NCBI RefSeq assembly: GCF_023206215.1
Contig: NZ_CP065800.1
Coordinates: forward strand, 1,240,001 to 1,304,000
DNA from: Butyrivibrio fibrisolvens
GTDB lineage: Bacteria; Bacillota; Clostridia; Lachnospirales; Lachnospiraceae
DNA length: 64,000 nt
Direction of reading: 5' to 3'
Shown: positions 1-64,000 of the stretch, piece by piece
How the letters are laid out: every line of letters begins with the position of its first letter
How positions within the stretch are numbered: position 1 is the first letter of the stretch
Made by a program: the position numbers and the translations under genes
Notes under the pieces: generated by a model
What the model was told of the DNA's origin: nothing
Database searches by the model: none
What the model saw: only the letters and a program-made list of their open reading frames with translations

Positions 1-126
1 CCGCAGGATGCTCAGAGGATGGGGCAGGAAGCTAGGAAGATATCTGAAAAAGCAAGTCTTGATGCAGTATATGAGCAGTGGAGAATTTATCTTGATAAGG
101 TTATAAAAAGCGGGAAAAGACAATAA
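1..126 (+). CDS. C-terminal end of a protein cut by the window edge, possibly a GT4 glycosyltransferase
   Basis: The first 41 codons are open in frame 1 and end in TAA, three bases before the next start codon. The peptide is hydrophilic and helical, with a closing segment of the type W-x-x-Y-L followed by a lysine-rich tail. That resembles the last helix of GT4 glycosyltransferases, which crosses back to the N-terminal domain, but it is too short to assign. Its tight spacing to the following AsnB gene suggests the same operon. No catalytic part is visible. Confidence 0.45.
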   Translation, partial: PQDAQRMGQEARKISEKASLDAVYEQWRIYLDKVIKSGKRQ

Positions 127-129
127 CAT

Positions 130-2100
130 ATGTGCGGAATAAGCGGATATATATCAAGAAACAGAATAACAGAAGAAGAACTTAGGATCATGAATGACAC
201 CATGATCCATAGAGGACCAAATGACAGCGGGGTTGAGATATACCCCTTTAAAGATGGCTATAATATAGGATTTGCCCAAAGACGTCTTTCGATTCTGGAT
301 CTCTCACCACTGGGACACCAGCCTATGCACTCTATAGATAAGCGCATAAGCGTAGTCTTTAATGGTGAGATTTATAATTTTCTGGAGTTAAAAGAAGAGC
401 TGTCGGATTATCCTTTTAAGTCTACTTGTGATACTGAAGTTATCATCGCATCATACCTTAAGTGGGGCGAGAACTTCGTAGACCATATCCATGGTATGTT
501 TGCAATAGCACTTTTTGATAGAGAGACTGACAATGTATATCTTGTTAGAGACAGAATTGGCAAAAAGCCTCTCTATTACTGGAAAGATGGCGATAACCTT
601 GTTTTTGCATCTGAGCTGAAGCCTATTATGAAATGCCCGGGATTTAAAGGCGTTATCAAGAAAAGTGTCATAGCAAGATACCTCTATCAGCAGTATATTA
701 ATGCTCCTGATAGTATATTTGAAGATGTCTATAAGCTTGAACCTGGTGCAGTCCTTAAATTCCACCTTGGAGATATAAGCATACGTAAATACTGGGATGT
801 AAGAAAAGCTTATGAAAAGGGGACTTCAGATCCTGTAACTAATTATAATGAAGCCAAGAGCGAGCTTAAGAGGCTTCTAAAAGACTCTGTAGCAAAGCGT
901 ATGATAGCAGATGTTCATCTTGGAGCATTCCTTTCAGGAGGATATGATTCAAGCCTTATAACAGCTATAGCTCAGGATATATCAGATAAGCCTGTTAAGA
1001 CTTTTACCATAGGATTTAATGAGCCAAGATATAATGAAGCAAAGTTTGCTAAGAAAGTAGCAACCCATCTTGGTACAGAGCATACAGAACTTTATATTGA
1101 TGAAAAAGAAATGCTAGGTCAAGTCTCCAGTATTGCCAAGTACTATGACGAACCATTTGCGGACAGTTCACAGATTCCTTCGATGCTTGTGTCTAAGCTG
1201 GCTAGAGAGAAAGTGACAGTAGCTTTGTCTGGAGATGGTGGCGATGAATTCTTCTGTGGATATAATATTTACTCTAAAATCTTACAGGCACAGAAACTGG
1301 ACAAGCTTGGTGCAATCGTTCACACAATAGGTCAGTTACCTTTTGGTGATAGAAGACTTATTGATAAGATGCCAATGAGTGTACGTGCCATTGCAAGAAA
1401 TAGGGATAAGGAAACCAAGGTTCAGTTCGCATCTGACTATTATATATTATCTGCCCATGCTTTTGTTGATGGCATTGAGAGCTTTGATGCACTTATGACT
1501 TTTAATGAGTACAATAAGATCTACATGGATGAGATGTTAGGAAGCGGCGATAAGACTATACAGCTTCCATGCAAATATCCTATAGAGAGCGGATATCCTC
1601 AGGATAACTGGCAGGTACGCCGTATGCTCCTTGATATGGATACATATCTTCCGGGAGATATCCTGTGCAAGATGGACAGAGCTTCAATGAAATATTCACT
1701 TGAAAACCGCTGTCCTATCATGGATACATCTGTTATGGAGTATTCATATCGTATAGCTCATGAGTTCAAGTATCATAATGGTGACAAGAAGCATATACTT
1801 AAAGATATAGCATATGATTATATCCCCAAAGAGCTCCTTGATAGGCCTAAAGTTGGCTTTGGCGTACCTCTTGATAAATGGATGAGAGGACCACTACTTG
1901 AGCAGCTAAAGACATACAGTAGTCCCGAGTATCTAAAGAAACAGGGAATATTTGACGCAGATTATGTTTCCAAGTTTATAAATAATTATCTGACAGTTGG
2001 AGATGGCGGACCTGCTTCAGGCGCCAACTATTCCAAGATGTCATGGAGCTTCTTGGTATTTCAGCAGTGGTACGACCAGTTTATTGTAAAAGGAATGTGA
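130..2100 (+). CDS. asnB: AsnB-type glutamine-dependent amidotransferase (asparagine synthetase family), copy 1
   Basis: A 656-residue protein with the two domains of glutamine-hydrolysing asparagine synthetase. The N-terminal class II glutaminase begins MCGISG, so Cys2 is the nucleophile once Met is removed, and RGPNDSG and FNGEIYN follow. The C-terminal ATP-pyrophosphatase domain has the intact PP-loop SGGYDSS at residues 269-275 and SGDGGDE further on. Family members make asparagine, but homologues in O-antigen and EPS loci (WbpS type) are thought to amidate uronic acids. The setting, with two more copies in the window and an AlgD-like dehydrogenase, favours a sugar-modifying role. This is inference; a true asparagine synthetase cannot be excluded from sequence alone. 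Confidence 0.88.
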   Translation: MCGISGYISRNRITEEELRIMNDTMIHRGPNDSGVEIYPFKDGYNIGFAQRRLSILDLSPLGHQPMHSIDKRISVVFNGEIYNFLELKEELSDYPFKSTCDTEVIIASYLKWGENFVDHIHGMFAIALFDRETDNVYLVRDRIGKKPLYYWKDGDNLVFASELKPIMKCPGFKGVIKKSVIARYLYQQYINAPDSIFEDVYKLEPGAVLKFHLGDISIRKYWDVRKAYEKGTSDPVTNYNEAKSELKRLLKDSVAKRMIADVHLGAFLSGGYDSSLITAIAQDISDKPVKTFTIGFNEPRYNEAKFAKKVATHLGTEHTELYIDEKEMLGQVSSIAKYYDEPFADSSQIPSMLVSKLAREKVTVALSGDGGDEFFCGYNIYSKILQAQKLDKLGAIVHTIGQLPFGDRRLIDKMPMSVRAIARNRDKETKVQFASDYYILSAHAFVDGIESFDALMTFNEYNKIYMDEMLGSGDKTIQLPCKYPIESGYPQDNWQVRRMLLDMDTYLPGDILCKMDRASMKYSLENRCPIMDTSVMEYSYRIAHEFKYHNGDKKHILKDIAYDYIPKELLDRPKVGFGVPLDKWMRGPLLEQLKTYSSPEYLKKQGIFDADYVSKFINNYLTVGDGGPASGANYSKMSWSFLVFQQWYDQFIVKGM

Positions 2101-2186
2101 TTATTTACTGCCTTTAGAACTACTATAAAAATAGCATTACATGAAGAGAAATTTGAAATAAGAAAAGAAGGGAAATCATTCTGTAT

Positions 2187-3497
2187 ATGAACTATAGCAA
2201 AATAAATAAAAAGCATATAGCAATGTATATAGGTTCCCTTCAAAAAGGCGGAGCAGAGCGCGTTATGGTAAACCTTGCAGAGTATTTCTGGTCAAGGGGA
2301 TACCATGTGACTCTGGTTACAACTTATATTGCATCTACAGAATATGAAGTACCTCATGCAGCTTGGAAAGTGACCTACGGATTATCTGATGATGAACAGG
2401 GCTCTGAGAGCTTCAATACTGGAAACAGTAATAGTATCGGTAATAAAGAAATAATTGATAAAAAAATTGTTGATAAAGATATTGTTAATAAGAATATAGA
2501 AAATGCAGTAATCGTTGATAAGCCTGGTCAGTTTCAAAAAGTTGACCTATGCGGCGGATTAGAAGGCGGTATAGACAGAGTCTTTACAGCTATTGATGAT
2601 ACAGGCCTTGGAAGAGCCAAGGCTTTTGCACTTCGCTTTAAAACGTTACAGAATGCCTGGAAGCAGATAGGACCTGACCTTATCCTCTCATTTATAGGTA
2701 AGAACAACATCATGGCTATAATGACAGCAAAGAGCCTACATATACCAGTTGTGGTGTCAGTAAGAGCTAAGTTCGAAATGGAGTATCCATCAAAGTCAAT
2801 GATGATGGCTATGAAGTATTCTTTCCCTAAGGCAGCAGGAATAGTCCTTCAAAGTAAGGGCGCAGCTTTGCAGCTCCCTGACAGGCTTAAGAAGAAAGTA
2901 ACAGTCCTTCCCAATTCCATAAACCCTGTATTTATTAGAAAGCCCTATCAAGGTGATAGAGATAAGACCATAGTTACCGTAGGAAGGATAGATGAGAACA
3001 AGAATCATAAGCTTATCATAGATTCTTTTGCCTCTATCAAGGATGAATATCCTGACTATAAGCTCCTTATATATGGCGATGGACCTGATAGAGTAAAGCT
3101 CACTAGTTATGTATCGGATAAAGGCTTTTCTGATAAGATCATATTCGAAGGAAGCGTACCGGACGTAGCTGACAGAATCGAAAGAGCCGGGATGTTCGTA
3201 CTCTCATCAGACATGGAAGGCATGCCCAATGCCCTTATAGAAGCCATGAGCCTGGGACTTCCCTGCATCACTACTGATTGTATGTATGATACATCAGAAC
3301 TGATACAGGATGATATAAATGGTATAGTAGTACCAAAGGGTGATATAGCTTCTATGACTAGAGCTATGAAGAAAATGATAGACGATAATGAATATGCAAG
3401 AAGACTTGGAAATAAGGCTTCAGAGATTCAGAATGAAGTAGCTCCTGATGTGATCAATAGAAAATGGGAAGATTATTTTGTGGGTATTATGAAGTGA
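2187..3497 (+). CDS. GT4 family glycosyltransferase with a repeat-containing insert
   Basis: A 436-residue GT-B fold enzyme. The N-terminal part has the donor-loop-like GSLQKGGAERV near residue 17. The C-terminal part has the EX7E-type motif EGMPNALIE followed by AMSLG, typical of GT4 retaining transferases that use nucleotide sugars on the cytoplasmic face. Between about residues 70 and 115 lies a hydrophilic stretch rich in Asn, Asp, Lys and Ile that interrupts the N-terminal domain and includes three 5-residue repeats. The start is ATG 2187 with a rather distant AAGGG; an internal ATG at 2223 would also leave the fold complete. It lies between two AsnB genes. Sugar specificity is unknown. 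Confidence 0.87.
   Translation: MNYSKINKKHIAMYIGSLQKGGAERVMVNLAEYFWSRGYHVTLVTTYIASTEYEVPHAAWKVTYGLSDDEQGSESFNTGNSNSIGNKEIIDKKIVDKDIVNKNIENAVIVDKPGQFQKVDLCGGLEGGIDRVFTAIDDTGLGRAKAFALRFKTLQNAWKQIGPDLILSFIGKNNIMAIMTAKSLHIPVVVSVRAKFEMEYPSKSMMMAMKYSFPKAAGIVLQSKGAALQLPDRLKKKVTVLPNSINPVFIRKPYQGDRDKTIVTVGRIDENKNHKLIIDSFASIKDEYPDYKLLIYGDGPDRVKLTSYVSDKGFSDKIIFEGSVPDVADRIERAGMFVLSSDMEGMPNALIEAMSLGLPCITTDCMYDTSELIQDDINGIVVPKGDIASMTRAMKKMIDDNEYARRLGNKASEIQNEVAPDVINRKWEDYFVGIMK
2451..2495 (+). repeat. In-frame 15-bp tandem repeat, three copies, inside a GT4 gene
   Basis: Three consecutive 15-base units (starting 2451, 2466 and 2481) encode IIDKK, IVDKD and IVNKN. They are in frame with the gene starting at 2187 (residues 89-103) and lie within the hydrophilic insert. 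Because the unit is a multiple of three, copy-number change would alter linker length without breaking the frame. Confidence 0.8.
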
Positions 3498-3548
3498 AAT
3501 AGGCATAATAATTATAAACTTAACTTGTATACCAAGAGGAATACTAAC

Positions 3549-5600
3549 ATGTGCGGAATTTGCGGATTACTTAATTATAAAGGAAATGCAAGAGCTGCAA
3601 TTGCAGCTATGAATTTACATATGAAAGATAGAGGCCCTGATGCAGACGGTATCTGGATAAGTCCTGAGAGCCCGGTGGCTTTTGGCCACAGGAGACTTGC
3701 CATCAGAGACTTATCAGCCAACGGATCTCAGCCTATGAAGTCTCATTCAGGCAGATATATCATGGTCTACAATGGTGAGATATATAATGCAGGTGCGTTA
3801 AAAGAAAAGCTCATAAGCGATGAAGTCTGCAAGGAAAGCGACTTTAGAGGAACCTCTGATACAGAGATACTTCTTGAATATGCAGAAAACTATGGTCTAT
3901 ATGATGCCCTTCGTATGAGTAAGGGAATGTTCGCAATAGGACTTTACGATGTGAAGACAGGAAGACTTCAGCTTGCAAGAGACCGTGTAGGTGAGAAGCC
4001 TCTTTACTATGGCTTTATAAACCATGAAGTATTTGGCTTTGCGTCAGATATCGGATGCTTCACAGAGCTTCCGGAATTTGAGAAAAAGATCAACAGAAGC
4101 GTTCTACCACTATATTTTAGTCATGGATATATTCCTGCTCCTTACAGCATATATGAAGATATCTATAAGCTTGAACCCGGAACAATCCTTACAATAGATG
4201 ATCCCTATGGATATTTTAACCCTGTAGAAGATGGCGATCTCAAGGAATATTACAGATCATCCAAAGCAGGTAGAAGCTTTAATGCAACTAACTATTATGA
4301 AGGTCATACCTACAAGGAAGTCTATGACAATATAGACGAACTCTGTCAGGATACAGGTCATGCCTATACTATATTCTGGTCCATGAAGGAAGCTGCTCTT
4401 TATGGTCAGAACAATATATTCCAGGGCTCTGAAGCAGAAGCAGCAGAGGAACTTGAAAGACTTATAAAAGACTCTGTTAAGGGTCAGATGGTAGCAGATG
4501 TTCCGCTTGGAGCCTTCCTTTCAGCCGGTATAGATTCAAGTACTATAGTATCTTTAATGCAGCAGGTAGCTCCCGGAAGAGTCAAGACTTTCACCATCGG
4601 TATGAAAGAAAAAGGCTATAACGAAGCTGAGATTGCTAAAGAGATAGCGGGAATCCTTGGCACAGAGCATACAGAGATGTATATAGATGATGCAGATGCC
4701 AAGAGAGTTATCCCGGATATTCCAAATATGTTTGGTGAGCCCTTTGCAGACAGCAGCCAGATACCAACTTATCTTGTAAGTAAGATGACACGTGAGCATG
4801 TAACAGTATCTCTGTCAGGAGATGCGGGAGATGAGCTCTTTTGCGGATATACATCATACAGATCTATTGAGAGGATTTGGGGCAAGATGGGCAGGATACC
4901 TTATCCTGTAAGGAGAGTAGCATCAGCTGTAACTACTCCGTTTGCAGGATTCAGTGATGTTGCCAAGATCAAGGCAGGTCTTCTTGGAGCTCGTAATATA
5001 GCAGATCTACACATGATAGAGTCAGACCCCTGGAGATATGGCAGGAAGATAACAGATATAGACAAGAACCCGCCGGATGGAAGATGGAACAATAAGTTGC
5101 TCTATGCAGGCAATACACTTAATCATTTCCTTGCAGAGACCAATCATGAGACAATGCTCATGGATATGACCATGTACCATCCTGACGATATCCTCACCAA
5201 GGTTGACAGAACAGCCATGGCAGTATCACTTGAAACAAGAGTGCCTCTCCTTGACAGGGATATCATAGAGTTTGCATGGACGCTTCCAACTTCGTACCTT
5301 CGTGATAACAAGGTTGGCAAAAAAGTCCTTCGTAATGTCCTTTATAAATATGTGCCAAAAGAACTTATGGACAGACCCAAGAAAGGATTCTCTATTCCGA
5401 TAGACCAGTGGCTTAGAGAGTCTGAACTTAGATCCTGGGCAGAGAGTCTTATAAGAAGGACCAAGATCAAAAGACAGGGATATCTTAATGCAGATGCTGT
5501 TCACAAGATATGGGACGACTTTATAAAAGGCGGTGAATGGAAGCCTCAGATCTGGTACATCCTTATGTTCCAGCAGTGGCTTGAGGACAATAACCTATGA
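3549..5600 (+). CDS. asnB: AsnB-type glutamine-dependent amidotransferase, copy 2, with altered PP-loop
   Basis: Start 3549 is chosen over the in-frame ATG at 3525 because only this start leaves the catalytic cysteine at position 2 (MCGICG). The product is 683 residues with a class II glutaminase domain (RGPDADG, YNGEIYN) followed by an ATP-pyrophosphatase domain. The PP-loop reads SAGIDSS at residues 325-331, where most relatives have SGGxDSS. The domain junction is about 55 residues longer than in copy 1 (roughly residues 220-290, with several Tyr and acidic residues). Later motifs SGDAGDE and DRPKKGF are intact, so it is probably active. The stop overlaps the MBOAT start by 4 bases. Uronic acid amidation is a plausible role; substrate unknown. 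Confidence 0.87.
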   Translation: MCGICGLLNYKGNARAAIAAMNLHMKDRGPDADGIWISPESPVAFGHRRLAIRDLSANGSQPMKSHSGRYIMVYNGEIYNAGALKEKLISDEVCKESDFRGTSDTEILLEYAENYGLYDALRMSKGMFAIGLYDVKTGRLQLARDRVGEKPLYYGFINHEVFGFASDIGCFTELPEFEKKINRSVLPLYFSHGYIPAPYSIYEDIYKLEPGTILTIDDPYGYFNPVEDGDLKEYYRSSKAGRSFNATNYYEGHTYKEVYDNIDELCQDTGHAYTIFWSMKEAALYGQNNIFQGSEAEAAEELERLIKDSVKGQMVADVPLGAFLSAGIDSSTIVSLMQQVAPGRVKTFTIGMKEKGYNEAEIAKEIAGILGTEHTEMYIDDADAKRVIPDIPNMFGEPFADSSQIPTYLVSKMTREHVTVSLSGDAGDELFCGYTSYRSIERIWGKMGRIPYPVRRVASAVTTPFAGFSDVAKIKAGLLGARNIADLHMIESDPWRYGRKITDIDKNPPDGRWNNKLLYAGNTLNHFLAETNHETMLMDMTMYHPDDILTKVDRTAMAVSLETRVPLLDRDIIEFAWTLPTSYLRDNKVGKKVLRNVLYKYVPKELMDRPKKGFSIPIDQWLRESELRSWAESLIRRTKIKRQGYLNADAVHKIWDDFIKGGEWKPQIWYILMFQQWLEDNNL

Positions 5601-7039
5601 GTTTTAATTCCTATATTTTTATATTGTGCCTTCTTCCGATAAGCTTTATAGGATATTTTGCGCTCAGCCGCAAAAAACAGGAATATGGCCTTTTATGGAT
5701 GGCTGCTTCATCACTTGTCTTTTATGCATGGGCAGGAATATCCATACTTTTACTCTTTAGCGCAAGTCTGATCCTTAATTACATATTTACGCTTTTTATA
5801 AAGCGGAGTAATTCTAAGCTTATACTTGCTTTAGGCATTATTCTGAATGTGATCTTACTAATATACTTCAAATATTCAGAATTTTTAGTTCAGAATATTA
5901 ATGCCTTATTTAGTACAGACTTTATTTTTAAGAATATAGCACTTCCTCTGGGGATCAGCTTTTTTACCTTCACGCAGATATCATGGCTGGTTGATACTTA
6001 TAGAGGCGAGACAAGGGATTACAGTCTCTTTGAGTATGTACTATTTATAAGCTATTTCCCAAAGATGGCAGAAGGCCCTATAGCACTTCATGGGGACATA
6101 CTGCCTCAGTTTAGAAATCCTGCCAAAAAGACTGTGGATTATGACAATATATCCCGCGGCATCATGATATTCGTACTTGGATTATTTAAAAAGCTCATGA
6201 TAGCGGATATTCTTGGCAAGGCTGTTGACTGGGGATTTAATAATGTTCCTGATCTGTATTCTATGGATATATGGATCGTGATGCTGTGCTATACACTGCA
6301 GATATATTTTGACTTTAGCGGATATTGCGATATGGCAGCAGGTGTATCACTTTTGTTTAACATAGAACTTCCTGTCAACTTTAATTCTCCTTACAAGGCG
6401 CTTTCTATCACAGATTTTTGGAAGAGATGGCACATATCACTTACATCTTTCCTAAGAAAATATGTGTATTTCCCGCTTGGAGGCAGTAGGAAAGGCACAG
6501 TCAGAACCTATATAAATATGATGATTGTATTTATAATAAGCGGAATCTGGCATGGTGCTAACTGGACCTTCATACTGTGGGGAGCACTTCACGGAGCATG
6601 TCAGGTACTTCACAGGATATTTAGAAAACCTTTTGACAAGATATTTGCACCTGTCAGATGGTTTATCACATTTTTGTTTGTGAATATTGCATGGCTGTTG
6701 TTCAGGGCAGATTCTGTAGCTCAGTGGTGGTACATGGTCGGCAAGGCCTTTGGTATCAAGTACAGGACCATGCATGAAGAGCTGGTATCGGTATTCAAGA
6801 TACCAAGACTTAGATCTGTGCTGAGTGCTATCGGGATATCATATTCGGATATTGGCGTGTATGTTTTTGGTATGGTACTGATGCTCATATTATGTATGTT
6901 CATATGCCTTGTACCAAGGAATAACCTTGAAAGGCAGCACAAGACTAATTTATGGACACTTGCGGTGACTATGGTTTTATTTATGGTATGCCTCTTGTCA
7001 CTGTCTAACGTGACATCGTTTTTGTATTTTAATTTTTGA
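5597..7039 (+). CDS. MBOAT family O-acyltransferase (AlgI/DltB-like), copy 1
   Basis: A 480-residue polytopic membrane protein. It carries the MBOAT core DFWKRWHIS (His279) and SGIWHGANW (His319); the second histidine is the family's catalytic residue. PLGGSRKGT between them is typical of AlgI relatives. Family members move an acetyl group across the membrane to an exported polysaccharide or teichoic acid, handing over to an SGNH-type protein outside. The next gene encodes such a candidate, so the two form an acetylation module. Translation is coupled to the upstream AsnB by an ATGA overlap. Acetyl is the usual acyl group but is not shown here. Confidence 0.92.
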   Translation: MSFNSYIFILCLLPISFIGYFALSRKKQEYGLLWMAASSLVFYAWAGISILLLFSASLILNYIFTLFIKRSNSKLILALGIILNVILLIYFKYSEFLVQNINALFSTDFIFKNIALPLGISFFTFTQISWLVDTYRGETRDYSLFEYVLFISYFPKMAEGPIALHGDILPQFRNPAKKTVDYDNISRGIMIFVLGLFKKLMIADILGKAVDWGFNNVPDLYSMDIWIVMLCYTLQIYFDFSGYCDMAAGVSLLFNIELPVNFNSPYKALSITDFWKRWHISLTSFLRKYVYFPLGGSRKGTVRTYINMMIVFIISGIWHGANWTFILWGALHGACQVLHRIFRKPFDKIFAPVRWFITFLFVNIAWLLFRADSVAQWWYMVGKAFGIKYRTMHEELVSVFKIPRLRSVLSAIGISYSDIGVYVFGMVLMLILCMFICLVPRNNLERQHKTNLWTLAVTMVLFMVCLLSLSNVTSFLYFNF

Positions 7040-7101
7040 CAAACTTATCAGAATCAGGATGGATAAGACTGATCAGATTCATAGTCTAAGAATGGAATTA
7101 T

Positions 7102-8193
7102 ATGCAGGATAAAAAAAGAATGCTCACCACAAAGTCGTGGGTTAAAATTTTCATATCGATCTTTGTATGCCTTGTAGTTTTGATGGCGGCTATGGTGGCG
7201 GTGATAGATCCTTTTTTCCATTACCATAAACCGCTGGGAGCATTCTATTACACTCTTGATAACGAGAGATATCAAAATGACGGAATTACAAGATACTTTG
7301 ATTATAATGCCCTCATAACGGGAACTTCGATGACCCAGAATTTTAAGGCCTCGCAGGCACAGGAACTCTGGAATAGAGATTTTATCAAAGTCTGCTATGC
7401 AGGTGGTATGTTCAAAGAGATCAATGACAATATAGAACTGGCTCTTGAAACTCATGATGTAGATGTTGTCGTGCGAAGTCTTGATGGAAGTTACCTGCTT
7501 GTAGATAAAGATGCCGAAAGAGACGACCTTGGAACCTACCCGGAATATCTTTATGACAGCAATGTATTTAATGATGTTAACTACCTTTTAAATAGCACTG
7601 TCATAGGCGGATACTGTCTTCCAATGCTATTTAAGTTAGGGTTGGGAAATACTGGCGGCATCACATCTTTTGATGAATACAGTAACTGGATGGGGCAGGC
7701 AACGCTTGGAGCAGCATCGGTCCTTGGAGATAAGACCTCTTTTGAAGCTCCTGATGATCTGATCACTTCTCTTACAGATGAAGAGATTCAAACCCTTACA
7801 GATACTGTTAAGCAGAATATAACAGATACAGCACAAGCTCACCCTGATACACAGTTTTATTATTTTTTTCCGCCGTATAGTGCTGCATATTGGGGCGGTT
7901 CTTGGGAAAAGGGGACTATGTTAAAAGAGATGGAATGCTATAGGCTAGCTGCCAGCCTCATACTACCATATGAGAACATACATCTTTTTGCATTTGATGA
8001 TATGACTGATATGACATGCAACCTTGATAATTACAGGGATGTATCGCACTATAGCGGTGATGTAAGTGATATGATCCTTGAGATGATGGCAGCAGATGAG
8101 AACAGACTCACACTTGATACTTACAATGAGTACTATGATGAAGTTGAACAGTTTTATAAAAACTATGATTTTAATGAACTGATACCAAAATGA
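7102..8193 (+). CDS. Membrane-anchored SGNH/AlgJ-like protein, partner of MBOAT copy 1
   Basis: A 363-residue protein with an N-terminal signal-anchor (about residues 12-35) and an extracytoplasmic domain. The motif ITGTSMTQN places a possible nucleophile at Ser76, and the C-terminal DVSHYS gives Asp313 and His316 in the spacing expected for an SGNH esterase/transferase triad. It directly follows an MBOAT gene, the same arrangement as AlgI with AlgJ/AlgX or DltB with DltD. The likely job is to transfer acetyl groups to the growing polymer outside the cell. Overall similarity to named families is weak by eye, so the fold call rests on motif placement and context. Confidence 0.68.
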   Translation: MQDKKRMLTTKSWVKIFISIFVCLVVLMAAMVAVIDPFFHYHKPLGAFYYTLDNERYQNDGITRYFDYNALITGTSMTQNFKASQAQELWNRDFIKVCYAGGMFKEINDNIELALETHDVDVVVRSLDGSYLLVDKDAERDDLGTYPEYLYDSNVFNDVNYLLNSTVIGGYCLPMLFKLGLGNTGGITSFDEYSNWMGQATLGAASVLGDKTSFEAPDDLITSLTDEEIQTLTDTVKQNITDTAQAHPDTQFYYFFPPYSAAYWGGSWEKGTMLKEMECYRLAASLILPYENIHLFAFDDMTDMTCNLDNYRDVSHYSGDVSDMILEMMAADENRLTLDTYNEYYDEVEQFYKNYDFNELIPK

Positions 8194-8281
8194 TTGGCGT
8201 AGTACCAGATAAAATGGGTAGCATAATAAAGTAAATGTTAATTGAAAATTTGTGGGCATAGTAAGAGCCGGAAGAGGCAAA

Positions 8282-9211
8282 ATGATCATAATTAAACTCC
8301 AGGGAGGGCTTGGCAATCAGCTCTTTTTGTATGGACTTTATAAGAATTTTAAGCATCTAAAAAGAGATGTTAAAATGGATATCGAAAGCGGCTTTGAAGG
8401 CGATGAACTAAGAAAGCCTTGCCTTGATTGTATGAACCTTGAATATGCTATAGCTACAAGGGATGAAGTTACGGATATCAGAGATTCATATATGGATATT
8501 TTCAGCCGTATCAGAAGGAAGATAACAGGAAGGAAGACCTTTGATTATTATGAACCTGAGGATGGGAACTATGATCCCAAGGTTCTGGAGATGACCAAGG
8601 CGTATTTAAATGGCTATTTTCAGTCAGAGAAGTACTTCGGAGATGAGAAATCTGTTAAAGCTTTAAAGGATGAACTTACTAAGGGTAAAGAAGATATCCT
8701 TACATCCACTGATCTTATAACAAAGATCTATCATGATATAAAAAACAGCGAATCAGTAAGTCTTCACATAAGAAGAGGTGACTATCTTACACCAGGTATA
8801 ATCGAAACATATGGCGGCATCTGTACAGATGAGTACTATAACAAAGCAATAGCGATGATAAGAGAAAAGTTCTCTCTAGCAAGACTTTTTATTTTCTCAA
8901 ATGATATTGAATGGTGCAAAGAGAAATTCGCTAGTGATAAGAATACTACATTCGTAGATACGATAGGTATTAGCAAATCTTCAGAAGAGAATAAAGAGAT
9001 TAAAAAAAGTAATAATAGTATCAGCGAATATAGAGACTTGGCAGAGCTATACCTGATGTCAGCCTGCAAGCATCATATACTTGCTAACTCAAGCTTCTCC
9101 TGGTGGGGAGCATGGCTGTCAGATCATGAAGGTATGACTATCGCACCTTCTAAGTGGCTTAATAACAAGAATATGACTGATATATATACTAAAGATATGC
9201 TGCTCATATGA
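8282..9211 (+). CDS. GT11 family glycosyltransferase (alpha-1,2-fucosyltransferase type), copy 1
   Basis: A 309-residue enzyme with the hallmarks of GT11: GGLGNQLF at the N-terminus, HIRRGDY with His162 in the middle, and NSSFSWWGAWLS near the end. ATG 8282 is preferred over an upstream GTG at 8252 because it has GGAAGAGG at the right distance and puts the GGLGNQ loop in its normal place. A short Ser/Lys/Asn-rich insertion lies around residues 220-245. GT11 enzymes usually transfer L-fucose from GDP-fucose, sometimes L-galactose-like sugars. No GDP-fucose synthesis gene is in the window. The enzyme is cytoplasmic or peripheral. Confidence 0.9.
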   Translation: MIIIKLQGGLGNQLFLYGLYKNFKHLKRDVKMDIESGFEGDELRKPCLDCMNLEYAIATRDEVTDIRDSYMDIFSRIRRKITGRKTFDYYEPEDGNYDPKVLEMTKAYLNGYFQSEKYFGDEKSVKALKDELTKGKEDILTSTDLITKIYHDIKNSESVSLHIRRGDYLTPGIIETYGGICTDEYYNKAIAMIREKFSLARLFIFSNDIEWCKEKFASDKNTTFVDTIGISKSSEENKEIKKSNNSISEYRDLAELYLMSACKHHILANSSFSWWGAWLSDHEGMTIAPSKWLNNKNMTDIYTKDMLLI

Positions 9212-9343
9212 ATAAATATGGCATGAGATCAGCATGAACAATAGGCATAAGTTTGCCGACATTAAATATTCGTAACCCAGATACCTATTTACAATGTATT
9301 ACATGACTTAGTAATGCATATGAAAAAATTGTCAGGAGATATA

Positions 9344-10570
9344 ATGCAGGAATATCCAAGTTATAAACTAAATAGAATAGCTGAAGCAGATCAGACAGAT
9401 CTTATAACTGTGATTGTTGCCTGCTACAATATCGAGACATATATAAGAAGATGTGTTGATTCTATCACAGCGCAGACTTATAAGAATCTTGAAATCCTTA
9501 TAACAGACGATGGATCAACAGATTGCTCCGGTTCTATCTGCGATGAGCTTGCAAGTAAGGATTCAAGGATCAAAGTATTTCATACAGATAATCATGGCCT
9601 TGGCCTTGCACGAGACTATGCCATGGACAGAGCATCCGGTACATATATAACTTTTGTGGACGGTGATGATCATATAGAGCCTAGGATGTATGAAGAGATG
9701 ATGGCTGCGATGAAGGCTTTTGATACAGACATAGTAGTAGCCGGATATGAGAATGTATATGAATCCAAGAATACCAAAGCAAAGAGCATAAACCTTACAG
9801 GCACGAAGGAATCAACAAAAGAACCAATTAAAGAATCCACTAAAGAATCTACTAAAGAATTAGCTAAAGAAAGTAGCGCTAACGGAGAAGATCTGCAAAA
9901 CGTGACAGCTTCAAAAGATGAAGTCTGCTATCTCTCAGATCTTGCCTTGATGAATTCAGAAAATCTTCTAAGGGCGCTTGTAGAAGAAGATGAGAAATAC
10001 GTAGTTCAGAACTGCGCATGGAATAAACTCTACAAAAGAAGCCTTGTAGAAGAGGGCGATAAGCTTAGATTCCCTGAAGGTCACTATGAAGATATAGTAT
10101 ATACAACAAAGCTTCTTAATAAAGTTAAAAGCGGCGTAGTTATCTGCGATAAGCTATACAACTATATAATTGATAGAAGCGGAAGCATCATGAATCAGGG
10201 TGTCAAATGGGATATACTGACCCAGCAGATTCCTGCTTACAAGGCGCGTAACAAGGTACTTGTAGATGCAGGATACCCTGAACTTGCATACATACATCAA
10301 TATATGGTATATAAGAAACTATTGCTTTTATACACTCAGGTCAGAAGGTCCAAAGATCCTGAGAAGAAAGCTAAGATGGATGCTCTTGCAGAAGTGATAA
10401 GGGGAGTAAAGAATAATTATGCCAAGGTGTATAGCTGCAGGATCGCAGATCCTCATCAGGAACTGAGGATGAAATTGTTCCTTAAAAATACTATGCTGTA
10501 TAATTCTTTTATGGCAGTAAATGATACATTTATAATACCTGTAAAGATATGGGTAAGTAATAAGTTATAA
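9344..10570 (+). CDS. GT2 family glycosyltransferase with a KEST-repeat linker
   Basis: The GT-A domain shows DDGSTD (nucleotide binding) and DGDDHIEP (DxD-type metal site). The C-terminal half resembles other EPS GT2 enzymes and includes a conserved YEDIVYTTKLL segment. ATG 9344 has AGGAG at 5-6 bases; an in-frame ATG at 9314 lacks this and is rejected. Residues 155-178 are six 4-residue repeats of KEST type inserted just after the catalytic core. The 132 bases before it hold no other gene. The acceptor and donor sugars are unknown. Confidence 0.88.
   Translation: MQEYPSYKLNRIAEADQTDLITVIVACYNIETYIRRCVDSITAQTYKNLEILITDDGSTDCSGSICDELASKDSRIKVFHTDNHGLGLARDYAMDRASGTYITFVDGDDHIEPRMYEEMMAAMKAFDTDIVVAGYENVYESKNTKAKSINLTGTKESTKEPIKESTKESTKELAKESSANGEDLQNVTASKDEVCYLSDLALMNSENLLRALVEEDEKYVVQNCAWNKLYKRSLVEEGDKLRFPEGHYEDIVYTTKLLNKVKSGVVICDKLYNYIIDRSGSIMNQGVKWDILTQQIPAYKARNKVLVDAGYPELAYIHQYMVYKKLLLLYTQVRRSKDPEKKAKMDALAEVIRGVKNNYAKVYSCRIADPHQELRMKLFLKNTMLYNSFMAVNDTFIIPVKIWVSNKL
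9806..9877 (+). repeat. In-frame 12-bp tandem repeat, six copies, inside a GT2 gene
   Basis: Six consecutive 12-base units encode KEST, KEPI, KEST, KEST, KELA and KESS. They are in frame with the GT2 start at 9344. The units share AAAGAATCNACT-like sequence with point differences, so the array is degenerate rather than freshly expanded. Confidence 0.9.
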
Positions 10571-10590
10571 AAAGATATTAAAAAGTTTTT

Positions 10591-10640
10591 ACTCTTAAGA
10601 ATGGAGATTTCAAAAACATAGAAATCAGCTTAAGAGTTTT
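10591..10640 (+). terminator. Stem-loop before the ABC flippase gene, possible weak terminator or attenuator
   Basis: The arms ACTCTTAAG (10591-10599) and CTTAAGAGT (10629-10637) pair perfectly. A second inner stem forms from GATTTC (10606-10611) and GAAATC (10621-10626). Only four T residues follow, so read-through is likely. It lies in the 91-base gap between a GT2 gene and the ABC transporter. Confidence 0.5.
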
Positions 10641-10661
10641 AACATATAAGGAAGGTTAAAG

Positions 10662-12500
10662 ATGGGATCTACTAACACAGAAAAAAACGAAAAGAACGTC
10701 TCTACACAGGAACTTAGTTTATTTCACAAGATAAGATATATATTTGACAGACGCCAGAAAAAGCAGTTTGTTGTTCTTGGCATCATGATCCTCTTGGGAG
10801 GCCTTTTTGAGACTCTTGGAGTATCAATGGTAGTACCTGTTGCTGCTGCAATAATTACTCCGGACACACTCCACAGATATCTTGAAAAGGCTGCAGAAAA
10901 GGTTCCATTTATTGATGGTATCCTCAGGGTATTTGGACTTGATTCTGATAAAAAGCTTATGCTGTTTTTGCTTATATCACTGATGGTCATATTTGTTATC
11001 AAGAATATATATCTTCTCTTTCTTTCAGCAAGGCAGAACACCTTTGTTACATACGGGAGAAATGAGATGATAAGCCGTGTAATGAGAGAGTTCTTGAACA
11101 GACCCTACGAATATTACCTTGGCGCAGATATACCAACAGTATTCAGAATTACAGACTCAGATATACCTAATCTCTTTCATATGATCATGGCGATCCTTTC
11201 GCTTGCAACAGAGCTTGTAGTATCAACATGTCTTGCTATTGTACTAATAGTTGTTAACTGGCAGATGACTTTGTTCATCGTAGCAGTATTTCTTGTTATT
11301 ACAATTGTTAATACCAAGGTATTAAAACCCCGTATGGAAAAATACGGAGCAGAAAATCAGAAGGTTCAGTCCAGGATAGCAAAATGGCGCCTTCAGGCTA
11401 TATATGGTCTTAAGGATGTTAAAGTCCTTCACAGAGAAGACTTTTTTATCAGAAATTATTATGAGAGCGGACTTGATGGAGCAAGACTTTCAAAAGATTA
11501 TGCTATCTTCAACTCCCTTCCAAGATTTTTAATAGAATCAGTATTCATGGTTGCTGTACTTGGCTATATTGCTATCTATGTCCTTTTGGATGGTAATGTT
11601 GGAGATCTTATCCCGCAGCTGACAGCATTTGCAGTTGCTGCTATGAGAATCATGCCTAGTGCCAACCGTATCAATACTTACATTACAGAGATTGCCTACG
11701 AACAGCCAAGCCTTAACTTTGTATATGATAACCTGACAGAGTCCATGAAAGCTGACAGTCAGATGAGAGCTATAACTGAGAAGTATTCAGGACCTGCGCT
11801 TAAGCTTGAGAATGAGATTAGCCTTAAGCATATTACATTCCATTATCCTGATACTGACAGTAATATCTTCTCAGACGCAGATATGCTGGTTCCGAAGGGT
11901 AAATCTGTCGGAATCATGGGAGCATCAGGCGCCGGTAAGTCTACTATAGTAGATATACTTCTGGGACTGCTTCATGCTCAGACAGGTGAGATACTATGTG
12001 ATGGCAAGAATATATTCAGTAACTATGAGTCATGGCTTTCTCAGATAGGATATATACCTCAGTCTATCTATCTTATAGATGAGAGTATCAGAGAGAATAT
12101 TGCATTTGGTATAGATGCATCCAAGATCGATGAAGACAGGATCTGGGAAGTCCTTAAGGAAGCTCAGCTTGATGAGTTTATAAGATCACTTCCGGAAGGA
12201 CTGGATACCAAGATAGGTGATAGAGGTGTAAGACTTTCAGGTGGACAGAGACAGCGTATAGGTATTGCAAGAGCGCTGTATCACAATCCTGAGATTCTGG
12301 TATTCGATGAAGCTACATCTGCTCTTGATAATGAGACTGAGGCAGCAGTTATGGAAGCCGTTAACAGCTTCCATGGCAAGAAGACCATGGTCATAATAGC
12401 ACACAGACTTAATACTATAGAGAAGTGTGATATAATTTATGAGGTTCGTAACGAAAAGATAGTACAGACCACATTGGAAGGACGTCATATAATTCACTGA
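10662..12500 (+). CDS. PglK/MsbA-like ABC transporter, fused permease and ATPase, copy 1
   Basis: A 612-residue half-transporter: a six-helix membrane domain (about residues 30-330) followed by an ABC ATPase. The ATPase has Walker A GASGAGKST, signature LSGGQRQRIGIARAL, Walker B LVFDEATSALD and a switch His in IIAHRL. The N-terminal segment with FETLGVSMVVP is characteristic of PglK-type lipid-linked oligosaccharide flippases. It likely works as a homodimer that flips an undecaprenyl-linked repeat unit outward. AAGGAAGG provides the ribosome site. It is one of two such genes in the window (see 53918) besides a Wzx at 32440. Drug or lipid export is the alternative, but the setting argues against it. 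Confidence 0.87.
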   Translation: MGSTNTEKNEKNVSTQELSLFHKIRYIFDRRQKKQFVVLGIMILLGGLFETLGVSMVVPVAAAIITPDTLHRYLEKAAEKVPFIDGILRVFGLDSDKKLMLFLLISLMVIFVIKNIYLLFLSARQNTFVTYGRNEMISRVMREFLNRPYEYYLGADIPTVFRITDSDIPNLFHMIMAILSLATELVVSTCLAIVLIVVNWQMTLFIVAVFLVITIVNTKVLKPRMEKYGAENQKVQSRIAKWRLQAIYGLKDVKVLHREDFFIRNYYESGLDGARLSKDYAIFNSLPRFLIESVFMVAVLGYIAIYVLLDGNVGDLIPQLTAFAVAAMRIMPSANRINTYITEIAYEQPSLNFVYDNLTESMKADSQMRAITEKYSGPALKLENEISLKHITFHYPDTDSNIFSDADMLVPKGKSVGIMGASGAGKSTIVDILLGLLHAQTGEILCDGKNIFSNYESWLSQIGYIPQSIYLIDESIRENIAFGIDASKIDEDRIWEVLKEAQLDEFIRSLPEGLDTKIGDRGVRLSGGQRQRIGIARALYHNPEILVFDEATSALDNETEAAVMEAVNSFHGKKTMVIIAHRLNTIEKCDIIYEVRNEKIVQTTLEGRHIIH

Positions 12501-12501
12501 T

Positions 12502-13530
12502 ATGATTGGTACAGAGATGATCAAAGGACAGGGGTTGGGCAACCAACTCTTTGTCTATGTAACGGCAAGAGCCATTGCCACTGAGAAGGGGTGCGAATTT
12601 GGAATTCTAAATCCCGAGCAGTTTGGCAATAATATACATTCATCAAATGGCATGTATTTCATGGATATTGACTGTGGTAAGGTCATATCTCCCAATGACA
12701 AAGACAAGATGCATATCTGGAATGACGATGATACCAGGATATATCTTGGTACTTCAAAGTCAGATATGGAGAATGGAATCTATGTAAGCGGACCTGATGA
12801 CAGTATCCATGATATAGAAGATAACACCCTTATATATGGCAATCTTCAGGCGGAGTCCTATTTTATCAAATTTAAAGATAAGATCAAGGACTGGCTTAAA
12901 GTAAAACCTGAGTATGATTCCAAAGAGTATACAAGGGATAACCTGTGTATTCTGAATATGCGAGGCGGTGAGTATTCATCAAGTCCGGAGCTATTCCTTG
13001 GAAGAAACTACTGGCTAAAAGCCATGAAGCAGATGAAAAAGATCCGTCCTGACATGGAGTTCATGATAGTGACTGAAGACGTGGAGTCTGCAAGGAAGAT
13101 CCTTCCTGAAGTTGAAGCACACCATTTTGATATGGGCAAGGACTATGTGACAGTTAAGAACGCAAGGTATCTTGTTGCGTCTAACTCATCTTTTGCAGTA
13201 CTTGCAGCACTTACAAGCGAGGAACTTGTGTATGCGATAGCCCCAAAATACTGGGCAAGACATAATGTATCTAATGGTTACTGGGCTTCAGAGCAGAACA
13301 TATATAGTTTTTTCCACTATATGGATAGAAAAGGGAAGATGTTCACAGCTGATGAATGCAGGGCAGAACTTGAAAAGTTTAAAGCCACTTCCGGCATATA
13401 TACAAAGAAATCCAAGAAGGCTACCGGCTTTATGAGAGAGATGCAGACATTAAGAAGTCAGCTTATCTATAAAACCTGGATGGCCGGGAGAGCATTTAGA
13501 AAAATTCAAAGAATGATTAGTAAAGCTTAA
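12502..13530 (+). CDS. Divergent GT11-like glycosyltransferase
   Basis: A 342-residue protein with KGQGLGNQLFVYV at the N-terminus, as in GT11, but the usual HxRRGDY motif is replaced by NMRGGEY. Near the C-terminus ASNSSFAVLAAL stands in for the NSSFSWWG block. It therefore has the GT11 scaffold but altered substrate residues, and may use a different donor or acceptor. The start ATG lies one base after the ABC transporter stop, so translation is coupled. A basic C-terminal tail may bind the membrane. Function is assigned at family level only. Confidence 0.75.
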   Translation: MIGTEMIKGQGLGNQLFVYVTARAIATEKGCEFGILNPEQFGNNIHSSNGMYFMDIDCGKVISPNDKDKMHIWNDDDTRIYLGTSKSDMENGIYVSGPDDSIHDIEDNTLIYGNLQAESYFIKFKDKIKDWLKVKPEYDSKEYTRDNLCILNMRGGEYSSSPELFLGRNYWLKAMKQMKKIRPDMEFMIVTEDVESARKILPEVEAHHFDMGKDYVTVKNARYLVASNSSFAVLAALTSEELVYAIAPKYWARHNVSNGYWASEQNIYSFFHYMDRKGKMFTADECRAELEKFKATSGIYTKKSKKATGFMREMQTLRSQLIYKTWMAGRAFRKIQRMISKA

Positions 13531-13543
13531 TTAGTAAAGCTTA
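13516..13543 (+). repeat. Perfect 14-bp tandem duplication across a stop codon
   Basis: ATTAGTAAAGCTTA occurs at 13516-13529 and again directly at 13530-13543. The first copy contains the TAA stop (13528-13530) of the GT11-like gene, so the second copy lies just downstream and does not change the protein. It looks like a recent slippage or duplication. Confidence 0.9.
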
Positions 13544-13600
13544 ATTCTTCCAGACCAAGTGTGAAGTTTGGACAAAACAAATGATAATAGAGGATGATCC

Positions 13601-14545
13601 ATGATCTACGATTGTTTTCCGTTTTTTAACGAGCTTGATATATTAAAGCTTAGGCTCAATATACTGGACCCTTATGTAGACCGTTTCGTAATAGAGGAAG
13701 CGACTACAACTTTTTCCGGCCAGCCCAAGGAGCTTTGCTTTGAAAAAAATAAGGACATGTTCAAAGAATTCCTTCATAAGATAACTTATATAGTAGTTGA
13801 TGAGAATCCTACAGATGTGAATGCTTTTGAACGTGACGTATTTCAGAAAAATCACCTCATAGAAGGTCTTAAGGATGCTACAGACAAGGATATCATAATG
13901 CTAAGCGACTGCGATGAGATTCCTTCTCCGAAGGCACTTAAATGGGTATTTGATAACTTTGATCCGTCTAAGGTATATCATCTTGCACAGGATAACTTCT
14001 ATGCTTTTTTTAATATGATGGAGATATCAGGTAATCTCTTGGAGACAGAGGGTGAGTTCCCTGAGATTCCTGATAGGCAGCGCAAGTGGCTTGGTACTAA
14101 GATAACAAGTCTTAGTCAGATCCCTAAGGATGGCATAGTTCGACTTCGAGATCAGATAGCTACTACAGATCCCAGGTCTGTAAGAGTTCCTGAAGGCGGC
14201 TGGCATTTTGGATACATGGGTGGACACCATGAGACAGATGCAGCCAAGCGTATAGGTGTTAAGGTCAAGGCAGCAGCCCATCAGGAGTACAATGATAGAG
14301 AGATACTGGCTGAGACTATGGACCAGCTCATACTTGGAAGAGACCTTCTAGGAAGAGATGCAGAGTTTGCAAGAGTTGAGATGGATGACAGGTATCCTAA
14401 GTATTTATTAGAGCATCTTGATGAGTATAGTTACCTTGTTATGCCCAGGATAAGCGGATTTAAAAAGCTTATGGCAAGACTTGATCTTACGGTAGGACGT
14501 TTTTGCCGTAAGGCTTATCACCATGTGATGAGAAAGTTTAGATGA
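13601..14545 (+). CDS. GT17-like glycosyltransferase (N-acetylglucosaminyltransferase family)
   Basis: A 314-residue protein beginning MIYDCFPFFNELDILKLR, the typical opening of GT17 proteins (relatives of the eukaryotic bisecting beta-1,4-GlcNAc transferase). LSDCDEIPSP around residue 105 is a likely metal/nucleotide site. GGWHFGYMGG about 200 residues in is another family feature. It would add a sugar, perhaps GlcNAc, to the repeat unit in the cytoplasm. Start ATG 13601 gives the expected N-terminus. Specificity in bacteria is not established, so only the family is claimed. Confidence 0.85.
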   Translation: MIYDCFPFFNELDILKLRLNILDPYVDRFVIEEATTTFSGQPKELCFEKNKDMFKEFLHKITYIVVDENPTDVNAFERDVFQKNHLIEGLKDATDKDIIMLSDCDEIPSPKALKWVFDNFDPSKVYHLAQDNFYAFFNMMEISGNLLETEGEFPEIPDRQRKWLGTKITSLSQIPKDGIVRLRDQIATTDPRSVRVPEGGWHFGYMGGHHETDAAKRIGVKVKAAAHQEYNDREILAETMDQLILGRDLLGRDAEFARVEMDDRYPKYLLEHLDEYSYLVMPRISGFKKLMARLDLTVGRFCRKAYHHVMRKFR

Positions 14546-14588
14546 CTTAAGTGGTGATGGAAGTGGCGCTTAATATTCGAGGTTTAAA

Positions 14589-15350
14589 ATGGCTGAGTAC
14601 ATAAACGGAAGACTACAGCTCCCTAATGTCACATTAGTAGCTATGACAAGTGTTAAGGTTAAGGCTACTGTCAAAGCTATGGAATATTCCATGCGAGGCA
14701 TTGACTTTGGAGATGCAGTCCTTATTACAGATAGAAAGCCCTTCGGACTTCCAAAGGGTATAAGATATTCTCATATTGATAAAATAGACAATATAGATAA
14801 GTTCAACTATGCATGCGTATATGAGATTCATAAACATATAAATACAGATTATATCATGCTGGTCCACTACGACGGATTTATTGTTAATCCTGATAAGTGG
14901 CGGGACGAATTCCTTGATTACGATTATATCGGATCTCCATGGCCGCTTCCACCTGAAGGTGACAATATAACTTATAGAGATCCTGATGGTGTGATCATAA
15001 GAGTTGGTAACAGTGTTGGAATAAGGAGTAAAAAGCTCCTGGAACTGCCAGAAAAGCTTGGAATCCCGTGGGAGAGCTTCTATGGCTGGTACAATGAGGA
15101 CGGTTTTATATGCTGTCATCATCATAAGGAGCTTGAAGCAGCAGGCTGCAGATTTGCTCCTATAGAAGTTGCAAGATACTTTGGCAGAGAGCAGACCTTT
15201 GAAGAAACTAAGGGGATAGAACCTTTTTCTTTCCATAAATGGGATGATGAGAATAGCAAGTATCCAAGATTTGATAATCCAACAGTATTTCAGAAGATGT
15301 ATAAGGGTATAAGGCATATAGGCCATGTACTGCTACGCCGAGGGAACTGA
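14589..15350 (+). CDS. DUF5672 family protein, probable glycosyltransferase
   Basis: A 253-residue protein with a beta-strand start LPNVTLVAMTSVKV, YDGFIVNPDKW, DYIGSPWPLP and GNSVGIRSKKLLELP. This set matches what I know of the DUF5672 family, which is found in polysaccharide loci and has a GT-A-like look. NEDGFICCHHHKELE is also family-like. It lies between a GT17 and a GT2 gene with short gaps, so a sugar-transfer role is likely. No experimental function is known to me. Confidence 0.75.
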   Translation: MAEYINGRLQLPNVTLVAMTSVKVKATVKAMEYSMRGIDFGDAVLITDRKPFGLPKGIRYSHIDKIDNIDKFNYACVYEIHKHINTDYIMLVHYDGFIVNPDKWRDEFLDYDYIGSPWPLPPEGDNITYRDPDGVIIRVGNSVGIRSKKLLELPEKLGIPWESFYGWYNEDGFICCHHHKELEAAGCRFAPIEVARYFGREQTFEETKGIEPFSFHKWDDENSKYPRFDNPTVFQKMYKGIRHIGHVLLRRGN

Positions 15351-15353
15351 CGG

Positions 15354-16148
15354 ATGAAAGATAAGAATGGTAGATTGCATACAGATTATAAAGTTTCGAT
15401 CTGCATTCCGGTTTATAATAATCCGAATGGACTTAAAAAGCTTCTTGATAGCATAAGGATTCAGGACTATAAGGACTATGAAGTAATTGTAAGTGATGAT
15501 TCTGATGCTGGTCATGCTGAATTGTGTAAAGAGATCACCCTTAACTATTCAGAACATATGACTATCAGATACATAAGGCATGAGTCTACTGGAAAGCCGG
15601 GAGATAACTGGAACTCTTCGATCAGTGATGCAAGTGGTGAGTATATCAAGATGATGTTCCATGATGACTGGTTTACTGATAGATTGTCACTTGGAAGATT
15701 TGTAGAACTAATTGATAATTCCAAGGCGCAGTGCGCTTTTTCAGGAAGCATGCAGGTATCAGATGATTGGAGATATGCAAGGCATATCAATACTTATAAT
15801 CTTGAGCTTATAAAAAAGGATATACGAAATCTGTATGTAGGTAATGTGATAGGAGCACCAAGTGCTACTATTTTCAGGAACAAGGGAATACGTTTTGATA
15901 ACAGGCTTCGCTGGCTGATAGATATGGATTATTATCTTGCAGCCATGATAGATGAGAAGGATACGATCATAAATACAGATGAGCCTCTTGTGAGTATAGG
16001 GATAAGTGATAGTCAGCTTACTAACTACTGCAGACAACATCCCGGAATTGTAAGGCGCGAATATCTGTATGTTGGCAGAAAATACGGATTACTTGGGAAT
16101 ACTGAGTACAGGAAGTATCTAGTATCTCAGCTCAAGAAACCTCACTAA
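15354..16148 (+). CDS. GT2 family glycosyltransferase (short)
   Basis: A 264-residue GT-A enzyme. CIPVYNN starts the nucleotide-binding fold, VSDDSD carries the aspartates that contact the base and phosphates, and FHDDWFT fills the DxD position. The C-terminus is short, with no membrane helix. The start lies three bases after the DUF5672 stop, with GAGGG upstream, so the genes are co-translated. Linkage and sugar are unknown. Confidence 0.87.
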   Translation: MKDKNGRLHTDYKVSICIPVYNNPNGLKKLLDSIRIQDYKDYEVIVSDDSDAGHAELCKEITLNYSEHMTIRYIRHESTGKPGDNWNSSISDASGEYIKMMFHDDWFTDRLSLGRFVELIDNSKAQCAFSGSMQVSDDWRYARHINTYNLELIKKDIRNLYVGNVIGAPSATIFRNKGIRFDNRLRWLIDMDYYLAAMIDEKDTIINTDEPLVSIGISDSQLTNYCRQHPGIVRREYLYVGRKYGLLGNTEYRKYLVSQLKKPH

Positions 16149-16190
16149 ATACACATTTAGTGAAAGAACACATTAATGAGAGGAATGCTA

Positions 16191-17651
16191 ATGCATGTAC
16201 TTAATTTGAATGACAAATGGAGAAAGAACCTGTTCATAGTAGAAGTTATAGCATGTTATATTACGGTTCTTGCGTTTATGATACTAACTCCAATGCTTGG
16301 AGATGACTTTAACTACTATGCGACGGTCAATAAAGCAGGGAGTTTCTGGCAGCTTTTTGCACAGGAATATGATCAGTATATGCACTGGACAGGTAGATCT
16401 GTTGCACATATCATCCTTAGAATGGTATTTTATTTTGATGCTGTGATGCTCTTTAATTTCCTTTCCGCAGGCGTATTTGTTCTTTTGACTTTGTGCATTT
16501 ATTTTCATATAGACAGAAGACGTAGGTACGATTACAGGCTCTACTTACTCATAGTCCTCATGCTCTGGATATTTGGAGTTTCTTTTGCAGAGACTATACT
16601 TTTAAAATATGCATCCTGTAACTATCTTATAACCACGGGTATAATAATCGGATTCCTGACTCTTTACAGACATTGGCTCATCCAAGGATCTAAGGGCAGT
16701 ATTCTAAGATGCATAGGGATGTTTTTATTTGGAATTGTGGCAGGATGGTGTAGTGAGAATACATCAGGCGGAGCAATTCTGTTGCAGCTAATATATTTTG
16801 CAGTTATCTTATATAATCGTAAGCATGATAGTGTAGATACCGGCCGAAAAGCTCCAGCAGTAGAAAGTGCTTCTAAGCAAAGTGATACCTTATCTGTAGC
16901 TATGTACGGTAATAAGATCATGCCGTGGATGATCACAGGATTTATCGGTATGATCATCGGATTTGCCTTTATGATATCTGCTCCCGGCAACTATATTAGA
17001 GCATCATTTGTAGAAGAAGAACATACCGGCTTGGTTGGAATGATAGCAAGGATTCAGAAGACGACTCTCCTTATAAGGGACAATTTTCTGATCCTTATAT
17101 GCATGTTTATAGTCATCCTTATAATACTAAGGGTTATGGGTAAGACCTGGAAAGAGCTTCACAACATGCTCTTATACGGCTTTTTGTTCCTTGCAACAGC
17201 TTATAGCCTTATAATGACAGCTGAGCCTCAGGGCAGAGCCTTCTTTGGCGCAGGTATCTATCTTACCATAGCAATATGTCAGGGATTTTCTGATATCAAG
17301 CTGGATGAGGGTCCCAAAGAGCTTAATAAAGCCTTTTATATAGCAGGAACTTGTCTTGTATCTTTGATGTTCGTTCATATGTTCTTTGAGTATATTGACA
17401 GCGGAGTTGATCTTGGACGAATATATCGTGAAGAGTCTGAGAGGAATGCATATCTTGCACAGAAGGCAGCAGAGGGAGCTACCAGTATCGAAGCTCCGAT
17501 GTTAAGACCTGATTTTGATAACAAGTATACTTTTGCATATGTACTTGATATAACAGAAGATCCCGGATACTGGACTAATACTGAAGTCGAAGCTTATTAT
17601 GGAATAGAATCCATAAGCGGCGTAGAAAGAGCAAACTGGACAGAATACTGA
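16191..17651 (+). CDS. DUF6056-type polytopic membrane protein, possible GT-C glycosyltransferase
   Basis: A 486-residue membrane protein with about ten predicted helices. LGDDFNYY after the first helix and YMHWTGRSVAH in the first outer loop are the features shared with the DUF6056 family; the paired aspartates resemble the catalytic loop of GT-C enzymes. ATG 16191 is preferred because GAGAGG sits seven bases upstream; ATGs at 16176 and 16185 are alternatives. A hydrophilic insert around residues 215-240 separates membrane blocks. It may add sugars from a polyprenyl-phosphate donor outside the cell. It shares its stop with the next start (TGATG). A second DUF6056 gene at 22303-23771 is broken. 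Confidence 0.72.
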   Translation: MHVLNLNDKWRKNLFIVEVIACYITVLAFMILTPMLGDDFNYYATVNKAGSFWQLFAQEYDQYMHWTGRSVAHIILRMVFYFDAVMLFNFLSAGVFVLLTLCIYFHIDRRRRYDYRLYLLIVLMLWIFGVSFAETILLKYASCNYLITTGIIIGFLTLYRHWLIQGSKGSILRCIGMFLFGIVAGWCSENTSGGAILLQLIYFAVILYNRKHDSVDTGRKAPAVESASKQSDTLSVAMYGNKIMPWMITGFIGMIIGFAFMISAPGNYIRASFVEEEHTGLVGMIARIQKTTLLIRDNFLILICMFIVILIILRVMGKTWKELHNMLLYGFLFLATAYSLIMTAEPQGRAFFGAGIYLTIAICQGFSDIKLDEGPKELNKAFYIAGTCLVSLMFVHMFFEYIDSGVDLGRIYREESERNAYLAQKAAEGATSIEAPMLRPDFDNKYTFAYVLDITEDPGYWTNTEVEAYYGIESISGVERANWTEY

Positions 17652-18829
17652 TGCCTAATATTATCGAAAGATTAAGAGATTCACAAGAACTTAATAAAGT
17701 CAGAAGCATTCTTTTTGATATCATGCTGACAATTGAGCTGATAGTAGTCTTTCTTGATAAGAGTGATTTTCACTTTGCTTATGAGAGCTATGTATTTCGT
17801 GTGACATTCCTTATATCATGCCTTATCATCCTGCTGGGAATTACAAAATATGATATCAGGGAATACGTCATAACTCTTGTTTTGATGGTTATTGCGCTTA
17901 TAACGTATAGAAGCAGTGGCAGGAATGACATGATAAGATGTCTTACATTTATCGCTGCGTGTAAAGGGCTTGATATTAGAAGTAAGCTGAAACTGTTTTT
18001 CTACGAGAATCTTATTGGCTCAGCTATTCTTATAATATTGTCTGTGACTGGCATATTTGGAAAAGTCATGGTTCAGCATGCAGATGGTCAGATGCTGTAT
18101 GTATTTGGCTTTGGTAATGCCAATGGATTTCATTGTATGTTTATGATGATACTTTTTCTTGGAATATATATTTATTCTGAGAGGCTAAAGTGGTATCATT
18201 ATTTGGCTCTGTTTATATTAAATATAATTGTTTATAAACTGACTTCCTGTGAGACTGCATTTGCACTAGTGGCATTGGGACTTATATGCTTCTACATGGT
18301 CAAAGGCGTGGCTATCAAAGGAAGGAAGTTAGGAGAAGCAGGTTGGATCTATATTGCAGGAATAGCAACATTCCTTTTTGCTATAGGATTCTCTGTATGG
18401 GCTGCAATTGTCAGTAAATATACCTGGATGCCATGGTTTAAAAAGGTTCAGTTTATTGATAAACTGTTAACCGGAAGGATCATGAACCTGTATTGGAACT
18501 GGGATGCGCATCCTGGCGCGATTGAAAGCTGGAAGCTGTTTGCAGGCAGTGATACAGATTATTATTTTGACATGGGATGGTGCAGACTTGCATATTGGTA
18601 TGGAATAATACCTGCGCTGTGTGTTATAGTACTCTTGCTGATATTATATATAGATTGTATGAACAAAAGAGACGGGTATCTTCTTGTCATACTTACATGC
18701 CTTAGCATTTATACTATTGTTGAGGCTCATATAGTATCTGTATATATCGGCAGGAATTATATACTACTGTTTTTGGGAGCATGTATATATAACATTTTTG
18801 ATAAAAGGGATGGGGAAAAAGTAAGATGA
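17651..18829 (+). CDS. Wzy-like polysaccharide polymerase (O-antigen ligase/polymerase type), copy 1
   Basis: A 392-residue protein made largely of membrane helices, with a central GFGNANGFHCMF stretch and a larger outer loop after residue 250. This layout fits EPS polymerases. A similar segment (NPHPNSFH-like order: GY-P-HPNSFHSMF) occurs in the protein at 47809. Wzy proteins join lipid-linked repeat units on the outer face. The gene overlaps both neighbours (1 base upstream, 4 bases downstream) and sits next to the WbaP-type initiator. Wzy proteins diverge strongly, so the call relies on topology and context. Confidence 0.65.
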   Translation: MPNIIERLRDSQELNKVRSILFDIMLTIELIVVFLDKSDFHFAYESYVFRVTFLISCLIILLGITKYDIREYVITLVLMVIALITYRSSGRNDMIRCLTFIAACKGLDIRSKLKLFFYENLIGSAILIILSVTGIFGKVMVQHADGQMLYVFGFGNANGFHCMFMMILFLGIYIYSERLKWYHYLALFILNIIVYKLTSCETAFALVALGLICFYMVKGVAIKGRKLGEAGWIYIAGIATFLFAIGFSVWAAIVSKYTWMPWFKKVQFIDKLLTGRIMNLYWNWDAHPGAIESWKLFAGSDTDYYFDMGWCRLAYWYGIIPALCVIVLLLILYIDCMNKRDGYLLVILTCLSIYTIVEAHIVSVYIGRNYILLFLGACIYNIFDKRDGEKVR

Positions 18830-20235
18830 ATGGTAACAACAGGTATGCGATCAGGTATCTGGTCTGGCTTTTGGATGCAGCCATTATAGTTCTTTCGTTT
18901 GTGGCAGCAACATACATCAGATGGCAGAACTTCGTGGATATGGATTCACAGAAGACTCACTTTCTGGTATGTCTTATCCTTGTAATGGTGTCGGGTATAT
19001 ACACCTTTGGAGTTGATGCCAACAGGGATTTTATGAAACGCAGATTCCCTCAGGAATCCTACGCTGTGATGAAGTATGAGCTTGTAATAGTCCTTACTAC
19101 AACAGTTATTAACTATTTACTGAATATAGGCGGAACATTCTCACGTCTTGTAATGTTCTATTTTATAGTTCTAGACTATCTTCTGACAGTACTGGTACGC
19201 CAGCTCATTAGGAAGTGCCTTGCTGCTTATTGGAAGAATGCTGATACAGCTGTTAAGATATTGGTACTTGCTGAGAAGGAACACCTTGAGAGGACTATAA
19301 GACATCTTCAGCATCACATAGATATCAACTATGCAATCGTAGGAGCTGTGTGCCTTGATGCAGATATGAAGGGCGAAGTTATAAGAGGAGTAAATGTCAT
19401 ATCTGACAGGAAAGACCTTGTCAAGACAGTTACTACAATGCCTCTTGATGAAGTGTTCATATATACTCCCGGAAGTTCACAGGATGCTCTTGCAGACGTT
19501 ATCAATGCCTTCTCTGATATGGGCGTTACAGTTCACTACTGCGTAATGCTCCCAGGTATGCGAGGCAGGACTTCAATCGGAATGCTGGGCGGATACTCGG
19601 TAGTAACCTATGCTAAGGGAACAGGCAGATACAGAGCCCTTATCATTAAGAGAATGGTAGATATACTTGGCGGCCTTGTAGGATCCATATTTACCATCAT
19701 ACTGACTGTGTTCATTGGAATAGCTATTAAGATCGATTCTCCAGGACCTATCTTTTTCTCACAAGTGAGGATAGGAAGGAACGGTAGACGATTTAAGATT
19801 TATAAATTCAGATCGATGTATATCGATGCTGAAGAGAGAAAGAAGGAACTTGAATCTCAGAACGAGATGACAGGACTTATGTTCAAGATCAAGGACGATC
19901 CCAGAATCACTAAGGTTGGAGCCTTTATCCGTAAGACAAGTCTTGATGAGTTCCCGCAGTTTTTCAATATATTAAAGGGCGATATGAGCCTTGTTGGTAC
20001 AAGACCACCAACAGAAAAAGAATTCGAGCAATATAATGAATATTACAGACGCCGTATCTCTATGACACCCGGACTTACCGGAATGTGGCAGGTTAGCGGC
20101 AGAAGCGATATAGAAGATTTCGACGAGATCGTAAAACTTGACTTGCAGTATATAGACAACTGGTCACTTGGACTTGATATCCGTATACTCTTCAAGACCG
20201 TAAGCGTCGTATTTAGAGGAAGCGGAGCATCGTAA
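18826..20235 (+). CDS. WbaP/CpsE-type polyprenyl-phosphate phosphosugar transferase (EPS initiator)
   Basis: A 469-residue protein with four or five N-terminal membrane helices, a Rossmann-like middle domain and a C-terminal bacterial sugar transferase domain. The catalytic part starts with a re-entrant helix after KRMVDILGG and contains KFRSMY, the essential Asp-Glu pair in KTSLDEFPQ, and GTRPP and PGLTGMWQVSGRS. It transfers a sugar-1-phosphate, often glucose or galactose, from a UDP-sugar to undecaprenyl phosphate, the first committed step of repeat-unit assembly. It is the only complete initiator in the window. The start overlaps the Wzy-like stop by 4 bases. Confidence 0.93.
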   Translation: MNGNNRYAIRYLVWLLDAAIIVLSFVAATYIRWQNFVDMDSQKTHFLVCLILVMVSGIYTFGVDANRDFMKRRFPQESYAVMKYELVIVLTTTVINYLLNIGGTFSRLVMFYFIVLDYLLTVLVRQLIRKCLAAYWKNADTAVKILVLAEKEHLERTIRHLQHHIDINYAIVGAVCLDADMKGEVIRGVNVISDRKDLVKTVTTMPLDEVFIYTPGSSQDALADVINAFSDMGVTVHYCVMLPGMRGRTSIGMLGGYSVVTYAKGTGRYRALIIKRMVDILGGLVGSIFTIILTVFIGIAIKIDSPGPIFFSQVRIGRNGRRFKIYKFRSMYIDAEERKKELESQNEMTGLMFKIKDDPRITKVGAFIRKTSLDEFPQFFNILKGDMSLVGTRPPTEKEFEQYNEYYRRRISMTPGLTGMWQVSGRSDIEDFDEIVKLDLQYIDNWSLGLDIRILFKTVSVVFRGSGAS

Positions 20236-20244
20236 ACTTAGATT

Positions 20245-20823
20245 ATGAATCTGGCAATTGACTGTTTTACACTGATCAAAGAGGATCAGTCAGAAAATGG
20301 AATATATGAGCTTATGAAGAAGCTGATAGCCTATCTTGGAGCAGAGAACCTTAGAAGGGACTGCGAGCATCATATCATGGTAATGGGCAATACCTATAAC
20401 CAGAACGATTTTGATGCAGATGGAACGAGCTTTCTTCTAATGGATGGGGATCCTAAGGACAAGCTCTATACCTTCAAGTGGGAGAACTTTGTAGTGGCAT
20501 CTATAGCACCAAAACTTGGATGTGACAGAGTCTTCTTCCCATGTGGCAAGCTCCCTCTTCACTACAGAGGCGATAAGATGGCACTTCTGTATAGCACGAG
20601 GCGCAATGGTCAGCTTCAGCCCCTGTCACCGGATACTGTCAGAAAGTATATATCCTCAGCAAGGAAAGCTGAGCATATAGTAGTTACGGAAAGCTCTCTT
20701 GAGAATATGCTGCTGAGCAAGGCTTCAGGCGTGGAGTCCAAGATATCTGTCATGCCGGATCTGGCTAATGTCAAGACTGATCCTATGGTTTGCGGAAGAT
20801 GGTGGACAGAGCTTTTTAAGTAA
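20245..20823 (+). CDS. Stand-alone N-terminal half of a GT4-like glycosyltransferase
   Basis: A 192-residue protein whose opening (LAIDCFTLI, then NGIYELMKKLIAYL) matches the acceptor-binding N-terminal domain of GT4 enzymes of the rhamnosyl/mannosyl type. RVFFPCGKLPLHYRGDKM and a helix with VTESSLENML are at the expected places. The protein stops where the linker to the donor-binding domain would begin, so no EX7E site exists. The reading frame is clean and has no visible remnant downstream; the next gene is a GT-A enzyme. It may be a decayed gene, or a subunit of a two-part transferase. Confidence 0.6.
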   Translation: MNLAIDCFTLIKEDQSENGIYELMKKLIAYLGAENLRRDCEHHIMVMGNTYNQNDFDADGTSFLLMDGDPKDKLYTFKWENFVVASIAPKLGCDRVFFPCGKLPLHYRGDKMALLYSTRRNGQLQPLSPDTVRKYISSARKAEHIVVTESSLENMLLSKASGVESKISVMPDLANVKTDPMVCGRWWTELFK

Positions 20824-20854
20824 AATCATTAGATCATATAAAGAGGTATAGCAT

Positions 20855-22114
20855 ATGATAAATGCTAGTAAAGTAGACAATAGTGCCACTCTTAATATAG
20901 AAAATGCTATTAGTGATGAAAATAATGTAAACAGTGGAAACAAGCCTTTCACAGGGCTTGTTTCTGTTATTATACCGGTATTTAATGCCGGGGATGCAAT
21001 AAGAGCCTGCGTAGAGTCAGTGACTAATCAGACCTATAATAATGTTCAGTTAATACTTGTGGATGATGGTTCGACAGATGGAAGCAGCAGAATATGCGAC
21101 GAATTGGCTGGAAACCTTAATGGACGATATGCTGATCATAAGTCAAATGGACAATCTGGAGATAATTGGTCATATAGGCAATGTGAAGACTATCAGTTAA
21201 ATGGACGAGTTGGTGATGATCACTCATCGATTTCTGAAGTTGTGTTTGAAAATGACCAAAGAGAAAATAACAGAATATCAATCATAGTGATCCATACGGA
21301 TAATAACGGTGTATCAGCTGCTAGGAATGCCGGCCTAAAGGTTGCAGAAGGCGATTGGATCACTTTCGTAGATGCAGATGATATTGTAAAGGACGACTAT
21401 ATAGAAAGGCTTGTAAGCGCTGTTAACGCTTTTAAAACTCCTGTAAGCTCTAAAGACCCTGCAATCACTGATCATAAGGCTTATCATCTTATGATGGTGA
21501 CTATGACAGACAGGATAGCTCCTGATACTGATATGAGCGGATACTATTATATAGAGCATGGAGTCCTTAATGAAGACTCTCACGTATGGGGCAAGCTTTA
21601 TAACAAGAAAGAGGTCGATGCCTGCCTTGGATCAGCCTGGTTCCCTGTAGACTTGTCCATAGGAGAGGATATGCTCATGCTCCTTGAGATGGCAGCTAAG
21701 ATGGAGAATAAGAAAGTATTTAGATCTATACCTGCAGGAAGTTATGTATATACAGAGAATGAGCAGGGAGCAATGTTAAGGGCCTATAAGCCGTCATATA
21801 TGGATCAGATAACATGCTGGGATAGGGCAGAAGAAGTTCTGGAACCCTGCAAGGGACATATCAGTGATTATGTGTATGTAAGGCTGGCAGAGATTCAGAT
21901 TATGGCTGCTCTTCTTGTAGCAGGCAAGATTGCAGTATCTTCTAAAAATGAGGATTATAGTGATGCGATAATTAGGATAAAGACAGCACTAAGGCATGCA
22001 CTTAAAAGAAATGGTGCATTTGCGGCATTATCAGTCGGATATAAGATCAAAACCTGTATATTCAGATTCTCTCCAAAGCTATATCTGAATATGTATGGAA
22101 AGTGGAAGAATTAA
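20855..22114 (+). CDS. GT2 family glycosyltransferase with a four-unit repeat insert
   Basis: A 419-residue GT-A enzyme. VIIPVFNAG and VDDGSTDGSSRICDEL form the first half of the nucleotide fold, but about 55 residues of polar sequence then separate it from HTDNNGVSAARN, which normally follows within 15 residues. DADDIV gives the DxD site. The insert contains four 9-residue repeats (residues 89-124). The C-terminal half is helical and typical of EPS GT2 proteins. The 30 N-terminal residues before the fold are also Asn/Asp rich. It is the last gene of the left plus-strand run. AGAGGT is the ribosome site. Confidence 0.86.
   Translation: MINASKVDNSATLNIENAISDENNVNSGNKPFTGLVSVIIPVFNAGDAIRACVESVTNQTYNNVQLILVDDGSTDGSSRICDELAGNLNGRYADHKSNGQSGDNWSYRQCEDYQLNGRVGDDHSSISEVVFENDQRENNRISIIVIHTDNNGVSAARNAGLKVAEGDWITFVDADDIVKDDYIERLVSAVNAFKTPVSSKDPAITDHKAYHLMMVTMTDRIAPDTDMSGYYYIEHGVLNEDSHVWGKLYNKKEVDACLGSAWFPVDLSIGEDMLMLLEMAAKMENKKVFRSIPAGSYVYTENEQGAMLRAYKPSYMDQITCWDRAEEVLEPCKGHISDYVYVRLAEIQIMAALLVAGKIAVSSKNEDYSDAIIRIKTALRHALKRNGAFAALSVGYKIKTCIFRFSPKLYLNMYGKWKN
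21119..21226 (+). repeat. In-frame 27-bp tandem repeat, four degenerate copies, inside a GT2 gene
   Basis: Four 27-base units encode NGRYADHKS, NGQSGDNWS, YRQCEDYQL and NGRVGDDHS. The first, second and fourth share AATGGACRA-like starts; the third has diverged. The array is in frame with the gene starting at 20855 and forms most of the insert that splits the GT-A domain. Confidence 0.75.
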
Positions 22115-22220
22115 GCATTATAACTTGAATATATTCGTTTATTATACGGAACTATAGATAACGGACTACTAAGAATATAAGACTAAAAAGATTAAAGAAT
22201 AAGACCATAAAAGTTATTAA

Positions 22221-22288
22221 AAAGACTTCTATGAATGAGAATTATTTAAAGCAAAGATTGCTTGGGATTCTCATTCTTAGAAGTCTTT
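22221..22288. terminator. Large bidirectional hairpin between convergent genes
   Basis: The arms 22221-22242 and 22267-22288 are 22 bases each with a single mismatch. A second perfect hairpin (AAGCAA, AGA, TTGCTT; 22249-22263) sits in the loop. A-rich and T-rich flanks on either side fit rho-independent termination in both directions. The genes ending on either side are at 22114 (plus) and 22303 (minus). Confidence 0.85.
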
Positions 22289-22302
22289 ATTATAGCTTGT
22301 TA

Positions 22303-23771
22303 TTATTGGGCTGTTACTGAATTCTTGTGGTAATATGCGGCCATAGCTTCATTAATCCATACAGTAGGATCGTTTGCAATTTCAAAACTAAGAATTGCTG
22401 GAGGAGTTTCAGGAGGGAATGGAACGACTACATCGGATTCCGGTGAGTTCTTGATCATATCCATAATCTCATATACTCTGCCTCTGTAATAATTAATATT
22501 ATTATGATTGGTCTGATCTATCAGATCGTATCTGGCATTTGTAGTGAATATATCTGTATAATGAGTGACTGTCAAAAAAGTCAGAATTAGCAAAACTGAA
22601 GCATTAAGTTTTCTGGTTGCAACAATACCACTCCATTGACGGATATATATACCAAGAGAAAATGCCAATAAAAGTATAGAAGTATAAGAAACAAAGTCAA
22701 TGGTAAAGATACATCTATTCTGAATTTTGTCAAAAGAATCATATGCATATCCTAAATATACAGGGAAACATGACAGTACCATCATAATAATGGTCAGAAA
22801 ACAGGATAATAATAATCGTAGTCCATTTATTTTTAGTTTGCTCTTAAAACGTATACCACAGTATATAGCTACAATACAGAAGATGATAAAGCCAGGATTC
22901 TTAAGAATATTAGGAATCTCATTATGAAAGATTCCTTCGAAAGATAATTTGAAAGCGTCATGAATGCTTATTTGTACTTCATCTTCTTTTCTAAGACGAT
23001 ATCCTGGAGCAATAACATTGATCAAAGTTGATATAGCAAGGAATAAAGATACGATGAAAAGGCTATTGTTTATCCTTTTTTGTCTTACAAGCTCTGTTAT
23101 ATTAAGGAGTACGACAACAAGAACCATAACAGGAATATATATGATATAGATGCCTCCACATATCAAAGCCAGTATAGAAGTGAGTATAATCGAAATTAGA
23201 TTATTCTTGTAAGTAAGTCTAAAAAATGCAGCCAGAGTAAAAAGCAGTATTCCAAGTCCAAGGCAATACTGGTTACAAGCAGAGAACCAAAAGAAAATCT
23301 GCTTGTAAGAGTAGTAGGAAAACCACGGTATTATTATGCCTGAGAAAAGACATATCTTCAAAGTGAAGTCACGTGAGCCAATGTAGTTGCAAAGATAATT
23401 GATAAATGCAAAAAGACCAATGATAACAAGAAGTATATCTATTTCTATGAATATAGCTAATAAAGCTTCATTTTTCGCTATCAAGCCAAGCTCAAAATAG
23501 GTGGTAAAAAAACAGCTAAATGCTCCTGCATGAGTCATATATCTGTGATAAACAACTTTAAGAGTACGAAGAAGTAGTCCCCCTTCAAACATATCCCTTA
23601 CAAGCACGGCGTCATAGAAGTCATCTGTGATCATGAAGCTGAAAGATGACGCCTTTAGAACTGTATGAAGAGTTATATAAAGGTCAATAAGTAGTAGTAA
23701 GATAAAAAAGCTTTTCTTAGTAAGCAGTTTGTCTTTTGGAATAACTGCTTAACTGATAATATAATATCCAT
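22303..23771 (-). pseudogene. DUF6056-type membrane protein broken by a one-base frameshift
   Basis: The long open frame (443 codons from ATG 23634) lacks the first membrane helix. That helix is encoded just upstream in the same frame, but the only good start, ATG 23771 with GAGGGG seven bases before it, is in another frame. Adding one base to the A run opposite 23734-23737 joins the two and yields 489 residues, close to the 486 of the intact relative at 16191. The repaired N-terminus has a basic segment, a leucine-rich helix and then the family motif ITDDFYD. Either the gene is decayed or the sequence has a homopolymer error. It would be the last gene of a minus-strand run with GT2 and GT4. 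Confidence 0.8.
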
Positions 23772-23806
23772 TTCATTTCCCCTCATAAAATGTATTGTTG
23801 TGTATA

Positions 23807-24835
23807 TCAGTTGGTCTTTCTGTCATATGTTAAAAGAATGGTCTGGATCAGTTTAAGAACAATTCTTAATGGATGCTTCATTCCAAAATAGATAAGCTTA
23901 TTAGCTTTATTACTAACTTCAAGTTTTGTCTTTAATATTTTGTCACGAAGACCTTTTTCCATAAGGGTAGCTCTGACTGCAGATAAAACTCCCGGATATT
24001 GAGCTCGAAGTTCGTTCTTGACATATACAAACATAAGCCGTAAATATTCCCTATCGGCCTGAGTCCTGGCATTTTTGATTCCCTTTTCACTCATGACATC
24101 AGAACAGGTATCACACAAGAGTTTTATATTATCAAGTATCTCGGTGTTATGAGAGTGTGATATGGAAGTTGTTACTGTTCTGTAATGGTAGTAGCACTTA
24201 TCTGTTACGTAGAGTCTCTTACAGTCACACAGAGCAGGGATAGTAATATTGACGTCTTCTCCAAGTCTTATTGCACTATCACAATACTTGAGATTGTCTG
24301 TTATGAGCTTTCTTGATATCAGCTTCATACAGCGTGAGAGAATCACGGTTCTTTGCTCCTGACCAAGTAGTCTTGATTTGATGTTATCAAGATCTTCCCC
24401 GAAATGCTGACCGCATGATACCATGTGATGGACTTCCTTGCGCTCATTCTGTTTCTCAATCATATAATCAGAGCTTATGATCTCACAGCTTTTAAAAGCC
24501 TGGCTTGTATGAGCATAGAGCTCTTCGAAGAACTCACTATCAATCCAGTCATCACTGTCTATAAAAGAAAGGTAGCTGGCAGTTGATGCTCTTACCCCTT
24601 CTATCCAGGCACTTTGAAGACCGCCGTTTTCTTTGTGAATCACGCGAACTCTGGGATCTGCACTTGCATAATCATCGCATAGTGAAGGACTCTTACCATC
24701 AGTAGACCCGTCATCTACGAGGATTATCTCCATAGATCTAAACTTAGAAGCAAGCACATTGTCCATGCACTTTGGAAGATATTCTGCTGTGTTGTATACC
24801 GGAATTATAACGGCTATATCGGGCGTGTTGTCCAT
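23807..24835 (-). CDS. GT2 family glycosyltransferase
   Basis: A 342-residue GT-A enzyme with VIIPVYNTAEYLPKCMDN, VDDGSTDGKS and DSDDWIDSEF, and a helical C-terminal half including RLGEDVNITIPAL, a layout shared with other EPS GT2 enzymes here. The ATG is preceded by AAGAGG. It lies 91 bases after the GT4 gene at 24927 and 35 bases before the broken DUF6056 gene, all on the minus strand, so the three probably form one transcript. The C-terminus is basic with a hydrophobic stretch that may touch the membrane. Confidence 0.9.
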   Translation of the reverse strand: MDNTPDIAVIIPVYNTAEYLPKCMDNVLASKFRSMEIILVDDGSTDGKSPSLCDDYASADPRVRVIHKENGGLQSAWIEGVRASTASYLSFIDSDDWIDSEFFEELYAHTSQAFKSCEIISSDYMIEKQNERKEVHHMVSCGQHFGEDLDNIKSRLLGQEQRTVILSRCMKLISRKLITDNLKYCDSAIRLGEDVNITIPALCDCKRLYVTDKCYYHYRTVTTSISHSHNTEILDNIKLLCDTCSDVMSEKGIKNARTQADREYLRLMFVYVKNELRAQYPGVLSAVRATLMEKGLRDKILKTKLEVSNKANKLIYFGMKHPLRIVLKLIQTILLTYDRKTN

Positions 24836-24926
24836 GTAAACCTCTTATAATGATTATTTATTCTATAGTAAACGACTAACTATTTTGATGGATGTAACGT
24901 CAGTTAAGTTTGATAATGACAACATT

Positions 24927-25985
24927 TCATCTAATGATGTCATTATATATTTTAATGATATTATCTTTCATTTTAGTAATATCATAATTATCTTTGGCAA
25001 AAGAGTATGCCGCTTGTCCCAATGCCTTTTGATAATCTATATTACCAATTACCTTTTTTAGTGCAGTGTATAGCTTATCTGAATCCTTGGGCTCAATAAG
25101 TAGTCCAGTTTTGCCATCATCTATCATCTGATCAAGGCTGCCTACATTAGAAGCTATAGTTGCACAGCCATGTGCCATACCTTCAGCAACTGACAGAGGC
25201 ATTCCTTCATAGTAAGAAGGAAGTACGAAGATAGGACACTTTTCAAATAGATCTTCTTTGGCTTTAGAATCAATCCAGCCGCAGGCTGTTACGTTATCAG
25301 AGAGGCTCTCAATGCGGCTCCTAAAGCTTTCATCTTCATAGAAACCTCCTATATAGAGATGAACATCAGGATAGTCTTTGGATAGTCTTTCTATAGCATC
25401 AAGAAGTTCGCTTATGCCCTTATCCTTGCAGATTCTTCCAAGGAATAGGATATTGCGCTTGTCATAATCTTTGTGACCAGGATCAATATCAGGGATTGTG
25501 ATACCATTGCCTATAACCTTGATCTTATCATCACCAACGATTATGTGTCTGAAGAACTCTTTGAAATTAGGTGCAAGGACTATGAATGCATCACTTTGGT
25601 TGAAAAGGGATACCATCTTATCATGGGCCTTGCCCTTAAGATCTTGCCCATAGAAGCGGTTAATATCACCGCCGTGCTGATGTAGAACCAGCTTCTTGTG
25701 ATGTCTAAGAGCCATTTTTATGAAAAATGACTTGCGGTAATAACTGGCATCTGCAGAAACATGTATATGTACTATATCGTATCTGTTAATACAGGTAAGT
25801 GCCTGAAAATAGGCTTTTGCAGCCTGTAACAGTTTGCGCACCTTGGAACCGTCAACCATAGTTCCTATATATTTGATATCAACTTCTTTATCTATACCTG
25901 CGCTGTAAAGGTTATTTACAACACTAGAGACGCCGCCTTTTACACTTCTGGCAGGACCTAGCATTAATACTTTGATCTTTGGCAT
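24927..25985 (-). CDS. GT4 family glycosyltransferase
   Basis: A 352-residue GT-B enzyme. The N-terminal domain has GPARSVKGGVSSVV as the glycine-rich acceptor-side loop and HIHVSADASYYRKS. The donor domain has FLGRICKDKGI and the EX7E-type site in YEGMPLSVAEGMAHG. AAAGGAG gives a strong ribosome site. It is the first gene of the minus-strand run that ends at 22303. A TTGACA box lies upstream on the minus strand (26046-26041), but I see no convincing -10 at the right distance. Confidence 0.9.
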   Translation of the reverse strand: MPKIKVLMLGPARSVKGGVSSVVNNLYSAGIDKEVDIKYIGTMVDGSKVRKLLQAAKAYFQALTCINRYDIVHIHVSADASYYRKSFFIKMALRHHKKLVLHQHGGDINRFYGQDLKGKAHDKMVSLFNQSDAFIVLAPNFKEFFRHIIVGDDKIKVIGNGITIPDIDPGHKDYDKRNILFLGRICKDKGISELLDAIERLSKDYPDVHLYIGGFYEDESFRSRIESLSDNVTACGWIDSKAKEDLFEKCPIFVLPSYYEGMPLSVAEGMAHGCATIASNVGSLDQMIDDGKTGLLIEPKDSDKLYTALKKVIGNIDYQKALGQAAYSFAKDNYDITKMKDNIIKIYNDIIR

Positions 25986-26065
25986 AAAGCTCCTTTGGAA
26001 AAAACAGACTTTTGTATGGTCATCTCTTTGGTCGTATATTTGTCAACAATTTAGAAATACGCACT

Positions 26066-26114
26066 TTGACCATCATTCTAATAGATTGTATAATTTAGAA
26101 GCGATATTGTAAAG
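26066..26114 (+). promoter_or_regulatory. Sigma-A-type promoter for the 26251-33990 operon
   Basis: TTGACC (26066-26071), a 17-base spacer and TATAAT (26089-26094). The -10 region and the sequence after it are shared with the promoter at 43425: 17 identical bases (26081-26097) and GATATTGTAAAG (26103-26114) at the same spacing. The 265-base gap between divergent genes holds no other obvious feature; the leader to the first start is about 145 bases. Confidence 0.82.
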
Positions 26115-26250
26115 AATTGGGATAGTCATGTGATCACATGCTGCTATGGCGTGAAGGTCAAATGTTACTTTTGATCTAAATCTCTATATTTCATAAATCG
26201 CAGATGTTAGACTAATACGAGGAAAGGGTTAGATATTAATTAACTGATAA

Positions 26251-27972
26251 ATGGATAAAAGATCTAATTATTATAATGCATCATTCCAAAGAGCCGGTCA
26301 TTGCCTTTATTGCTTTCTTACAGCTTTGATCATAATGCTGTTATGTACTAGGTCATCACCACTATATGCCTTTAATAACTGGGATGATTCCAATAGCTAT
26401 TTTACTGTTGGTAAGTCTATATTCAAGGGACTTGTCCCATATAGGGATCTCTTCGATCAAAAGGGTATGATGTTATATACCATATATGGCATAGCTTCGC
26501 TGATATCATACAAGACTTTCTTTGGAGTATTCATAATCGAAACTATTGCAGCTATGCTTGTCTGCATAGCTATGTTCAAGATCTATAGCCTTTATATGAG
26601 GCAGGAGATCAGTCTTGTACTTATGAGTATAACAGCTGCATTCATCTACTCTACCAGGTCCTTTTGGTGGGGAGGTAGCGCAGAAGAGATGATGATGCCT
26701 CTGTTTATGTGGGGGCTGTATCTTAGCATGAGATATTTCAAAGAAGAATATCCAAGTAAGATCTCTTATAAGACGTTGTTAATAGGAGGCGTACTTGCAG
26801 GTTGTGTTCTCAATATCAAGTTTAATTCGCTGGGATTTTTCTTTGCCTGGATGGTCATGATCCTGATAGCAGATCTTACGGCTAGGGATCTTAAGATATC
26901 GCACAAGCTTAAAAGGTGCGTGATACACGGATGCATATTCCTTCTTGGAATGCTGATAGCAACTATCCCGTGGATTATCTACTTTGCGCTAAATGGGGCA
27001 CTGTATGACTGGTTTCATGTATACATATATCTGAATGTGTTCGTATATAGTGAGAAGCTTCCGATGTTGCAGCGTATATACAATATGTGCAAGATCATAT
27101 ATAACCATATACTGTCGAATCCATACTGCGGTTTTATGGCGTTTCTAGGCGGTGTAAGCTTTATAGTCATGAAGAGCAGATGGATAGAGAAGCTCAATGT
27201 TATCATGCTGGCAGGATTTACAGCGCTTCTTATATTCATCGGAGGAGTTGAACTTCAGTACTATTCACTTCCGCTTTGGACATTTGCAGTACTTGGTGGT
27301 ATTGAAATAGGGCGAATTGCAGAATATCTGATCAATAATTCTATCTATAAAAAGAGTAGTAGAAGAAATATAAAAGATGTCGAAGATATTCTTGCCACAA
27401 ACAAGAACGATGACGACACAATAATTAATGATTCAAAAGATGGTATAGATATAAAAAATATCAAATCTGATAACGAGATTTCTTTTAATAAAGATTGCAA
27501 AAGTATTCTTGATTATAGTAGTGAGTCAGCAAAAAGTAAAAGACATGCAATAAGAATGATCACAGGGATATGTGCTGTTATTATAGCCGGTATCATTTCC
27601 TATACCACCTCTATGAACACCTTATTTATGAAGTATAAAAGAGACGATCTGTGGATATATCACTTTACAGATATAATTGAAAGTTCAGGTATTGAGAATC
27701 CGACCCTTATAAATATGGGGTGCTTTGATGCAGGATTATATACAACTTGCGGAATAGTTCCTACATGCAGGTTCTTCCAGACGCAGACTATTAAATTAAG
27801 TGATGTCGGAGAAGTTCAGGGAGACTTTATCAGAAACGGAAGAACAGACTTTGTCATGGCTAGAGGCAATATTCCTGAACATATAGATGATCATTATGAG
27901 CTCATAGCCCAGGAAGACTGGGAACAAAGCGGATATGAACTTACTTATTATCTTTATAAGCGGGTAAGGTAA
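26251..27972 (+). CDS. GT39/ArnT-like membrane glycosyltransferase (GT-C fold)
   Basis: A 573-residue polytopic protein. After the first helix comes NWDDSNSYFTVGK with GLVPYRDLFDQKG, the acidic outer loop typical of GT-C enzymes that use polyprenyl-phosphate sugars. About ten helices follow. Between roughly residues 365 and 440 a long Asp/Lys/Ser/Ile-rich stretch separates the membrane block from the last helix and a C-terminal outer domain. It probably adds a sugar on the outer face. It is the first gene of its operon, behind a good promoter; only a distant GAAAGGG is seen before the ATG. Confidence 0.78.
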   Translation: MDKRSNYYNASFQRAGHCLYCFLTALIIMLLCTRSSPLYAFNNWDDSNSYFTVGKSIFKGLVPYRDLFDQKGMMLYTIYGIASLISYKTFFGVFIIETIAAMLVCIAMFKIYSLYMRQEISLVLMSITAAFIYSTRSFWWGGSAEEMMMPLFMWGLYLSMRYFKEEYPSKISYKTLLIGGVLAGCVLNIKFNSLGFFFAWMVMILIADLTARDLKISHKLKRCVIHGCIFLLGMLIATIPWIIYFALNGALYDWFHVYIYLNVFVYSEKLPMLQRIYNMCKIIYNHILSNPYCGFMAFLGGVSFIVMKSRWIEKLNVIMLAGFTALLIFIGGVELQYYSLPLWTFAVLGGIEIGRIAEYLINNSIYKKSSRRNIKDVEDILATNKNDDDTIINDSKDGIDIKNIKSDNEISFNKDCKSILDYSSESAKSKRHAIRMITGICAVIIAGIISYTTSMNTLFMKYKRDDLWIYHFTDIIESSGIENPTLINMGCFDAGLYTTCGIVPTCRFFQTQTIKLSDVGEVQGDFIRNGRTDFVMARGNIPEHIDDHYELIAQEDWEQSGYELTYYLYKRVR

Positions 27973-27990
27973 GCCTCTGGTATGATAACG

Positions 27991-28015
27991 ATAGTAAACG
28001 ACGGACGTTTACTAT
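27991..28015. repeat. Perfect inverted repeat, 10-base arms
   Basis: ATAGTAAACG (27991-28000), a five-base loop, and CGTTTACTAT (28006-28015). No T run follows, so it is unlikely to be a strong terminator. It lies in the 109-base gap before the GT11 gene and may affect mRNA stability or bind a protein. Confidence 0.7.
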
Positions 28016-28081
28016 AGATAAAGTATCAGAGAATCATTGGAAATACACAGTGATAGTAGTTTTATAGGAGATATAGATTTA

Positions 28082-28996
28082 ATGCTTATTATCAGAGTTG
28101 CAGGCGGACTTGGCAATCAGATGCAGCAGTACGCCATGTATAGAAAACTAAAAAGCCTTGGCAAGGACGTGAAGCTTGACCTGTCCTGGTTTAATGAAGA
28201 GAATCAGAAGGGATTTCTTGCCCCCAGAAAGTGCGAACTTAAGTTGTTTGAAGGAATTGACTTTGAAGAATGTAGTGATAAGGAGAGATCTTTTTTTATT
28301 AATAGAGGATTTGTCACCAAGTTAATTAATAAAGCGATTCCTTCTACCAAGAAGATATTTGAAGAGACCAAGATGTATCATCCTGAGATCTATTCATTTA
28401 AGGACAAGTATCTTGAAGGGTATTTCCTTTGCAATAAGTATTATGATGATATACTTCCGTTTCTTGCTAATGAGATAGTATTCCCAAGGCACTCTGATCC
28501 CGAGATTCAGAAGAGGAATGAAGAACTGATGGAGAAAATGGATGGTTGGCATACAGCCAGTATTCACTTAAGGCGTGGCGATTATGTTTCACAGCCGGAG
28601 AATGAGGCTTTGTTTGGCGGCATAGCTACAGATGCCTACTACGATGCAGCTATAAGATATGTACTTGACAAGGATTATCAGACTCATTTCTATATATTCT
28701 CCAATGAGCCGGAATATGCAAAAGAGCATTACAGCGATACATCCAGATATACTATCGTAACTGGCAATGATGGCGACAACAGCCTTCTTGATATGGAGCT
28801 TATGAGCCACTGCAGATACAATATCTGCGCTAACTCAACTTTCTCATTCTGGGGAGCAAGGCTCAATAAGCGTTCTGACAAAGAGATGATCAGAACATTT
28901 AAGATGAGGAACAATCAGGAAGTCAATGCCAGAGAGATGACTGATTACTGGAAAGACTGGATCCTTATAGATGAAAAAGGAAACAGGATCTTCTGA
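28082..28996 (+). CDS. GT11 family glycosyltransferase (alpha-1,2-fucosyltransferase type), copy 2
   Basis: A 304-residue GT11 enzyme with GGLGNQMQQYAMY at the start, HLRRGDYV in the middle and NSTFSFWGARL near the end. The start is ATG 28082 with AGGAG 11 bases upstream; an in-frame TTG at 28037 would add 15 residues without a place in the family and is rejected. It likely transfers fucose or a similar 6-deoxyhexose from a GDP donor in the cytoplasm. It sits between the GT39-like gene and the second MBOAT. Confidence 0.9.
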   Translation: MLIIRVAGGLGNQMQQYAMYRKLKSLGKDVKLDLSWFNEENQKGFLAPRKCELKLFEGIDFEECSDKERSFFINRGFVTKLINKAIPSTKKIFEETKMYHPEIYSFKDKYLEGYFLCNKYYDDILPFLANEIVFPRHSDPEIQKRNEELMEKMDGWHTASIHLRRGDYVSQPENEALFGGIATDAYYDAAIRYVLDKDYQTHFYIFSNEPEYAKEHYSDTSRYTIVTGNDGDNSLLDMELMSHCRYNICANSTFSFWGARLNKRSDKEMIRTFKMRNNQEVNAREMTDYWKDWILIDEKGNRIF

Positions 28997-29014
28997 TATT
29001 AGTGAATATGAATG

Positions 29015-29037
29015 AATATATAGTAAAACTATATATT
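29015..29037. repeat. Perfect AT-rich inverted repeat, 9-base arms
   Basis: AATATATAG (29015-29023), TAAAA, and CTATATATT (29029-29037). It lies directly before the array of 13-base repeats in the same gap. A purely AT stem of this size is weak as RNA but could be a protein site. Confidence 0.65.
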
Positions 29038-29043
29038 GAGATC

Positions 29044-29121
29044 GTACATTAAGATCTTACGTTAAATCTATTCATTAAGATTGTTCATTAAGAATGTACG
29101 TTAATACTGTTCATTAAGAAC
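29044..29121 (+). repeat. Array of six 13-bp tandem repeats upstream of MBOAT copy 2
   Basis: Six adjacent units start at 29044, 29057, 29070, 29083, 29096 and 29109, with a consensus near GTTCATTAAGAAT. Units 3, 4 and 6 differ at only a few positions; 1, 2 and 5 are more diverged. The array fills most of the 175-base gap and stops 50 bases before the next gene. No spacers are present, so it is not a CRISPR array. Confidence 0.85.
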
Positions 29122-29171
29122 GCTGAAAAATAGATTATGAAAATAAAAAAGCTCTTAGGTGGAGATGATAT

Positions 29172-30635
29172 ATGCAGATCTTATCATTATACTTTTTGAT
29201 ATTCCTTGCAATTGTAGCAGTTGTTAACTATGTATTGCCACAGAAAATACGTCCATATTGGCTTCTTGTTGCCAATATGGCTTTTTATGCAAGCTACAAG
29301 GTAGCAGGTCTCTTAGTGATAATAGCCGGAATCATAATATCATATACTGCAGGAAGGCTAATACAGAGAAGTCCTGACAATAAGAAGATGATCCTTGCAG
29401 GTACAATATTAGTCCTTGTAGGAAGCCTTTGTTATTTTAAGTATACTGTGCTTCTGGGTGCAACAATCAGGAATATACAGGAACTTGTAAGAGGAAGTTC
29501 TGATTTTAGGCTTGAAAGTATACTGATACCACTCGGCATATCATATTTTCTGCTTCAGATGATCGGATATGTGGTAGATGTATATAAGGGCAAAGCTGAT
29601 GCTAACTGCAGCATTGTCAACTATGCATTGTTTGTATCCTTTTTCCCGACAGTTGTATCAGGTCCTATAGAGCGTGCCGGCAATATGATCCCTCAGTACG
29701 AGAAGCTTCCGGGATTTGATGAAGACAACATACGAAAAGGTATACTTCAGATAATATGGGGATTTTTCCTTAAGATGATAGTTGCAGACAGATTGGGAGT
29801 AATAGTCAGCACTGTTAATGCTGATCCTGCTGCGTATAAGGGAACTGTAGTATTTATAGCAGTACTTATGTATGCGCTTCAGATATATACAGACTTTGGA
29901 GGATATTCAAGTATCGCAATCGGAAGTGCGAGAATACTTGGCATAAAAGTCATGGACAACTTCAATTCGCCATTCCTTTCTACAAGCGTAGCAGAGCTCT
30001 GGCGTAAATGGCACATATCGCTTTCTACATGGTTAAGAGACTATATCTATATTCCTCTTGGAGGTAATAGAAAGGGAACGGTCAGGAAGTATCTTAATCT
30101 TCTTATTACATTCTTTGTAAGCGGTTTGTGGCACGGCGCTGTATGGACCTATGCAGTATGGGGACTTATAAATGGTATATTTCAGGTACTAGGAATGATT
30201 CTTATGCCTGTTAGAAATAAGGCTGTGGAAGTTTTTCACATAGACAGGGAAGCTTTCTCACATAGACTTTTGAAGACTTTTTTTACTTTCTTCTTGTTCT
30301 CATTTGCTTTTATCTTTTTTGGCAAGGATACCTTTGCACAGGCAATCCTTATAATAAAAAATATGTGGCAGTTTACGCCATGGGTACTGACAGACGGAAG
30401 TTTATATACACTTGGCCTTGACAGGCCTGCTTTTAATCTGATGCTCTTAGGTCTTATGCTTATGGTCATTGCGGATATAGCTAAGTATAAGGGTGTGAAT
30501 ATTTCGGAAGTTATATCAAGACAGAGTCTGTGGATCAGATGGTGCATATATATAGGTGCTCTTGTACTTATATCAGTATGCGGCGTATGGGGACACGGAT
30601 ATGATGCGACAAGCTTTATATATGTTCAGTTCTAG
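29172..30635 (+). CDS. MBOAT family O-acyltransferase (AlgI/DltB-like), copy 2
   Basis: A 487-residue polytopic protein with the MBOAT core ELWRKWHIS (His281) and SGLWHGAVW (His321), the latter the expected catalytic histidine, and PLGGNRKGT between them. It is clearly related to copy 1 at 5597 but diverged across most of its length, so it probably serves a different acceptor or repeat unit. AGGTGGAG precedes the ATG. The next gene encodes an SGNH-like extracytoplasmic protein, giving a second acylation module. Confidence 0.92.
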   Translation: MQILSLYFLIFLAIVAVVNYVLPQKIRPYWLLVANMAFYASYKVAGLLVIIAGIIISYTAGRLIQRSPDNKKMILAGTILVLVGSLCYFKYTVLLGATIRNIQELVRGSSDFRLESILIPLGISYFLLQMIGYVVDVYKGKADANCSIVNYALFVSFFPTVVSGPIERAGNMIPQYEKLPGFDEDNIRKGILQIIWGFFLKMIVADRLGVIVSTVNADPAAYKGTVVFIAVLMYALQIYTDFGGYSSIAIGSARILGIKVMDNFNSPFLSTSVAELWRKWHISLSTWLRDYIYIPLGGNRKGTVRKYLNLLITFFVSGLWHGAVWTYAVWGLINGIFQVLGMILMPVRNKAVEVFHIDREAFSHRLLKTFFTFFLFSFAFIFFGKDTFAQAILIIKNMWQFTPWVLTDGSLYTLGLDRPAFNLMLLGLMLMVIADIAKYKGVNISEVISRQSLWIRWCIYIGALVLISVCGVWGHGYDATSFIYVQF

Positions 30636-30775
30636 GACATAGATTATTTATAGATTACTGATTCACACGTCTATTGATTATACAGATAAATATTGGATTA
30701 TAAGAATAAAATGGCAATAGCTTTTTGAAAACAAACAGATTGCTTTCATATTATAGCCAGTTCATGAGGTTACAC

Positions 30776-32314
30776 ATGACTAAAAACGTAGTTGATAACA
30801 AAAATAATAATAGCGGCAATAATGCCGGGAAAAGCCATAATAATATATGGATATTTATAGTAAAGGCTGTAGCTCTCCTTGCTATAGCAGCAGTAGTAAT
30901 GCAGGCTGTGTTCAAGGTTGTACAGAGAAAAGAAAGTTATGAAAAGTATGCAGACTTTTTTGACGTAGCAGATCAGATAGATGTTCTCTATCTTGGATCA
31001 TCCCACGTAATTAACGGAGTTAATCCTGTTCAGATATTCGAGCAGTATGGATATACCGGATACAACATGGGAGGACATGGAAGCACACTGCCGGCTTCAT
31101 ACTGGGAGCTTAGACTTGCTCTTGAATATTGTAATCCCAAGGTTGTGTTTGTGGATTCATATATGCTTGAGAAAAATTACCAGTATATAGATGTCATGGA
31201 TGAGAATGCTACAGCTGCTGACCTTAATACATCTGTAGAGCAGCTGCACCTGAATATGGACTGCTGGCCCTATTCTGATGTCAAGAAAGCTGCTATAGAA
31301 GATCTTATCTATGATAAGGAACTTCACCAGGATTTCCTCTTTGACTTTGAACTCTATCACGAGAGGTGGTCAGAGCTTGATAAGAACGACTTCCTGCGTC
31401 TTAATGATACAAGTGACAGGAACCTTCTTATGGGCGCAGAGAAGAGATTTCAGGTTCACGGAACGTATACTCTTGAAGACAGGACAGAGGGATTATCAGA
31501 AGAGACTGTCGGTATGCAGTACCTTAGGAAGATCATAGAAGAGTGTCAGTCAAGAGGCATAGTCGTAGTAACTATGATGCTTCCACTGGCGCAGCTTCAG
31601 TCACAGGATATGGCAGCAGCTGCTTCTATGGAGCAGATATCAGCTGAGTATGGTATACCATGTCTTAATATGATTCAGGATACAAGTATAGTTAATCTCT
31701 ATACAGATCTTAATGATTCTAATCACCTTAATGCAGGTGGTATGAACAGAGTATCAAGATATCTGGGACAGTGGCTTAGTGATAATGCCGGCGGTATCCT
31801 TACAGATCACAGAGGCGATAGCGCTTACAGCAGATGGACAGATAGAGTGGTTCAAAGCCACGAGGCAGAGTCATCTTATGTAGAGGCAGCAGATAATGCA
31901 TATAGCGCGCTGCTATCCTTGTACGACGAGACGACTTTTGATTATGTAGTATATGTTAAGGGTAACTCTTCGGCATATACTAATGTGGCATTTCTTCAGC
32001 TAATAGAAGAGTTGTCCGGAACTACAGAAGTTGAGACGGCAGCAGCTGTGGGTGGACCTTATCTATTTATGCACGGAGTGGCTGATGGGATTGAGAATCT
32101 TGAGATATCAGGAGATCAGCAACCGGCGCCATTTAGCTCAAAGCTTGGGTTCGTAACTTATCTGGGGCTTCACGACTTTGCGGCGATATATGTTAATGAT
32201 GATACAGACAATAACCTTCTTGATATGAATGAGCATTATAATGATGATGTGCAGATACTGCTTATCAACAAGGAGACGGGAGAGATATATAGTCATCTGT
32301 GCTTTAGCTTATGA
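30776..32314 (+). CDS. Membrane-anchored SGNH-like acyltransferase partner with an extra C-terminal domain
   Basis: A 512-residue protein. An Asn-rich cytoplasmic leader precedes one membrane helix (about residues 25-45). The outer SGNH-like domain has LYLGSSHVINGVNP (Ser76 as probable nucleophile), YNMGGHGST, and DSNHLNAGG with Asp314 and His317. Residues from about 345 form a second domain ending in ILLINKETGEIYSH, which resembles interleukin-like EMT-inducer (ILEI) domains seen in some bacterial surface proteins; this part is tentative. ATG 30776 is chosen for its GAGGT; a TTG at 30725 and an ATG at 30764 are alternatives. It follows MBOAT copy 2 and likely performs the final O-acetyl transfer. 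Confidence 0.76.
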   Translation: MTKNVVDNKNNNSGNNAGKSHNNIWIFIVKAVALLAIAAVVMQAVFKVVQRKESYEKYADFFDVADQIDVLYLGSSHVINGVNPVQIFEQYGYTGYNMGGHGSTLPASYWELRLALEYCNPKVVFVDSYMLEKNYQYIDVMDENATAADLNTSVEQLHLNMDCWPYSDVKKAAIEDLIYDKELHQDFLFDFELYHERWSELDKNDFLRLNDTSDRNLLMGAEKRFQVHGTYTLEDRTEGLSEETVGMQYLRKIIEECQSRGIVVVTMMLPLAQLQSQDMAAAASMEQISAEYGIPCLNMIQDTSIVNLYTDLNDSNHLNAGGMNRVSRYLGQWLSDNAGGILTDHRGDSAYSRWTDRVVQSHEAESSYVEAADNAYSALLSLYDETTFDYVVYVKGNSSAYTNVAFLQLIEELSGTTEVETAAAVGGPYLFMHGVADGIENLEISGDQQPAPFSSKLGFVTYLGLHDFAAIYVNDDTDNNLLDMNEHYNDDVQILLINKETGEIYSHLCFSL

Positions 32315-32439
32315 TTTGCTAACAACATGAGGTTAAAGATGAATATCTGAGTTTTATATTTTCAGAATGAATCATTATAAAAATATAGATATCAAAGTAG
32401 GTACTTCTTTCAAATAAAGGGTTAAAAAAGAGAAATCAT

Positions 32440-33990
32440 ATGTCAAATAAACAGGATGGCCGTATTAAAAACACGGTCCGCAACATATTTTTTGGATATA
32501 CAAGTACACTTATAACAGCTCTTCTTGGCTTTATAGCCAGGAAGATCTTCATCATGCGCCTTGCAGAGTCTATGCTGGGCGTCAACAGTTTATATACAGG
32601 GATTCTGTCTGCTCTGTCACTTACAGAACTTGGAGTAGGTACAGCTCTTAACTTTAGTTTATATAAGCCTGTAGCAGAGGGAGATACAGAGACCATCAAG
32701 TCCTATATGCGCCTATATAAGAAGGCATACAGGATCATAGCAGCTGTTGTAGCTATAATCGGGATAGCACTTATACCCTTCTTGCCGATACTTACAAGCA
32801 AGGGAGCATCAGACATATCGACCAGAGATCTGACTTTATACTATCTGATCTTCCTCTTCAACTCAGCAACATCTTATCTTGTATCGTACAAATATAGTCT
32901 TGTTAATGCGGAGCAGAAGACTTATATACAGACCAATATCATCACTATAACCAAGATGGTATCTGTGACATCACAGATAGTAGTACTCCTTCTAACATCA
33001 AGCTTCTATGCATATCTACTTACTGATCTCTTCGTACAACTCTTCCAGAAGATATTCGTAAGCAGGTACCTTAGTAAGAGATATCCATATCTTGAGGACA
33101 AAGAGGTAAGACCTCTTACGACTGAGCAGGTAAGCGAAGTTAAGGACAAGACTGTATCTCTTATGTGGCTTAAGATAGGCGATACCGCCAGAACTCAGAC
33201 AGATGCTATCGTAATATCAGCTTTTATCAATGTTATATATACGGGTGTTGTCGATAACTTCAACATGGTCATTAATACTGTATCAAGTTTTGTTAATACC
33301 ATATTCAATGCGGCGCTTCCCGGTTTTGGCAACCTTATAGCAACGGAGTCAAGGCAGAAGCAGTATGATATGTTCAAGGTATACAGATTTGCTGCTCAAT
33401 GGCTGTATGGCTTTTCAGCAGTAGGATTCTATATACTCCTTTCTCCTCTTATCGTCCTACTTTATGGTCAGAAGTGGGCGCTGGGACAGGGCATCATACT
33501 CCTTATCATCATCGAATATTATCTAAAGGGCGAAAGAACAGTAGTTAATAACTTCAAGACGGCAGCAGGCAAGTTCGAGCAGGACAAGTATCTTGCAACT
33601 ACTCAGGGCGCAGTTAACCTTGTGATATCAATAGTACTTGCTATCAAGATAGGTCTTATCGGCGTATATGTGGGAACAGTGGTATCAGGCCTAATTGCTA
33701 ACTTTGTAAGACCTTATATCATCTACAGAGATTGTTTTAACCAGGAAGTTAAGAAGTACTACATAGATTCTTTCAAGTATCATATAGTTATGCTGGGAAC
33801 TACGCTGCTATGTATATGGCTTGCAACATTCACACTTCCTAAGATCAGCTGGATAAATTTCATACTTACCGGACTTATGATAACGGTTGTTTATAATGTG
33901 ATATTCCTAGCGTTCTTTGGTAGGGGAGAGGAATTTAAGTATCTGGAAGGGATTATTCTATCCAGAATTAAGCGTAAGGCACAAACGTGA
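32440..33990 (+). CDS. Wzx-type polysaccharide flippase (MOP superfamily)
   Basis: A 516-residue protein with about 12-14 membrane helices. The N-terminus (NTVRNIFFGYTSTLITALLGFIARKIF) and the ELGVGTALNFSLY stretch after the second helix are typical of Gram-positive Wzx/RfbX proteins. It would flip undecaprenyl-diphosphate-linked repeat units to the outer face. It is the only Wzx in the window and ends the operon at a strong terminator. It may work with either Wzy-like protein. Confidence 0.9.
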   Translation: MSNKQDGRIKNTVRNIFFGYTSTLITALLGFIARKIFIMRLAESMLGVNSLYTGILSALSLTELGVGTALNFSLYKPVAEGDTETIKSYMRLYKKAYRIIAAVVAIIGIALIPFLPILTSKGASDISTRDLTLYYLIFLFNSATSYLVSYKYSLVNAEQKTYIQTNIITITKMVSVTSQIVVLLLTSSFYAYLLTDLFVQLFQKIFVSRYLSKRYPYLEDKEVRPLTTEQVSEVKDKTVSLMWLKIGDTARTQTDAIVISAFINVIYTGVVDNFNMVINTVSSFVNTIFNAALPGFGNLIATESRQKQYDMFKVYRFAAQWLYGFSAVGFYILLSPLIVLLYGQKWALGQGIILLIIIEYYLKGERTVVNNFKTAAGKFEQDKYLATTQGAVNLVISIVLAIKIGLIGVYVGTVVSGLIANFVRPYIIYRDCFNQEVKKYYIDSFKYHIVMLGTTLLCIWLATFTLPKISWINFILTGLMITVVYNVIFLAFFGRGEEFKYLEGIILSRIKRKAQT

Positions 33991-34026
33991 TAAAGGATGT
34001 AAAAAAGAATATGCTACAATGTAGCC

Positions 34027-34061
34027 CTCCTTACTGTTTTCAAAGCAGTAAGGAGTTTTTT
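34027..34061 (+). terminator. Rho-independent terminator after the flippase gene
   Basis: CTCCTTACTG (34027-34036) pairs perfectly with CAGTAAGGAG (34046-34055), followed by six T residues. It ends the operon that starts at 26251. Confidence 0.95.
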
Positions 34062-34135
34062 ATACGCCATGATGGAAAGTATCAAACCAATCATAAATTT
34101 TTACGATTGATTTATAATTGAAAATAGGCGTAGAA

Positions 34136-34163
34136 TTGACAATTACACGATACCGTGTTAATG
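34136..34163 (+). promoter_or_regulatory. Promoter with an internal inverted repeat for the HTH-MNT gene
   Basis: TTGACA (34136-34141) with a weak -10 such as TTAATG at 34158-34163 after 16 bases. Between them ACACG (34146-34150) and CGTGT... form a 5-base inverted repeat (right arm 34154-34158 region, CGTGT). Such placement would suit an operator, possibly for the HTH domain of the gene itself. An AAGGAG ribosome site follows. Confidence 0.6.
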
Positions 34164-34185
34164 TCAAAATAAAGGAGTATGTGAA

Positions 34186-34725
34186 ATGATAGATTTTTAT
34201 ACAGTATCTGAATATTCCAGCATCACGGGAAAAGACGTAGGAAATATAAGACGTTTGTTGATCAAAGGTGATATTCAAGGAGAAAAACTGGGTAATCAAT
34301 GGATAATCCCCAAAGGAACTGAGTACCCCGACAGAAGAGTGAAGTCTGGGAAGTATTTGGCGTGGAGGAAAAAGAATGCCATAAATAAAAGTAATCCTAG
34401 ACTAATGAAGAATTTATATGAAATATGTGAGCAACTTTATGATATTTACGGAGACTTAATGGAAAAAGTTGTACTGTATGGATCTTATGCGAGAGGAGAG
34501 CAGACAGAAGATTCTGATGTTGATATTGCTGTTTTTCTGAAGAATGGGTATACGGAGGAAATGCATGATCATATGGTGGATATCGTTGTTGATCATGAAT
34601 TGGAACTTGCATTGACCCTTTCGGTAGTGCCAATTGAAGTAGAGCAATATGTTCAATGGAGGAATACATTACCATTTTATAAAAATGTCGATAAAGAAGG
34701 TATACTAATTTGGAAAGCAGCGTGA
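34186..34725 (+). CDS. HTH domain fused to an MNT-type nucleotidyltransferase
   Basis: A 179-residue protein. Residues 1-45 (FYTVSEYSSITGKDVGNIRRLL, shown here in part by its TVSEYSSITGK start) form an excisionase/MerR-like DNA-binding helix-turn-helix. Residues 80-179 are a minimal nucleotidyltransferase domain: GSYARGE at 99-105, with catalytic Asp111 and Asp113 in DSDVDIAV. MNT proteins are commonly the antitoxin that AMPylates a HEPN toxin, but no HEPN gene is adjacent: the next gene is a convergent GT4. It has its own promoter and terminators on both sides, so it looks like an independent cassette within the EPS region. A regulatory or orphan-antitoxin role is possible. Confidence 0.85.
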   Translation: MIDFYTVSEYSSITGKDVGNIRRLLIKGDIQGEKLGNQWIIPKGTEYPDRRVKSGKYLAWRKKNAINKSNPRLMKNLYEICEQLYDIYGDLMEKVVLYGSYARGEQTEDSDVDIAVFLKNGYTEEMHDHMVDIVVDHELELALTLSVVPIEVEQYVQWRNTLPFYKNVDKEGILIWKAA

Positions 34726-34746
34726 AGCTTTAGGTGAAAACCAAAA

Positions 34747-34784
34747 GGCAGATATTCGATATTAGATATAACCGAATATCTGCC
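34747..34784. terminator. Bidirectional terminator between convergent genes
   Basis: GGCAGATATTCG (34747-34758) pairs perfectly with CGAATATCTGCC (34773-34784). The plus-strand side is followed by ATTAATTTTAT and the minus-strand side by TTTT, so it can end both the HTH-MNT transcript and the long minus-strand operon. Confidence 0.88.
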
Positions 34785-34822
34785 ATTAATTTTATAGTTC
34801 CAGAGTGCCGGCCAAAGGCCAA

Positions 34823-36019
34823 TCAATTAAATTCCCCTGCAAAAAATCTTCTATATCCCTCAAGGAGCGCCTTGCTTGTATGATCCCATGCAAGTTCATT
34901 GACAACTCTGTTATGTCCGAACTCACCCATTTTCTTGCGTTTCTCAGGATCTTCAAGGAGTCCAATGATTTTCTTGGCCATATCCTCAGAATCATTAGGC
35001 TTAGCGTATACTGAAGCTTCCTGTGCGGAGTAGCGTCCTTCTGTTAAGTCAAACTGAACGATAGGCTTGGCAAGAGACATATATTCCATGATCTTATTCA
35101 TAGTACTCTTGTCGTTCATACTGTTGTACTCGTCACTGTTGACACATACATCAGCAGTGTTGAGATACTTTAGCATATCTTCATCAGAGACTCTTCCTGT
35201 GAATTCGACGCAGGTATCAAGACCCATGTCATGAGCCTTAGCTCTAAGTGCATCAAGGTGAGGACCACCGCCTACGATACCCCAGAATACATTGTTGTCA
35301 CGCTCTTTGATATACTTGGCAGCTTCTAGCATATATTCTATGCCTTCCTGCTGACCTATAACGCCGACGTAACCTACCATGTATTTGAAGCCGCGCTTTA
35401 TTTCTTCACAAGCAGGCTGTATCTTCATTCTCTCAAGACGCGGACCACTTCTAAGGATTATGACCTTTTTAGGATCCATGTGACCACGCTCAATTGCGAT
35501 CTTTTTATAACTTTCATTGGTAACAAAAGCAAAGGTACAGTTCTTGTAAGTCTTTCTTTCAAGATAGCACAGGCCTTTATAGAAGATTCCACCTGTTTTG
35601 CCAAACTTGGCTTCATAGAGTTCAGGGCAGATGTCGTGGTGATCGAAGACATACTTAACACCGTATTTCTTGAAATGCTTGGCAACCATATAGATATCGT
35701 CAGGCGGGTTACAACCCTGAATTACGTCAAAACCAATTTCTTTATAGATAAGCTTTGCAAGTCTCAGTTCTTCTTTTAAAGTCCAGGAGTACTCTCTGAA
35801 ATATCCGATTGCATTGTTGCCTTCCGGCGGTGCATCATGACGGAAGATGTTAACTCCCTGAAGGACCTCTCTGTCCTTGGTATATGACTTACCCTTAGGA
35901 CTTATAACAGATACTGTATATCCGTTGGCCGCAAGAGTAGTAGCTTCCTGCCACACACGTGTATCAAAAGGTACAGGAAGATTTTCAACTATTATCAGTA
36001 TTTTTCCGGAATTTTGCAT
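34823..36019 (-). CDS. GT4 family glycosyltransferase
   Basis: A 398-residue GT-B enzyme. ENLPVPFDTRVWQEATTL near the start and DHHDICPELYEAKFG are typical of a GT4 subgroup found in EPS and O-antigen loci beside AsnB and heparinase-type proteins. The donor domain has VGYVGVIGQQEGI. In place of the usual EX7E motif the site reads near STMNKIMEYMSLAKP, which is normal for this subgroup. The start overlaps the AsnB stop by one base (TAATG), so the two are co-translated. It is the last gene of the minus-strand operon. Confidence 0.89.
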   Translation of the reverse strand: MQNSGKILIIVENLPVPFDTRVWQEATTLAANGYTVSVISPKGKSYTKDREVLQGVNIFRHDAPPEGNNAIGYFREYSWTLKEELRLAKLIYKEIGFDVIQGCNPPDDIYMVAKHFKKYGVKYVFDHHDICPELYEAKFGKTGGIFYKGLCYLERKTYKNCTFAFVTNESYKKIAIERGHMDPKKVIILRSGPRLERMKIQPACEEIKRGFKYMVGYVGVIGQQEGIEYMLEAAKYIKERDNNVFWGIVGGGPHLDALRAKAHDMGLDTCVEFTGRVSDEDMLKYLNTADVCVNSDEYNSMNDKSTMNKIMEYMSLAKPIVQFDLTEGRYSAQEASVYAKPNDSEDMAKKIIGLLEDPEKRKKMGEFGHNRVVNELAWDHTSKALLEGYRRFFAGEFN

Positions 36020-37995
36020 TATACTGCAGCTCCTACATTAAATATTTCCATCCATTTTTCAAGGCATATGTATCTGAAAAGGCCGATGCTGTCCTTGCCT
36101 TCAAGAAGCTTGTCCCAGTCGCGCAGGATCTTGTCTCTGTCGATATAGCGGGATGCCCTGAAATTCTCATTTTCAAAAACTTTGCGATACTCATCAGAAT
36201 ATTTTCTGATCCAGTCAAGTTCAGGCGTGTAGAAACCTATCTTGTCGCGCCTTGTACGTATGCCTTCAGGCATATCGAGAGCTCTTCTCATTATGTATTT
36301 AGAGAAGCCGCGTTCTATTTTAACCCCAAGAGGTAGTTTCATGCAATATTCAACAAGCCGAAAATCAAGGAAAGGTAGTCTTTCTTCTATGGAAAATGCC
36401 ATAGAATTTCTATCGACATATCGTAACAGGGCAGGGAGAGATATCTTTTCGAAGTCGTTGACAAGATATCTTTCATTGTCCTTGTAACTGTTCTTAACAT
36501 GCATCTTGGCAAAAGAGCTGTCTAGATATTCACGTCTTATATCATTGTTATCAGCTTTGCCTCCGAAGAACTGTCTGAGCATAGACAGATCTGCAGCAAG
36601 AGATGAGCCTTTCTTCCTGGCGTAAGGTAGGTACAAAAGAGATTCCCATATAGCTGATAGGAACTTATGACTCTTAAATAGTCTCTTGATGTAATAAACC
36701 CTTGCTTTGCGATATCCGCATAGTATCTCATCTGCGCCCTGACCATCAAGGAGGACCTTGGCTCCCTTACTTGCAGCAAGCTTCATAACTGAATAGGAAG
36801 CGTACATACTTGTGGACAGGAATGGCTCGTCCTGAGTGTAGATCAGGTTATCAAGATCATCTCTAAGAGATTCACCTGTTGGATACGTATAGTAACCATT
36901 AACACCAGTCTTATCTATGACCATTTTGATGTATTTACTCTCATCATTGGGTGAGTTCTTGTAGCAGGATGAGTAGGTGCTGGGGGTGTATATAGCCTTA
37001 CCGGTAGTTGTACCTTCGAGTGATGTTTTATCGTAATCGTTACTGTTTTCAGATGATCTTAGCTCAGATTTAGTACCAGGTATCTTGCATTCATTATCAG
37101 TATGTGACTTAGAATCAGCCTTTGAGTTTCTGAGTATATCAATTTGCCTTGCAGTCTCACACACAATAGCTGATGAATCAAGCCCTCCTGACAGACAACT
37201 TCCAACAGGCACATCCGCACGCATACGGAGCTTGATAGAGTCCTGGAAGAGGTGTCTGAATTTTTTGACCATAGAAGGAGTAGTCTTACCGGATACAGTC
37301 TCTTTATATTCAAGGGTATAGAACTTGTCTATGGACATGTTGCCATCCCTATCAACATGCATGAAGCTTCCAGCAGGAAGTCTGTATATATCGTTAAAAA
37401 AGGTATAGTCCTCACAGTCTACAAAGCTGTTAACAAGATAGTCAAGGATCGCCTGATCATTGGCAACTCTCTTGATATTCTTATCTTCGAGCATAGATTT
37501 GATCTCAGATGAGAAGATAAGGTATCCCGGCTGCGTTGTATAGTATAAGGGCTTTACTCCATATCGGTCACGTGACATGAATACTGAATTATCAGCCTTG
37601 TCATATACAGCGAATGCCCAGAAACCATTAAAATGAGACAGACACTCTTTTTTGCCAAAATGATCGATAGAAGCCATGATAACTTCTGTGTCAGTATGGG
37701 TTTTAAAAGTGTATCCTGCAGCTTCAAGTTCACTACGAAGCTCTATATAGTTATAGATCTCGCCATTAAATACGATCTCGTATCTGTCCATGTAAGACAT
37801 CGGCTGATGACCTGCAGATGAGAGGTCGATAATAGACAGACGGACGTGTCCAAGAGTAATATCGCCATCTGAATATATACCATTATCATCAGGACCTCTA
37901 TGAGCCTGAGTTTTATTCATGAGAGTCACAAGATTTTCTCTTTCTGAAGCTTTGAGAACTTTCTTATGATCTATTATTCCGCAAATACCGCACAT
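36019..37995 (-). CDS. asnB: AsnB-type glutamine-dependent amidotransferase, copy 3
   Basis: A 658-residue protein with Cys2 (MCGICG), RGPDDNG and FNGEIYNY in the glutaminase domain and the standard PP-loop SGGLDSS at residues 269-275. Soon after the loop, about residues 290-350, comes a polar stretch rich in Ser, Asn, Lys and Thr that relatives lack. DGQGADEILCGY follows. It lies in one operon with an AlgD-like dehydrogenase, a heparinase-family protein and a GT4, the setting in which AsnB homologues are thought to convert uronic acids to uronamides. That role is inferred. Confidence 0.88.
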   Translation of the reverse strand: MCGICGIIDHKKVLKASERENLVTLMNKTQAHRGPDDNGIYSDGDITLGHVRLSIIDLSSAGHQPMSYMDRYEIVFNGEIYNYIELRSELEAAGYTFKTHTDTEVIMASIDHFGKKECLSHFNGFWAFAVYDKADNSVFMSRDRYGVKPLYYTTQPGYLIFSSEIKSMLEDKNIKRVANDQAILDYLVNSFVDCEDYTFFNDIYRLPAGSFMHVDRDGNMSIDKFYTLEYKETVSGKTTPSMVKKFRHLFQDSIKLRMRADVPVGSCLSGGLDSSAIVCETARQIDILRNSKADSKSHTDNECKIPGTKSELRSSENSNDYDKTSLEGTTTGKAIYTPSTYSSCYKNSPNDESKYIKMVIDKTGVNGYYTYPTGESLRDDLDNLIYTQDEPFLSTSMYASYSVMKLAASKGAKVLLDGQGADEILCGYRKARVYYIKRLFKSHKFLSAIWESLLYLPYARKKGSSLAADLSMLRQFFGGKADNNDIRREYLDSSFAKMHVKNSYKDNERYLVNDFEKISLPALLRYVDRNSMAFSIEERLPFLDFRLVEYCMKLPLGVKIERGFSKYIMRRALDMPEGIRTRRDKIGFYTPELDWIRKYSDEYRKVFENENFRASRYIDRDKILRDWDKLLEGKDSIGLFRYICLEKWMEIFNVGAAV

Positions 37996-38018
37996 AATAT
38001 ATTCCTTAATTCTTTGTT

Positions 38019-38459
38019 TTATCTAACATATTCGCCTGCAACAAGTACCAGGTCGTCCATGTTGTGGATGTTCTCTCCTGTATTTAGAATATGAACATCA
38101 AATTCACCATCACCAAAATCCATGATGTGTCTGAGATTGATGGTGATATCTTTTTTCTCGCCAATCTTTAAAATCCATTTTGCGCAGTTATCGCCGCAAG
38201 CAGAAGCGTTAAAAATTCTGTCAGGGCACTCATACATACACATCAGAGTTTTTACACCACCGGATAATTCTCTAGGAGTGATTCCGCCAAGAACAGGACT
38301 GTCGATGATCCTTGGAGCGATCACTATGGATTTATCTACATCTTTGATCATTTCCTTACAGAAATCATCCATTATCCATTCATCTGTATATGTGTTTTTA
38401 AAGAATCTGGCAGGGTTATAGATGGCTTCCGGCATATCACCGTAATATATCGAAACCAT
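38019..38459 (-). CDS. DUF4869 family protein
   Basis: A 146-residue soluble protein. SIYYGDMPEAIYNPARFFKN, DSPVLGGITPRELSGGVKTL and FNASACGDNCAKWILKI match the DUF4869 family as I know it, which is common in Lachnospiraceae and always lacks an assigned function. Two conserved cysteines sit in ACGDNC. It is next to a P-loop protein (38493), its usual partner, 33 bases away, and 23 bases from AsnB copy 3. It has no recognisable sugar-enzyme motif, so its place in this operon is unexplained. Confidence 0.8.
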   Translation of the reverse strand: MVSIYYGDMPEAIYNPARFFKNTYTDEWIMDDFCKEMIKDVDKSIVIAPRIIDSPVLGGITPRELSGGVKTLMCMYECPDRIFNASACGDNCAKWILKIGEKKDITINLRHIMDFGDGEFDVHILNTGENIHNMDDLVLVAGEYVR

Positions 38460-38492
38460 AGGATTATCTCCTTATCTGATCATGATGGTGTA

Positions 38493-39458
38493 TCATTCCA
38501 TCTTGATCTTTTTCATTATATTTAAAACTGATTTTTTATTATTATCATGAAGATAAACGGGATTTATTTGTTTCTTGTTATACTTTAGATAAGTTCCTTT
38601 GGTTATCTCTATGAGATAATGAGTAAAAAATCTCTCCCAGCTAAAAAAGTCAGAGCTTTCTATATAGTTTGAAGGGGTATCAAGTACATCCAAATTTATG
38701 TTGTTTTTGATAATGCCGGACGATAGAATCAGCCATTCAAATGATTCCGGAAGAAAAAGAGCGATATTATCGTCTTTTTTTATTAGCTTCATTATTCTGT
38801 CAATTTCAGATCCGAATGCTGCTCCATCAGCAATTATCAAAAGTTTTTTATCTTTGTATTTGGTGATTTCCTTGAAAATATTAGATTTGCCGCTGGCACT
38901 TACAACTATAAAATCTTTTCCTTCTGACACATTTTTGAAAAAATCAAAACCTGAATTGGAATCCTCAACAATTACAACTTCTGGTTTGATATCATTTTTA
39001 GGATCAAAAGATCCATATATATGATATAGTTCATGATATTCTTGCTTTAGTCCTGAATATTTACCGGATGATTTTATGCCATATATTTCTTCTACACTAT
39101 ATGGAAGATTTTGAAGACCTTCTCTGGAAACAATAACATAGTAGTTGTCAGAATTTTTTACAGTATCAGCAAATTCAATTGTTGGAAGAAATTCATTATC
39201 TTCATCAATAAATATAATACTGTCTTTTATATTATTTATGAGAAGTTTCCAGTCTCTTCCTGCGACAGATCTGCATTCCTTGTCACAGCTGATAGAAATA
39301 CCACTATTTTCTCCTGATTCATAGAATTCTGATATCATCTCAACAAGAGTGGTCTTGCCGGTTGCACTATCTCCTTTGATTATGGTAATATTGCGCCTGA
39401 CTTCAAATTCATATTTGACTGCTGTGTTTGATACAACTATTTTATGTGTACCCTTCAT
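38493..39458 (-). CDS. P-loop NTPase, usual partner of DUF4869
   Basis: A 321-residue protein. The N-terminal strands lead into IIKGDSATGKTTLV, a Walker A motif at about residues 28-41, and SIIFIDEDNEF is a possible Walker B. A middle part with VVIVEDSNSGFDFF and a later nucleotide-fold-like strand LLIIADGAAFGSEI follow; the C-terminus is helical. No known enzyme signature is evident. The gene is AT-rich compared with flanking AsnB and heparinase genes, and pairs with DUF4869. An ATP-driven sensor or processing pair is imaginable, but no function can be given. Confidence 0.78.
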   Translation of the reverse strand: MKGTHKIVVSNTAVKYEFEVRRNITIIKGDSATGKTTLVEMISEFYESGENSGISISCDKECRSVAGRDWKLLINNIKDSIIFIDEDNEFLPTIEFADTVKNSDNYYVIVSREGLQNLPYSVEEIYGIKSSGKYSGLKQEYHELYHIYGSFDPKNDIKPEVVIVEDSNSGFDFFKNVSEGKDFIVVSASGKSNIFKEITKYKDKKLLIIADGAAFGSEIDRIMKLIKKDDNIALFLPESFEWLILSSGIIKNNINLDVLDTPSNYIESSDFFSWERFFTHYLIEITKGTYLKYNKKQINPVYLHDNNKKSVLNIMKKIKME

Positions 39459-39518
39459 CGGAATTCTCCAGTATAGTATAAATATCTTTGATCTAGTATA
39501 TAGGTGATTATCGGTATA

Positions 39519-41867
39519 TTATTTTCGAGTAATGCAGATCTTTGTAATGGTATGATCTGAAATAATCGAAGCTTCTATAGCAGGAGCAGGATTCTTAATA
39601 CCATACTCTGTGGAAAGATCTTTTTGAGTAAACGAGATTTTTCCAAAACCAGATATAAACTCAATTGTAGCGGTGACAATACCTGTGACGGAGTTAAAGT
39701 TATATGTTGAAAACTTACTAGTCAGTGCTTTGGGTATTGAATTGTTATTATTAAAATCATCCTTTTCAGAGGATGTGTTTTCTTCTGCAAGTGAAACACT
39801 TGCCTTCTCACCCAACAAGAGATTGAAAACAGCCGCATGGCTCTCGTCCGGAACAAATGGCTCATTGTCCTTAGTAAGCCAATCCTCAATTAGAAGTATA
39901 CCTTCCTTCTTTTTGAAAGTAAACTTACGGGTGTGCTTGATGGGGCTGTATCCATCATGTGTTGCCATTACTTCGTCTATATCTTCAGTATTGGTGAATC
40001 CGTCAAGAGTGCAGGTGGCTTTGCGTCCCCAAAGGAATGGTCCCATCATCTCAGACTGATCTGCACTATTTATGCAGACAGTATTGTGCCTGCAGGTACG
40101 TCTGAAGTCATTGCGAGACTCTGTATCGCAGTGGTATATATACGTACCGGGATCGGCGAAGATTCTGGTTCCGTCAGCGAACATCTGGAAGCTGAGGGCG
40201 TCAGAATGTCCGTGAGCTGCAATAGAGCCATATCCTAGAGGTGCGTGATCGATTCCTATGAGGATATCTGGGATATTCTCATATCCACCGGACATGAATA
40301 CAGTCATTCCACCTTCGGGACGAGTTATACTTCTACTCCTGCGGTAATAGTTCTTTTCTTGTGATCTGATAATATCTTCTTTAGAGAAGAGCCAGAGTAC
40401 AGTCTCTGAAATGGGAGAAGAGAAAATATTGATGTTCTCCGGTCCAGAGTCTTGGGAATCTGATGTTATTACATCTAAAGTTTTAGTATCCGGTATTTCC
40501 TTTTCAGGCTTAGCATGCTTGTGCTTTGATTTTTTATTGCTTTTGCTATTACTATTAATCACAGATATAACATCAGGATTATCACTATTTGTAGGAAGTT
40601 TTAACTCTGTATACTTTTCATCAAGCAACAGGCTCATTAGCTCCAGTGTATACTTGAAGTGATTGCATCCCCCGTGGAAGTCAATGATACGTCCGTCGTC
40701 ATCATCGCCGAAGGATAGAATCTCATCATGATCTCCGATATTGTTGCTTATATATCTAGACATGGACCTAAGGAGTTTGTCCCAAGACTTTGAAGGCTCT
40801 ATACCATTTATTTTAAAAAGGCGAAGGTCGAGTGCCAGAACTTCCATTTCGAAGGTCTGGTAATACTGAGACTCTTCCTTGTTGATACCATCAGAATAGT
40901 TCTGAAGGAATATCTCTCTGGTGAGGATAGATTCTGCAAGTTTGATCCATGGCATATAATCAAAAAGAATACCTGCATGCAGTATAGCTGATATCTCAAC
41001 TATCAGGTGATTATTGGCAGAAGAGAACTGCGAATAATGGTGAGAGATATAGTCAGCCATGTTGAGGACACCAAAACGGATGGAATTAAGCAGAGTCTGA
41101 ATCTTGACTGCATCATCTGATGGTATCGAAGATGTACCTTCGGATAGAGCATTATTTATATCTGCATTAGCTTCTAATACAGCTGAACCGTCAGTAGAGT
41201 CAGAATTCTTCCCGGACTTTTTGTTTTTATGCTTATCTTTCTTGTGGTGTGCAGAATCCTTACGAAATTCCTTGTGAAGAGCGGATTCAAGGAATGCATA
41301 CATATAGCACCAGTTCATGCACCTCTCAGCAATCTCAATAGCAGAAACCCATGAAATTCCCCACAGGAATGGATTCTTATCATTCCAATCATTAAAGAGT
41401 TCTACAAGCTCATTGAGGTAGGTAGGGTCAAGAGATGCGTAGTAGTCCTTGGCAAGCATAGCAAACTGGAAATGCTTATTAAGCTCCCAGTTCATGCGGG
41501 CATCACCGATGTCATTACGCTCTCTGTAATTGAGCTTTGAAGATGGGATCATAGGCCAGGGAGATGTTCCCTCGCCTCCAAAACCCTGGAACCAGTCCGA
41601 CTTGTAGTCTTCGTATTTGAAGTCTCCCAGAAGCGGTATAGAAGTTCCAAGAGTATAGAACTCATTACGCAGATTCAGGCCGAGCCGTTTGGGCTCAGCC
41701 TGAAGACGTGAATATTTTCTATTGAATAGCTTATCTGTAACCTTACACTGTTTCTTGAATCTGACAGATTCAACTTTATATCGGAATGTCTGGGATACTC
41801 TCCAAGGAATCTCTTTGGCGTCCATCGCTGAAAGTCGTTTAATAAACCAGTTAAGATTCGATGCCAT
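39519..41867 (-). CDS. Heparinase II/III family protein (uronate polysaccharide lyase-like)
   Basis: A 782-residue protein with an alpha-helical toroid (about 1-430) and a C-terminal beta-sandwich. HGHSDALSFQMFADG near residues 550-565 and CRHNTVCINSADQSE carry the histidines and tyrosine region expected for the active site. No signal peptide is visible at the MASNLNWFIKRL start. Two Lys/Ser/His-rich inserts, about residues 215-260 and 455-490, lie within loops of the fold. In EPS loci this family often accompanies a nucleotide-sugar dehydrogenase and AsnB, and may trim or edit uronic-acid-containing polymer or intermediates. True lyase activity is not proven by sequence. Confidence 0.85.
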   Translation of the reverse strand: MASNLNWFIKRLSAMDAKEIPWRVSQTFRYKVESVRFKKQCKVTDKLFNRKYSRLQAEPKRLGLNLRNEFYTLGTSIPLLGDFKYEDYKSDWFQGFGGEGTSPWPMIPSSKLNYRERNDIGDARMNWELNKHFQFAMLAKDYYASLDPTYLNELVELFNDWNDKNPFLWGISWVSAIEIAERCMNWCYMYAFLESALHKEFRKDSAHHKKDKHKNKKSGKNSDSTDGSAVLEANADINNALSEGTSSIPSDDAVKIQTLLNSIRFGVLNMADYISHHYSQFSSANNHLIVEISAILHAGILFDYMPWIKLAESILTREIFLQNYSDGINKEESQYYQTFEMEVLALDLRLFKINGIEPSKSWDKLLRSMSRYISNNIGDHDEILSFGDDDDGRIIDFHGGCNHFKYTLELMSLLLDEKYTELKLPTNSDNPDVISVINSNSKSNKKSKHKHAKPEKEIPDTKTLDVITSDSQDSGPENINIFSSPISETVLWLFSKEDIIRSQEKNYYRRSRSITRPEGGMTVFMSGGYENIPDILIGIDHAPLGYGSIAAHGHSDALSFQMFADGTRIFADPGTYIYHCDTESRNDFRRTCRHNTVCINSADQSEMMGPFLWGRKATCTLDGFTNTEDIDEVMATHDGYSPIKHTRKFTFKKKEGILLIEDWLTKDNEPFVPDESHAAVFNLLLGEKASVSLAEENTSSEKDDFNNNNSIPKALTSKFSTYNFNSVTGIVTATIEFISGFGKISFTQKDLSTEYGIKNPAPAIEASIISDHTITKICITRK

Positions 41868-41971
41868 GTATTACCTGCTTTCATGAAAACTATATTTGAC
41901 GATATATTACTCTAAAGTATTACGAAGATCCAGTGAAAGTGATATTAGATATCCTTTCACGGCGCTTTTGC

Positions 41972-43342
41972 TCAAAACTCTGTATGTGGCATATCAGGTG
42001 TAGCTGTATCTGTGTTCTTACTTACATTGATATCAGCCCAGCTGATTCCTTCATATCCGCCTTCGTAGTTAAGTTCCTGGAACTGACGAACCAGATCCAC
42101 GATCTCTTTGTGAGGGTACTTATCAGGGATATCAGCAAACTCCGGCTCCTTGTTAGTGATGACCAGGACATCACTGGCATTTGCGACAGCATCAAGATCA
42201 TCAGAGATGATGTTGTGAAGGTGAGGGAGCTTAGCAGCGATGAAGTCTGCATTAGTTCCTGTAAGCTGTGATATCTTAACGTTCTTGTCATAGATATGGA
42301 TCTCATAACCCTTACCTAGGAGCATCTCAGCTACGTCTACGATAGGACTGCAGCGAAGATCGTCTGTACCTGACTTGAAAGACAGACCCAGGATTCCAAC
42401 CTTGCGAAGACCTTTTTTCTCAATGATCTGGACAGCGCGCTTTTTCTGATTCTCATTACTTGCATCAATTGCGTTGATAACAGGTACGTCTACATACAGG
42501 TCATGAGCCAGTGTACGAAGGGCCTTGGAGTCCTTGGGAAGGCAGGAGCCGCCGTAAGCAAATCCTGGCTTAAAGTATGTGGGAGAGATATTGAGCTGTC
42601 TGTCCTTGCAGAATATCTCCATAACCTTGTGAGAGTCTATATCAAGACCCTTACAGATGTTACCAACTTCGTTGGCAAATACGATCTTAAGTGCATGATA
42701 AGTGTTATCAACATACTTCATGATCTCAGCGACTCTTATATCTGTGCTGATGAATTCGCCGGGGATATCTTTATATAGCTCTTTCATCATAGAAAGGGCC
42801 TTATCGTTATCTGTTCCTACAAGTGTGAGCGGAGGATTGAGGTAGTCATCAACAGCGCTTCCTTCACGCAGAAATTCAGGGTTTGATACAACTGCGAAGT
42901 CCACGTTACATTTTTTGCCGGAAGTCTCTTCGATGATACCTGCAACCTTCTCGCAGGTTCCGGGGAGGACGGTACTTCTTATAGCTACTACATGGAATGA
43001 ATCCTTGTCTTTAAGGGCAGTTCCGATCTCCTTAGCTACATTGAAGATGTAGTTGAGGTTCAGGTGCCCTTCAGGAGTACTTGGAGTTCCGACTACGATG
43101 AAAGATATATCGGAATTCATAACAGTGTACTTATAATCAGAAGTAGCTTCGAGTCTGCCCTTATCGTGCGCATCCTTGATAAGATCTGCGATGCCGGCTT
43201 CGATGATAGTGGGTCTTCCTTCATTTATAAGATTTACTTTATTGGCGGACACGTCATTGCCGATGATGTGGTGACCAAGGCTTGCACAGCAGGCAGCACC
43301 TACACATCCGACATAACCAAGTCCGAAGAAGCTTATATTCAT
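41972..43342 (-). CDS. algD: GDP-mannose 6-dehydrogenase-like nucleotide-sugar dehydrogenase (AlgD type)
   Basis: A 456-residue NAD-dependent dehydrogenase. GLGYVG is the dinucleotide loop. GFAYGGSCLPKD places the catalytic cysteine at residue 267, nearly the same number as in Pseudomonas AlgD, and the stretch from GGSCLPKD through LGLSFKSGTDDLR and AEMLLGKGYE resembles AlgD more than UDP-glucose dehydrogenases, which commonly have CFPKD. It would oxidise GDP-mannose to GDP-mannuronate. UDP-glucose or UDP-HexNAc as substrate remains possible. ATG 43342 is chosen over 43354 since GGAG lies six bases before it. It is the first gene of the minus-strand operon to 34823. Confidence 0.84.
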   Translation of the reverse strand: MNISFFGLGYVGCVGAACCASLGHHIIGNDVSANKVNLINEGRPTIIEAGIADLIKDAHDKGRLEATSDYKYTVMNSDISFIVVGTPSTPEGHLNLNYIFNVAKEIGTALKDKDSFHVVAIRSTVLPGTCEKVAGIIEETSGKKCNVDFAVVSNPEFLREGSAVDDYLNPPLTLVGTDNDKALSMMKELYKDIPGEFISTDIRVAEIMKYVDNTYHALKIVFANEVGNICKGLDIDSHKVMEIFCKDRQLNISPTYFKPGFAYGGSCLPKDSKALRTLAHDLYVDVPVINAIDASNENQKKRAVQIIEKKGLRKVGILGLSFKSGTDDLRCSPIVDVAEMLLGKGYEIHIYDKNVKISQLTGTNADFIAAKLPHLHNIISDDLDAVANASDVLVITNKEPEFADIPDKYPHKEIVDLVRQFQELNYEGGYEGISWADINVSKNTDTATPDMPHTEF

Positions 43343-43412
43343 GGTATTCTCCATTCTAAATACTAATAATTGCGAGTAAGATTCGAATTGCTTTACATTT
43401 GTTTATATAAAA

Positions 43413-43438
43413 GGGTGAAAAATTTTGGACGTTCACCC
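43413..43438. promoter_or_regulatory. Inverted repeat overlapping a -35 box, candidate operator
   Basis: GGGTGAA (43413-43419) and TTCACCC (43432-43438) are perfect 7-base arms 12 bases apart. The -35 element of the plus-strand promoter (43425-43430) lies between them, so a dimeric regulator bound here would block or modulate transcription. The repeat is in the divergent gap and may also affect the minus-strand dehydrogenase operon. Confidence 0.68.
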
Positions 43439-43474
43439 CGATAGATTGTATAATTTAATGAGGATTTTGTAAAG
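43425..43474 (+). promoter_or_regulatory. Sigma-A-type promoter for the GT26-fusion gene, twin of the one at 26066
   Basis: TTGGAC (43425-43430), an 18-base spacer and TATAAT (43449-43454). The 17 bases at 43441-43457 are identical to 26081-26097, and GATTTTGTAAAG at 43463-43474 matches 26103-26114 in 11 of 12 positions at the same distance. The upstream halves differ. Confidence 0.8.
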
Positions 43475-43498
43475 TTACGTGAGAAATAGGAAGTATAA

Positions 43499-45118
43499 AT
43501 GCAGATAGAATCTTATTTAAAACGAATATACAGAAAGCATACACTGCTTCTGGACTACGTATGCGTGATAGTGTCGTATACACTGGCACTGGCATTTAGA
43601 TATATAGTGTTCTCAAGACTATATCAGAAATCACTCACCATATCAGCAATATATATAACCATGGTGCTGGTGCTCATAGCACTTCTGACCTTCATAACCT
43701 ATGTTGGCAATGACAGATTCAAGGTAGTGCCGCAGGAGAGTAAGGCAGAGGTTGTATTTGACGTTATCAGGATCCAGGTTGTCATGCTGTTTGGCATAGT
43801 GATATACCTCTTTGCAGCAGGTTGGAGCGGATATGTATCAAGGACAGTCCTTGGGCTTGTCTTCATATTCAATACAGTTCTGGATAGCTTTGCAAGGCTA
43901 TGGTATAGAAAGAGAATTCTTGATAAAATATCCGGTGACGTCAAGGACAGACACTATCTCATGGTGACGGATAAAGCTAGTAGCAGCTTTGCTCCCAAGC
44001 AGTTCGAATTATCACATCCTGGGATCGTGATGGATGTAGTGATTATTGATGATATGGAGGCAAGAGATAGAAGAGCTTCCGGAGCTATTGATATAAGCAG
44101 TACTAAAGACGGACAGGATATTACTCCGAATTCTGAGCTTATACATGACACAGCTTCGAATTATGAGCTTATCTCAGATATCCAGAAAGGCTCCTACATT
44201 AAAGCCTACATATATCTTCCGAGTAGTACACAGAATCAGATCTTCGATATAGTAAGACAGCTTGAAGATAAGGACATACCATCAGATATCATCCTATCGG
44301 CGCTTGGTGACAGGCCTGAACTTAGAAACTTCTCGGATGACAATGGCTTTAGAACTCTTAATTATACTGCTATGCAGAAGAAGGGAAGCGTACTAGGAGT
44401 TAACTATACCATATCAACTATATCCGAGGCTGTATTCTATGTTAGACATCACCTTGATAAGCTTAAGGGCCAGTATATATGCTTCTCTAACGTTCATACT
44501 ACTGTTATGGCACATGATAGAAGAGACGTACTGGAAGCTGAGAACAGTTCAGCCTTCACATTCACAGACGGAGCACCGGTAGCAAGAGCACTAAGACATC
44601 AGGAAGAGAGCGATGCTATCCGTATGGCAGGTCCTGACTTCATGAAAGAGATGCTCATATCCTCCATGGATGGCAAGACTAGCCACTATTTCTACGGCTC
44701 TTCCGAGAAGACGCTTAAGGCACTTAAAGACAATATCGAGAAGACCTACCCCGGTGTTGTAGTTAAAGGGTACTATTCACCGCCATTTAGACAGCTGTCA
44801 GATGAAGAAGATGAGCAGATCATAGATATGATAAATGCTGCAGATGCAGATGTCATCTGGATAGGACTTGGAGCTCCAAGACAGGAGAAGTGGATGCTGG
44901 CGCATAAGGATAAGTTCAGAGGCGTAATGGTAGGCGTTGGCGCAGCATTTGATTTCCATGCAGGGACTATCAAGAGGGCACCTAAGTGGATGCAGATGCT
45001 GTCACTTGAGTGGTTTTATAGACTGCTTCAGGATCCGGCGAGACTATTTAAGAGATACTTTGTGACTAATATAAGATTCCTGTGGTTACTAATGGTAGAC
45101 AACAAGATAAAGCGTTAG
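43499..45118 (+). CDS. Fusion of a phosphosugar-transferase-like membrane domain with a WecG/TagA (GT26) glycosyltransferase
   Basis: A 539-residue protein. Residues 1-140 hold four membrane helices in the style of WbaP-type initiators (compare 18826), and about 140-300 a Rossmann-like region. Where WbaP has its catalytic domain, this protein has a WecG/TagA/CpsF domain (about 310-539): SNVHTTVMAHDRRDV, FTDGAPVARAL, GLGAPRQEKWM, GVGAAFDFHAGT and RAPKWMQMLSLEW. GT26 enzymes add the second sugar, often ManNAc or a uronate, to a polyprenyl-diphosphate sugar. The membrane half could hold the lipid-linked acceptor. A repeated segment lies near residues 210-225. AGGAAG precedes the ATG. Confidence 0.86.
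   Translation: MQIESYLKRIYRKHTLLLDYVCVIVSYTLALAFRYIVFSRLYQKSLTISAIYITMVLVLIALLTFITYVGNDRFKVVPQESKAEVVFDVIRIQVVMLFGIVIYLFAAGWSGYVSRTVLGLVFIFNTVLDSFARLWYRKRILDKISGDVKDRHYLMVTDKASSSFAPKQFELSHPGIVMDVVIIDDMEARDRRASGAIDISSTKDGQDITPNSELIHDTASNYELISDIQKGSYIKAYIYLPSSTQNQIFDIVRQLEDKDIPSDIILSALGDRPELRNFSDDNGFRTLNYTAMQKKGSVLGVNYTISTISEAVFYVRHHLDKLKGQYICFSNVHTTVMAHDRRDVLEAENSSAFTFTDGAPVARALRHQEESDAIRMAGPDFMKEMLISSMDGKTSHYFYGSSEKTLKALKDNIEKTYPGVVVKGYYSPPFRQLSDEEDEQIIDMINAADADVIWIGLGAPRQEKWMLAHKDKFRGVMVGVGAAFDFHAGTIKRAPKWMQMLSLEWFYRLLQDPARLFKRYFVTNIRFLWLLMVDNKIKR
44125..44172 (+). repeat. Imperfect 18-base direct repeat, 30-base period, within the fusion gene
   Basis: The stretches 44125-44142 and 44155-44172 differ at two positions and encode NSELI and NYELI in frame. 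They lie in the polar linker of the GT26 fusion protein. Confidence 0.65.
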
Positions 45119-45247
45119 CATTAACGGCAGAGCTTTTATACTTATTTATGTTATTGATATGCGAAAAGCCAGCATAGGATATGTGATCACGAGAGATCAT
45201 CATGCATATCATCAGTGATCAAATAAATCAGTACAGAAAGAAGTTAT

Positions 45248-46498
45248 ATGAAAATACTTATAGTCAATAAATTCCTCCACCCAAACGGAGGCTCAGAAAC
45301 ATATATATTTGAGATAGGAAAGCAGCTTCAGAAGATGGGCCATGAGGTCCAGTATTTTGGCATGGAGCATGAAGGAAGAATCGTAGGTAATCGCGTAGAG
45401 AGCTATACTCAGGATATGAACTTCCATGGCGGTGGACTGTCTAAGATTACCTATCCCTTCAAGATACTGTATTCTAAAGAAGCAAGAAAAGCACTCAGAC
45501 CAGTCCTTGAAGACTTTAGGCCTGACGTAGTACATCTTAATAACATCAATTTCCAATTGACCCCTTCTGTAATAGACGAGGTCAAAAGTTTTGATAAGAA
45601 TATCAAAATAGTCTATACAGCTCATGATGCCCAGTGGGTATGCCCTAATCACCTGATGCGCATACCATCTACCGGAGAGAGATGCCTTAGATGCATAGAC
45701 GGAGCCTATGGTAACTGCACTAAGCATAGGTGTATACATGATTCTAAGCTTAGAAGCCTTCTGGGACAGATAGAAGCACAGATTTATAAGAAAAGACATA
45801 CCTACAAACAGGTAGATACCATAATAAGCCCCAGCCAGTTTCTTGCGGACGTATTGTCGCACAATGAGGATCTAAAGGGCAGGATAGTGACACTTCACAA
45901 TTTTGTAGAGGTTCCGGAGGCAACCAAATATGCCGCTTTGAATAAATGCAATCAGGTAACATTAAGCAATAATGAAAAGAGAGATTACGTTCTCTATTTC
46001 GGGCGCTACGATGTTGAAAAAGGGATTCGTATTATATTGGCAGCAGCCAAAAATCTTCCTGAAGTAGATTTCGTCTTTGCAGGCAAGGGTAACTTCGAGA
46101 AAGAGCTAGAAGAACTTCCTAACATCCAAAACGTAGGTTTCCAGGATAAAGAAGGAATTGCTAAACTGATAAAAGATGCAAGATTTAGTGTGTTTCCTTC
46201 AATCTGTAATGAAAATTGCCCATTCTCAGTTATAGAATCTATAGTCAATGGAACTCCTGTAGTTGGTTCTGATATTGGTGGAGTTCCTGAACTTATAGAT
46301 GATGGTAAAACGGGAATGCTATTTGAAGCGGAGAATGTATCAGATCTTACAGATAAGATTTTTAAACTCTGGAATGATAACGAACAGATTCAAAAAATGC
46401 ATGACAATTGCCTGCAGGTAGCTACAAGTGATAGATTTGATACACTTGAGGGTTATTGTGAGAAATTGTTGAAGATTTATGACGAATCAAAAGAATAA
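45248..46498 (+). CDS. GT4 family glycosyltransferase
   Basis: A 416-residue GT-B enzyme with NKFLHPNGGSETYIFEIG at the start, HDAQWVCPNHLM, a cysteine-rich patch (RCLRCIDGAYGNC, about residues 140-155) and the donor site ENCPFSVIESIVNG. The cysteine cluster is usual for a GT4 subgroup in EPS loci and may bind metal. The C-terminal part ends close to the normal family length. It follows the GT26 fusion after a 129-base gap in which I see no terminator. Confidence 0.9.
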   Translation: MKILIVNKFLHPNGGSETYIFEIGKQLQKMGHEVQYFGMEHEGRIVGNRVESYTQDMNFHGGGLSKITYPFKILYSKEARKALRPVLEDFRPDVVHLNNINFQLTPSVIDEVKSFDKNIKIVYTAHDAQWVCPNHLMRIPSTGERCLRCIDGAYGNCTKHRCIHDSKLRSLLGQIEAQIYKKRHTYKQVDTIISPSQFLADVLSHNEDLKGRIVTLHNFVEVPEATKYAALNKCNQVTLSNNEKRDYVLYFGRYDVEKGIRIILAAAKNLPEVDFVFAGKGNFEKELEELPNIQNVGFQDKEGIAKLIKDARFSVFPSICNENCPFSVIESIVNGTPVVGSDIGGVPELIDDGKTGMLFEAENVSDLTDKIFKLWNDNEQIQKMHDNCLQVATSDRFDTLEGYCEKLLKIYDESKE

Positions 46499-46567
46499 GC
46501 TTAGTAATAATTCGTTTTATTGGTGGAGTGGGAACTATACTGTGATGTAGCCTAATAATCAAAATCG

Positions 46568-46597
46568 GAAGTTTATTTTTGAATAATTAATAACTTC
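46568..46597. promoter_or_regulatory. Bulged inverted repeat just upstream of an extended -10 promoter
   Basis: GAAGTTTATT (46568-46577) and AATAACTTC (46589-46597) pair with a one-base bulge. The stem covers the position where the -35 box of the promoter at 46607 would lie, and no T run follows. It could be an operator or the remains of a terminator. Confidence 0.5.
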
Positions 46598-46606
46598 TGA
46601 AGAATA

Positions 46607-46615
46607 TGATATAAT
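46607..46615 (+). promoter_or_regulatory. Extended -10 promoter for the right-hand gene block
   Basis: TGATATAAT gives a TGn-extended, consensus -10 (46607-46615). No good -35 is seen, which is common for extended -10 promoters. It lies 45 bases before the TTG start at 46660, where the DNA becomes more AT-rich. Confidence 0.65.
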
Positions 46616-46659
46616 ACAATAATTTGATTAACGCAAAAAAGTCTTGGGAGTACTAAAAT

Positions 46660-47805
46660 TTGAAGCAAAATAAAAAGTTGAAGATAGCTATGATAGGTCA
46701 AAAGCGTGTTCCATCGAGAGATGGGGGCGTGGAGATTGTTGTATGGGAACTGGCAACACGTTTAAGAGATTTAGGATATGAAGTGGACTGTTACAATCGC
46801 TATAATAAGAGCGTCAAATTAGCAGAAGAATATGAGAAAATCCCTGGTAAACGTGGTTGGTACAAAGACGGAATTAGGATAATCACAGTACCTACGCTAA
46901 AAAATGGGAAACTAAATGCTGTTATCTACTCGTTTTTGGCAACAATAAGGGCTTTATTCGGAGGTTATGATGTGATTCATTTTCATGCCGAGGGTCCATG
47001 TCTTATGATTCCGATAGCTAAATTTTTGGGAAAAAGATGTATAGCAACAATCCACGGGCTTGACTGGCAGAGAGCCAAATGGGGCAATTTTGCATCTAGG
47101 ATGCTAAAAAAAGGTGAGAAGAATGCCGCTCTGTACGCAGATGAAGTGATAGTTTTATCTAAAAATGTTCAGGACTATTTTAAAGAAAAGTATGGAAGAG
47201 ATACACATTTTATACCAAATGGTATTTCTGCTCCTCAGAAGGTAGGACCAAAGGAAATAACAGAAAAATATGGACTTAAAGGCGATGATTATATTCTGAC
47301 TCTTAGTCGTATAGTTCCTGAAAAAGGTATTCACTATCTTCTTCATGCATTTAGAAATATCGATACCGATAAAAAGCTTGTTATTGCAGGCGGCGCGAGT
47401 AATGCAGCCGAATATATGGAAGAGATCAAAGCACTTGCTGCCAAAGATACTAGAGTTATAATGACAGATTTTATCCATGATAGAACTCTTCAGGAAATAT
47501 GTTCTAACGCCTATATCTATTGTCTTCCTAGTGATGTTGAAGGAATGTCAATAAGTCTTCTTGAGATGATGAGTTATGGGAACTGTTGTCTTGTAAGTGA
47601 TATTGAAGAAAATGTAGAGGTTGTAGAGGATAAGGCGCCTACATTCAAGAAGTCGGATGAAGATAATCTTGAAAATGTTTTGAGATATTTGTTAGATAAT
47701 CCAAAGGAAGTTGAGAAATATAAAAAAGAATCGTCTGATTACATCTGCAGTAAATATAACTGGGAACTGGTGGTTGATGAGACGATTGCGATTTATAAGA
47801 GATGA
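46660..47805 (+). CDS. GT4 family glycosyltransferase (rhamnosyltransferase-like N-domain)
   Basis: A 381-residue GT-B enzyme. GQKRVPSRDGGVEIVVWELA is the opening seen in GT4 proteins with a DUF1972-like N-terminal domain, often annotated as rhamnosyltransferases. IHGLDWQRAKWG and the donor site VEGMSISLLEMMSYG follow. The start is TTG 46660 with GGGAG nine bases upstream; no better ATG exists. It is the first gene of the right-hand block and ends three bases before the polymerase gene. Sugar identity is not determined. Confidence 0.89.
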   Translation: MKQNKKLKIAMIGQKRVPSRDGGVEIVVWELATRLRDLGYEVDCYNRYNKSVKLAEEYEKIPGKRGWYKDGIRIITVPTLKNGKLNAVIYSFLATIRALFGGYDVIHFHAEGPCLMIPIAKFLGKRCIATIHGLDWQRAKWGNFASRMLKKGEKNAALYADEVIVLSKNVQDYFKEKYGRDTHFIPNGISAPQKVGPKEITEKYGLKGDDYILTLSRIVPEKGIHYLLHAFRNIDTDKKLVIAGGASNAAEYMEEIKALAAKDTRVIMTDFIHDRTLQEICSNAYIYCLPSDVEGMSISLLEMMSYGNCCLVSDIEENVEVVEDKAPTFKKSDEDNLENVLRYLLDNPKEVEKYKKESSDYICSKYNWELVVDETIAIYKR

Positions 47806-47808
47806 TTT

Positions 47809-49413
47809 ATGAATGAACAAGTTACGGATAACCTATCGTTTATTGAAATAATATATATCGTATATATTTCAGCCGTATATTTTGTAAGAGGTATTGGAGG
47901 CTACGAAGGTCAGCCTCTATTTAATGCTACACTAGTACTGGCTTTGTTATTGTTTGGCGTAAAAGTTATGCTGACAAAGCATACTGTTTCAGAATATATA
48001 ATAATTGCTCTTCTTATGCTACTTGGAGGAATTATATATTACAAAACGGGAGAAAAGTGGTTTCTCCTAAATATGACAATGCTTTTGGGTGTAAAGGATA
48101 TTGACATAAAAAAAGTACTTAATATTGTTCTTTGGATATTGTTATCAACATTCGTGGTGGGTTTTTTATTATGTCTTACAGGAGTATTGACTCCTGAATG
48201 TATGCTGCATCCCAAAAATGGTATTGGATATATAATCTGTTATGGAATGATTTATCCTCATCCTAATTCATTTCATAGTATGTTCTTGCTTATAACGGCT
48301 CTTATTATATATAAAATAGGCATTTGCAAAGGAAGAAAGCTGTTATTGGAAACCATCCTTCTCATTGCGGCTAATATATATGTATTCCTTTATTCTTTCA
48401 GTTATACCGGCTTTGGATCTACCATGCTGTTAATTCTCTTAAATGCTTATTTTCAGTCAAGAAAAGACATTAGTAAAGCTGAATATATAATAGCCGAAAT
48501 GATATTTCCAATTTGTATTATCTTTTCTTTGGTTGGACCTGTAACCATAACGGGCAGGGCTTTTGAGATAATAAATAAGCTGTTATCTACAAGGTATAAT
48601 CTATCCAGATATTTTTTGACCGAACAGCCGATGTCATTATTTGGTACTCGTTTCGAAGTCCCTAACTATACATACAATATTGATTGCTCTTATGTTTATC
48701 TATTTATGCAAATGGGAATTGTAGCTTTTGTTATAGGTGTTATTGGATATATTGTACTTATTCATAAGCTGATTAGTAATAACAATCGATTAGAGCTAGC
48801 AATAACACTGGCATTTTGCATAGCTGGTATTGCGGAGCCTTTCTTGTTTAACTCGTCTTTTAAGAACATCACCATTATGTTTATGGGAGTTGTACTTTAT
48901 GAATTGACAAGTAAGCTATCAAACTTCAGTTTTTTGATCAAAGAAATACAGATTCTGCCTCAAGAAAAGATAGGCTTAATTAGTAAAAAATTAGGACAGC
49001 TGACCAGCAATGCACTCGATAGGACAAGGATATTTTCAGTTTGGAATCTGTGCAAGAACAACAAAAAAGAAACAGGCATAATAAGGACGGTAATAGTTGC
49101 CTTTATTATAGGAGGACTATTAGCGCTTTTATATTTGAGTTTTACATCAAATCTGAAAGGTGTTTTTGTAAGTGAAGAAGTCAATCAGACGACGAGCGAT
49201 GCGCCAGTTGAATACATGACTAGTGCAGAAGCTACAGAATATGTTAATGAAGGATATGAAATAATAGGATATACATCAGCCACTGACCCTTTGTATGGAT
49301 ATTTTGGGATCACAGGAACTATAGAATATTCTAGAAGAGTTATCAGCATATATGTCTGGAGTGTTGCAGCTATGTTGAGTGTAATATTGGTTATTAGATT
49401 AATTAAAAAGTGA
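47809..49413 (+). CDS. Wzy-like polysaccharide polymerase, copy 2, with C-terminal extension
   Basis: A 534-residue protein. The first 370 residues are mostly membrane helices, with YPHPNSFHSMF aligned to the GFGNANGFHCMF stretch of the protein at 17651, which supports a shared polymerase family. After that come a soluble basic stretch, a membrane helix (about 425-445), an acidic outer segment and a final helix. The extension is absent from the other copy. The presence of two polymerase-like genes suggests two repeat-unit types. Confidence 0.65.
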   Translation: MNEQVTDNLSFIEIIYIVYISAVYFVRGIGGYEGQPLFNATLVLALLLFGVKVMLTKHTVSEYIIIALLMLLGGIIYYKTGEKWFLLNMTMLLGVKDIDIKKVLNIVLWILLSTFVVGFLLCLTGVLTPECMLHPKNGIGYIICYGMIYPHPNSFHSMFLLITALIIYKIGICKGRKLLLETILLIAANIYVFLYSFSYTGFGSTMLLILLNAYFQSRKDISKAEYIIAEMIFPICIIFSLVGPVTITGRAFEIINKLLSTRYNLSRYFLTEQPMSLFGTRFEVPNYTYNIDCSYVYLFMQMGIVAFVIGVIGYIVLIHKLISNNNRLELAITLAFCIAGIAEPFLFNSSFKNITIMFMGVVLYELTSKLSNFSFLIKEIQILPQEKIGLISKKLGQLTSNALDRTRIFSVWNLCKNNKKETGIIRTVIVAFIIGGLLALLYLSFTSNLKGVFVSEEVNQTTSDAPVEYMTSAEATEYVNEGYEIIGYTSATDPLYGYFGITGTIEYSRRVISIYVWSVAAMLSVILVIRLIKK

Positions 49414-49436
49414 TTTAGACAAGAGGTAATAGATCT

Positions 49437-50497
49437 ATGATCGTAGCACATATGGATTCTGGGCTTGGAAATCAGATGCTGGATTATGCTGAATTTCTGG
49501 CAATAAGAAAAGGTAATCCGGATAAAGAAATATATATAGAAACTGCTATATACGAGTTATCTGACAAAGAAAAAGGTATGATATCTCAATGGAACGGATT
49601 TGAACTTGACAGAATCTTTGGAATCAAAGCTCCGTTACTAAAGGATAAAGTAGGTGAATCTTCTTGGAACAGAATTACAGATAAGCTTGCCAATAGTCAT
49701 TTTTGGGATAATAATTGGGCATATTCACAAGTTCTGGTAGATGCTATAAATGATGAAGGATATAACCTTTCTAACCTTCAAAAAAATGCCCGTGAAAACA
49801 TAATTGCTGAACATAAATATAAGCAAACTAAAGGAAGACAATTACTTAGAGCTTTCTTTCAATCAGAGCCTGGATATCATGTAAAGCAGATCTTGAAGCG
49901 CATTATGGAAGATAAAGTCGTTAAGGCTGAAGCTGACAAATATGATGTGTTTCAGCAATACGAGGATGATGTATATACAGGCCATTCTTTGGAACTTAAA
50001 TATAAGAATACAGGCATTGAAAGAATTGAAAAGGAAATCAGAGAAGCGTTTGTTTTTCCGGAGATAACAGACGAGCTGAACCAAAAAGGGATAGATGATA
50101 TAAGGTCTTGCAACAGTGTGGCAATCCATGCAAGACGTGGAGATATGTTATCACAAAATGCCTATTGCTATAAATATGGTTATTTCAAAAGGCTGTTAAG
50201 TATATTAAAAAGAAAGTCGAAAATCCTGTTTTTTATATATTTACTGATCCTGGAAGCATGGATTGGTGTAAAGAAAATGGAGATATTTTTGCCTTGGATT
50301 TCTCTAAAGATAAGATTAATTTCGTGACATGGAATAGTGGCGAGAATAGTTTTAGAGACCTTCAACTGATATCGGAATGTAAGCATTGTGTATTTACAGA
50401 AAGCTCGTTTGGTTTTTGGGGAGCATGGCTTAATAAAAATCCAAACAAGATTACAATAGCTCCGGATCCGACGATCAATGCGACTAATTGGTTTTAA
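49437..50497 (+). pseudogene. GT11-like glycosyltransferase broken by a one-base frameshift
   Basis: The first frame (296 codons from ATG 49437) has DSGLGNQMLDY and HARRGDM, then loses similarity after YGYF. The GT11 C-terminal part continues in another frame: VENPVFYIFTDPGS, then TESSFGFWGAWL, ending at 50497. One extra T in the run 50183-50185 joins the halves into 353 residues, a normal GT11 length. As written, the product lacks the SSFGFWG block and ends in unrelated sequence. Sequencing error at a homopolymer and true decay are both possible. Protein length before the HxRRGD motif is larger than in other GT11 copies here. Confidence 0.85.
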
Positions 50498-50549
50498 AAT
50501 AGCACCATTTTTGAATTACTAAAATACATATAAGGATATACTAGATACA

Positions 50550-52025
50550 ATGATTAAAACAATCACAAATAGTCTTAGAAAAGACATAAAAGAATTGAAT
50601 GATTCTATGAAGCTGTTTGATAGAATCTTGATGTTGGCTGGCCTGATTTTTTGTTTTGTAACAATGTACTATGCGGATATCACAGTTACAGGACAATATG
50701 GACTGACCTTTTGGGATTCTTTGTTTGATTTTAGATTTCTAAGCTTTTATGAAAATGCACTCAGTAACGGTGTAGCACCGGAAGGGGCAGTTTATGATAT
50801 CGGAACCTATGTATTTTTCGGTATCTGGCAGTTTCCTGTTTGGCTTTTGAACAAACTCTTTGGAATTAGCCCTCTTGCTGTAGGAAGTCTTATGTGGCTA
50901 AAACTTCTCCCTGTAATATTTGCATTATTGTCAGCGCATGAAGTGATGCTACTGAGCAAAAAAACTGGTGTTAAAGACAACTATATAGGAGCTGTAGGCA
51001 CAATTTTTCTTCTTTCATCTACTGTAGTATTACCTGTATTTGTTGTTGCTCAGTATGATGTTATTTCCCTGTACTTTATGGTAAGGGCTATAAGAGAACT
51101 TTTGGATAGCAATGAAAATAAGTTTTATATTTTCTTTGCTATATCTATGACCGTAAAGCCGATTACAATCCTGGCGCTGTTCGTTATTGTAATACTTCGC
51201 GATAAAAATATAATTAAGATCATTATAAATGTTGTAAAGGGATCATCCCTTATGATCTTATGCAAACTTATTTATTCTTTGAATGAGGCTTATCGCATAA
51301 GTTGTAGTGGATTTCTTCAAAAGAATATGCCTAATCTGTTCAATGTTTCTTTAAACTTTGGCCTGGATAGCGAGCTTTCAATTCTGGTACTTGGACTTGT
51401 TTTTGTATATGTGATTGCGTATCTAAGCAAAGATTATGGTATTAAAAATGGTGATAATATCGTATTGAACTCAAGACTGATTATTTTTTATGTTTTTGCT
51501 GTTTGGGCTGTTTTTGTTGCTTTTGGATCACCTACATGTTATTGGACCATATACATAGCACCTTTCGCTGTACTGGTATCCTTTATGAACAGCAATAATG
51601 CGGATAGATTTCTTCTTATCGACGCGGCTATGAATGTAACATTAACCATTATCCTTGCCCTTCATTTTACCTGGGTTTATGGAGGAGATCATACTTTCTC
51701 GTATTTGATTCTCAAACCATTTTGTAAATGGGTTGAAGAAGGTGTTCAAAGAACTACTGTAGCAGGTTTGTTCAGATGGATATTATCAGGTGGAACTCTT
51801 GTACCTGCTGTTTTGGCAGTATTTGTTGGCTGCCTTATGATTATGGTGATATGTACATATAAGGATTTAAAAGAAAACTATCTAATTGATCACATAGAAA
51901 TTGATCCTAAAGTAGTAGAGGGTGCAACAGATTATCCTGTCATATGGAACATAAGACTTAGAATACTTCTTTTGTGGATATGGATATTGTTTGAACTGGC
52001 TGCATTCTATTATTCACTTAGATAA
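50550..52025 (+). CDS. Polytopic GT-C-like membrane protein
   Basis: A 491-residue protein with about 10-12 helices. After the first helix an acidic outer loop (YADITVTGQYG, then FWDSLFDFRF) lies where GT-C glycosyltransferases have their catalytic aspartate. VAQYDVISLYFM and KPITILALF are also GT-C-like. It may transfer a sugar from polyprenyl phosphate to the polymer outside. No family name is certain. It sits between a broken GT11 gene and a GT4 gene. Confidence 0.65.
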   Translation: MIKTITNSLRKDIKELNDSMKLFDRILMLAGLIFCFVTMYYADITVTGQYGLTFWDSLFDFRFLSFYENALSNGVAPEGAVYDIGTYVFFGIWQFPVWLLNKLFGISPLAVGSLMWLKLLPVIFALLSAHEVMLLSKKTGVKDNYIGAVGTIFLLSSTVVLPVFVVAQYDVISLYFMVRAIRELLDSNENKFYIFFAISMTVKPITILALFVIVILRDKNIIKIIINVVKGSSLMILCKLIYSLNEAYRISCSGFLQKNMPNLFNVSLNFGLDSELSILVLGLVFVYVIAYLSKDYGIKNGDNIVLNSRLIIFYVFAVWAVFVAFGSPTCYWTIYIAPFAVLVSFMNSNNADRFLLIDAAMNVTLTIILALHFTWVYGGDHTFSYLILKPFCKWVEEGVQRTTVAGLFRWILSGGTLVPAVLAVFVGCLMIMVICTYKDLKENYLIDHIEIDPKVVEGATDYPVIWNIRLRILLLWIWILFELAAFYYSLR

Positions 52026-52035
52026 AGGATAAGAG

Positions 52036-53154
52036 ATGAAAATACTTATTGTACGTCCTTGGCCGTATGAACTGAATCTGAAAGGTTATAATGTTCAGGA
52101 AACAGGGCTTGCAAGAGCGCTGGTAAGACGTGGTCATACGTGCGGGATAGTTTTGTATAGAAAAAAAGGGAAAAGCTATTCCGAGCTTCTTGAAGAGGGT
52201 ATAGTTGTATATCATCTTCGAGGATTTAATATATTAAAGAATGGTATATTTATTGGTCTGTCTAAAATAGCAAAAAAGTATGACATTATTCAGACTAATG
52301 AGTATGACCAGATTCAAAGCTGGATGTTGTATAGAAAAACAGGTAATGGCAAGAAGATAGTCGTATACCATGGCCCTTATTATGACGAATTTAATAAGGG
52401 ATATAACCTTAGATGTAAGCTGTTTGATATTTTGTTTCTTAGTCGTAGTTCCAGAAAACTTGCTGGTGTTGTGTGCATGACTAAAAGCCCACAGGCCGCA
52501 GATTTTCTGAAAAGTAAAGGCTTTACCAATGTAAGATCGGTTGGAGTTGGAATTGATCCAAAACCCTTTGAAAATGTCGAGATTATAGATCAAAGAATCA
52601 GATTACCAGAAAAAAAAAAAATAAATATATTGTATGTAGGCAAAATAGAAGAAAGACGTAATATAGATTTTCTTTTGAGTCTATACGAGGAATTATCTTT
52701 AGATGACCGCTTTTATTTTACAATCATTGGAAACGGAGAGAAAGAATATGTATCCAAAATGATGCCACAGATAATGGAATTAGAAAAAAGAGGATGCCTG
52801 CAGTATTTTGAAAAAGCATCTCAGCAGGAATTATCTAAAGTGTATCAGGCATCAGATATAATGCTATTTCCATCAAACTATGATATATTTGGTATGGTCC
52901 TTTTGGAAGCTATGTATTTTGGTTGCATAGTTATAAGTAGTAATAATGGCGGATCTGGTACGCTTATAAGTAGTGGAGATGACGGAGTAATATGTAATGG
53001 CTTTGATAAAAAAGAGTGGATCAGTCATGTCCATAATATAATTGCTGATCATGATAAAATGACAGCAATGAAAGATAAAGCATCTAGAAAAATAAGAGAA
53101 CATTATACATGGGATAAGATAGCTGCTGAATTTGAATCGGAATATTTAAAGTGA
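52036..53154 (+). CDS. GT4 family glycosyltransferase
   Basis: A 372-residue GT-B enzyme. VRPWPYELNLKGYNVQETGL is the N-terminal loop, VYHGPYYDEFN is acceptor-side, and the donor domain has YVGKIEERRNIDF, FPSNYDIFGMVLLEAMYFG (EX7E-type position) and a basic C-terminal helix. A run of ten A residues at 52611-52620 encodes lysines and is intact in frame. AAAGGA provides the ribosome site; the gap to the upstream gene is ten bases. Confidence 0.89.
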   Translation: MKILIVRPWPYELNLKGYNVQETGLARALVRRGHTCGIVLYRKKGKSYSELLEEGIVVYHLRGFNILKNGIFIGLSKIAKKYDIIQTNEYDQIQSWMLYRKTGNGKKIVVYHGPYYDEFNKGYNLRCKLFDILFLSRSSRKLAGVVCMTKSPQAADFLKSKGFTNVRSVGVGIDPKPFENVEIIDQRIRLPEKKKINILYVGKIEERRNIDFLLSLYEELSLDDRFYFTIIGNGEKEYVSKMMPQIMELEKRGCLQYFEKASQQELSKVYQASDIMLFPSNYDIFGMVLLEAMYFGCIVISSNNGGSGTLISSGDDGVICNGFDKKEWISHVHNIIADHDKMTAMKDKASRKIREHYTWDKIAAEFESEYLK

Positions 53155-53174
53155 AAGGTTGAGGGCTGGTTGCT

Positions 53175-53894
53175 TTGATACCCAAAATAATTCATTACGC
53201 CTGGTTTGGAAGAAATCCAAAGTCAGAGCTTATAAGGAAGTGTATTGCTTCATGGAGCAAATACAATCCAGATTATAAGATAATAGAATGGAATGAGGAT
53301 AATTATAATGTTAATAGCATTCCATATGTTTCTGAGGCATATAAACAAAAAAAATGGGCATTTGTTGCTGATTATGCTAAATTTGACATACTTAATCAGT
53401 ATGGCGGAATAATATTGGATACAGATGTAGAATTTTTGAAACCACTTCCTGATAATATGCTTGAATCTGAGGCATTTTGTGCATTTGAATGTAGTAGAGG
53501 TGTTGCGCCGGGACTTATATATGCGTCAGAACCGCATCAAAGAATATTGGAACAGGTAATCGAGGAATATAAGGGAAGATCATTTTCAACGAATAATACA
53601 GTTGGAGATATTACAACAGCTATTCTTAAGCAGAATGGCTTAGTGATAAATGATTCTTTTCAAAAGATCAATGGTGTAGATGTGTATCCAAATGAGTATT
53701 TCTGTGCTTTTGATCACGAAACGCAGCACTTTACTATTACTGATAATACAGTTTCAATCCATCACTATACAGCATCATGGTCCAACTGGAAGAGGAAAGC
53801 GCATTTTAAAATGATATGGCTTCTTGCAGAATTATTAGGACCATCAACATACTTAAAACTTAAACATAAATTTTATCATCCGAAAAAAGACTAA
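53175..53894 (+). CDS. GT32-like glycosyltransferase (capsular/OCH1-type sugar transferase)
   Basis: A 239-residue protein with IPKIIHYAWFG at the start, then WNEDNYN and YGGIILDTDVEFLKPL, which carries the DxD motif of the Gly_transf_sug/GT32 family. The C-terminus ends with HHYTASW, a typical closing motif. The start is TTG 53175, since it puts the IPKIIHY strand at the N-terminus; GAGGG lies upstream. Family members transfer mannose, galactose or glucose to glycans. Confidence 0.9.
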   Translation: MIPKIIHYAWFGRNPKSELIRKCIASWSKYNPDYKIIEWNEDNYNVNSIPYVSEAYKQKKWAFVADYAKFDILNQYGGIILDTDVEFLKPLPDNMLESEAFCAFECSRGVAPGLIYASEPHQRILEQVIEEYKGRSFSTNNTVGDITTAILKQNGLVINDSFQKINGVDVYPNEYFCAFDHETQHFTITDNTVSIHHYTASWSNWKRKAHFKMIWLLAELLGPSTYLKLKHKFYHPKKD

Positions 53895-53917
53895 GACTTT
53901 TCAGATAAGAGGTTTAA

Positions 53918-55669
53918 ATGGATATTTTAAAGAAATTCAGATATATATTCAGTCATAAGCAAAAAATAGAAAGTTGTGTGATCTTTGTTCTCATAACAAT
54001 AGGTACTGTGTTGGAACTTCTTGGTGTTTCAATGCTGCAGCCTGTCATTAACTGCATAATAAGCCCTGAGAAGATAATGAAATATAGGCTTTTGAATGTT
54101 ATATTTACATATTTTGGCATTAGTAGTGACAGAGTTCAGATTTTATGGCTCCTTATAGGTATAGTAATAATATATCTTACTAAGAATATTTATCTGGTAT
54201 TTATGTATAGAGCTCAATATAAGTATATATATTCCAATATGCGAGAACTATCTACAAAGATGATGAAAAGTTATCTTGCAAGGTCATATTCCTACCACAA
54301 GAAAAAAAGTACAGCTGAGCTCCTTAGAAATATAAATCAGGATACAGCTGACTTTTTTGGCGTTATACAGGCGCTCGTTTTCTTGTTGACAGAAGGAATG
54401 GTTGTATGCGCATTAATAGTCTATCTTTTGATCATGGATAAGTCTGTTACTATAGCAATAGGGCTCATGTTAGCTGTAGTTGTGTTTTTCTTATATAAGT
54501 TCTATAAAAAGTTTTTGCTTGTTCTTGGACAGCGAAACAGAGAATGTGAAGCTAAAGTTAATAAGTGGGTACAGCAGGCATTTGGCGGAATCAAAGAAGT
54601 TAAGGTAATGAATAAAGAAAACTTTTTTTATGAGCAGTATGATAATGCCTATGCAGGAAGAGTACATAGTGAATATAGCTATCATACATTTATATCCATT
54701 CCTAAACCGCTTATAGAAGCAGCTACTATTTCGGCGCTTTTGGCTGCTGCAGGACTTAAGATAATTCTGGGTACAGCTCCGGCATATTTTGTTCCGACAT
54801 TATCAGCATTTGTCGTTGCAGCATATCGTCTGCTCCCGTCTTTTAATAGAATTACTGAATATCTGGGGACAATAGCATATCAGAAACCCGCTGTAGATGC
54901 TATCTATAAGGATCTTAAAGAAATAGATAGTACAGTTAATAACAATGGTGAATATAAGTCAGTAACAGATTCAAAGCTAGAACAGCCATTACCACTTAAT
55001 GATGCTATCCATATTCAAAATCTTGGATTTGGATATGAAGATGATAATAAAAGCATATTTAATGATGTTTCATTCGACATAAAAAAGAATACATCTGTAG
55101 CATTTATTGGAGCCTCAGGAGCTGGCAAGACAACGTTGGCAGATATTATATTGGGGCTTTTGCCACCAACAAACGGAAGTATCAAGGTTGATGATAATGA
55201 TATCAGAGATAATCTTTCTAGGTGGCATAAGACTATAGCTTATATTCCTCAGAATATATACATATTGGATGATACTATAAGAGCTAACATAGCATTTGGC
55301 CTTTCTGATGCTGAAATAGATGAAGAACGTCTTAATGATGCTGTAAAAAGAGCACAACTTTCTGAGGTTATAGAGGAACTTGATGAAGGTCTAGATACAG
55401 TAATTGGAGAAGGTGGAGTGCGTTTTTCTGGAGGCCAGCGTCAGAGAATAGGAATAGCAAGAGCTTTATATAATAATCCGCAGGTTCTTGTGTTAGATGA
55501 AGCTACATCTGCACTTGATAACGAAACAGAAAAAGCTGTTATGGATTCAATTGAAAAATTACATGGCGAGATCACACTTATAATTATTGCTCACAGGCTG
55601 TCAACAATACAGGGATGCGATTATATATACAGGATTGAAGATGGCAAAGCAGTTCTTCAGAAGAAATGA
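53918..55669 (+). CDS. PglK/MsbA-like ABC transporter, fused permease and ATPase, copy 2
   Basis: A 583-residue half-transporter with a six-helix domain and an ABC ATPase: Walker A GASGAGKTT, signature FSGGQRQRIGIARAL (Phe replaces the usual Leu), Walker B LVLDEATSALD. VLELLGVSMLQPV near residue 38 matches the PglK-type start seen in copy 1 at 10662. It probably flips a lipid-linked oligosaccharide as a homodimer. The two copies are clearly related but diverged, which fits separate substrates. Confidence 0.87.
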   Translation: MDILKKFRYIFSHKQKIESCVIFVLITIGTVLELLGVSMLQPVINCIISPEKIMKYRLLNVIFTYFGISSDRVQILWLLIGIVIIYLTKNIYLVFMYRAQYKYIYSNMRELSTKMMKSYLARSYSYHKKKSTAELLRNINQDTADFFGVIQALVFLLTEGMVVCALIVYLLIMDKSVTIAIGLMLAVVVFFLYKFYKKFLLVLGQRNRECEAKVNKWVQQAFGGIKEVKVMNKENFFYEQYDNAYAGRVHSEYSYHTFISIPKPLIEAATISALLAAAGLKIILGTAPAYFVPTLSAFVVAAYRLLPSFNRITEYLGTIAYQKPAVDAIYKDLKEIDSTVNNNGEYKSVTDSKLEQPLPLNDAIHIQNLGFGYEDDNKSIFNDVSFDIKKNTSVAFIGASGAGKTTLADIILGLLPPTNGSIKVDDNDIRDNLSRWHKTIAYIPQNIYILDDTIRANIAFGLSDAEIDEERLNDAVKRAQLSEVIEELDEGLDTVIGEGGVRFSGGQRQRIGIARALYNNPQVLVLDEATSALDNETEKAVMDSIEKLHGEITLIIIAHRLSTIQGCDYIYRIEDGKAVLQKK

Positions 55670-55694
55670 TCATAGGGAGCTATTATCATAGAAT

Positions 55695-56651
55695 ATGAGT
55701 AAAATATCAGTAGTGCTGGCGGCATATAATGGATCAGCAACAATACTTCGCCAGATCAGTTCCATAATGATGCAAACAAGAAAACCTGATGAAGTGATCA
55801 TTATTGATGATGCATCTAATGACGATACGGTAGATATAGTCAGACAATTTAAAGAAGACAATTGCCTGGATAATTGGATGATCATTCAAAATGATCATAA
55901 TGTTGGATGGAAAGAAAATTTTAAATTGGGCTTTAGTAAAGCGACAGGAGACCTGATTTTTCCATGTGATCAGGATGATTTTTGGTATGACAAAAAAATT
56001 CAGATAATGACTGAGATAATGGATGAAAGTCCTAATATTGAGCTTTTAGTATCCAATTATAAAATTTGCTATAAAGGTACCTCCCCTACTGAGAATTTGG
56101 CATATTTGTGGAATCAGCTGCATATGTCCAATGATAGAAGCCTTAAGCAGATATGCTTTGATGAAAAATGGTACTACACAAGTAGGCCGGGATGCACGTA
56201 CTGTTTTAGGTCGGACTTGTTTAGTAATACATTAAAATTATGGAAAAAGGAACTTTCTCACGATGGCCAATTATGGAGATATTCGTGTATAAGGAATAGC
56301 CTGTATATTTATAATGAGCCACTTATGGATTTTTGGCGATATGGTAGTAATTCTACAAGCACCAAGAGAATGACTAGAGAATCTCGTATTGCCGAACTTG
56401 AAACAATGTTAGACTTTTACAAACATTGCATACATAACTTAGAGTCTATTATAGGTACTGGTGAAAAGGGTAAGAATAAAGCGGCAAACAATATAATGAA
56501 GGCTGGAGTTGAAGTTATAAGTAAGAGAATTGAGCTGCTGGAAAGAAGAAAACCCACTATTACAGATGAATTAAAACTATATAAGAAATATAAAAATTAT
56601 TATATGGGTATACCTGCGGCAATAATTGACTGGAAAGTCGGACGTGAGTAA
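55695..56651 (+). CDS. GT2 family glycosyltransferase
   Basis: A 318-residue GT-A enzyme resembling rhamnosyltransferase-type GT2 proteins. VVLAAYNG, IDDASNDDTVDI and PCDQDDFWYDKKI mark the fold and the metal site. RPGCTYCFRSDLF in the second half is typical. The C-terminal 80 residues are helical. The stop overlaps the next start by one base (TAATG). Confidence 0.89.
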   Translation: MSKISVVLAAYNGSATILRQISSIMMQTRKPDEVIIIDDASNDDTVDIVRQFKEDNCLDNWMIIQNDHNVGWKENFKLGFSKATGDLIFPCDQDDFWYDKKIQIMTEIMDESPNIELLVSNYKICYKGTSPTENLAYLWNQLHMSNDRSLKQICFDEKWYYTSRPGCTYCFRSDLFSNTLKLWKKELSHDGQLWRYSCIRNSLYIYNEPLMDFWRYGSNSTSTKRMTRESRIAELETMLDFYKHCIHNLESIIGTGEKGKNKAANNIMKAGVEVISKRIELLERRKPTITDELKLYKKYKNYYMGIPAAIIDWKVGRE

Positions 56652-57622
56652 TGATTAAATATATTCTGAAAAGAAACAAACTAATAAACGACTTATATAT
56701 AAAGATCAAGTGGAGAGAACGTAACATATCAAGAGGAAACGATTATCCTGGTCTGAAATTTTATGTTATCAGAAGGCATAGCAGGGAAGCTGGACTTTTC
56801 TCGTTTTTTATTACTAATCTAGGAAGTATCGTTAAAGCAATGGATGAAGGATATATCCCTGTTATTGATATGATGAATTATCCAAATTCATTGATTCCTG
56901 AGAGTATGGTAGGAAAACATAATGCATGGGATGATTATTTCTTTCAGCCATGTGATTATTCTATGGCAGATATTGCGCATGCAAAAAATGTAAGATTAGG
57001 TTCGATTAATGCACCGAATGAATATCCAGACTATAACATCTTTAAAATCAAAGAAGAATTAGAACGGTGGAGACATTATTCAAAAGAATTCATGACTATT
57101 CTTCCTGAACATGTTTCAAGTGCTGAAGCTTATTATGAAGAAAAATTTAAGGATAGAAGAGTTTTAGGTGTACTAATTAGAGGGACAGACTATAAGAATA
57201 AAAGACCTTCAGGCCATCCTGTACAACCTGCTATAGAAGTGGTAATAGCCAGATGTAAGCAGGTTTTACAAGAAAGAGGATGTGAATATATTTATCTTGC
57301 CACTGAAGATGAGGAGGCATATAGAGCTATAAACGAAGCTTTTCCTGAAAAGGTTTTTAGTTACCAGAAAAACAGGTACCATATTACGGGAGAAGAGTAT
57401 TTATCTGATCAGCTAAATAAGAGTCTTATGGAACACGGAATAGATCAGAATGAGATTCAAAAAGCGATTTACGAGCGTAACAGGCAGTATTTAGTATCGT
57501 TAATAGTATTATCTAAATGTACATGCCTTGTTGCTGGAGCGACTAGCGGTACTATAGGTGCTGTATTATTGTCTGATGGCTATGAGTATCAGGATATCTT
57601 TGATCTAGGTAATTATACCTAA
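56651..57622 (+). CDS. Fucosyltransferase-like protein (GT-B, NodZ/O-FucT style), uncertain
   Basis: A 323-residue protein. VLIRGTDYKNKRPSGHPVQP in the middle and CTCLVAGATSGTIGAVLL near the end resemble the donor-side motifs of GDP-fucose-dependent GT-B enzymes (NodZ, FUT8 and protein O-FucT families), where an arginine-glycine-x-D segment binds GDP. The N-terminal half has AGLFSFFITNLGSI. There is no signal peptide. I recognise the pattern but cannot name the family, so activity is a guess; a glycosyltransferase role fits its place between two GT2 genes. Confidence 0.6.
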   Translation: MIKYILKRNKLINDLYIKIKWRERNISRGNDYPGLKFYVIRRHSREAGLFSFFITNLGSIVKAMDEGYIPVIDMMNYPNSLIPESMVGKHNAWDDYFFQPCDYSMADIAHAKNVRLGSINAPNEYPDYNIFKIKEELERWRHYSKEFMTILPEHVSSAEAYYEEKFKDRRVLGVLIRGTDYKNKRPSGHPVQPAIEVVIARCKQVLQERGCEYIYLATEDEEAYRAINEAFPEKVFSYQKNRYHITGEEYLSDQLNKSLMEHGIDQNEIQKAIYERNRQYLVSLIVLSKCTCLVAGATSGTIGAVLLSDGYEYQDIFDLGNYT

Positions 57623-57646
57623 AAAAGTATATTTGGAAGGCAACAG

Positions 57647-58612
57647 ATGAAAAAAATTAGTGTAGTGGTTCCTTGTTATAATGAGGAAAACAGTATAGAA
57701 CGACTCTATACTGTAATATCAGAAATGTTTAAAAAGGAACTTAAAGCATACGATTATGAATTGATACTTGCAGATGATTTTTCTAAAGACAGAACCAGAG
57801 AGATCATTGCAAGGATCTGTAGTGAAGACAAGCATGTTAAAGCGGTATTTAATATGGCAAATTTTGGCTTTTCACGAAATGTGTTCTCAGCACTTCAGGA
57901 AATGACAGGAGATGCCGCTTTTCTTGTGTTTGGAGATATGCAGGATCCGCCTCAGCTTCTGCCGGAATTTGTAAAAAAGTGGGAAGAGGGTAAAAAAGTC
58001 GTAATAGGTCAGAAAATTGCAAGTAAGGAAAATGCAATAATGACATTTATGAGAAAGAGATATTACGGGCTAATTAGAAAACTCTCGGATAAACCGCAGA
58101 TTGAAGAATTTAATGGATATGGCTTGTATGATAAAAAGTTTATAGATATTATGAGGGACATTGATGATGTTCAGCCTTATTTAAAGACTGTTGTATCTGA
58201 ATATGCTTCTGATTATGGTGTCGTATATTACACTCATCAGAGATCAGTAAGAGGTAAATCCAATTTCAATTTCTATCGTAATTATGATTTTGCGATGGAG
58301 GGAATAACATCATCCACTAAAAAACTTCTAAGAATAGCGACATTCTTGGGGGCTGGTCTGGGAGTGTTTAGTGTTATATATTCTATTTATGTTTTTATAA
58401 TGAAAATAGTATCACCTGAAATGTTCCCTGAGGGAACAGCATCTATCATGATTGGCGTATATCTGATCGGTTCAGCTCAGCTTTTCTTTATTGGAATCTT
58501 AGGAGAGTATATGCTTAGCGTTAATGTACGTACCATGAAGAAACCAAGAGTTGTTGTTGATCGAAAAATAAACTTTGATGATAAAGAAGACAATAGCGAT
58601 AATGAAAAGTAG
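57647..58612 (+). CDS. GtrB/DPM1-like polyprenyl-phosphate glycosyltransferase
   Basis: A 321-residue GT2 enzyme with VVPCYNEENS, ADDFSKDRT and FGDMQDPPQ (metal site), followed by two C-terminal membrane helices (about residues 232-255 and 265-290). This layout is that of bactoprenol glycosyltransferases such as GtrB, which load a sugar on undecaprenyl phosphate for use outside. The four downstream genes encode GT-C-like membrane proteins, the enzymes that use such donors. The N-terminal catalytic part faces the cytoplasm. The C-terminal tail is acidic. Confidence 0.88.
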   Translation: MKKISVVVPCYNEENSIERLYTVISEMFKKELKAYDYELILADDFSKDRTREIIARICSEDKHVKAVFNMANFGFSRNVFSALQEMTGDAAFLVFGDMQDPPQLLPEFVKKWEEGKKVVIGQKIASKENAIMTFMRKRYYGLIRKLSDKPQIEEFNGYGLYDKKFIDIMRDIDDVQPYLKTVVSEYASDYGVVYYTHQRSVRGKSNFNFYRNYDFAMEGITSSTKKLLRIATFLGAGLGVFSVIYSIYVFIMKIVSPEMFPEGTASIMIGVYLIGSAQLFFIGILGEYMLSVNVRTMKKPRVVVDRKINFDDKEDNSDNEK

Positions 58613-60110
58613 CATGAAGCGTGCATTAAAAACTCATTATATAAGAATTATATTAACGATATCTCTGATTGTGATCATGGGATTTATTTGGCGTACAGAA
58701 TTTAAGAATCTGCATACAGGCTACAATGAATTACTAATTGAGGCTGGAAATCTTGAGAGTGTTTTTATACCGGATTTTGATCAGATTGATTATATAGTTA
58801 TATGTGCAGAGAATAACAAAACTGATGAAACAGATATTAAACATATAAATATTGAGATCAGAATTTATGATGAAGCTCGTGCAAATCTTTTATATGAATT
58901 ACATGCATATGATCAGTCTATACATATAAATGGATTTACTAGTACAGAGAGTACCTTTTTTGAAGGTTTACCTATAGCATTGGGAGTAGGCCAGAATTAT
59001 TGTTTTGAATATACTGCAACAGACGCTGAAGGTACTATAATCTCGGAAGAATTATCTTTTTTGTTGTATGGAGAAAAAAAATCTTCAAACCGTTTAAGTG
59101 CGTTGCTGGTATTGGTAGTAACACTTTCTTTGGTGTATCTTATATGGAATGTAAATCTTTCTTATAAAGTCTTTGCAATGATCTGGACTTTGTTGATGTT
59201 GATCAGCCTTTTCTTTATGCCCGTTACATTATCCTGTGATTTGAATGAAAAAGCGTTTTTTGCTGATTGTTATAAACAGTCTAATGAATTGCTTGGGTTT
59301 GAAACGTCAGATTCTGAAAATAATACATACATCAAAGAATTTGGAATCAGAAACATGGGATTTGTATCATATTCAGTTCCAGTATATAGATTCTGGATGG
59401 ATACAAAATATGGTAATAGAGTTTCAGATAATAAGACCAGTAATCTCTTTGAAAATCACCAAAATACATTTTATATACTTCAAGTACCTGCAGTTATCAT
59501 TGTAAGTGTAGCAAGAATGATGAGAGTATCTTATCGTCTTATATTGCTTTCTGGCTGGATCATCAATGCTTTTATTGCTGCATTGATAGCTTTTGTAGCT
59601 TTAAAAATGGTTAAGGACGATAGCATTAGAACATTATTTTCTATAGTATTATTGCTGCCATCAACTATGTCCAATTTTTATTCATATTCTCGCAAGGGAA
59701 TAGTATTAGCTCTTTGCATGCTTCTGATATCCGTAATAACAAATTGGACAAAAAACAATGAAAAAGTAAATACAAAGTGTATTAGTGCTGTAGGTGCAAT
59801 TGCATTCGGTGTTTTAGCTACTGCAATTAATATGGATCATAGTCTGATGATTGATAAGGGCTCATCAGCTGTATTATCAGTTATTGGCAGATTTGATGAT
59901 CTTGTTTATTCATCTGTGATCAATTATGTATTCTATAATGAATATTTTATTATTCCTGTATACTTGTTTTTGCTTTTGATCATATACGGAATAATTGTGG
60001 CAACTAGAAAACCAAATGCTGATGGTGACAGCAAATGTAATTACTACATTTTGACAAGTTGCTCCGTATTAGCAATAACAATATGGATGCATCATTTGAT
60101 GAGGTTATGA
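58602..60110 (+). CDS. Polytopic membrane protein with an outer beta-rich domain, possible GT-C
   Basis: About 502 residues. One N-terminal helix, an outer domain of about 130 residues, mostly beta strands (for example HINIEIRIYDEA), and then about nine helices. ATG 58602 overlaps the GtrB stop by 11 bases; an in-frame TTG at 58575 and an ATG at 58614 are alternatives. The stop overlaps the next start (ATGA). Position between GtrB and a DUF2142-like gene suggests a role in sugar transfer or in flipping the polyprenyl donor. No family is recognised with certainty. Confidence 0.65.
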   Translation: MKSSMKRALKTHYIRIILTISLIVIMGFIWRTEFKNLHTGYNELLIEAGNLESVFIPDFDQIDYIVICAENNKTDETDIKHINIEIRIYDEARANLLYELHAYDQSIHINGFTSTESTFFEGLPIALGVGQNYCFEYTATDAEGTIISEELSFLLYGEKKSSNRLSALLVLVVTLSLVYLIWNVNLSYKVFAMIWTLLMLISLFFMPVTLSCDLNEKAFFADCYKQSNELLGFETSDSENNTYIKEFGIRNMGFVSYSVPVYRFWMDTKYGNRVSDNKTSNLFENHQNTFYILQVPAVIIVSVARMMRVSYRLILLSGWIINAFIAALIAFVALKMVKDDSIRTLFSIVLLLPSTMSNFYSYSRKGIVLALCMLLISVITNWTKNNEKVNTKCISAVGAIAFGVLATAINMDHSLMIDKGSSAVLSVIGRFDDLVYSSVINYVFYNEYFIIPVYLFLLLIIYGIIVATRKPNADGDSKCNYYILTSCSVLAITIWMHHLMRL

Positions 60111-61659
60111 TTAAGAATAGAATAGTTAGAAATATAATATTTATAATAGCCGGATTAGTAGTATGTTTTGGGATATCGTTTGCCTATGCCCTGTATCAGG
60201 CAAGCTTTATTATTGATCCATTTTTGATAAGTCATAGTAGATGGTATATTTTTTATACATTTATTGTGGCTGTTTTGGCATGCATGGCAGGAGTAATAGG
60301 ATATAATGCCATTTGCCGTGGTAAGTATATATTATCCCAAGGGATGACATATGTAATCATAATGCTTGTATTGGGCATGCTTTATACAATGGTTATGGTT
60401 CCTTTGAGTGTACCGGATGAACCAACGCATTATAATAATGCTCTGGTTGTATCTAATAAGATTATTACTTTTTTGGGGGAGATGGAACACCTTCACAAAG
60501 AGAAATGTCGCTTAAGTGTTTTGGCGATGGAAGCTATATTTATGACTTTTGGAATGGGATTAAGTATGATGATAACCCGCTTGGATTAACAGGTATTTGG
60601 AAGAGTGAACAGATGCCGTTGTATCCATATTCAATTTCAGGAATTGCAATTGCGCTACTTAAGTTGATAGGAGCACCTTATCAGGTTTTTGTAGTGATTG
60701 GGAGAATGATCAATTTATTGCTGTTTTCCTTAATAACTCTATTGTGCATAAAAATCTGTCCTGGAATTAAGACAACCATCTTGACTTTTTCTTTTGTTCC
60801 GGCTGTTGTTTGGATGGAAACATCTTTTTCATATGATAGCTTGAATCTGGCGATGGCTAATCTTTTTATATGTTACTGCATAAGATGTCGTGATAAGCAA
60901 AAGGTCACTATAAAAGATTTGATAATAATCATGGCTATCATGATTGTATTTGCGCCAATTAAATATATTTACATAGTTATGGCTTTGTTTGTTTTTGTGA
61001 TTCCATTATCACACATTCAGATTAAAAACAAAAAACGGATAGCGCTAATAGGTGGAGTGGCGCTGTTAATAATGATATTGATATTGGCTAAGTTAAGAGG
61101 AAGCGAGATATTATATTTACTTGGTAGTGGAGCTGATGGACGATTTGCTGGTACAAGCGATACCACATATACGCTGGCCTATGTGATAAGACATCCGTTT
61201 ACTATAATACTGGTATTTTTTAAGACTATAATTGAGAAAAGTGAGTTTTATTTTCTGAGAAGTTTAAGTGGAGAAAATTATACTAACTTTGTTCCTCATA
61301 CGCTTGTCATAATACTTGCAATAATCGTTGTTCGTATATTAATTGGTGCTCATGGTTTTAATGAAGTTAGTAAGAGAGACAGAGTTGTGGCATGGATGAC
61401 GTTTACTGTAATGTCCATTGTGATATTTACATCTTTCCTGTTTTTATATTCTGTAATTCCATCGGAGAATGGAATGATAGGAATAGTAGATGGAGTCCAG
61501 GGAAGGTATTTTCTTCCTCTATTCTTAATACTTCCGTTGATGCTGTCCATAAAGAAATTTAAATTAGAAGAGCATCAAAAAAAGAATTATTTATTTGGAT
61601 TATTGATCGTAAATATCGTTATAACATTATTTAAATACTCGGGAGCGCTTATTAGCTGA
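60107..61659 (+). pseudogene. DUF2142-like membrane protein broken by a one-base frameshift
   Basis: The first frame (ATG 60107) gives two helices plus VPLSVPDEPTHYNNAL, the outer-loop motif of DUF2142 proteins, then shifts. The remainder, from MPLYPYSISGIA through seven or more helices to 61659, is in a second frame that opens just after 60460. One base added at the T6-G5 run 60469-60479 yields 517 residues, normal for the family. In that repaired frame the junction reads GGDGTPSQRE. Either the sequence has an undercall here or the gene is inactive. It would be a GT-C-like transferase in the outer-branching set. Confidence 0.78.
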
Positions 61660-61660
61660 G

Positions 61661-63286
61661 ATGAAGATGAAAATAATAAATAGTAAGATCAAAAAAATAA
61701 ATATATTATGGATAATTGCTCTGCTTGAGATTTTTTATCTGGCATTATATATATTCGCAGATGGTAAAAATCTGTTGGATTCTGATCTTTCGGGTGAGAT
61801 GGTACTTGCCAGTATTTTAAACAGGGACAAGGAATTGGTTTTAGCCAAAAACTGGTTTTATACAACAGAACTTCGTGTTCTTAATATGCAGTTGTATTAT
61901 AGAGTTTTTCTGCTGTTATTCCCAACACACTGGAGAATAGTCAGAATGTGTTCAGTTGTTGCTATGCATCTTACACTGGTTGGAAGCATTTATTATCTTG
62001 CTCGTAAAGCCGAGATTAAAGATGCGGGTGCTGTAACCGCAGTATTATGCCTCTGTCCATTTGGAGGTGAATATAACTGGATTATAACCATAGGCTGCTG
62101 TTACACGATACCTGTTGCAATAGCATTCTTTGTTCCAGCACTGATAGAGGATATCTCTGAAAGAGATAAGCTCAGATTGAAGTCCAAAGATACTTGCCTG
62201 TTTTTGATATTGCTGATTCTTTCTGTTACTGGTGGCATGGCTGGTATCAGACATCTCATGATCTGTTCTGCCCCGGTATTTCTTGCGTATATGTTTTTGC
62301 TTATCAGACAATATATGCGAGGAGAAAGAATTTCTATTGTAGGTAGAAGCATAAAGAGAGTTGTTTTGGCTTTGCTGATGCTGATCATTTCATTTATAGG
62401 CTACATCTTCAATGTTAAAGTTCTTTCAAATTACTATACTTTCCAGAATATATCAGGAACATGGCTTTCTGATTTTGACTTGTCACATATTCTTAGCAGA
62501 TTTGGAGAGCTGTGTGGCGTTCTTGGATATAGACCGGGAGAGGCTTTTTCGATGGTAGGGATGCAGTCCGGATTAGCACTTATAATGTTCCTGATCCTTT
62601 GCATTTCATTCATCTATTTTCTTGTTAATATGAGCAAATATAACGATAGCGAATTTCTTCTGGTATCATATTCTGGATTATCACTGCTTATAGGTGTTGT
62701 ATCTATATCACTTACAGATTGGAGCGATCCAAGATATGCAATCCCGGGGCTTATGCTGTCTTTTATGGCAATTGGCATATTTGTGACTAAAATTGTTGCT
62801 TGTAGAGAGGATGAAGATTATATCGTTTCCTTAAGAAAGCAAAGGATAAAATCTATATGTAGTGTAGTTCTTATCATGATAGTAGGGCTATATTGCATTA
62901 AACCTAATATGGTTTTTTATAAATCACAAAACACTAAAAACCTGAGAGAGGCAGTAAGCTTCCTGCTTGAAAATGGTTATACTAAAGGATATGCATCTCT
63001 GTTTAATGGGGCTACGCAAGTAGAACTTAGTAATGGCCAGCTGGAAGTATGGGTTATGAATTATGTGGAAGAGCAGGAGGAAGATGGCCTTCAGATTCTT
63101 GAATTTTCACAGGACAAAAGGCATTCAATGAACATGCCTGAGGGACAGATATACGTTCTTCTGGACACAGAAGAAAATGCCCTGAATCCGCCATATGCAC
63201 TAGCCGATCATCTTGTTTATGACAGTACTGGCTTTTTGATATATGAATATGATTCTGCCGACGAATTATATGCTACATTCGACTAA
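61661..63286 (+). CDS. Polytopic GT-C-like membrane protein
   Basis: A 541-residue protein. LDSDLSGEMVLASIL follows the first helix and resembles the acidic loop of GT-C enzymes; NWFYTTELRVLN comes soon after. Around ten helices are followed by a C-terminal outer domain of about 110 residues. Such proteins are frequent in Lachnospiraceae EPS loci without a formal family that I can name. The gene begins right after the previous stop, so it is co-transcribed with GtrB. Confidence 0.66.
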   Translation: MKMKIINSKIKKINILWIIALLEIFYLALYIFADGKNLLDSDLSGEMVLASILNRDKELVLAKNWFYTTELRVLNMQLYYRVFLLLFPTHWRIVRMCSVVAMHLTLVGSIYYLARKAEIKDAGAVTAVLCLCPFGGEYNWIITIGCCYTIPVAIAFFVPALIEDISERDKLRLKSKDTCLFLILLILSVTGGMAGIRHLMICSAPVFLAYMFLLIRQYMRGERISIVGRSIKRVVLALLMLIISFIGYIFNVKVLSNYYTFQNISGTWLSDFDLSHILSRFGELCGVLGYRPGEAFSMVGMQSGLALIMFLILCISFIYFLVNMSKYNDSEFLLVSYSGLSLLIGVVSISLTDWSDPRYAIPGLMLSFMAIGIFVTKIVACREDEDYIVSLRKQRIKSICSVVLIMIVGLYCIKPNMVFYKSQNTKNLREAVSFLLENGYTKGYASLFNGATQVELSNGQLEVWVMNYVEEQEEDGLQILEFSQDKRHSMNMPEGQIYVLLDTEENALNPPYALADHLVYDSTGFLIYEYDSADELYATFD

Positions 63287-63308
63287 GAAAGAGAGAGAGG
63301 TTACTATT

Positions 63309-64000
63309 ATGGGAGTTATTAAGATGTTGTGTATGTGCATATTATGTGGGGGAACAACATCTTTAGTTACCCAAAAAAAATTTGGCTATTCGCTTCCGCT
63401 CACATTTATGTCAATGGCATTAATAATGGAACTTGTAGCTCTTTTGTTTGGAAGAATCTCACCGTCTTATATAATAATAGCACTCTGGGCTTTTGTCTTT
63501 CCGATACTTGCCTGCTATAGGATATTAAAAAATAAAGAATGGAAAGAAGTAAGGAGCATAGTAGTCACTCCAGCCTTATTTGCAACGATCATATTTATTT
63601 TGGTAATAGCAGTATTTGATAGCGGAGCTATGTATTCTGTATGGGATGAATACAGTCATTGGGGGCCTATGGTTAAAGTGATGTGGGATAGCGATAAGCT
63701 ATACTGCTTATCGGAAGCACAATTTGCACATCATGATTATCCTCCGGTTGTTTCGCTATTTGAATTACTGATATGTAGATTAGTTGGTGGATATTATGAA
63801 GCATATGTATACAGAGCACTTCATTTACTGTCATTTTCTCTGCTCCTACCAATAATTGAAGAATTATGCACTATATTTGAATTTAAGTCCTCTGAAGAGT
63901 TAAAAGCATCAACGATAAAAACACGAAGAATACTAGATAATAACATTGCATTGATAATTGCACTAATTGTATTTCTCAGTATTTTTATATCGATAATGCC
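63309..64000 (+). CDS. Polytopic GT-C-like membrane protein, cut by the window edge
   Basis: The frame from ATG 63309 stays open to the window end (230 codons). It encodes five or six helices with the outer loop WDEYSHWGPMVKVMW and, soon after, AHHDYPPVVSLFE. A D-E-x-x-H-W-G motif with a later YPP is a feature of GT-C glycosyltransferases. GAGAGG lies before the start. The rest of the gene is outside the window. It continues the GT-C series that follows GtrB. Confidence 0.75.
   Translation, partial: MGVIKMLCMCILCGGTTSLVTQKKFGYSLPLTFMSMALIMELVALLFGRISPSYIIIALWAFVFPILACYRILKNKEWKEVRSIVVTPALFATIIFILVIAVFDSGAMYSVWDEYSHWGPMVKVMWDSDKLYCLSEAQFAHHDYPPVVSLFELLICRLVGGYYEAYVYRALHLLSFSLLLPIIEELCTIFEFKSSEELKASTIKTRRILDNNIALIIALIVFLSIFISIM

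Follow-up and report, generated by a model that had tools for sequence, protein, structure and literature searches.

An AlgD-type dehydrogenase, a GT4 glycosyltransferase and a heparinase-family protein form a patchy cross-phylum cassette with a proposed role in manno-uronate polysaccharides

A six-gene operon of Butyrivibrio fibrisolvens, located in the 64,000-nucleotide stretch of contig NZ_CP065800.1 analyzed here (the window), encodes an AlgD-type dehydrogenase (DH), a GT4 glycosyltransferase and a heparinase II/III-family protein (HEP), whose genes form a patchy cassette that crosses phyla and is new here. In several phyla HEP is a conserved companion of the genes for manno-uronate activation, apparently cytosolic, and therefore the set is not confined to Lachnospiraceae. 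A sequence-only reading of this DNA had placed DH, the heparinase-family gene and asnB in one operon, which the six same-strand ORFs and their Pfam matches confirmed; it missed that the informative member of the set is the heparinase-family protein. We propose that the operon equips a surface polysaccharide with a unit derived from mannuronate, with HEP acting as a cytosolic C5-epimerase and AsnB perhaps as an amidating enzyme. Judged from sequence, this proposal has about an even chance of being right.

Operon layout and the dehydrogenase

The ORFs run on the minus strand (43354-34823) in the order DH, HEP, P-loop protein, DUF4869 protein, AsnB and GT4, separated by 104, 60, 33, 23 and -1 bases (Table 1). 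Pfam matched DH, both Hepar_II_III domains (N and C), AsnB and GT4. On the minus strand, every terminator-like site of the operon falls within HEP, with none between genes, and the promoter-like site upstream of DH belongs to a class that is not above chance in number (31 sites against a shuffle mean of 30.5).

Table 1 Features of the operon and of related modules in the window
Feature	Position	Strand	Remarks
Promoter-like site upstream of DH/operon	43473-43445	-	TTTACA-17-TACAAT, 10/12, one of the two best
DH, AlgD-type nucleotide-sugar (GDP-mannose) 6-dehydrogenase	41972-43354	-	start probably 43342 (Met5)
HEP, heparinase II/III-family, 782 aa, proposed uronosyl C5-epimerase	39519-41867	-	no signal sequence seen
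P-loop protein, 321 aa	38493-39458	-	Pfam: weak, AAA_14-like below cut-off
DUF4869 protein, other half of the P-loop gene pair	38019-38459	-	Pfam
AsnB-type glutamine amidotransferase	36019-37995	-	Cys2; Pfam: GATase + synthetase domains
GT4 glycosyltransferase, conserved cassette partner, proposed mannuronosyl transferase	34823-36019	-	Pfam, linkage
MBOAT + SGNH-like pair 1	29172-32314	+	MBOAT 29172-30635, partner 30725-32314
MBOAT + downstream gene (second pair of the sequence-only reading)	5597-8193	+	MBOAT 5597-7039, partner 7102-8193
Three AsnB in the window	130-2100, 3525-5600, 36019-37995		

DH is a three-domain UDPG/MGDP dehydrogenase that shares with Pseudomonas AlgD (PDB 1mfz/1mv8) the catalytic cysteine motif, GGSCLPKD, and the AlgD-type insert. 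It matches AlgD over nearly its full length at 47% identity, with a score of 451 bits versus 255 bits for the next match. The Cys267 numbering given previously, and the gene end at 43342, fit a start at Met5, the cysteine being residue 271 of the 460-aa ORF. A phylogeny against AlgD and Ugd had been suggested as a check; in our tree, a quick one with a long-branch warning that left out the operon's own locus (L009) and any DH ORF not above 300 aa or not above 80 bits, DH fell inside a 66-row AlgD clade (SH-aLRT 98). Residues Glu161, Asn252, Cys268 and Lys324 of AlgD are retained, but Cys213, Tyr256 and Arg259 are replaced by Asp, Thr and Lys, and the partners of DH, unlike those of AlgD, are GT4, HEP and AsnB. 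The assignment of DH as GDP-mannose-dehydrogenase-like, grouping with AlgD and not with UDP-glucose or UDP-HexNAc dehydrogenases, is supported at the level of homology, and an identity as UDP-glucose dehydrogenase was rejected by score, motif and tree. Elsewhere the genome encodes gmd, another user of GDP-mannose, and a relative of mannose-1-P guanylyltransferase that scores below the curated cut-off. Together with the grouping of DH, these genes lend support to the earlier idea of a mannuronate polymer.

In domain make-up and Cys2, the AsnB of the operon resembles the AsnB-type amidotransferases encoded in clusters for EPS and O-antigen, and all three AsnB homologues reported before were recovered. 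Its score is below the cut-off of the XrtA/PEP-CTERM amidotransferase model (361 versus 817 bits) and above that of the general asparagine synthase model (435 versus 267 bits). Amidation of a uronic acid by AsnB is plausible, as is O-acylation of the polymer. As for the two modules previously likened to AlgI/AlgJ, both MBOAT genes are present, but their link to AlgI/AlgJ is weak: both downstream partners (7102-8193 and 30725-32314) lacked a Pfam match at E 0.001, and the nearest solved structure to the MBOAT of pair 1 is DltB, as is its best NCBIfam relative, below the DltB cut-off. The SGNH partner of pair 1 had no PDB sequence match; its product carries GSSH and DSNHL motifs, which we take by eye to be SGNH-like. 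Relatives of this pair follow HEP at three loci (L037, L040 and L112).

GT4 and the P-loop/DUF4869 pair were absent from the sequence-only reading. Across the genus, 33 DUF4869 matches occur in 23 genomes; in ten loci of ~3.4 kb, our own included, a P-loop gene adjoins DUF4869 in all nine others, and none of these nine has HEP or AsnB nearby. In the four genus relatives, the 16.6-19.9 kb surrounding the cassette contained neither gene. The two were dropped as pathway members, being a separate pair elsewhere and missing from the relatives' cassettes, and are probably a passenger inside the operon. A plain alginate operon was also dropped, since none of the alginate-specific families that the comparison covered (PilZ, beta-helix and alginate-export) appeared among the Pfam matches of the scanned window ORFs. 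No polymerase was identified in the window, and a weakly flippase-like protein was the only flippase candidate recognized there.

The heparinase-family protein and its distribution

HEP has the toroid and beta-sandwich fold, which it shares, according to its structural model, with heparinase III and human dermatan-sulfate epimerase. Asn286, Tyr336 and His552 align with the matching residues of solved heparinase III chains, Asn, Tyr and His being the catalytic residues of PL12. Among HEP relatives, the Tyr, His and metal-site columns are nearly invariant, while columns 284-287 (Asn-His) are biased, because loci were fetched with patterns including SSANNHLI; the stretch 546-553 of the model, which holds His552, has a pLDDT below 50. 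In Deinococcus aetherius, which has all four genes, the Asn, His287 and Tyr are missing from HEP. The Asp572 column is Asn in the three enterobacterial HEPs.

The solved structures nearest to HEP are heparinase III and alginate lyases. It differs from heparinase III and PL12 lyases (4mmh, 5jmd and 4fnv) by an identity of only 18-19%, by the lack of a visible signal sequence and by its place in biosynthesis operons, and it scored far below the curated HepC models NF045573 and NF045572 (58 versus 700 and 53 versus 600 bits). A hydropathy test, our sole measure of location, revealed no hydrophobic N-terminal stretch of the kind expected for export in PL12, so that HEP is apparently cytosolic. The genome's other heparinase-family protein (L013), which may be catabolic, likewise starts without an obvious signal sequence.

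Human dermatan-sulfate epimerase 1 (DS-epi1, 6hzn) performs C5 epimerization without chain cleavage in the same fold. Foldseek gave middling TM-scores for the HEP model against it (0.47/0.49), and no closer epimerase was among the solved-structure matches listed. DS-epi1 differs from HEP in acting on glucuronate within the polymer, in the Golgi; identity is 11-12%, and its N-terminal DUF4962 domain was not matched by HEP (Pfam, E 0.001). According to PMC11848413, no residue is known to separate epimerase from lyase in the heparinase fold.

We surveyed the best 80 of 481 HEP relatives, a number of whose loci are contig ends. An AlgD-type dehydrogenase is present at 58 of these 80 loci, AsnB at 11 and the ManNAc-acid genes (WecB/WecC) at 5, and no dehydrogenase was seen at 17 in the stretch available per locus. 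UDP-glucose-type dehydrogenases occur near some HEPs (L075, L145, L016, L022, L023 and L032), in each case, at the loci typed, together with a dehydrogenase of AlgD or WecC type, and the usual ugd lies behind the HEP locus of E. coli. Pairings of HEP with manno-uronate genes are seen on named plasmids and in O-antigen loci of E. coli, and in named records the pair lies among polysaccharide assembly genes, for example those for O-antigen polymerase or ligase, flippase, GumC or WzzB. HEP also adjoins the WecB/WecC/WecG ManNAcA pathway of O-antigen clusters, whose substrate is UDP-ManNAc and not GDP-mannose, in loci of E. coli, Citrobacter, Parabacteroides and some Bacillota; the HEPs of the first three carry GNH in place of the NNH of AlgD-linked HEPs, and their GT4 differs from that of the cassette. 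Phage relatives were limited to two unannotated records. Within a 79-genome sample of the genus, all five DH-bearing genomes have DH, GT4, HEP and AsnB, with identities of 73-78% for DH, 69-73% for GT4 and 38-40% for HEP.

Proposed pathway and alternative explanations

Gene content, homology, fold and linkage are established, and the enzymatic steps are proposals. By its strong homology, DH would convert GDP-mannose to GDP-D-mannuronate, and GT4, given its tight linkage, would transfer D-mannuronate to a lipid-linked oligosaccharide at the inner membrane face. The Tyr/His pair of HEP would then take the C5 proton in the cytosol, with Asn holding the carboxylate, and return of a proton on the opposite face would yield L-guluronate with the chain uncut. 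AsnB may amidate the carboxyl group, after which the unit would be flipped and polymerized. AlgG is a periplasmic beta-helix enzyme that acts on polymer; the conversion proposed for HEP, D-mannuronate to L-guluronate, is that of this mannuronan C5-epimerase, in a different fold. C5 inversion can also proceed otherwise than by HEP: the L-AltNAcA of Plesiomonas O17 is ascribed in the literature to WbgZ, termed a C-5 epimerase, and this sugar was dropped as a HEP precedent, WbgZ being the enzyme named.

The main competing explanation, which we consider rather unlikely, is that HEP is a cytosolic beta-eliminating lyase clearing or trimming faulty mannuronate intermediates, as a counterpart of periplasmic AlgL. 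The lyases nearest in structure and the intact Tyr/His fit this activity, and AlgL, which reportedly performs such clearing in alginate makers, is a precedent; however, a polymer built outside the membrane leaves a cytosolic lyase little to clear, and HEP adjoins sugar-activating genes in several phyla, ManNAcA clusters included. It is improbable that the set stops at making and amidating D-mannuronate, with HEP as a non-catalytic assembly or substrate-holding partner. Although the Deinococcus HEP without Asn and Tyr in a complete cassette, and the lower conservation of HEP than of DH and GT4 in the genus, would suit such a role, structural partners seldom retain Tyr, His and metal-site columns as nearly invariant as those seen otherwise.

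A different substrate for DH, UDP-glucose or UDP-HexNAc, giving a polymer with glucuronate or iduronate, is similarly improbable. It would agree with a review that reports L-iduronate from the EPS of B. fibrisolvens; sequence cannot prove a substrate, and Thr and Lys stand in place of Tyr256 and Arg259. Against it are the insert, the clade and the far better AlgD score, and the genome encodes other dehydrogenases of UDP-glucose and UDP-GlcNAc type (L010 and L011), albeit below the cut-offs of those models. The family annotation, alginate lyase or heparinase, could even suggest a catabolic set for mannuronate polymers placed in an EPS region by chance, but this is highly improbable, as the neighbors oxidize nucleotide sugars and transfer sugars, and named records place the pair among polysaccharide assembly genes.

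Implications for L-gulo-uronate polymers

Beyond this operon, we tentatively suggest, at slightly less than an even chance, that bacteria and archaea share cytosolic heparinase-fold uronosyl C5-epimerases acting on lipid-linked repeats, whose genes are linked to those that activate manno-uronates (GDP-ManA or UDP-ManNAcA) and in some cases to asnB. As functional counterparts of human dermatan-sulfate epimerase, these would be the source of L-guluronate, L-GulNAcA and the corresponding amides in EPS, capsules and O-antigens, supplying a missing enzyme for known L-gulo-uronate polymers. A 2015 review (PMC4432689) terms the L-guluronate-type step of Vibrio polysaccharide unknown. A search of open-licence PMC articles found no paper on HEP in biosynthesis clusters, which is weak evidence of absence.

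In this gene set, the enzyme that would make mannuronate is accompanied by a heparinase-like protein that may flip this sugar and not cut it. If this is true, many genes annotated as "alginate lyase family" or "heparinase II/III" would be biosynthetic epimerases, and bacterial lyases would be connected with the animal GAG epimerases of shared fold. It would also provide a test for the origin of L-guluronate-type sugars in repeat-unit polysaccharides and make these sugars easier to predict from genomes.

Dehydrogenase type and gene context

The top PDB match of the AlgD-type dehydrogenase (DH) was the P. aeruginosa GDP-mannose dehydrogenase (451 bits, residues 5-439), followed by a UDP-glucose dehydrogenase (255 bits, residues 6-359). 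When compared with AlgD and four further solved dehydrogenases, DH scored 428 bits against AlgD versus 257 against the best other reference. No NCBIfam equivalog reached its cut-off for DH (the best, AglM, scored 309 against 670), and NCBIfam therefore leaves its type undecided. The phylogeny suggested by the sequence-only reading, which had envisaged an acetylated, possibly amidated mannuronate polymer, placed DH with AlgD: in a tree of 84 dehydrogenases, made by a quick method and containing some long branches, a single clade (SH-aLRT 98) unites 66 AlgD-type rows, including DH and AlgD. The catalytic cysteine of DH is preceded by the AlgD form LNIS...PGFAYGGSCLPKD, a stretch absent from the UDP-glucose-type references. 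DH retains AlgD Glu161, Lys210, Asn214, His217, Asn252, Tyr257, Cys268 and Lys324; Cys213, Tyr256 and Arg259 are replaced by Asp, Thr and Lys, respectively, and in most cassette relatives the residue at the 256 column is Tyr. Asn252, Cys213, Tyr256, Arg259 and Lys324 of AlgD are discussed in passages of published work.

The window covers G000:C1:1240001-1304000 of a genome (4.45 Mb, two contigs) that encodes two further dehydrogenases; they resemble the UDP-glucose type and the UDP-GlcNAc (TviB) type, respectively, without reaching the cut-off of either model. It also carries gmd, above its cut-off, and a mannose-1-phosphate guanylyltransferase relative, below the GMP_PMI cut-off, and therefore probably makes GDP-mannose.

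DH leads six minus-strand genes (43354 to 34823), followed by a heparinase II/III-family protein (HEP), a 321-aa weak P-loop protein, DUF4869, AsnB and GT4. The intergenic gaps are at most 104 bases, and a site scan found no terminator-like sites on the minus strand between the six genes. The closest named relatives of HEP are B. fibrisolvens proteins (86-87% identity). HEP contains two Lys/Ser/Asn-rich inserts (residues ~200-255 and 430-480), whose lengths vary among its closest relatives. A second heparinase-family protein of the genome (locus L013, G000:C1:3898458, 628 aa) has no obvious signal sequence and is possibly catabolic. Polysaccharide genes are abundant across the window (GT2, GT4 and GT11 transferases and two ABC transporters), and both the two MBOATs and the three AsnB homologs counted in the earlier reading were recovered; no polymerase gene was identified in the window.

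Features in and around the six-gene run (window coordinates)
Feature	Position	Strand	Remark
HEP	39519-41867	-	
P-loop protein and DUF4869 pair	38019-39458	-	between HEP and AsnB
Weak (EPS) sugar-transferase-like N-terminal match, C-terminal WecG/TagA transferase domain	43499-45118	+	divergent, upstream of operon; no Bac_transf domain in Pfam
Nucleotidyltransferase (Polbeta/NTP_transf_2)	34186-34725	+	adjoins operon 3' end
Weakly flippase-like protein	32440-33990		27.7 bits (cut-off 300)
MBOAT1/SGNH1	29172-32314		
Sugar transferase	18826-20235		
MBOAT2/SGNH2	5597-8193		
Two DUF2142-matching ORFs	58575-61659	+	one weak (below cut-off), short overlapping ORF between; either two proteins or one broken gene

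The operon AsnB, related to Cys2 glutamine amidotransferases, is complete and, to judge from its gene position, may amidate. MBOAT1/SGNH1 relatives come after HEP in three loci of other genomes (L037, L040, L112), and a pair like MBOAT2/SGNH2 lies ~8 kb from the cassette in another (L134), lending modest support to the proposed O-acylation. Among solved structures, MBOAT1 is nearest to DltB. DUF4869 occurs in 23 of 61 genus genomes. At each of the nine further genus loci inspected the P-loop gene adjoins it, and the 3.4-kb stretches covered contain neither HEP nor AsnB. Since the pair recurs in this way and was not found next to the cassettes of the four genus relatives, it is probably a separate inserted unit; it looks like a mobile two-gene unit.

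The cassette across phyla

We searched for HEP relatives in one genome per species and studied the loci of the best 80 of 481. Among these 80, an AlgD-type DH was present in 58, within 300 bases of HEP in 43 of them, and the cassette GT4 (>250 bits) accompanied 53 of the 58 versus 3 of the 22 others; AsnB was found in 11 of the 80. Seventeen had no dehydrogenase in the stretch examined; three of these carried the cassette GT4 and two a WecG relative, and several were short contigs. The HEP-adjoining AlgD-type DHs came from Bacillota, Bacteroidota, Pseudomonadota, Acidobacteriota, Omnitrophota, Chloroflexota and Fibrobacterota.

Used as a query, DH proved rare (2/391 class, 6/397 family and 5/79 genus genomes, own included). 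The 10 other DH-bearing genomes carried GT4 in nine cases, HEP in eight and AsnB in four, and one of the two without HEP has DH at a contig end; these counts overlap with the HEP-based ones, at least six of the 10 contigs, judged by their length, being common to both. All four genus relatives show the order DH-GT4-HEP-AsnB, and the window has the same four genes in another order. Annotated records gave asnB-HEP-DH-GT4 in Deinococcus aetherius, DH-GT4-HEP in Rhizobium rhizoryzae and Shinella, DH-GT4 and asnB-oxidoreductase-HEP within one run in Streptomyces, and HEP, GT4 and DH scattered across ~13 kb in Paroceanicella; AlgD was the best-scoring reference for the dehydrogenases of all five. The D. 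aetherius HEP (L117, 6670-8670, plus strand) lacks the active-site Asn and Tyr despite the complete four-gene cassette. Haloarcula has a GT4-HEP pair, its GT4 only distantly similar to that of the cassette, with no dehydrogenase in the stretch viewed, and Roseobacter litoralis has the cassette GT4 and a UDP-glucose-type dehydrogenase, with no HEP among the genes listed there. Every protein here is a member of a known family; in the open-licence papers searched, we found neither the cross-phylum cassette nor the epimerase reading considered below.

HEP beside ManNAcA genes

Five of the 22 loci that lack an AlgD-type DH combine HEP with WecB and/or WecC (UDP-ManNAcA) genes, the WecC matches falling below the UDP-ManNAc dehydrogenase cut-off and the WecB matches above theirs. 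Two (L051, L076) have the order WecG-WecC-WecB-HEP, two (L052, L075) have WecG and WecC near HEP, with an additional UDP-glucose-type enzyme in L075, and one (L063) has WecB and WecG. HEP is also annotated with ManNAcA genes in Parabacteroides. Matches occurred in 9 of 5426 E. coli genomes (four chromosomal, five plasmid); in the two chromosomes viewed, wecB-wecC-HEP-GT4 lies ahead of cpsG, gnd, ugd and wzzB, a position that marks the O-antigen locus. The E. coli plasmid pCRE10.2 is annotated with wecB, wecC, DUF2837, O-antigen polymerase, GT, HEP and GT4, and a Citrobacter plasmid carries a diverged wecB-wecC-HEP-GT4 cluster with a UDP-glucose-type enzyme nearby. IS elements flank this O-antigen-type cluster on the E. 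coli and Citrobacter plasmids, and the HEP of Enterobacter plasmids is identical to that of the E. coli plasmids. In all ManNAcA-type loci, the HEP-linked sugar would be a manno-configured uronic acid.

Epimerase or lyase

After the C5 proton is removed, a lyase eliminates the 4-linked sugar, and an epimerase puts the proton back on the opposite face. The Tyr/His pair and the initial removal of the uronate C5 proton are common to the lyases of the HEP fold and human dermatan sulfate epimerase 1, according to passages in three papers (PMC8006597, PMC11848413, PMC12088678). HEP would be cytosolic, made together with a sugar-activating dehydrogenase and a transferase, and would modify a lipid-linked unit; as the polymer is assembled outside, a lyase there would have little to cleave, but an epimerase would have a lipid-linked unit to act on. 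L-sugars are also on record: two reviews list L-iduronic acid and L-altrose in B. fibrisolvens EPS, and Vibrio polysaccharide contains L-GulNAcA as the glycine amide, whose origin was proposed to be C5 inversion of ManNAcA (PMC3901696). A later review calls the C5-epimerase for Vibrio polysaccharide unknown in a figure legend and suggests VpsB in its text (PMC4432689), and passages of a 2026 paper name a single bacterial glucuronyl C5-epimerase, the GlcE-like enzyme of Bermanella (PMC13308652). Weighing the shared proton-removal chemistry, the biosynthetic, cytosolic setting and the known L-sugars, we see an even chance that HEP is a C5-epimerase and consider it rather unlikely to be a lyase. 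As an epimerase, HEP would convert D-mannuronate into L-guluronate and, in the ManNAcA-type loci, D-ManNAcA into L-GulNAcA.
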